Shown here: in pieces, positions 1-64,000 of the stretch
Layout of the letters: the number at the start of each line of letters is the position of its first letter
Numbering within the stretch: the stretch's first letter is position 1
Assembly (NCBI RefSeq): GCF_020740795.1
Contig: NC_067294.1
Coordinates: forward strand, 4,836,001 to 4,900,000
Reading direction: 5' to 3'
From: Apus apus
Lineage: Eukaryota > Chordata > Aves > Apodiformes > Apodidae
Length of the DNA: 64,000 nt
Program-made: the position numbers and the translations under genes
The notes under the pieces: model-generated
The model's database searches: none
What the model saw: only the letters and a program-made list of their open reading frames with translations
Told to the model about the DNA's origin: nothing

Positions 1-3000
1 ACATGCCTATTTGACCAAAGTGCTCCCACAAGCATCTGTCCAGGATGCAAAAGCAATAATCACTGTCACCAGATATAGGGGTTTAGTCTATTTGTAATTT
101 AATAGAAGAATTTCACAGAGATTTCTGCCTTATTGATTTTGCCTAATGGAACAAGCTCATTTCCTAAGGGCACTATGTACTGCAGTCTGTGCAACACATA
201 CAAAGGGCAGGAGAGATTCCCCGCTTCTGTTCTAGTAGAATGTCAGCATTTAATTAATCTGGGAGCTGCGGGGCAGATTCTTAATGCAACCAAAAAAATC
301 TAAAGACAAAACATCAATTTATGCTCTGAATGCCCCAGTGCATTATCATCGTACTCTGAGAGCGTTTCAACTGGAGGCTACAAGGCTGGACTGCAAGGAG
401 CACTTCAATGCCTGTCAGATTTTCCCCCTTTAAGGCCTCTGCCAGATACTCTTTATCCTTTAAGACATCAAATGCTTTCACTAGGAGGTTCTCTCTGATG
501 CTATTTTTCTCTGATTCTTCAGGCATAGATAAATGAAGGTTTCTTCCTTTATATTTGGAAGTGTAATGAAAGTACATGGCATTTCACTATCTGCAGCCAC
601 GCACAGCACACAGAGCTGGGCAGGTTCTCTGTGAGCTCCCATGGTGATCATTCCTAGTTGTCACCAGCTCCTCTATCATTCCTGAATGGCACCACCAGGC
701 ATACATGCACATGTGATCCCTGAGCCCAAATAAACCCTGCATGGATGATGGGATGCAGAATATTATTAAACCTTTTCTTTTTCTTGGCTCCACATACATT
801 TTTCACTGCCTTTGACATTCCAGACCACTTGGGTCACCTACTAAAAAACATCCTTCATCTTCCTTTGGCAAGATTTGAGCTAAATTTAGAATGCTAACCT
901 TTAAAAAAATGACTTTTGTTTTGGTTATAGGTTTTACTCCTTGTCAGCGTTACACACTGTCATCCCCTTTGCTGCTCCAGTCTCTCTCCTTTTCTCCACC
1001 CCTGCCAATAAATCCCCTCCACAGGGATGTCACTGGTAAACATCACCTGTTTGGTTCACAGCAGGTAAAACAGCAACAGTAAAACAGCAGGTAAAACCCA
1101 GTTTTTAAAAGAAAATATTTTATAATCTGTTACAGCTTATAAATTAAACAACTAACCCCCTTCCCCCCCTTTAAAAAAAAAAAAAAAAAGGAAGTATTTC
1201 ATACACTGTTACAGCTTCTGTATGACAAAGCAAAGCTAACACCTCTTTATGCTTCCAGGAAACCATGAAGATCAGGTCAACACTTTAAGAACTTCCCAGT
1301 AATTTGCAGTCTCAGGGAACTCCCTCCCAGATGCACAGAGCTCTTAGCAAGTAGCACATCCCAGAGAAGTGGATAAGCAAAAACCCTGAGAGGGATACTG
1401 TGTTGTCCAAATCTCCTGTTTCTCTGTCAGTCTGAGCACAGGGTGTATGGGAAACAGCAGGCAGCCACCTTTGGAGAGGAGTTACCCAAAAGGGGAGAAG
1501 AGCCCTATCACAATACAACTTTGGTTTCAATTAGACTTGACAGGGAACATATAATTTAGGGCCATGTCCAGGAAACAAATGATTTTGCAGCCTGACATGG
1601 CACACTCCCCGTTTAGGTGACAACAAGCCTTTTTCTGGCACAAGATGTAGACCAGAATTTGACACCAGTAGTTGATTCACTGTGAAAAATGGGTGTTGAT
1701 TAACTTGGCTTCTTCCAAACACACTGCTACCCAGAGACTCAAGACCATGTGGCGAGGATGTATGAAACTGCTGACTTGTATGGGGGCACCTCTCAGCTGC
1801 CAAACAACAAGGAAAGTTGCTGCATTTGTGTTTCCAAACTTGTTTGTCTCTTCCTCGGCTTTCAGAATTGTGAGGCAGGCAGGGCTTTTTAGTCTTTTTT
1901 ATATTGTGATTGCAAAACCTATCTCTAAACTACCAAAGAGAGCTCCAAAGAGGGTTGTTTTGGTGTCTGCATGCTGAATTTTCCCTTCTCTGGGACTCTG
2001 TCATCAAAGTGAGCTCCCAAAAAGGAAGTCTTTATGCTTCCTTGGCATCAGGAGAAATGGGGCAGAAAGACAACACACAAGTACAAGAAAAGCAGGTGGA
2101 CAACTGAGACACCTCTGTCAGAGTAGTCATGGTGCCCAAGAAGGTTGCTGCCATCCCAGTTAAAATATCATTAAACAGCAAGGAGTTTCTCGTGTACCCC
2201 AAAGAAACCTGCTGCTGTATAACTCCTGCTGTCCATCATCAGCACCGGTGGAATAATTATGGTCAAAGCATTGGGTGCCTGATCTTTTGCCTTACATTAA
2301 ATGTGGATGCAGCAAGTGGGGCAGCATGTAGGAAGGTGCCCTATTCCTTAGCCATCTATCTGCCTTCCCATGTGTTAAATCCCGGAGGTGCCACTGCCAT
2401 GCAAATAACTGGGTATTGGATTGCAGCCAGCCCTGCATGAGTAAAGGCATATTCAGACCCAAGATGTTTTCTGGCATCAGTATCAAGCTTCTTTTTAGCA
2501 ACTAAAGATGCTTAAAGGGCGCTATAAAAGCTGCCTGAGCATCAGAGACCCTCCCATTGCTGTTTGATTTCTTCATGCAATAATGCATGGTCAGACTCAC
2601 ACAAGGTTTGCAAAGGATCAAATCTGCTCTTTTCAGAGGCAGCTGGGAATACCCCTGGAAAAATGTGAAAAACACAGCATGTGTTGGGACCAGTGCCTCT
2701 CCCTCATTATTCCATGTAAATACAAGCAATCTGACCCCTCCAAAGAGACTTTGCATTTCTCAGAAATGACCATCTGTCAGGCAACAAGGGGCGCTCATTA
2801 TTTAAATTAAGAATCTATTCCCTGCTGCCATTTTCACTCACATCTCATTACAGCAGTCTCTCAAACACCCCATTCCCCTAGCACAGTGAGCTGAGATCAC
2901 AACTTACCCCCACCTTTCCCAGCAGCCATCACCATAAAGCCATAAAGAACCAACTAAAGAATGCCAACATTTGTGGGCCAAGAGAGCTCTGGACTTGCCA

Positions 3001-6000
3001 TCTGGGGGATTCATGCGAGTCAGAAAATATACACAAATGGCCCCATAAACTGCATCTGTATAGTAGTGGCTTTTAAGTATTTTATTATGAAATACAAGTT
3101 TTCTTGAGGGGTGTGGATATGAATGTGACCAGAGGTCCATCCACAGGTGGGGCTGGCAGGAGCAGCCCTTGCACGCTCTGTGGGCTGCTGCTCCTTAACA
3201 TTTCCAAATAACCTGCACTGTGCTGAGGAAAAGGAGGTGAGGCCACCCAAATATTGCAGGTCGTCATCTGTGAACCACAGCAACACCTCCGATGCAGCTG
3301 TAGAAGTGTAGGTGTGAAGGAAACCCAGAAGAGCCTTGGCTGCTCTGCACAGCTCTATTGCTTTCACAGGTATTTGCTGCTGAAGGAGAGATTTGGGATA
3401 GCTTTTCTTGCTAGTGTTTTGTTAATCAAGAGGCTTTTTTCCTCCCACCTCTCCCATCAGGCCAAAAAGAATCACATCAACAAATTTCCGACTTGACATG
3501 ATTTAGTAAATGTCACTTGTCACAGGGCTGTACAGCTCAGGGAAACGTGAATGAGAAACCAGAGCAAGTATCAGGCCAGGATGTTAGCAGGCCTGGATGG
3601 ATTTGTGGCTCAGCCCCAGGCTCTCTGCAGGCAGCCCCCTCCCCAGCTAGACACCATGTAAAACTTCTGGGGGAAGGTAAGGAAATTACCTGTCATAACA
3701 CACCCGGATACTTTTTGCATGTAAATATACAAGGTTGGTCTTCAGAATAACCAAATTCTGCTTAGCTGGTGGAGTAGGTCCAGCTTTTATCAGGCTGCTG
3801 TCTCCATCACAAAGCACCCAGAGATTTAGCAGGTATGAAAATGTCTGCCTTCCCTGTGGCTTGAAAGGCAGCAGGGGGAAGCTCGTGCCAAGAGCAATTA
3901 GAAAGCACTGGGGTGGGTTGACAACTAACTGCTCATCCTGGAGAGGGACTGTGCAAGTTAGGGGCTTGTGTTGCTCCAGGCAAGTGACACGGACAGGCAC
4001 CAGAAAGGATTGTCAGGTACTCCTGTTCTCGGCTACAAAGAGCCTTGGGAGTGCAAACTATTTATTAAGCAATAAAGTCCATCAAACTGCTTTTAATATT
4101 TTATGTGAGGGGAAATGCATTGATTTCTATTATTTTTAATGAGGCAAATTTTTATACCTCTTTGGTGGAACAGGAAAGGGTTCTATTAAAAAGAAGTGTA
4201 GACACTCCACAATCAATCCCTGCCTGTGTTTGTTATGGATATTGTCACATTGCAAGATGTAAAAATAAGAATCAACAGAGCACTGCCTGTTTTGTCCAAT
4301 TGCTTTATCCTCTAAAAAAAGCCAAAAGGGAGGGGGAGCTTTAGGAATGCTGAAATGACATCAGCTCTTCTCTTGATCAAAATCAAGACTGAACAAGTAA
4401 AAGTATGTGATCTTTCCAAGTGCTGAATGCCAAGTGACCCCATACCAGGAAATTCTGAGAGCTGCACTATAGATTGAACCTGACATTTATCAAGGAGAAC
4501 CAAAGAAACATTCAGTGACTGTTTAGGGCTTGGCTGGAGCTGGTGACCATGAAGAACACTAGGATAGCTGTGCAGCTCAAGAACATGAGAAGAAATCCCA
4601 TTAAATGTGACTAATCAAAGATTTGGAGGAGAATGGTCTAACAATGTCTGCTGCTTGCCACTGTGGCACTGCTTTTCCAGGCTGCTGAATATTTTTGAAA
4701 CTCTGCATCCTGGTCATTTGTGTGTTTGGTGTCTGGCCACAAAAGCACCCCCTGCTTGAGCTTGTTCCGGCTGCTGCCAGCTACCTTCTGGGGGAAAACA
4801 AGCAAGAAAACAAAAAGTCTCTGGTGCAAATTTAGGAGAGCTGGACAAAAATCAGAGGGCTCATCTCTGGACTGCTCTTCAAAAGAAAATTAGTTGAAAG
4901 TAAACGAAAGGCTATCGTCCAAGAACAGCAATGGAAAAACGTCCTACAGACATCCAGTTCAAGCAATTATTTCAACAGCTGGGCAAGTATTGATAGGAGA
5001 ATATGGCACTTTGTGCCTTCCCTCTGGAAGTCTTTACTTCTAACACAAGATGCTTTGCCCCAGGGCCTGACTCCAAGACCAAGCTGTGCAAGGTACCAAA
5101 GCGCCCCAGCTGAACACACCAACAAGGAATTACTTGCTTCTCCATGCCCCACAATAAGCAGAATCATAGGAAGAAGCCATGCTGAAAATCAGAGCTTTCT
5201 ATTGTACAAACAGGAACATAACACTAAAAAAAGGGAACTGTTTTGCACTGGAAGAGCCTCAGCATAATTACCAGAGTCCAGCTCTGCAAACAGGGATGAG
5301 CAAGGTTTGACATCCCACAGCACAAGAGCCCCATGCACCCATCTCACAGCTACCATCTCCTAGGTGCAGGAGCCAGCTCCTAGGAGCAAGGTGCAGCTCC
5401 CATCTTCCCATGGGACTGGAGGGAAATGTCAGGGACAATCCACATCTGTGTACCTCAGGACTTGTAGCTTTCTCCTACTTCTGCTTTGGGTTCACATTTA
5501 AAGAAGCAACACTTCACATCTCCCAGCCAGCACAGCAACTTCACTACCAAATTGCTGTTTAAATGTGAATTCAAAGGAACATTTAAAAATTTCATCAGTG
5601 CCACTTGGACATATGCCTTCAGGCTGTTTATCTTTAAATGAGATGTCACATGTAATTTAGTGGCTATATTAAGTATTGTTTTTCACTTTTAGCTGCATTG
5701 CTGTGGGCAGCCCTGTATCAGCACACACCTTCATTCTTCATTAGGAGAAATAAATGAAAATGGCACCATTTTTCTGAATTAAAGTCCAAATATCTGACAT
5801 GTCAATACCATCTAATGGAACAAAGCACTACAGATTCCTAGAGCAGGTGTTTAATTTGCATGTTATTACTGACAAGGAAGATTAATGCTTTGCTAAATAC
5901 TTATGCTGCAATAAGGAGAAGAGCAGAGGGAGATCATACTTAAAATGGCAAAGGACAAAATACTGTAAGTTCTTTTGCTCCTCAAGTGGTTCTGTCTTTA

Positions 6001-9000
6001 CAGCAGAAAGAAAAACATACTGCTTTGGTATTTCTTTTTAAACTGCTCCCTACACCCTCCCCCAGGGCAGCCTAGGGAATAAGGTCCTCATATTGCAGAA
6101 ATCTATATTTTAATAACAAGGAGGTTCTGTACTAGGTACAATCAGCCCTGACTTCTGGGGATGCAGCAGCTCTCCCTGCCTCTGCAGCCAACCAAGCCTG
6201 GAGAAATCTCTTTCCTTTCTGTGCCTCAGTTTTCTAGCTGTAAAATCGGAGCAATGATGCCAACCTTCTTTTCTAAATTCCTTTAAAGTACAATTTTAAG
6301 GTGCCACATGCAAATCAAGAGTTTTCCCTGTACATTATAATAACAAAAAATTGCTTAGTTGTTTTTTTGTTTTGTTTTTTTGTTTTTTTATTGCAAGCTG
6401 CTGGGAAGGTTTTGCTTCCAAATTTCATGGACAGCTGGACTTCTCCCTCAGAGGGCTCTGAGTTTAGCAGCAGAAGTTAGGCAGGAGAGGTAAACTAGTG
6501 CATCCTGAGCAGCCAGGGGCAGTGGGGAGCTTTGGGAAGCTGGAGCCCCACATTTCCCTGTCAGGCACCAGGACTGGGAGAGCCCCAGCATTACAGGCTC
6601 TGTAATCCCCCTCACAGGCTGGCAGCTCAGTGCAAAGCCCCAAAACCAGCCCAACATTCTATCCACTGCTGTTACTTAAGGATTCAACAGCATGAAATAA
6701 AACACACATCATCCTTTTCTATCACCTCCCCTTATGCTGCAAAGATAGGAGCTTCAGGAGAGCCCTTTCCATCATCTGCAACACCTTAAACACTCCAGAT
6801 GGGCCTGTGGCCATTTTGAGTAGCAAAGCCGATGCCCTGTTCTTCAGTTTCCGTATTTCATCCCTGACATACAAATACCCTCCTCTCTCCATCTGAACAG
6901 CAAGCCAGCAGTGCAGAAGCCTCTGGAGGATTTTGCACATGCTGAGCTCCTGCAGAGCTGAATGTGCCTCATTTTTCCTCAGCTACAGCCTGCAACCACC
7001 CCACACTCCATCCTCAGGGAGAGGAATAGCTGAATTTGCTGGTTTGTTTTCATTACTGGGGATGCTTCTGCGACTGTTCTTTGCCAGGGGTCAATAACAC
7101 TTAGGCTGCTTAAAGTCTATTATGGGTGAGATGCAAGAGATAATTAGACAAGGAATTTCTCCATCTTTAGGATGGGTTTCCTTGCAATGCAGGGAGCTGT
7201 CACAGAGGGCAGGATGTGGTAGTGTCCTAAACACACCAAATGGATCTACAGCTATCCAGGGCAGCTGACTGGCTCCAGGCCCTGGGCAGCCTGGGCAGGA
7301 GAGATATTGCTCACAGTCCTTCCCCAGACCCCTCCTGGGGACAGCTCAGTGTGGTGCTTGTGGCACAGCCACTAGTGAGAGCAGGTAGCTCCACGGTGTC
7401 CAGAGGAGCTCAGAAGCTGTTTTCCACCCTTATGCCTCATCTAGTACATTTTTGGGTTGTGCAACCCAGCAATTCCACAAATTCTCACTACAACCTAAAG
7501 CCAAAGCTGAAGGATGGAAGTAATACTCTTGGTGGGAGAAGGGATGTTACCTGCTGCTCCACTGCCTCAACTCTTCCTTCAGTTGGGAGGACTTGTGTAG
7601 GGAAACAAGGTTCAAACCTCATCCCTGAGGCTTTCTGCCCCTCAAGATGTTTCTTTCTAGACCATAAGCTGGCTTCTGCCAGACTGTTTCCTGCATATGC
7701 ACAGAACAGCAGAATATCACAGGACTCCAAACTGCTTCTGGAATAACAATAATAATACAGAAAAACAAATGCAATTAAATTACAGCTCAGGGCCATTAGC
7801 TTTACAGGAACTCTTTGTTCTGCAAGGACTTGCTGCAAAAATTCAGGAGGATCATCCTGTTCTCAGCTTTGCCATGTGAACTTGGAGCTACTGTCCCAGC
7901 TTCAGAAGAGCTCCTCTGGATTTGTCCCAGCACCATCATTTTGACAAGGATAGTGGGAAACACTTGTTTTCAATTTGCGAAGCTGAACATATTTAAACAC
8001 ACTGGGTATCCCGCTTATGTTCTCCACCACTGACCAAACTGGAAGACCTGTGCATCACCAGGTGTAGGAAAAGCTGCAGGACCCTGCTTATGTAGAAAAT
8101 CTGCCATTTACAGCAAGCACATCACAGATCCACCCAAGCACATGACACCCCCAGGTAATGCTCCCACTTCCTTGGCATTACTGGCTCAGAAGCACCGACC
8201 CAGCTACATCCTAGGCCAGAGCAAACCAGAATCAGTAGGTCAGAGCCTTGCCTTGGCACAAGCCAGCAGAGCTCTGCTGTGTTTGGGCACAATGAAGACA
8301 ACGAAGCTGGAAACAGATCTGGCCCCAGGGAGCTGCACAGGCGTAAAACCAGCAGCAGCAGCCGCAGAGTGCCAGCAGGGTACGTGTTGCAACAGTTTTC
8401 GTTTATCACAAACACACAGCACCGTTACAGATCAAAGTTTAGGTGCAATCCCAGCCTGAGAAATCCAAGGATCATTTCACAGCAGCTCACCAGCCACACC
8501 TGCACTCTGATGTTTTTGGCAGCAGGGTGGGTGAGCAGATCCCTCCCCAGCATGGCATGGGTTTGCTGGAGGAGGAGAAGAGGCTGCCCTATGCAGAGAG
8601 CTCCTCTGCCCTCTGCTGAGGCACCTACCACGGCCATGGTCACGTTTCTCTTTCTCCCATGGCCCTGTTCCTCTGTGGTTCACACCATCACTCACTCACC
8701 CAGTGCTTTATGGATGCATATTAATCAAATGTCCTTTAATTATGGCTTTAGTGATTTAAGGACTCATTTTTCCCTGGTACCCATGTGGATAACATCAGAG
8801 TGATGTGCCTCACCACAATGCACCTTTAGGATTTGTATAGCCTGATTGTCTATTCATTTTCCACCAGAGGACTTTTATTGTTTTGAAGACAAGAAAATAA
8901 AGGCTACTATTCACTGGATGTCAGGTTAATGATTCAGAACAAACTTGCTTGCACTGAGGAAAACGAGTTTAAGGAGCAAAACCAGCATTAATTGCAAATA

Positions 9001-10380
9001 AAAAGGGAGAGTGATGTTCATATTCATTAGCCACCCTGTCCACAGCACAGTGATCCCAGGACCCCTGGGAACCATCACCTCCACCAAGCCAGCACCCTCA
9101 CACCAAGCAAGTCCAGCCCAGCATGCTGGCACACCCCACATCTGTGTGGTCAAGGCTCCCGGTGAAACACAGACCAAATCCCATCTCATAAACCAGACAG
9201 AAGGGAACAAAGCTGCAGGGCCTCATGCATTTCAGGCCAGAGGGGTAGGCTCCAAGTTACCAGCTGCAACAAAGTCCTTCCAAAGCTTTTGAAAGCCTCT
9301 GATTCTCCCTCTGACAGAAGCAGTGTCATTTGGCTGTTTCTACTCTTTCCCATGCCAAACACTTCAAACAAAACAACCAGCCCTTCAGCTTCATGGTATT
9401 TTAAAACCACTCAGTTTTAGGGAGAGTTCCCAGCTTGCAGGAGACACTCGTGGTGGCACCAGCAGCCAGCATCTTCCCCATCCCTGACACCAGTCCCATC
9501 AGAGCAGTTGCTTATGGCTTTTTTGGCAGAGCAAACCACCCACAGTTAGCCTCTCCAACAGCTCTCCTTAAAGACACAGGAGAAGGAGATGCCCACCAGG
9601 AACACAGCTGTTGCTGCACTGGGGCAGGCACAAGGAGCAGCTGAGGACCTGCTCCTTACAGTGGTGCTGTGGGACATCCCTGAGGTCACACACAGCCAGG
9701 TCCACACAGCCCTGCTCTGAATACTTCCCTGTGCGGCCACCAACCAGAGGGACATCTTGCCTCCCCCTCAGGCCATCAGTCACGTGAGGAAAATGCCCAC
9801 CTCACACACCATCCATTTACAAGCCTAGCACCAGCTTTCCAAGCACTCAATGAGTTATTTAAACCCACCAAGCTCTCCTGCAGTTTCTTACATTGAATAC
9901 CTTAATTTAAGAAGTACTTCTTACCTGATACCTGATTCTTGCTCAGCTTAAGGGTACAACTCTGCAGCTCCACAGCCACTTCTGCCCTTCAAAACTTGTA
10001 CTCAAGACAAAAATCTTCAGCATAATGACACAACATGGACTCAGCCTGCAGCCTCACCCACACTAGGCTCCCCTAGTTGTGGGGGCTGCCCCTCACTTAC
10101 ACCCACACACCCCAGGGCCAGGGTGGAGGGCTAAACTCTGTAACGAGCCTGTCCTTCTCTTCAAGCAGCAAAGAGCAAACGGGGTGGAGGCCTTAGGGTT
10201 TTCATGGCCTTGAAGTGATTCATGCAGCTGAGGGCAGCACCTGGAGGCTCCGGCCCTGTCAGCACAGCTTTCCCTAACATGTCCCCGGAAAGGGTGATCC
10301 AGGGGAGTTGTCCCTGATTAGCAGCACCTTACCCCAGCGTTAACGTCGGCATTATGAAAAGCCAGCCTTATGTTCCTGGG
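1..10380. other. intergenic region, no gene identified
   Basis: I see no recognisable gene here. Open frames are short, appear on both strands and resemble no protein family I know. There is a homopolymer A17 at 1173-1189 and a T-rich stretch near 6361-6390. RASGEF1C is the expected neighbour of MAPK9 on this side in other vertebrates. None of its exons was recognised, but exons shorter than about 60 codons could be missed by eye. Confidence 0.5.
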
Positions 10381-10389
10381 GAGGAAACA

Positions 10390-10690
10390 CCAAGTTAACA
10401 ACCAGCTCCTTCAGCTGCTCCTCCGTCACGGCCGGCGTGCCGCGGCCTGCGAGGCCGGCCGGGGACTGCTGTGCTCCGAGTCGTGAGCTGCAGCCCAAAC
10501 CTGTGCGATGGGCTCCTGCTGTACAGCCTAGCACGGAAAATAAATGAAAATAAACCCCCCAACAACCCGTTCATTGAAATGAACGTGCTGGTGTTCTCAG
10601 ACGGCAGCAACAAACGGGCGGTGGCACGGAGCCGCTTCCCGGCGCGGCGGCACCGCAGGCTCAGCAGAAACCTGGAGACAAACAGGGACG
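10390..10690. promoter_or_regulatory. small GC/CpG-rich island, possible promoter or enhancer
   Basis: This stretch is clearly richer in G, C and CpG than its AT-leaning surroundings, especially at 10,425-10,470 and 10,610-10,660. Between the two CpG blocks lies a perfect 18-bp palindrome (10,568-10,585; arms CGTTCATT and AATGAACG around GA). No convincing long coding frame crosses it. It could be the first exon or promoter of an unrecognised transcript, for example a distal 5' exon of RASGEF1C on the minus strand, but nothing in the sequence proves this. Confidence 0.3.
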
Positions 10691-11029
10691 TTTCGGTCTC
10701 TTGGCCCTCATGAAAACAGAGCTAGTTAAAGTGATCAAAAGATTCAGTGTCTCCAACCTGTTTCTACTATCTTGAATGTGTACTTTCAGCAATTGCTTTC
10801 ATGGTTGGGAAGGTAAAATTTCTTTTTCCGAAAGCCCTCCTGGGCTGCAGCACGGACTGGAGCCCCTTCATCATCTCCCCTGCAGCCCCAAGCCACGTGC
10901 AACGCACAGATCCTGCTGCATCGGGAGAATTTCATCCACCCCAGTGACCACCTCATCCCCTGGAGTCGGGGTGTTGGCCAGGGGCCACAAATATAAATAC
11001 CCCATTGCCAAACGTGGTCACTTTGTCTG

Positions 11030-11076
11030 AAGCTAAGTTGGTTCCTTCCCATTCAGGATTCTATGATTCTATGATT
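11030..11076 (+). mobile_element. CR1 LINE 3' end fragment
   Basis: A 'GGTTCCTTCC' block is followed by two copies of the octamer-type repeat ATTCTATG, ending near 11,076. This is the hallmark 3' terminus of avian/reptilian CR1 non-LTR retrotransposons, which typically end in a few 8-bp repeats instead of a poly(A) tail. Only the terminal part is recognisable. The 5' boundary is unclear, as is usual for these heavily 5'-truncated elements. Confidence 0.7.
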
Positions 11077-11079
11077 TGG

Positions 11080-14000
11080 GGTTTGCTGTTGCTGCTGTGT
11101 TTTGAAGTCCTGACACTAACGGAGCCCTTTTGAGGGGGGATCAGACTCCTGGCATCCCTGCAGGGGTGGTGAGTGGCAATTTGTTATCTCCTGGGGGGTG
11201 CAGGACAGAGCGACCAGCGAGCAAATGAGCTGATCTCTGCTGATAATGGTGAAGACCAAGCTCAGGGCAATGAGAGACTCTTTGTTCCACTGGTGAAACA
11301 ACTTCCTCTTAAACTGGCAACATGGAACCAGGTTTTGGCTCTGCCATGCCTCTTCCCCCCAGCAATAACTTATTACCATGGAAACCCTGAAATATCCACA
11401 GCAGCTTTAGGAAGTACTTGTGAATACCATGGCCACAGTTGACACTTGTCTTTTCAGCCGCGGGTCAGGCTTTAACTTCTGGCCAACAAGTTTGATATGT
11501 GGCTGCCTTGGGTCCTTATTTCAGCAGTGTTGCAGAAATATGAGCAGTGCATCTTTAAATAGCCTGATAAGAGCCTGATACAGGCACAATTTATGTTGCC
11601 CAAACGCTGGAGTTCCTTCCAGGTAAAGTGCAGTTTCCCTTCAGAGCACGAGCCGTGGAGCTGATCACTCCTGGTGTGCTGATTTACACCACTGGATTTC
11701 TCCTTGGAGCTCTGAAGTCAGGGTGCTGGTGGGTGCAGGAGACACTTTGGTTGCCTTCAGTCATTTGCACTGTTTTATTAACCTAGAAGAGAAAAAAACC
11801 AGCATGGTAATTAATTCTGCAGCTTTGATTGTGGTTTTACTTTTATTTTATTTATTAGTGGTTATGGACTGAGAAAAATGAAAGATAGCACATGGGCTCT
11901 ATCTAAATAACTCCTTTGCCCACCACTGAGCCTGTGCTATAATCTGCAGGGCTGCCTGCACTCTCAGAGTAAACTCTTTAAAGATTTAATCAAACAAATT
12001 AATCCCCTACCTTGCCTATTCCCTCCTAGCTGTCATTCAGGAGGCAGCTTATTTTCTGATTTCTAAGAGCCCAATTTCTTCTGAGTGCAATTTTAAAATT
12101 AAACTATCCTTTAAAAATGGCCAGATAAAAGATTTGCTCCGAAAACCCCAATTGATATCCTGGCATTCACTGTTTATGAAATTGAGATCCATTTAAATTC
12201 AACACCACACCATGGAGCCCTGCTAAAGGCAGGGGCTGCTCGGAGCTGTTAGAGGGAGTGCTGGGATTCAGCAAGATGGGGCTCTGTCTCCTCCCAGCCC
12301 CACCACTGTCAGCTCTGACCTTGGCCAAGCCATTTAAACACTCTGTGCTGTTTAGTCATCTGTAAAATTAGTATATTATTATTTACCTACCTCCAAGAGA
12401 TACAGTGAAGGTCACTGTTTGCGAAATACTTGGAGACCTTCAGGGGGAACAGACCTTGTGTCATGTCTGCTGGTTTCCCAACAACCTCCTGAGCCAGATC
12501 CTGCAAACCCCATCTTCAGCCAAGCCTGGAGGAAGAGACCCCACTGTCCTGGGGTGAGCTGCTTCTCAACCAGGGCCATCAGCTGAGATGGGTATTTTTT
12601 CAGGTCTAGTAACAAACTACTGCTTCTTGGAAACTAAGCTGAACCACCTCTGCAAACAGTTCTGTGCTTTAAGTCATTATTTGACATATTTTACACTTGA
12701 AATAACAAAATAAGTAGCCTGGTGACTGCCGAAACTCCACTATGTTCATCTTCTATGTGCAAATGAAACTGAAAAACCTTTAGTTGTTTCTGCCAGGTAT
12801 TTCCCCTGGAAACCTGCCCTGTCCTACAGACTGCACCAGTTCTGCTTGGGTCGCTGAACAGCCTCGAGATCTGATGTGCACAGGGTTGTTGAGCCATGTC
12901 TTAGCTTTAACTTTTTACCCAGATGTCTATGATGCTTCTCTGCAAAGAGGTGCTAATGCTGCTTAATACGCAGAAGTGACTAAAAATAGCTTTATACAGA
13001 AAAATTAAATTTTAATTTTTGTGCTTTGGGACCTTTCAGCTTTCTCATTACAGCAGTGCCAGAGAGCAGTGCTGACAGAGAGGAACTGGAGGCAGAGGCC
13101 TCAGGTCTAATGCTGTGCCCAGCTCATCCCTCTCCCCCAGCCTTTTGTCAGCACCAAAATGCTCAAGGGAGCCAGTGCACAGCAAGCAAAGACTTGTCTG
13201 GATCAGGTTTAGAGGCTGGAGCACGAGACAAAAGGAAACAGTTGGGATTAAACCAATATAAAACACCTTCATGCTGCAGAGGCGGGGAATGGCTGGCACT
13301 GAGCTGAGCCCAGCCTGCTGAGTGCTCTTGTTTATCTCCATCCTGCCTGAATAGGGAACTGGCTGCTGGAGGAGCTAGTTCACAGAGCCACTGCCATATC
13401 CTTGTGTTAAAGGCATGCTGACATTTTTAAACCCTGAGAGTTCCTGTTGGGAGAACATTACGCCAATATTACTTATTTTCAGTCCAGCTTCTTCAGAGTG
13501 TGGGCAAGAACAAGAAGACTTGCTAAGTGCAGAAATCCTGACAAAATGGCTAAGACCAAGTGCAGTGACATGGGCACACGCCCACACACGCCTCTCCATC
13601 ACCTGGAGAAGCAGCAGGACACATTTAAAACCCCTCAGCCCAAAGAACCATGCCATGTTTAAGCTCTAACCCTACAAACAGAAAAGCCAATATGAACAGG
13701 GGTAAAGCTACTGCCTGAAGCTTCTGGGCTCAGCTCTGTGATGGGACTGAAGGTGACCTTCTTGCCCCAAGGGATGGGGAAGAGCCATCATCAGGTCCCA
13801 GCTTGGGCACCCCACAGACCCTCATCCCCCAGCACTGTTCCCAGCTTCATGAGGCTGTTGCAGGAGCTGCTTTATCAGCAGCACTGGACTTCCACAGAAA
13901 TCTCTGTATCATTAACCTGAGCTTGGCTTTGAACCAGGGCTTTAAGAGTTTATACAAGTAGTAGCTAAAAGGCATTTAATAGCACACTGCAGCCAATAAG

Positions 14001-17000
14001 CAATGAATTATTTAGAATATTTTACTAAGAATAATTGGTGGTTTTAAAGAGATATTTTTTTCTCCCTCCTCCCTGGGGCCTGTAAATGATTTCATGGTAG
14101 TAACAGTGAGTAACCCAAAACACAAAGCCACCTAATAGCGGCTGCCTGGAATCAGCTAAACCTTGATACAGGGAAGAAACATTATCTCAAATGTGGTTTC
14201 AGTGTATGTTTATTAATTAAATACACAACCACAGACAATAAAGCAAACAAACTGTCAAGAGCCAGGCTCACAGCCCAGATAGTCCGGGCAGGATCATGCA
14301 CACTCTTCCACTTTTTAAATTTATTATAACTCCCCCCAAATGCTACAAAAAAAAAAGTTGTTCCAGTCCCTGCCCCCCTTTCTGAGATCTATTGTGTGCT
14401 CCCCAACATGGTGCCATGTGTAGCCCTCCCCTGGGCACGATGCACAGGGAGCACCAGGGCACAGCCCCTGTGACACTGGCAGAGCCACAGCACGCAGCTA
14501 CTCCCCCAAACTTTTCACTGCTTTTTGTCTTCCTTTTGGCTCATGGAACTGTCACAAAAAGAAACAAACACTTTATTTTTATTTTTCCCCCCCCCCCAAT
14601 TGTTTGTGTGCTTTGTTTTTCTCCCCCTGATCTATAACTGATGTTGGTGGGTGGGTGGGCTGGGAGCTCCAAGACTCTGCTTCGGCACAGGGCTGTTCCC
14701 CAGTGCTCAGGGATGAGCAGCCAACGGCCACAACATCAACATTATCCTCGATGGTGCCATCACCCGGGCATCGAAGGATGCCACAGCCCCGGGGGCAGCT
14801 GCGGGGAGCAGCAAGGCTTTTTCCTGCAGGTTCAGTGCAAGCCACCCAACCTGGATCAAAGAAGTGAAGAGCAATGCTCAACCCATCCACCCCATCCTGG
14901 TCCCGCGCAGCCCAGGGCTGAGTGCAGAGGATGCTCTGCCTGCAGACAGCCCCCTCTCCTGGAAACCCCGCAGCTGCTCTCTGTAAGAACAGCAACATCC
15001 GTTTCTTATTTAGATGCCGTTTCGAGCTGTGAGCACTGCTGGGGGAGGACGGGTACGGGAGAGAAGGGATCAGAGATGTACTGATCAAATCTTTAAGAAA
15101 GAGGTTAAACTCCGGCAAGGCTGCCCCTGGGTTTTGCTCACACGTTTCAGAAATTCATTTTTTCCCAAAACCTGAGGTAAGAGACCTCTCTCTTCCTTCA
15201 AAGCACAGGTGGGAATGAGATGTTTCACTCGGGACACAGAGGAGTCCAGAAGAGAAAGGAAAAACAAACTCACCTCCAAAAATTCAGTTAAAAAATCCTG
15301 AGGATTTTCCAGGTGCCAGTCATTTCCTCTGGGTTGCAAATGTTTCCCCTAATTAATTGTTCTCCACTCCTTGAGTGTCTACTAATGATAAGCTCTGGGC
15401 AAAAGACCTAGAGCAGGGAGCTCTCTATTGATTCCTCTATTGATTTTTTATCTTTTTCCCTGTTGTTATTGTACATGCAAATGGCTGGTAATGACTCAAC
15501 ATTACAACCACTCTCTTCAAGTGACATTTCAGAAATAGGGATTTAATCAGAGGGCCTAACACAGCTGTTTTCCCTCTCAATCCCCCCCCACCCCATGCTC
15601 AGCTGGGATGACCCCATGGTGCTGGCCTTGCCTGAGCCCCCTGGAGCATCCCAGTGGGACAGGGCTCACACACTGAGCAGGGACAGACCTTGGCTCTGTT
15701 CCATCTCCACCACCCTGAGGAAAGGCCAGGGAAGGGGACAGTGAAGACATGCCACCTCTTGATCAAGCCCATCCAAGCTCCAACAGCCTCAGCCCATCAC
15801 CTGATGCGACACTGGACCAAAAAGAAGCAGCCACATCCCTGCCCAGGACAGTTCCCCCTGGTGTTATGCAAACAGCTGAGCAGTCTCTGAGCAAAGGTGT
15901 CGATTAGGTTAATGACATTAAATGAGGGTCATTGTCTCATGCTTTAAGTTGTGTTTGGTAGAAGAGGTGACCCATGACACCCACATCCAGATATGAGAGG
16001 AGGAAAAGAAATGAGTAGGAAGTAGGACAGAGGAAAGAAGGAGCCCTTCAGGGCTGTACCCATCCCTGGAGCAAAGCTCAGATTCCCAGCTCTCCTTAAG
16101 TGGCAGCAAGCTGTAAATGCTGAATGTACCTCACATTAATCTGATGACTCTCCAAGATGTCTAGACTGTTGTTGGAGCTGATAGAAAGCTGGCATCACCC
16201 AGCTCTTGGAGCCTTTCTTGCCTTTTTTCTTTTTTTTTTTTTTTTTTAACTAGTAATAAGATTCTTTTCATATTATGCACTGCTGGAAAGTCCCTTTTGC
16301 GTGCAGACAGCTGCTGTGTTTATAGACACCATCCAAAATGCAGCTAAACACGACAGCTCACTTGAAGCAGAGCAGCAAGCATTTGTTAAAATGATCTTTC
16401 CCAGAGGGACTGCAGGAGCTCTCCACTTTTCTTTATATTTTTCTATTTTAAAGTCAAAGCCTTGTCCTTATGCAAAGATAAAAGCCCCAGTGGAAACACT
16501 GAAAAGATCCTGAAAGGGAAAAAAAAAAATCCTCAGAAAATTAATGACATCCTGAAAATCAGCAGCCCCCACTTATGATAACCAGAAATACAAATGCTGA
16601 ACTAAACAGGTTGGTCCCTGTGAGTCATCGAGGGGCATTTTAAAAGCTCAGGCAAGCTGTCTTGTCTTTAGCCCTGAACAAACCAAATACCTAAAGTCCT
16701 TCCTCGCAGAACTGCAGAGCTGAAATAAAGATGAAGTAGGGAAATGCATCAAAACAGCCTCCAATTAAAAACAAAGTCCATGAGAAAGGCAGTTTGGGAG
16801 AGCTCCTTTTAAGTAGTTTTTCTCCACTTTAATAAGACTGGAGTTACTGTCCAGGAGAAAATGAAGGATGAGTTAATTGGAACATGTTTTTCAAATGAAA
16901 CACCATTCCCCCCCCCCCAGCCCCCCAGGAAACCCTGCACTTACACAGGTAAGCTTTGTTTAAGTCATAAAATATAGCTGGGAAGGGAGAAAACCAGCTT

Positions 17001-20000
17001 AGAGCAGAGCTATTTGCATGTGTTTAGTGAGGATGCTTTTGTTGCAGAGCAGTGCAGATGCTGCCTGTGCTGCAGCCCCAGTTCTAGCTCTGCCTTCATC
17101 CCAGTCCCTTCCACCAACAGCCCATTCCCCCAGCACCAGGTCCGAAGCAGGTTTTAATTCAAAACCAGTGTGGGATGGCAAGAGGAGCAGGGAGCAACTC
17201 TGGGCACACAAGCTCTTTCCTCGGGACCTTTTCCCCATGGCACAGGGCCTGGATCACAGCACAGAGAACGGGGTGGCTGCTCTGGCTGCTCTGCCTCCCC
17301 GAAAATTAACTCCTCCTAAACACACGTTCCCTTGGATATAGCAAAGGACAGAGTGCCCTCTCCTGCTAGGAGCCTCTGTTTTTTTAAATATTCCCCCCTC
17401 GGCAGCCTTTTTGCCGTCTTTAAGTGATGAAAATTAATGTAGGGCTTGCTTTTACAAGATGTTGGTCACGAACTGCCGGCGAGCTTGAGAACATTGCGGG
17501 ATTTTTCCTCGGCAGGCGCTGGGGCTCGGGCAGCACCGGGCGCAGCAGCACAAACCCAGACCCAACCCTGACATCTAGTGGGTGAGCGGCTGAATTCTGC
17601 TCGTCTCTGGAGAGGAAAGGAAAAGACGGTCGCTCGTCCCTGCCCACCCATCCCTGCCCTCTGGCAGCAGCAGCCCCTTACACTTGACAGCAGCTCCCAC
17701 TGGGAAGGACTGAGCCCCCAGCCAGCTCCAGCCCCCGAGTGTTCCAGCTGGGCAGCGGCTGTTCCAGGGACGTAACCCGGCTCCAGCAGGGAAGAGAGTG
17801 ATAACACAAGCAGCTGCAGCCCTGCCATGAGCAAAAAAAAAATCATAGTAAAAACATGCCCATCTCTCTGCTAGGGTCACAGTAACAAGCCTTCAGCTTG
17901 ATCTTTCAAGCCACTTTCAGCCCCCAAAGGCAGGTGCCCTCATTTTCTGTGATGCTGTCTAGCTACAGACCTCCATATTTATGCACAAAACCAGTAGGTT
18001 ATGCAGATGGGGCAATATACAATATTCCCAACAAGCCCCAAAGCTGGAAATGCTCAAGTTCTTATGGCATCCAGCTGTATGTGCCTCTTCCTCCTCTACT
18101 GGGATGTGGCAACATCTTTGTATAAGAATCAGCATCATAAAAAGGCAAACAAAGATTTAAAATTCCATTAGCTTTCAAAGTCATTAATCTTTGCTTTTTA
18201 TGATATTGTTTCTATTTCTCTTTGCAAAAAAGGTTGCTATCAAACAATGCAGGATTGCACTCAGACTCCTGAAGTCTGTGAGCACCAGGAGCCAGAGTCT
18301 GTCCCAGCCAAGAGTGATTTGTCCTAAGCTGCTTTCTGCAGGTGCAGAGAGACCATTTGTTTCCATTTACTGCACATATTCAGTGCAGTAAATAGTTCAT
18401 TCAGAGTTAAAGAGACCAAATGGAATTTTTTTTTTTTTAAAAAAAGGCAAGCACAGGAAACATGTTTTCCTCTTGCAGTTGAATTAAAAATGAGAGATGA
18501 GACTATGGGATTCACTATTTTAACAGCATGAAAGTCCAGCCTGAAAAAAGCAAAACATCAGAATCAAACTTCCAATTTATTAATGGCAAACCAAGATAGC
18601 ATTAAAGTCAATTTTAGATGCAAAACATGTTGACTACAGATAGTTTCATTTAACACAAAAATTAGTTCATGCATTTTTGCATGCATTTACATCTTTCTGT
18701 AAAAATTCAGGCCATGAGAACTGTTTCTTTCGTTGCAACACAGAGAAGGTGTGGAAGTTCAGTCTGAATAAATGTGCACAAGCAAACAACTCATACAAAC
18801 TTATGGGTCTAAACTAGCTCCAAAGTAACTACAAAATATATCAAGTTTCGCAGAGACACTTTAGGACAACTGTATCATTGTTATAAAAAAGAAGTATTTT
18901 CACATAGAGTGTCTGAAATTGTTAAACTTCAGACCCATCCATCCTGGCACCACACACACAGCTCCCCATGTCCCACTGTAGAGAGCAGTATCCTCCCTGC
19001 CCTGTTTCCCCAGACCTGGGCACTCTCCCCAGCCCAATGGCACAGGGGGCTCATGAGCACTGTGTGTGTTTTCAGGTGTCACTTTGTCCAACTGCTCTGG
19101 TCTACACCTGGCAAGGTGCTTTGGCTGCCAGCGTGCACTGCAGGGAGCTGTTCTAACACCCTGAAATAGCCGAGCCTGACATAAGGAGCTGCCCCACAAG
19201 CTGCATGCAGATGACTTCAGTTTCTCCCTTGCTGGTAACTGAGCTCATCTCTACCACCTGGTTGAAGAGGAGAAAGTGCTGATACATCTAACTTACAAAA
19301 ACAGAGTCCAATTACCACCAGCTTTTGTGTAAAAGAAGTTAGGAGCTTTTATCTAGGCAGTAACCTCAAACAGTCACTTTCCTGGGCAGCCTTTTTGGAG
19401 CAGCCACGTCTCATCTGCCTGCAGTGCAAATGTTACCCCACAAAAGGTGAACAGAGGGTACCCTGGTGTCTGCTCTAGAGCTCAGGGGCAGCAAAGGGGA
19501 GCAGGCAGCTGGCACAGGACCAAACCGAGGGAGGCTGCATCCCACAGCTCGCCTGGAAGAACTATTTCAAGCACGTCAAATTTTAACCACACATGGCAGC
19601 ATCTCTGCGCTCCAGGGAGAGGTCATCGCAGAGAATCACAAGCTCCCTCTCAAGTCGGCCCAAAATAAGAAACAATTTTTCAAAACATCCCAGCTCCCTG
19701 CAAGCTGAGAGTCTGGAACAGAGCTCTTCCTCTGCCTCAGGGCAAAAAAATACACAGCTCTCCTCATCACTGACCTTTAGTTTGTCAGGAAACTAATACA
19801 AGCAATCTTCCCTGAGAAGCCGTGGGGAAGGTGAAAGGACTACATGGTGTATGAATAAATGTAAATGCAGAGGGGACTGGGGGAAAAATCAACATTATAT
19901 GGTGCTGTGCCTGATCAAGGCTGTAATTAGGCAAAGAAGCACAGAGTAGATGAGATATCAGCTGTCACACCCCAGAGATGTTACTCTGATGCACCCCATG

Positions 20001-22340
20001 TTCCTAACCTGGAGCTCGGCAGCCACCCTCTAAGAGAAGGGTTATGGGACTAAGAATCACAGGGATAGTTTCTGAGAGATCAGTTTTCACCAGTACTGGC
20101 ACATGCCACAGAAGGATGAGCTGCACAAACTCTTCTGTACACTGAGTCTGTCACCCAGCTGCAGGATGCATAGCAGTCTCCTGCTTGAAGAGACATTTTC
20201 TGCGGCAGGACCCTCTGCATCTCTCCCTCATCTTCGTCCCACCCTGTGCAACAACCTTCAATGCAGATTTTTGTTCACTCATCTCCCTCTTTCCCCTCTG
20301 ACACTGCCAGCTCAGCTCACGCATTAGAGACTGGTCACAGAGGAGCTGTTAGTGGTCCCTGCTACAAAGCCCCCCTGCCAGCACTGACCTCCAGGAACCT
20401 GCGGAGAAGCCACATCCTTCTCATCCCACTAGTTGCAGCACCAGCCCTGAGGCACTTCACGCTGCTCTGAAGCCAGAGCAGCACTAGAAGGGAGTGTGTG
20501 AGGGGAAGCTGGGGATTCCTTTCAGCTATCGTTGCCTTGTCCTTTTATCTGTCATCTTGTCTTTGCACATCAGCTCTGAGATAACAGCAAGGAGACTCAT
20601 TTCCAAAATCCAAACAGAAGAGAGCTCTCCCAAAGGAGTAAGAGCTAGGGCATGTGGCCAGGGCAGTGCCAAGCTGGGAGAGGAAGGTGAAGCAGAAGCA
20701 CTACACACATTCACATGACTTTCCTACAGTCACCTTATCACACAGTTGACTCTACAATGAAGTGGTGGTTTTACATTTTCTGTGAGTGGCCAAGTGTCAA
20801 GAGAAGGAACTGGTCCCTGTCTCAGTGCTCTGGTGCTTGAGGTGTGGGACTTTGGGCTGCTCCTTCCCTGGTCCCTGCCCCATGTGCTGAAAACCTGTGG
20901 CCTACAGAGGGTCTGCCACATGAGCCACTTGAACCACTTCAGCAAGATGCTGGCTTGATGCCCATGACCAGCAGTGACTTGCCTTAAGCACAGCTCTCCA
21001 AATTTCCTGTATCCTGTTGATGTCCTTAATTTCACCCACATCACATTGCTGCAATCCTGTAACCACAAAAGGGAGCAGGAAGGTAGGACTCCTCCCGGTC
21101 CACCCGCTCTCAAACAGGACCCCTGGGCTGTCCTGCTTCTCCATCCTACCTTAGCAAAGGTGACAGACCTGCCCCCTACCAGCCTCCTGACAGGCAGCAA
21201 TGCTGGGATCACTTCCTCACCAGACGAGTGGAGGTGCCTGTAGGAATCAGGGCCAGAGACATTCCCGGTTGTGCAGCAGCAGCTGCTGGTCAGCACAGCT
21301 GCTTCTCTCTCCTTAGCAATGGGGAGAAAACAGATTAATAAATGAAACCAAATCCAGTTCATCAGAAACAACAACCATCTGTTAACAGGCACAGAACTTA
21401 TGTAAAGCACTGGCACTAATACTCCAGGAATATAATTTTCTGGAGGAAAAGTTGAGGTGAGCAGCAACTGCAGTGATACAGCATATCATCCTCAGAAGGC
21501 AAAAGCTTTATTTTTTATTTCATATTATCCTATCTTCCTTTAGATTTCTAAAGCATTCACCTACCTGCCTGCTCATTCCTAAAGATTCTTCTGACTGGAG
21601 TGTAGGTCCATGCAGGGATCTGTCTCAATAACTTCCCAGCCCCAACTTCTGCAAGGAACACATCACAGCCCTGTCAGGTGTGCAGAGTGGAAGCCAAGAG
21701 TGGTTTGTATGTAGAAGACCAGTAAAACAATTTTGTTGCACCATGAGACTGAACTGGTGGAATCAGGGAGAAGAAACAACTTCTTTTTTATTTTAAACCA
21801 TCTCTTATTTTTGAGATGCTCATTAGAACTGCAGCAGTTTGCTCTTCCTTCAGTTGTAATCAAGTTATTTCTGAACTGTGCTTGATTTTCTTGTGAGAAC
21901 AGGCAGCTAAAATAAACACTCCACATTTTCTCACATCAAATAGTTTTTCCAAGAGGAACTGAAATATAGCTGACGAGTGGCCTATTTTTCCTTAACCTTC
22001 AGTTTCTTGTCCTTAAACCATGGTGATGGGAGGATCTGGCCTCCCTCTCTTGCAGCAGGGGGCTGGGCTCCCTCCGAAGCAGACCCAGCAGATGCACCAG
22101 GGATGAGGCAGCAACCCCAGCCAAGATGACATTCATGCCATTTGTCTCATGCCTGACTGGCCGGATACAGGGCAGCAGCAGAGATGGAACTTGTCTCTTG
22201 TCTGATGCGTGCAAAGGGGAACACAAGGAGCCCTGTTCTTGCAGCGAAGCAGGGACCCTGCCCCCCCCCCCAGCCCAGGCCTGGGCTAGTGCTGCAGCTC
22301 TCAACTCTTCAGCCCAGGGATGAAACTAGTTAAGGGTGGA
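11080..22340. other. intergenic region, no gene identified
   Basis: This is noncoding as far as can be read. It contains homopolymer runs: C-run near 14,587, T-run 16,223-16,248, C-runs near 16,911 and 22,261. Two modestly GC-richer patches lie near 14,640-15,060 and 17,460-17,790. I looked for PH and RhoGAP domain exons that could belong to the ARHGAP-like gene at 22.3-24.5 kb and did not recognise any. A small exon could still be missed. Confidence 0.45.
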
Positions 22341-22344
22341 CAGG

Positions 22345-22352
22345 TATAAAAC
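22345..22352 (+). promoter_or_regulatory. TATA-like box for the ARHGAP-tail gene
   Basis: TATAAAAC lies about 397 bp upstream of the ATG at 22,742. A start site about 30 bp downstream (near 22,375) would give a 5' leader of roughly 370 nt that includes a GC-rich block at 22,450-22,490. A TATA-like 8-mer arises by chance often enough that this is suggestive only. It is supported by its orientation and by the lack of a good splice acceptor before exon 1. Confidence 0.4.
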
Positions 22353-22741
22353 GGGCCACCCACAGGTGTCAGTCAAACTACACTGAACAGATCGAGGGTA
22401 GGAAATCAGGAGCAGTTCCTGGGATGAGGAGGAACCAGCCATGACAAGACAGGCAGCGGGCGGGCGCGGCGGCTCCGGAGCTCAACCCGCTGCCTCCAAA
22501 AAGCAAAGCTGAAACAAGATCCGGGCTGAAACAAGTCCAGCAAAATGGACTATTTCCAACTATTTCAAAAAGCTTCAAACAGCTGTGGGAAGAAAACTCT
22601 CACAGTCCCTGACAAGGCAGAGCCAGACAGACCCGAAAACAAGGTCTCCTCTAAAACAGAAAAGGCATTGAGTCTCTGACAGCAGCCAGAGGGCCCAGGG
22701 GTGCCGGCTGGGCATGCTCACCAGGATCCTACTGCTCAACC

Positions 22742-22995
22742 ATGTTTGATGAAAATCCTCCTTCAAGACTTTTGACAAGACATGCCCACCCAGAAGACCC
22801 TCAAGAAACCAGCGCAGCTCTAAGTCCTGTTTTGGGGGATCAGGAAAACATGGGCCACATCCCAGTGGACAACAGCACCAGCTCCGCTCCCTCCAGTGCC
22901 TCGGCAGCAGAACCAACCTCCCCCCAGCACCACCTGGCCCAGCTGAGGGTGCTGATGTCCCGGCAGAAGGCAGAGTATGAATCCAAAATTGCAAG
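22742..22995 (+). CDS. ARHGAP-tail gene, coding exon 1
   Basis: The 254 coding nt end in phase 2 at AG|GTAAAG. The reading frame opens after a TAA at 22,652. Possible acceptors between that stop and the ATG (for example AG at 22,681-22,682) have poor polypyrimidine tracts, so I favour a first exon starting at the ATG. Several upstream ATGs precede it: 22,424, 22,441, 22,545 (44 codons) and 22,714. The last frame overlaps the main start. They would lower translation from 22,742, or mean that the real start is elsewhere. Confidence 0.6.
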
Positions 22996-24133
22996 GTAAA
23001 GGATTTTTACAACTCTGAGGCTGCAGGGAAGGCATCTCTTCCTACTGTACACACCTCCTGCAGGGTCCTCACCTGCGACTAGGGTCTGTGGATGCTGCTG
23101 CCTGATACCACTGTGAATGTCACCCAGGATCCAGCATTACAGGACTGGCAATTAGCTAATTACTGAATAATCAGCTGTTATTCAGGTATTTTAAATAATT
23201 TTCATGTGAGATGCTTGAGAAACTCCAGAGCATCTCTAATTTTTTTTGCAGGGATGTGCACAGCTCTTGAAAAGCTCTGGTTTATTGTGTGTTTTTCTCC
23301 TTTGCCTTAATCCAGTATTAAACTTTTCTCTGTGGAAAAACATGCAGCCTTCTCAGCAAGTCATTATTCTTTACAAATTGCAAGTCATGAATTTTAACAA
23401 CTTGGAGGGAAGTGTTCATAAGTATTCTCCCGATTTCTAAGATTAGAAATTCAATAGAGATTTAGCCACAGCTTGCCATCAAGGGAAAAAAGCAGATATA
23501 TTTCCAGGCTCTACCTTTCAAATACTGCTGCTTTTCTCATGTCGTTGAAAGGAAAGAACATTTTAAATACAATATTGTTCATCAGTTACAAGTATGTTGT
23601 GCAAATTGACTATTTGACTAAATCATAAAATACCTCAACATGGATCAGGTGCAACAGATGGCAAGTGGGTAATGCTGAGTTACACTTTACCTTGAACACT
23701 ATGTAAAGAAAAAGAATCATTTGATCTTTAATTTCTGGAAGTATTCACTAATTTCTTCTGTGTAAAAAAAGCTCTTCCTAGGTTTTGGGTCTTTTTTCTT
23801 TTTAATCTCTTTTCTGTATTCTGCTGATGTTTTTCCTTGCGGTTCAAGGGAACTGAAATATAAGCAGAATCTTCACTGTTTCCTAAAATATTTTGCATTG
23901 CCATTTGCTGTTGGACTGTAGTGTTCCACTACGAAAAAACCCAACCCCAAAACAGACTCCTTTGGCCATCTGGTTATTTATATTATTTCAAATTTGGGTA
24001 ACTAAATATGGCAGCTTTTAATATGTAACATCATACATTGGAAAAATATTGGGGATGCCAATACTTGTATTGATGGGAACATATGTGAAGACCAGCTTTA
24101 AAAAAGCCTATAGCTTGATTAGGAAAGGGGCAG

Positions 24134-24165
<32 letters not shown>

Positions 24166-24412
24166 CGGAAATCCTGTAATTTACAGTGTGTGTCTTTCCA
24201 ACAGCTTGGAGCAGAGGAACAGGGAACTGCAGCTGGAGATTAAGGACATGCATTCGAAACTGGGACAGCAGAGAAGGTGGCACAGGCTGGCAGAGATGAA
24301 AATGCAAAATGCAGAGAGAGCAAAGGAAGATGCAGAGAGGAGAAATGAAATGCTCCAAAAAGAAATGGAAGAGTTTTTTGAAACCTTTGGGGAAATTAAC
24401 AGATGGAAATAA
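22742..24412 (+). CDS. ARHGAP22/24/25-type C-terminal coiled-coil protein (tail-only, ~153 aa), spliced
   Basis: Two exons join as 22,742-22,995 and 24,205-24,412 (462 nt including stop). The donor is AG|GTAAAG and the acceptor CCAACAG. The first about 75 residues are Ser/Pro/Ala-rich and low in complexity. The last about 75 form a charged coiled coil with the blocks EYESKIA-S-LEQRN, EMKMQNAERAKEDAE and LQKEMEEFFETFGE. From memory, the ARHGAP24 (FilGAP) C-terminus has nearly the same blocks: YEARIK-S-LEQRN, RNAERAKEDAEKRN and LQKEMEQFFSTFGE. In FilGAP this coil mediates self-association and lies in the region reported to bind filamin A. Full-length relatives have PH and RhoGAP domains of over 350 residues; none was found here. 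An in-frame stop at 22,652 lies upstream of the ATG, which has A at -3. The protein could be a free-standing dimerisation or dominant-negative tail, or the 3' end of a longer gene. Family assignment is strong; gene extent is uncertain. Confidence 0.7.
24135..24165 (+). repeat. uninterrupted G31 tract in the ARHGAP-tail intron
   Basis: Thirty-one consecutive G residues end 39 nt before the last-exon acceptor. In the sense transcript this forms a strong G-quadruplex candidate close to the expected branch-point region. Runs this long are unstable and are often miscounted in assemblies. Confidence 0.95.
24205..24412 (+). CDS. ARHGAP-tail gene, last coding exon (coiled coil)
   Basis: The 208 nt run from the acceptor TCTTTCCAACAG to TAA at 24,410. 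They encode Leu-Glu-Gln-Arg-Asn followed by about 60 residues of strongly charged helix ending FGEINRWK. The junction codon is Ser (AG|C), matching the Ser before LEQRN in ARHGAP24. The ARHGAP24 extension after FGEL (ending TIWIQ, from memory) is absent and replaced by four unrelated residues. Confidence 0.75.
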
Positions 24413-24504
24413 ACAGGACGGTGTTCAGTTTGAAGTTGAGCTAAACTGTAGGAGGGAGAAAGGCCCCATCCCCATTTCAGCACAGACTCCCACTGCAGAG
24501 GTGA

Positions 24505-24510
24505 AATAAA
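24505..24510 (+). terminator. polyadenylation signal of the ARHGAP-tail gene
   Basis: AATAAA lies 93 nt after the stop codon at 24,412 on the same strand. It would give a very short 3' UTR and end the transcript near 24,525-24,535. Confidence 0.5.
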
Positions 24511-24530
24511 CCCAACAGTAAAAGCTAGGC

Positions 24531-26045
24531 TATTGTAAAGGGAGCACTTGATACAAACTTGTTGGAATCCCTGAACTCCAGGAGCTCTGCACCACCCTGC
24601 TAATGCCCACGATGCTTTCTCTTACCACTGGAAGTCTGACAATTTGCACCACCAACTCCCAGGCCAGCCTATGCAGTGTGCTGGGGGAGCACTCTGGTGT
24701 TTTCTGGCCAGCCTTGTGCTGAGGCACTAAGTGCCTAAGTGGTTTTAATTATGGGGTGTCATGCTTGCTGAAGTCTCTTTAACCAGTCACCCCAGACATT
24801 CCATAAGTATTACACGAGCTTCAGAGAATGCTGAGCTCACACCTGCATCCCAAAGTCAGCTGTTTCAGTTAGAGACAGAGAAACAGCAAAAAAACACATT
24901 TCCATCTCTCACATATGTCCCTGTGTCTGGGATCCAGAGCTGATGTGTAACTCCTGTCCTCTTACTGAAGGGATATTCATTCCCAGAGGAGGAGGAGGTC
25001 TCTTACAAGGCCATTTGCTTCTCCAGATTATAATTAGCTTCCCTACAGCACTCCCATAAAAACACATTAGTCTTAACCCCATCACTGGTAGACTCCCACC
25101 CTGCCATCTCTCAGAGCTACTGCTCTGCACATGAGAGATGTGTTATGGCACAGTCACCAGGGAAGAACTTTAACAACAGCATCTGTATTATTAAACCTGT
25201 ACTGAATTAAAACTTAAACATTGTATGATAAAAGCATGTGGTTGATTATTTGCTCTTCAGCAAGATTAAATGTGACCATCTACTTGGTAACTTGTATCTC
25301 ACTAAACCAGCTCCTAACAGGTAAGCAGAAACTGCACAGATGTTCTTCTTGTTCCCCAGAGAGGAGTGAGCAGCTTGCTTTAAGATCAAAGAAGTGAATC
25401 AAAATCCCAGAGTTTTATCCCACAGGGTCCATGGAGTGAGGCAGCCCTGCCCTACTATTCCATGCCCAGGGCAATGCCACAGGCCCTTCCTTCATGAGTG
25501 CCTGCTGGCCAACCCCTTCCATTTCAAGGTAGCTGTACCTCTGTCTTGCGCAGTGAGAACAAAATGAAACACACTGTGCACAAAGCGAAGAGAAAATTCT
25601 TCCAAAGGCCTTTTACACACATACATACACACCTGTGCCTACACCAGTATCTTACCTGAAACATGCAAGGAAGCCTGACAACCTGGTTGTGATACTGCTA
25701 AAGCACAAAGATGGGAATACACACCTGTCAGTATTACTAGGCAAGCTTCTCTAATTAAAAAAAACAAAACACCCACATTTCAAAATACACTTGGCAGTAA
25801 AACCAAGGGCTGTTGCTGTGTCGAAATGTTCCAGCTGATCAGGAGAAAGCAGCTCCAACCATCTCTTAGAGCTGCTCTTGAATAATTTTTCACACTAATA
25901 CTTACATTTTGGTTACCTGGAAGCTAAAGTGGTAACTGAAACTTTAAGTTAATTAAGAGCATCTGTCATTTTGGTTACATGTCATTTCACTTCAACACAT
26001 GAAGAATCAAGAAAAAGAAAACACAAGTAAATAAGACAGACTGCT
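24531..26045. other. intergenic spacer between the ARHGAP-tail gene and the MAPK9 3' region
   Basis: No gene was identified. Base composition is mixed up to about 26 kb and then becomes clearly AT-rich, which may mark the distal end of the convergent MAPK9 transcript. Confidence 0.4.
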
Positions 26046-26049
26046 CAAA

Positions 26050-29000
26050 TCATTTAAGTATACATATTTATTTATAATTTTACAGTGGCTTTAGTGCTGT
26101 TTTACGATAAGGTTTTTAAAGAAAAAAACCCAAAAGCTTCAGAATGAGGCTTTACTGGCACTTCAGAACTAGTTATTGACAGTTTTCTTTATGAAATTCT
26201 AGTTTCCTTAAAGAAAATCAATTCAAAACAAGGAAGCATGACTGCTGTCCATAAAAAAAAACAAACCAACAAACAAACCAAAAAAACCCAATTTTCTAAT
26301 CATCCTGAAAACAAAGTCCAGCATCAGACAAAATAGCCACTGCATTGAAAGGAACATGTTCCTATTGCACAAGCATCAAGAATGAGATATGACAATCAAA
26401 GCCTAATTTCATAGGCAGAAGAGGCCACATGTATCTATATAATTAGATTTCAAAGCACATCTTTCTTCTGAAATTATATACCATACTGTAATATTAAGGC
26501 CATAAAATCAGAACACTGTAACAAGTGGTAGGGCTTGATGCTACTTTTTGTGACATTTGGTAAACAGGCAGGAAAGAGGGCCAAAACAAGACATGGAAAG
26601 CATTCTGAAAGGAGTTAAAACTTGAAGGCATTTCAAAACAAACCTAATTTTTGGAGGGGGTTTATTTGGATTTCATAACAAATCACTCAAGGAGTCAATT
26701 ATCCTCCTTCATGGCATATGTTCTGGAGTGCACTATAGACTATATCCTCTGGAATTAACATTTGAATTGGTATGAAAACAGTTCATTTATTTCTATTTGT
26801 AATTACTTCTTTAAAATAGATGAAAACTTTATAATCTTTATAAATTATCTAAATGATCAGGTAAGGCTTCACAGGTATCTGTGATTTGCTCTTACTTAGG
26901 TATCTTGACTACATTAAACTGCTAAAACCACCTAGGGAGCCCAACATGTCATGTCATTTAAATGAAGAGATAGTTACATCTTGTTATCTTTTCTAATTGT
27001 GTTCATTTGATTAGTGTATCACAGACCTGAAAGCAATAGCTCCTAAGAAGCTGTAACTATCATGGAAATTTAAATATTTTGCTTTAAGAAAATCTGGGAA
27101 TCTGATGAAGCTGAAAATGCACATTAGTCATTTTATAAAGTTTGGCTTGCCACCATTTAAGAAAATATAGTTATCAAAAACAGACAAATACACTGCTAAC
27201 CATCTGTTACATTTTCTTTTAAAAAAAATTAGCACCAATTTAAGTATCTGAATTCATAGAAAAGCTAGTGATATACTTGGTTTTGTTCAAAAAAGTTTTT
27301 CCCCATCAGAAGACAATACAATAACATGGTCACGGATATTAAATTAACTTTGATATCAGTAACAAATACAACTTATAGTTCAGGTAGTGAACAAAAAATG
27401 TTGTTCTTACTCGACTAGTTTCTCTTCTGCTTTTGTTTTCCTAAGAAACTATGGAGCACTGACCTGAGAAACAAATACACAGGTACTTGCTTATGTACAC
27501 CCTGGGAGGCCTCAGGGGTTTGGACTAGGATTTTGGAGCAGGGACAGTGTCTTCCTGTGGTCTTTATTCACTAAGCATCTATTTCAGTGGAGTCAATGAG
27601 CAGATATTCCGGCCTTACCACAGCACACAGACACAGCCACCTTAGGATGCATAGTCAAAAATTAGTAAAATGATTTTTGTTTGAGAAAAAGAATCCTAGT
27701 GCTCACAGCTAGCTGATCTAGCTAGAGGAACAAACATTGCTGTATATATACTAGATGGCTAGGTAGGCACAATCTATTCAGTTCAGCCTACTGGCATTTG
27801 ACTACAAGGTGTTCCTCAAATCATCCCTCACCATGTGTTAAACTTCAGCCCATAAAAAACAATTTCTCATTTCAAATCTCTGAAAACAGGTTGATATTTA
27901 AAGGGTAGCAGAATAGTAAAGGCTGCAACCAAAATTTAAACATTTTTCAAAGTCATTCCTTTTTACACCACATACTGATTCTATTTAGAAGAATCCTAAA
28001 GTGCTTCAAACCCAGCAATTGATAAAGTTGATTTCTTTTGTGCAAAACTGCAAGCACCTTTTCAAAAAACAAGCAGCAGCATCAGGATTAAAAACTTACA
28101 TAGTCAGCTGTATTTTCTCTATTTTGTTTTGAATTCTTGGACCAAAATAATTTGCTGTATTTTCAAAACCAAATTGTAGAAGAGTGTATTTGAATAGTTC
28201 AATTTTATACTGGACTTGTTACACTGTTTGAAATAGTGGACCCAGGAAAAATTATACCCAACAAAGCAACACTGTGGGATTGAAATCCAACAACTAAAGT
28301 TTTAGCTACAAAAATAGTGATTTTTATAGAACACAAACAGAAATGATGGTTCTCTCTCCACTTTCCTCCACCACTAAGATGAGAAAAGATGGTTTACTTA
28401 AAACGTTAGTTTAGCTCCAGATATTTTTAGCATGCAGAGCGGGCAAGAAAGAAAACTGATTGGGTAAGTTGTGTAATAAGCTTTTAGAACATCATTATCA
28501 CTCATGTAATAGACAGCTTGAGATATATGTAAAAATGAGCCAGAATACACCTTTTCCTGACATATTTCAACATGTTAAAAAAATAATCAAAGACACTCTG
28601 AAAAATCAAAGAATTCACTAGATTCATCTACAGGAACTCAAGTCCAAATTCTGCATCTGGGTGCAGGTGCCCCTGGATCAAAACCAGTTTTGAGCAGGAA
28701 TTACACATCCCAGGAAAGAATTTAGCTCCCAGTATATGGTATCACGAAGTTTAGCATCAAGCCCTGATAGAATCCATGTGACATATGTAGAATATACAGA
28801 CAAAGGCTGCTCAGCATTTACCCCCCACCACACTTAAAGTACTTCCATCTCCTGTGGGACCATCCCAACAGCACCCCCAAACTGGGGACTCCGACCAACA
28901 CTGTGCTCAGTAAAGATTTGTCTGCACTTGGTCATCTGGGCTTCCAGCACACACCAAACTAGGACTGCACTTCTGTCAAAAGAAGGGTCATCCCCTTCCT

Positions 29001-32000
29001 CCTTGGGTGTCAGTTGTATTTTGAATGTCTAAGTCAGTAAAAGGAAAATTGCCTTCATCCTGGCTCAAACCAGGACAGTCCCACTTCATTCACAAGATGA
29101 TAATTTTAAGCCAAATAATATCAGATCTAAAAAGGAAACTGATTTAGCATTTAAGGTCCTTCCTTTAGGAAAGAAAAATTACTTCTTTTTTAAACATTAA
29201 TTCTGAATAAACACATCTGCTCTGTTAGGACTTGAAAAAGACAAAGAAAACCTCAAGAGCCCTCTGGTTCCTAACAGGTTTTGAAATTTACCAACCAATT
29301 AGTTAATTTCTAGCTAAGGTTGAGTTTATTTTTACTATTTTGACAAGGAAATGCAAACCGTTACTGGAAACATTACAAAACTTCAAAGGCTGTTTGCAAA
29401 CACCAGTTTCCAGCCATTGGACTAGTTTATTTTGTATGATCCATGCAGACAAAGCCTTATTTTTGACATTCATTTCTCATCTTTTTCAATAGAAAACTAG
29501 ACTGGTCATATCACCAGTATTTCCTCAGAGCTCACTTACAGGCTGCTTATCCAGATCTCAGAACACCAAGCTTCTAAGATTTCTTTTTGAGGAAAAATGG
29601 TGCAAGCACAGATGAAATGAGCTGTTTAAAACATACTCCATTTCTGCAATGCCATTCAGCTACTCAGTGTTCATATATTTAACATAATGTTTCTGGTAGA
29701 TAGTCTGATTGATAGCCATAGATCCCTCTTGGTTTTTTTCAGGTGAGCAGTTAAGATGACAGATTGTATCTATGTTGACCACCCCTTATTTTTAGTTGTA
29801 TTTCATAAATTGTCTATGTATACTGCAGTAGTGTTAACACTATACAAAGTCTCTCATCAAGAAAAAGTAACATTCATGTTTACAAAATTGAGTAGGTTTT
29901 TTAATATATGTGTAAACACACTCACAGATTCTTAATCTTTAAATACATATAAATATTTACAAATGCCAAAGTGCAAAAAAAAAAAAAAGGTCAATTGCTT
30001 CACTTGACATACATTATTTTAGTATTAGGAATAAAAGGGATTATATTGCACACCAAACTCTCTAATCATGTGCATTTTGTGTTCCATAACTGATGAGGTT
30101 TTCATGGCATTGGAACCATTTGACAAAGGTGGCACTGAACTTCACCTGCAGCCAGGAATGCAGCTGCAGGAACACAATCTGCATGCAGGGTGGTGACAGT
30201 GTGCACTGACACAGGGTGGGGACTCCAACAGGTACCTCTTCTGCAGGCATTTCACTGACTCCCACCTGCAGAAGGGCCTTCCTTCAGCCCCATGCTCATT
30301 TCAGGTTATTAACAAACTGGGTTTGAATTCTACCGGAATCAAAATCCACAATATTCACAGATATTTCATGTGTGCTTTGAAGCAGCAACATTTCTGTAAG
30401 GCTTTGAAGCTTCAATGTATGCCACAGCAAGACAACATGAAAAAAATTAAGATACCAGACAGCTTTTCCTACAAAGAGGTTTACAAATAAGCTCAGTTAA
30501 TCTCAGGGGTTTTTTTTGTTGCAAGAGAACAGACTCAAGCTAACAGTTTGTACTGGGAGAAGGTCAGATACCAGTTCATACCCTGGAGACAGGGCAGTTG
30601 TGTTAAAAAATAACATTTAAAGACAATTTGAATCACAGAATAATTTAGAAGAGACCTGGAGGTCATCTGATCCAAGCCCCCCTTGTTCTGAGCAGCCCAA
30701 GTCCAACAGGAAAAACTCAACTCTGTGAATATCCAAAACACATGAGAAAAGTCATCTTTTTGCACTAAGTCTTCTAAAGCAGTAACTGTTAAAATGAAGA
30801 CAGCACAGTGCAACTTCAGTTGAAGCAGATGAAAATCTTGAAAAACGAAACCCAGCAGACTCCTACCATAGTGAATCACTAATGTGCATTTTGAATAGGT
30901 GTCTTCAGTTATTTTAACATACACAAATCAGGATTTTAAAAATGCAAAAGAACAATAACCTGTCCTGTTATGCTACATGTATGGTAAACAGGTATTTTAA
31001 AATATTTCTTCCAGTGACAAAAATGCACTAAAAATATTTCACACAGGTCAGCATCCAAAGATAAACTAAGATATCTGTAGGTTTAAAACCAAACAGCAAG
31101 GAAAAACCCAAGCCCAAATATCCTGCAATTCAATTAAAGAGAATTTTTAAAATCCAAGATTCCAGATGACAATGATCAAGTTAATATGATGTTAAGTACT
31201 TTGTTAAATTTTTTTTAACCTTCTGGGACAGCAAAATCTTAATATACTTGCTACAGCAAATCAAGCTATTAAAAAGAACTACAATTTGAATATAAAAGTG
31301 TGCATGAAGAGAAATCACTGCTTTTCAAATCCTAAGGTTAGAAACAACAGATAATTTTCTTTTACAAGAGAAATATGCAGTGGCTGACTGAGCCAGTATG
31401 TTTTGAAAGTTCTATTTATATATTCAAGTCAAGAATATCTTGATCAACAGCTAAATATAGTGCCTTTAAGAAAGTGGTGTTTTACCTCATCTTGCAAATC
31501 TCCATTACTCTTGCAGTTACATAGTTTACTTTCACATACATGCACACACAGAAGATCCTTTAGCAAAATTTCACACCTGCACACTCCAGAGTGAGTGTGC
31601 ACAAATTCACAAGGGAGTAGGATAAAGCACTTTAAGACCTACTCTGCTGCAAACACATTTTATAATTCATCCTATTGTGCAACATAACAGGCCACGTTTA
31701 TATTAACTGATTCTGAAAACTGTATTGATAAGCCTGTATTGAAACAGCAAACAATCTCCTCCTCTTATCAGCCACTGTATTTAGAAAATACATATTGAGC
31801 ATGTTTTCCTCCCCTAGTACAGAGGGGGAGGAATGTGGGAGTAGAGCTAAGTTCTATTATCTAAATACTTAATTTACAAGTGACTCAAAACTACAATATT
31901 TTTATTTCTTTATTACTCACTAGATAGAATGGACCCATTAAAATAATGGAAAACATTTATGCAGCTCTTTCTGAGGCTGCAACTCTCTCCAATTCATCTG

Positions 32001-32867
32001 TCCTTTTGCCAGATTTTGCAGTGAATGAAGAGCATCACAGATACAACTTCCTTTCCTGTTTGTTTTTGTTTAAGGATCAGTATCAGAAGCTAGAAAATAC
32101 AGAACATTTTAGCACTCCCCTCTCTTCTATGTAGGCTTTGCTTCACAGGTAAGTCACTCATCCTTCCTTAAGATTTAATTAAGCCACTGTATCTTCCATC
32201 CATCCATGTGTAAAAAATTGAGACATACTCAAGTGAAATACCAAGTAAAGGCTATATTCTTTCAACTTCACTCTTCTCTCTTCTACAAGAAGATAGTCAG
32301 AATCGTTGGAAGTGACAACAGAATGGGCTCAATTAAAAAAGTGCTATGTGGAAGAATAACTGCCCTTTAAACATAGTCCTGTTCAGTGTGAGAGCTCACA
32401 TGTACAACACTCCAATCATTAAATAAAGCAAACTGTCAGTCACACATTGAAACATACTTCATAGAGACTATACATTCAAAAAACCTACTAACGAGCAATA
32501 CTGTACTGAAATGTAAACAACCATTGTGTCACAGAAGCCTGCCAGCTGGGACTGAAGATTCATGAACCCACTTAAGAGAAGTTGTTGGCTAAAAGTCTAA
32601 TATAACTGCTCACCTGAAACAGGCTGAAAAAAAGAAAAGCCTATGATAGTGTCTAAATTTGAATTTTTTTGTTCTTTAGACATTGATTTGCTTTCATTCT
32701 ACAACATTAAGCAGGCAATTCCATAACAACTGAGTAAAAAAACAGGCATTACTTTAGCAGAACATGCAGAATGGAGTTTTTCTACTTGGTTCCATTAACT
32801 TACAAGCAATTCAAGCCCGATGGAAGCAAGAGCTCTTTTCCAAAGTCAAGTCTGCAATCCTGGCTGA
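26050..32867 (-). other. MAPK9: MAPK9 3' UTR and downstream AT-rich region (extent uncertain)
   Basis: Everything below the MAPK9 stop codon at 32,868 is AT-rich, and from about 25.1 to 30.1 kb I found no open frame of useful length. Minus-strand AATAAA signals (TTTATT on plus) occur near 31,898-31,911, 29,325-29,430 and at 26,067-26,072. The first group would give a 3' UTR of about 1 kb. The last would give about 6.8 kb and coincides with the composition boundary. Alternative polyadenylation is plausible, but the sequence alone cannot settle the end. Confidence 0.4.
30630..30705 (-). mobile_element. CR1 LINE 3' end fragment, minus orientation
   Basis: On the plus strand the segment reads AATCACAGAATAATTTAG, then GAGACCTGGAGGTCATCTGA, then a CCAAGCCCCCC stretch. 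This is the reverse complement of the usual CR1 3' region, in which 'gatgacctccagaggtcc' is followed by 'aaattattctgtgatt'. It is diverged and truncated, so it is probably old. It lies in the MAPK9 3' region. Confidence 0.65.
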
Positions 32868-50527
<17,660 letters not shown>

Positions 50528-53500
50528 CTTAAAGAAAAAGAAAACAAATGTTCAATCTCTCACTAATTTCAGGCTGACAAGATGGAAAAAACATCATACA
50601 TATTTTAATACACAGCCATTTTTCAACAGTGTATCATTAAATAAACATTCTTTCAACTTCGTTTATTACCACCGGTAATGAAACACACTTGCAGACAGAC
50701 AGCAAAAAATTATAGACTTCAAAGCCTTCAATAAATGCATATTTCCACTCCAATCTCTAAAACAAAAAGCAGCTAAGTAAACAACTGTAAAAACAAAGAA
50801 AAATACCCAAATCCTGAAGGCTACACCCCAATTTAGAATTACTACTATGTGCTAGGACTGTGTTAATTTCTATATTAAAAAAAAACCCCAAATTATGTCT
50901 TTTAAACACTAATAATATAGATAAAAGTAACAACAGAAACCTGTGGAGTCCACAGTCCTTTCAACCTAGTTCAGCAGGAAATTTCAAGCAGGGCTCTGCC
51001 TCCTCACCTCTGCCAGGCAACCTTTCCCTGATCCATACATATCAAAACCCACTCTCCCTCCCATTTTAAACACTCCATAACATCCTGTGACATCTGCAAG
51101 TGTACTTATAGTCCTACAAGAATTAAAGAGTTTTGTGCTAGTCTGAAAGAGACTTTCATGCCATAATAGAGAATAAGTTATAACCATCTGTCAAGAGTGA
51201 ATTAGAGGTAGGTAATTACATTGAAGAGCAAGGTAATGGACTAAACCTCATTAGTTCTGAAGTGCTGCAGTAATGAGAGAGTAGAGACCTCCAGTTTTCC
51301 AGGGTCTCCCATCCTGCTCCAAACCTTACAAGAAAATTACCTCAGTAATTACTGAAGAGGTCTCTAACAAATTCTCCCATTTTTATTTTCACATTCACTA
51401 TGACAAATAGTGTCATTAGAACCCAGGGTAAATTGCACAGTTGAGTGTTCCTTGAAACAGGAAATGAAAGCAGATCATCTTCCCCCAGAGCAGCTGTCCC
51501 ACCACTGGCCTCTACAATGGCTGCTTCACAAAAGAAAGAGCTGTGAGTCTCCCTCTCTCTTTGCTGGTCTGTAGAAGATCTGGAAGCCAGAGCAAAACAA
51601 AGTCCCAAGAGCAACCCAGAAGCACAGAAGGGCATAGTCACAGAATAGCTTCTGGCTGCTCTAAGAATTAGAATTTGGACCTCTCTCTTCCTGGGTGCAT
51701 GCAGGAGAAACAGCACCTTTTCCATGGCTTAAGCCAGCAGGTGAATTCCAAGAAATCAGCAAGTGAAACAGGTGGAAGACCTACAAATCCTAATAAAGAC
51801 TGTGTTTAAACTGAACTGGTAATGGTCTTAAGAGATTCTCAAGAAAAGTCTGGAGTCCCTTTAGCCTTCCAGTTTCTCAAAATCAAAGTAGCATTTCAAA
51901 AAGTAGATCATCTATTTGGTCATCTATAGCAGCAATTCAGACAGTAAGTTTATTCTCTATTTTCTCTTAGAAGCTTACGCCAAAAAGCATAAAGGGTCAG
52001 CAAAAGGAAAATGAGAGCCACCAACCTTTGCCTCTACCACAGCAGTAGTAAGGGGGCAGAAGAGAATTACGTTTCATAGGCAGTATTTTGAGGGACAGTC
52101 TGATGCAGTTCCACCATCAGCTCACACTAATACGAGAACAAAATGATGCCACTTCTCCTACTACATCCCAGGAAAAATACCACTCTTCTTTCTGACCCTT
52201 TTTATTACTCCAAAGCCACAGACTCACAGGTACAAAATTTTTCAATAAGTCCCTGAGCAGCCCTGGTATTTCTAGCAAATCTTCATATGTTGGAAAAAAG
52301 GTATGGCTGGAAGGTCATGATCCTATTTCTGAAAAGGCTTACAGAACAAAACCAAAAAAATATCAATTTTGCATAAGCAGGGCATCAAGTTAATGACCTG
52401 TTAAGTTACACAAGAACTATGTGATACCTCTTGATGGGTTAATGACGTATTTTCTGTAACAGGAATAAGTAATAGGAATAAAAAAGTAGGGGGAAAGGAA
52501 GTTACCCTGAACTAGAGAAACCCTCCTGTTAAGGAACCTCATCTGCACAAAGCCATCTTTTAAAACAATCATTTAGAGATCAGGATAAGCTCTTTAGACA
52601 AGACCCAAAGAGGGAATTAGGCAGCACAACACACAAGCGTTATGTATTCTGACATACTTTGCAATTCAGCAAAGTACCCCGCCTCTCCATAAGCTGAACC
52701 CTCATTTTCACCTGGGCTGCCTGGATGCATCAGGACAGTCATTACTTCAGACGCAGACATCAATGTAAATTGAAGCACCATGGGATTGCAGTTGTTCACA
52801 GGACTTCAGACAGACAATTTATTTTGGGGGCAAGATGTCTCAAATAAAAACAGATTTCCCACTGCTCAAGGAAAAAGCATATCTGGCAAACAGATTTCTT
52901 AATCTTGAGATGTTACTCTCCTATCTGAAATAATCTGATTCATTGCTCCAGCTAACACACTCCACACTTCTCCTGTACAGGAATTTTTCTCAAGTAGGTA
53001 TTATTTCCATTTCTGAAAGTAAATTTTTCATTTATGGCTTCCTATCTACAACAAACAGGACCAGCAGCAAAGGAAAAAGCCATGGGATGGTCAGCAAACA
53101 TACACTTCTACTTTCTGATAACAACATGTTACTGAATCATAATGTTGCAAGATGCTTTTCTATTTTAGTATATGTGCAAGATGCACATCAATTGAGTGTG
53201 TGGTTTGGTTTTTTAATATAACTTGCTTGTACAACTGGGGAAAATTAAGAATCACAAGGCTGGCTGAGCACATCACATGCAGCAGGAAACTTACAGAAGT
53301 GGTTTTCAACCTGTAGTTCATGAAAGATAACAAGAAAAATAACCCACACACCAAACCTACCATCAGTAGGCTTATGAGCTGTTGTATGGAATTCCACTAA
53401 AGAATGTTTAGAAGCTGAAAGCAACTGCACTATAGCATACATTCTGTATTAAACAGCCAATTCCCTAAAAAATACTTATTAAAATGGCAACTTATTATTA

Positions 53501-54832
53501 ACCAGATCTGTCCTCTGGATACCTTCAAGTCAAAAGCTTCTGAAACAAACAGGTTGTAGCAATTGGTAACACACTCCCAGGGTTGTTTTGGTTACAGAAA
53601 TGTTATTACTGACAATGAAGCCTACAAACCTCAAGAAACTTAGAATATTTTTTTTTTAAGCTTCAAACTAGAATTCTACTGCTGCAAATGCAAAGGTAAC
53701 GAACGTACATATATATGAAAAGATATTTAAATTCTATGCAAAAAAATCTCCCCCCATTATCTTATGCACTCTTGCAAATGCACTTCAAATTCAGATGTGC
53801 ACTTTTAAGGACTATTATCTCATAGTGTTGGGTTGTTTGGGTTTTTTTTAAATCTTGACAGCAATATATATCAACAGGTATCAGTCCAACTACAAAAACA
53901 CTGCAAGCTACTTCCTACCCCTCTACTCACAGCCCTTCAGTAGGTCCTTACAAAAGGCAGGCATGGCCAAGCAGCAGCTGAGTAACGTCCATGGGTCAGG
54001 GCAGGGTTTGGAGGTACTCTGCATTTGTTTAGCTCTTCGAAAAGTTGTGTTATTTTAAGCAACCCCGAACTGTTACTGACCAGCGATTTTGCCAACTACC
54101 TGTTACAGTGTCATTCACCTGTTAAACACACGCTGCGGACAAGCACTAGATGTGTCTCACATGGCGAGTTAGTGGAAAGAGGAGAAAGTTTAACCGTCTG
54201 TGACCAGCTACGCTGTTGTAAAATTAGGCAACGGCCCTAGACGTGAGCAAGAGCAGACTTCTTACATCTCTTTTAAAACTTTTTTCTGAGAAATAGCTGC
54301 GGCTCAAGAGAAGCCTCCGGTTCGCCCTGCTCGCCCGGGGACCCCTCCCCGGCTCGGCCGCGCTCCCCGACACCCGCTCCGGCCCCGGGGGTCCCGGGGG
54401 ACGCCGAGCGCCGGCCCGGCCACACCGGGCGGCACCCGGGCCCTGCCGGGCGGGCGATCCCGGGCCAGGCCGGACACGAAGCCGGAGGGGAGCAGGCGGG
54501 AAGGCAGCGCCCGCCGCGGCGGAGCGGAGCGGGACCGGCCCTGCGGCACGGGAAGGGCAGGGGGCTCGGCCGGGGCAGCCCCCAAGGCAGGTGCGGAGGA
54601 GGAAGGGCCCCCCCACCCGCTCTGTCGCTCTCCCCGCCTCCCTCCTTCCCCGCTCGGCCGCGGCAGCGACACCCGAGGAAGCCCGCGCTCTGCCCGCGCC
54701 TCGGCGGGCGGGGCCCGCAGGAGAAGCCGGGCACTCCGGTCGCCACAGCGCCAGCACCGCGGCCGGGAGCTCGCCCCGCTGCGGCTCCGGCCGCACCACC
54801 CGCCGGGCCTCCCTCGCGGCGGCCTCTCTCAC
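50528..54832 (-). other. MAPK9: MAPK9 intron 1
   Basis: A 4.3-kb intron between the CpG-island exon 1 and the ATG exon. It is AT-rich, and GC content rises sharply from about 54,300 upward. Nothing gene-like was recognised. Confidence 0.5.
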
Positions 54833-54965
54833 CGTCTGCTCCCTCGGTCGGGCTCCGGCGGGACGGGCCGCGGCGCTGCCGGGCCGCCACCTCCTCCTGC
54901 GGCGCCCGCAGCGGCCCCAGCCACAATGGCCTCCCGGTGCTCCGCACGGGCCGCGCCAGGCCTGC
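54833..54965 (-). other. MAPK9: MAPK9 noncoding exon 1 (5' UTR), predicted
   Basis: A good minus-strand donor (GACG|GTGAGA) at 54,833/54,832 lies in the CpG island about 4.3 kb upstream of the ATG exon. It fits the usual MAPK9 layout of one untranslated first exon. The start site is a guess, placed just downstream of the CCAAT boxes at 54,991 and 55,022. The spliced leader continues with exon 2 from 50,527. Confidence 0.5.
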
Positions 54966-55056
54966 GCGCGCTGACAGACAGCCGCTCGGACCAATCGCAG
55001 CGCTCTGTCAGCCAAGATCAACCAATCGGGCTCCGCAGGCGGGACCTACCATCTGC

Positions 55057-55064
55057 TATATAAG
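55057..55064 (+). promoter_or_regulatory. TATA box pointing away from MAPK9
   Basis: TATATAAG matches the TATA consensus in the plus orientation. CCAAT boxes lie about 35 and 66 bp upstream, ideal spacing for a focused start near 55,088. Transcription would run away from MAPK9. Confidence 0.5.
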
Positions 55065-55087
55065 GGAGGGCGTTGAAGGACTGCAGT

Positions 55088-55685
55088 GGCGACAGGGCCG
55101 TGCGGGCCAATCCGGGCGCGGCCCCGGCCCCCGGGCGAGGCCGTGGTGGGCGCCAGCGCCTCCCCGCGCTTGTGATGTCACCTCCCAGCGCTGCCTCCGC
55201 AGGGGCGGCTGTGGCGTCCGTCCTCGCTGGGCGCTGGCGCGGTCCGTTCCCGGCAGCCGTCCCGTGAGGTGACCGCCTGCCGCGCGGGAAGCCCTCAGGG
55301 CGCCGCAGCAAAGCGCCCCGGCACCGCGCAGCCCTGCCCGGGGGCACCAGGCTCACTGCAAAGTCGCGCAGCCCTGACCAGCTGGGTCTGCAGCGGCCCT
55401 GGGGAGCGGGGCACGGGCCCCACAGGGCTGTTCCAGGGGGATGGTCCCGAGGGATTCATTCCTCCCCCAGGTAGCCCGGCTATTTTTGACCTCACTCAAA
55501 AATCACAAGCCACGCACGAGCACACCATCTGCCTGGACATCAGCACTGCTTGTTCTCTCAAACAGTTGCTGCCTAAAAATAAGTGCAAAGTATTTCCCCA
55601 CCTCTCCTAAGACCAACAGCAGTTTGTGATTTCTATTCTCACAAATCTGTAATACTTTTTTAATAAAACAATTTAATGTATCAAG
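55088..55685 (+). ncRNA. predicted short divergent transcript from the MAPK9 promoter
   Basis: The interval is bounded by a TATA/CCAAT promoter (55,022-55,064) and a plus-strand AATAAA at 55,662-55,667, suggesting an RNA of about 600 nt. The frames inside are GC-biased and resemble nothing known. A noncoding promoter-divergent RNA is the simplest reading. Transcription is inferred, not shown. Confidence 0.3.
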
Positions 55686-56214
55686 AGACTAGATGATGTC
55701 AGTTTCCTTTATTAGCACCACATTTCAATGCGAAGAGGATGGTAATTGTAGACAAACAGTTAAAGGGGTCTTTGCCTCACTTACTACAACACATTGGATA
55801 CAGTTACATACTCTTGGCACTTAGGTCGGATCATCACTATGCTTTTTTTGTTATTATTTGGGTTCTTTTGTGTGGTTATGAGAGCAGTTTCAAGCAAGAA
55901 GCTCTTGTTACAAAAAGCTAGTGTAAAACTTTCAAACCCTTAACCTCCATAAAACGTTCAAAAACTTCAATTTAGAAGCAAGCTTGCAAAGGAATACCAT
56001 AAAGAAAACTCTACTAATCCAGGAACTAGTAAATTAAATGCAGAAATGAAAGATTATAACTTTCGACTGTTTGATCAAAGCTGGTGTGACCCACAGTAGG
56101 AGCTACAATCAGAGATGACACTGCTGTACCAGTGTGTGTCCAGCAAAACAATGACCAACGCTCTCCTAAGTCCATTCCCCTGTACTCATGGGCTTCAGAG
56201 AGAGTGATATGGTG

Positions 56215-57288
56215 CAAGCTACCTAAGACTGACACTTTATTTTGGAACACTGCTGCTGGGTGAAGAAAAGTCAGGTGTGTCCAGCGGGGAGACCTGCATG
56301 ACACAGAAAGAACCAACTCTAGAAACAGAGGAAGCAACTTTGGTACCAGGATTTAGGCAAGACTGGGGCAGAGCACTGTCCCTCCTACTCGTATCAGGGC
56401 ACTGTGGTCTTGTACCTGTCTTCAGACCCAAGATGGGGAATCATTGAGTGAAAAACAAACACACAAACAAACAAAAATTTAAAAAAATTTAATTGCATTC
56501 TAATTTCATTGTACACTCTTCAAACAGAAATGTCACTTGAAAGACTTCCAGTTCCCTTATTTCCTTGCACTGTACATGTTATGCAAATAACAGCCGGGGT
56601 GGCACACGAAACAAAATGTTGCTCTGGCTTTTCAAATAATTAATTGAAAGCAGCAGACATTTAAAACATAGCTGGGAATTTACAGCCACAGAAGAGCTTT
56701 GAAAATGACTGGTTAAACATGAAACACAGATGCAAAGAGGGGAGGGGAAGCTGGGGAGGAAGAAGGACAACAAATTTCCAGTTTGAGGCTGAAGTAGGAA
56801 AAAGACCCCTAACAACTGTACACGAGTGTCAACATGCTCAGTATTTACATTCTGAGCTTTACCAATGCTAGATAAGCAACATACTAAAAAAATAACTTAA
56901 AAAAGCTATACAATTGTAGTTATAAATACTGTATCTTTAAAACTAGTTAAGTAGTGTAGGCTAAAAAAATGTTCACAGTTACTCTGAAGAGAGCTGTACA
57001 TATATATATTGCACAGTAGAAAAAGTTCATTCAGTATATCATGTGTAAACAATTTTTATCTTCTCCTTTGGCAATTTCAGGACTTAAAGGAATATCTGCT
57101 GTGAGCAAAAGCACTTGGGTACAAGGCACATCAAAAGCTTTTAAAGCTACAAGATAAATCCATCTGACATTTTCCAGTTCACACTGTCATTCTCTTTAGA
57201 AAAACGTGTACCTATCAATTCAGAACAACACATTTCTACAAGCACAACTCAGAGGTCTGGTGATAAAAACATCAGCTGTTCTTGGCTG
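56215..57288 (-). other. GFPT2: GFPT2 3' UTR (predicted)
   Basis: The first minus-strand AATAAA below the GFPT2 stop is at 56,236-56,241, giving a 3' UTR of about 1.05 kb. A second signal at 55,708-55,713 would extend it to nearly 1.6 kb, ending about 30 bp from the plus-strand signal of the divergent transcript. Confidence 0.5.
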
Positions 57289-63418
<6,130 letters not shown>

Positions 63419-64000
63419 CTACAAAGGGAAAACACACAAGTTTATAAAGAAAAAGGTGCATATAAAGAAGTCGAAGGACAGCTGTGAAGTTGAAATACAT
63501 TATCCCATCTAGCTTCCTAAATAGGAAGATCCTCCCCAGTCCTGATCCAAAAGCCATTACATGGCAGAAATTGTCTGAACTTGGTTTGTTTCTGTAAGAT
63601 TCAACAAATATGATTATGTATTATTATATATTAATAGGTACCATATGCCTTGGTGATCCTTTCCCCCTGAACTACATCCGGAGAGAGGAAAATGTATATG
63701 AACTCAAGTTGTTTTCCTTCCAGTAATCACAAAACATCTTAGCACAGGCAAGCACAAATTTGAATAAATTTTTTAAACAAAACTTACTCTGCCTCTGAAG
63801 TGAGCCAGCAATAAACTCTATAGCTCTTTACTATTGAAACACTTTTCCAACCTTTACCCTTTTAAACTCAGAAATGTCAGCTGCACCTCAGGAACTGTAG
63901 AACCTTAAGAATGTTTTTTAATTATATGGGTCAAATGCCGTATTGAAGAACTTATTAAAAAAATAAAAATCTCACAGGAATAAAAGAGTGATTCACTCCC

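Follow-up and report, generated by a model that had tools for sequence, protein, structure and literature searches.

Two coiled-coil exons beside MAPK9

The window, the whole 64,000-nucleotide stretch of DNA analysed here (C14:4836001-4900000 of a 1.10 Gb genome), holds two forward-strand exons that read as the C-terminal tail of an ARHGAP22/24/25-type protein, lying tail to tail with MAPK9 and followed by a GFPT gene. By window position, the features are:

22742..22995, forward strand: penultimate exon as read, with an ATG, a Ser/Pro/Thr-rich linker of about 60 aa and then the start of the coiled coil
22996..24204, forward strand: last intron, phase 2 (AG/C)
24205..24412, forward strand: last exon, with the coiled coil and stop codon TAA at 24410-24412
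24302..24397, forward strand: best-kept part of the coil, 32 codons
24408..24510, forward strand: AATAAA signals, one overlapping the stop at 24408 and a second at 24505
32901..33053, reverse strand: region of the last MAPK9 coding exon, the gene being convergent with the coil exons
36093..36284, reverse strand: MAPK9 kinase exon, matching the solved structure of MAPK9 better than those of MAPK10 and MAPK8
58505..62230, reverse strand: GFPT gene (glutamine-fructose-6-phosphate aminotransferase), with SIS domains

Joined in frame, 22742-22995 and 24205-24412 encode 153 aa and a stop codon across the junction of AAG/GTAAAG with TTTCCAACAG/C; the frame holds no stop and no frameshift. The two-exon frame of about 153 aa with intact splice sites proposed in the initial annotation was thus reproduced in its coordinates, its GT-AG ends and its open frame. 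Scored with a simple splice matrix, the donor (AAG/GTAAAG) falls within the top 1.6% of 2748 GT on the forward strand of the window and the acceptor (TGTGTGTCTTTCCAACAG/C) within the top 6.2% of 4702 AG. The frame of the penultimate exon is open back only to 22655 and measures 341 nt, versus 1139, 959 and 596 nt in ARHGAP24, ARHGAP22 and ARHGAP25 of the same genome, respectively, and the putative start at ATG 22742 may be internal to a longer exon. For the 68 aa of the last exon, an AlphaFold model built without an alignment predicts one helix spanning residues 2-67 (mean pLDDT 95), which says little more than that this sequence is helical in character.

Also observed was a run of 31 G at 24135-24165, 39 bases before the last-exon acceptor, representing a possible G-quadruplex or assembly artefact. 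A CpG island is absent at the first tail exon (CpG o/e 0.28 over 22000-22750). Further upstream, 10251-11000 is moderately CpG-rich (o/e 0.63-0.78) and carries no Pfam match; a stricter scan did not flag this stretch, which might act as an upstream promoter for the tail. Nothing was returned by a bacterial-type promoter scan of 22000-22800, whose model is unsuited to this organism, and an Rfam scan of the window gave zero matches.

Family placement and genomic neighbourhood

Human ARHGAP22, ARHGAP24 and ARHGAP25 proteins were compared first, and same-genome sequences were used afterwards. Given that Pfam and a solved-structure library gave only sub-threshold matches to the tail and did not recognise it, family placement rests on these human proteins and then on the swift's own genome. 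The last exon is 61.5% identical over 65 aa to human ARHGAP24 (E 7e-20, with matches of the reversed window at E 0.11-0.61), 42% over 64 aa to ARHGAP22 and 28% over 64 aa to ARHGAP25, bearing out the ARHGAP24-type C-terminal coiled coil named in the initial annotation. Across the best-kept part of the coil, 26 of the 32 residues are identical and 31 positive relative to human ARHGAP24. A search of the genome with the tail (E up to 1; 5 candidates scored) identified four places, comprising the tail itself, ARHGAP24 (58%; C5:41819314), ARHGAP22 (45%; C5:19001575) and, weakly, ARHGAP25 (26%, E 0.09; C27:4671298), with the human relatives mapped to the latter three loci, each of which possesses GAP exons just upstream of its tail. 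Additional searches of bacterial and archaeal genomes gave 62 pattern matches and 0 confirmed relatives, and four short matches of 21 aa in viral contigs were judged to be chance.

The first exon alone is weakly similar to the three relatives (E 0.002, 0.07 and 0.17; family profile 0.15), and a manual, ungapped count of its last 22 residues found 8 identical to ARHGAP24 of this genome. Its position, frame and splice phase nevertheless match those of the relatives; the place and phase 2 of the last intron are common to all four genes (4/4, same genome). Of 21 residues that all three human relatives share, the tail has lost 7, and the core of the coil is weaker, with hydrophobic residues at 11 of 19 core positions as against 13 of 19.

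With ARHGAP24 (FilGAP), the tail shares its coil sequence, the place and phase of its last intron, a neighbouring JNK gene, and three of the four published filamin contacts compared (F726, T728 and G730), but differs in having no detected PH or RhoGAP domain, in a linker of about 60 aa, and in its locus, ARHGAP24 being on contig C5. ARHGAP22 resembles it in coil, intron phase and a tail-to-tail arrangement with a JNK gene (MAPK8), but has GAP exons and a coil 42% identical to the tail (human sequence). ARHGAP25 likewise shares coil and intron phase and is linked to the other GFPT as the tail is to a GFPT; it differs in possessing GAP exons and an extra linker intron, and in a coil identity of 26-28%. 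p68RacGAP, a PH-less isoform of ARHGAP22 (PMC4059726), is also a shortened family product, but one made by a gene that keeps its GAP domain, whereas the window gene itself shows no head.

Genomic neighbours, not used in the initial annotation, give the origin of the gene. We take 32901..33053 to encode the C-terminus of MAPK9, and the gene at 58505..62230 is called GFPT2 only from gene order. JNK exons were found at three places in all genome-wide (MAPK8, MAPK9 and MAPK10). The tail (C14:4860206, +) and MAPK9 (C14:4872105, -) are convergent, with the MAPK9 exon 11.7 kb away, as are ARHGAP22 (C5:19001575, +) and MAPK8 (C5:19015469, -) at 13.7 kb; ARHGAP24 and MAPK10 (C5:41958294) lie 139 kb apart on the same strand, and ARHGAP25 lies 244 kb from the other GFPT (C27:4915632). 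The same-strand ARHGAP24/MAPK10 pair does not fit the simplest paralogon picture and, set against the convergent MAPK8 and MAPK9 pairs, may reflect an inversion. Contig C5 holds both the ARHGAP24 and the ARHGAP22 blocks, perhaps through a chromosome fusion in this species; in chicken, these blocks lie on separate chromosomes.

Upstream, on the other strand, a RasGEF match at C14:4704873-4705067 is probably RASGEF1C, and a CpG island between this match and the tail (C14:4758401-4759700) is perhaps its promoter. One perfect match to a CR1-like end motif was also found, in keeping with a bird genome. The human RASGEF1C-MAPK9-GFPT2 region is in band 5q35. A human deletion table gives the order RNF130, RASGEF1C, MAPK9, GFPT2, CNOT6, with no ARHGAP between them (PMC6542989). 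MAPK8, MAPK9 and MAPK10 have been assigned to a 2R paralogon on human chromosomes 4, 5, 8 and 10 that extends in part to chromosomes 2 and 7 (PMC2453138), and MAPK8 and ARHGAP22 are listed as neighbours in human 10q11.22-11.23 (PMC7217839).

Given that JNK or GFPT genes neighbour ARHGAP22, ARHGAP24 and ARHGAP25 as well as the tail, the tail occupies the fourth slot of this arrangement. Together, last-exon similarity, the place and phase of the intron, and the four-fold neighbourhood make it very probable that the two exons descend from the fourth 2R duplicate (ohnolog) of the ARHGAP22/24/25 family. Among open-licence literature, no title on a fourth family member was found, and a search of the main text of PMC3238295 found no ARHGAP name.

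Search for a PH/RhoGAP head

The initial annotation described the tail as free-standing, with no catalytic domain upstream in the window, and searches by Pfam, tblastn and family profile extending to 152.7 kb upstream agree in finding none above background. PH and RhoGAP were not found by Pfam in the three forward frames of 1-24500 at E up to 1; on the reverse strand, coverage comprised 1-15002 in three frames and 14901-24500 in one of three. Using three human proteins and ten own-genome pieces as queries, tblastn of C14:4706001-4900000 (which contains no N) returned both tail exons at a cut-off of E 0.1, along with a match in the poly-G stretch (E 0.026) and one of a Ser-rich stretch at 19593-19772 to the ARHGAP22 linker (about 0.06-0.07); reversed sequence gave one match, at 0.050. 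Over 9929 segments, the family profile ranked the tail, then its first exon (0.15), then nothing better than 8. No PH or RhoGAP exon rose above background in the 152.7 kb upstream, in six-frame searches of the window and the 130 kb before it, a scan that reaches to about 1 kb from the RasGEF match.

Genome-wide, 150 of 194 candidates for PF00620 were scored, with no forward-strand match on the contig of the window. The ARHGAP24 GAP exon retrieved the heads of ARHGAP24, ARHGAP22 and ARHGAP25 and a weak match on contig C17 (E 6e-4), and the ARHGAP25 GAP exon only the three family heads. By these two GAP-exon searches the genome holds four family tails and three heads, again consistent with a free-standing tail. 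The C17 match was rejected as a fourth family head: with 37-57% across three GAP exons, it is part of a different RhoGAP gene, which we take to be BCR/ABR-like.

Distances from the last whole GAP exon to the tail exon are 7.7, 7.3 and 2.6 kb in the relatives. In ARHGAP24 and ARHGAP22 a single exon holds both the end of the GAP domain and the start of the coil, within the 1139 and 959 nt frames given above, whereas the corresponding frame of the tail is short. Two upstream forward-strand stretches resemble the family linker. At 3810-3851, QSTQRFSRYENVCL resembles the linker motif QRLSTYDNV (score 24.7 versus a maximum of 23.7 in 60 resamples), and the Ser-rich 19593-19772, 3 kb before the first tail exon, is 33% identical over 60 aa to the ARHGAP22 linker of this genome. 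Both were rejected as lost linker exons, being near background and neither accompanied by GAP sequence.

In a sensitivity control, all 129 of 129 intact PH/GAP pieces of 30-50 aa were recovered at E<=0.05 with an overlap of more than half, or 82 of 129 under a stricter rule confining the alignment to the inserted piece. In a drift control, own-genome GAP pieces were recovered in 96, 72, 42, 9 and 1 of 120 trials at d 0, 0.1, 0.2, 0.3 and 0.4, respectively; this control is imperfect, as undrifted pieces already reached only 96/120 and the short exon starts of ARHGAP22 and ARHGAP25 were never recovered. From these losses, an old or deleted head would escape detection. Since some drifted pieces are recovered, the loss of a head by drift would probably date back further than the open tail could have survived under neutrality. 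By the features tested, the window gene is not a RhoGAP.

Constraint, fate and proposed action of the tail

We examined constraint over 86 coil codons, which align without a stop or a gap, at sites where ARHGAP24 equals ARHGAP22, with the same rule applied to the sister genes; the tests assume independent sites and take ARHGAP22 as outgroup, and the counts are small. Changed sites at codon positions 1, 2 and 3 numbered 18/58, 16/70 and 18/43 in the window gene, 6/46, 4/58 and 10/35 in ARHGAP24, and 15/55, 7/61 and 21/46 in ARHGAP22. In the window gene, change was less frequent at position 2 than at position 3 (16/70 versus 18/43, p 0.037), yet its rate at position 2 was about 2.5-fold that of the sisters (16/70 versus 11/119, p 0.017). 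Third positions show no excess of change on the tail branch (p 0.46 and 0.18 for the halves of the last exon, as p values without site totals). We read these counts as coding constraint that is relaxed on the tail branch, given the excess of second-position change, yet present, given that second positions remain less changed than third ones. The statement in the initial annotation that conservation suggests selection is accordingly upheld by the first comparison and tempered by the second, as the coil has not been held as firmly as in its sisters.

Were all change on the branch (d 0.30) neutral, the modelled chance of neither a stop nor a frameshift would be 0.075 x 0.005, with an indel ratio of 0.08 assumed. 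The modelled probability of an intact two-exon frame under neutrality is 0.07 at d 0.05 and 0.006 at d 0.1, and that of exon 2 alone 0.22 at d 0.05. Birds substitute at a rate near 2e-9 per site per year, at which d 0.1 corresponds to about 50 million years. Given this low neutral survival of the frame, constraint, if it has ended, ended recently. Of the 6 changes within the best-kept half of the last exon, 5 are conservative, and the probability of at most 1 radical change is 0.056 at d 0.1.

The best overall explanation, to which we give a probability of roughly 0.5, is a headless fourth ohnolog beside MAPK9 whose tail has been kept as a small coiled-coil protein. A serious alternative, at something short of even odds, is that the same ohnolog is a late relic, unexpressed or unused, whose exons are by chance unbroken, as they might be if the head had been deleted recently. 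The relaxed codon pattern, the lost core residues of the coil, the short penultimate frame and the lack of a CpG island at the first exon are all consistent with such a relic, as are the neutral survival probabilities of 0.07 and 0.22 at d 0.05; conversely, the frame lacks any stop or frameshift, the GT-AG ends are kept, and the few changes in the best-kept half are mostly conservative. A head without a trace implies either long decay, which is hard to square with the open tail, or a clean deletion, and if that deletion were recent the open frame would be uninformative.

Very improbable is a later partial copy of ARHGAP24, comprising only the last two exons, inserted beside MAPK9. This would explain the missing head, and ARHGAP24 is indeed the closest relative (39/64 identical residues, 11 common to ARHGAP24 only, human sequences). 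However, ARHGAP24 and ARHGAP22 themselves share 37/64 (human sequences), so that such a copy would be very old; ARHGAP24 tails from this genome and from human remain 92.6% identical over 81 aa, and it would take chance to place the insertion beside MAPK9 and GFPT, the matching paralogon block. An ordinary full-length fourth RhoGAP with PH/RhoGAP exons further upstream or missed is strongly disfavoured: introns can be long in this family, the linker is too variable for detection by similarity, and the stretches at 3810 and 19593-19772 are linker-like, but 152.7 kb reaching almost to the RasGEF match hold no PH or RhoGAP exon above background, two family GAP exons find three heads rather than four, the last whole GAP exon of relatives is only 2.6-7.7 kb away, and the exon that carries the GAP end in ARHGAP24 and ARHGAP22 is here cut short.

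Between the small protein pairing with ARHGAP24 and the late relic, the former is slightly favoured, and we put the tail being still translated and used at about an even chance. On the reading of a retained small protein, the gene would have lost its head and kept its tail at least for a time, leaving a product of about 150 aa that begins disordered and ends in a coiled coil. Such a protein, if made, would most likely act by pairing of its coil with itself or with ARHGAP24 (FilGAP). A mixed dimer would gain a partner with neither GAP activity nor a working filamin strand, which might weaken the filamin targeting of FilGAP.

According to PMC2654154, residues 649-725 of FilGAP dimerise and 726-734 form the minimum filamin site; on its own, the coiled coil (649-729) fails to bind FLNa, and V734Y perturbs binding. 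PMC4059726 reports that ARHGAP22 is monomeric in cells and that it does not bind FLNa, and its coil alone goes to punctate, Rab11-positive structures. At the filamin strand the tail keeps F726, T728 and G730, but V734 is replaced by R, followed by W, K and the stop, and a filamin-binding strand of the FilGAP kind is not recognisable by sequence. The pairing with filamin suggested in the initial annotation fails at this point, judged by the contacts published in PMC2654154, as R at 734 and a chain that ends three residues later make direct competition for filamin by the window protein unlikely. Poisoning of FilGAP through mixed dimers we regard as doubtful, and that a stand-alone coiled-coil ohnolog serves as a natural poison subunit of FilGAP dimers, tuning the control of Rac, is on present reading of the sequence improbable.

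The locus points to a missing fourth member of a well-studied family of Rac regulators, one that completes the four-fold MAPK8/MAPK9/MAPK10 block, and is a candidate for a duplicate that lost its enzyme and kept its dimerisation tail. If the poison-subunit reading is true, gene decay and not alternative splicing would have produced a regulator, for which the human deletion table lists no counterpart beside MAPK9. Expression would make the tail a built-in dominant-negative of FilGAP; an unexpressed tail would instead help to date the loss of the ohnolog.
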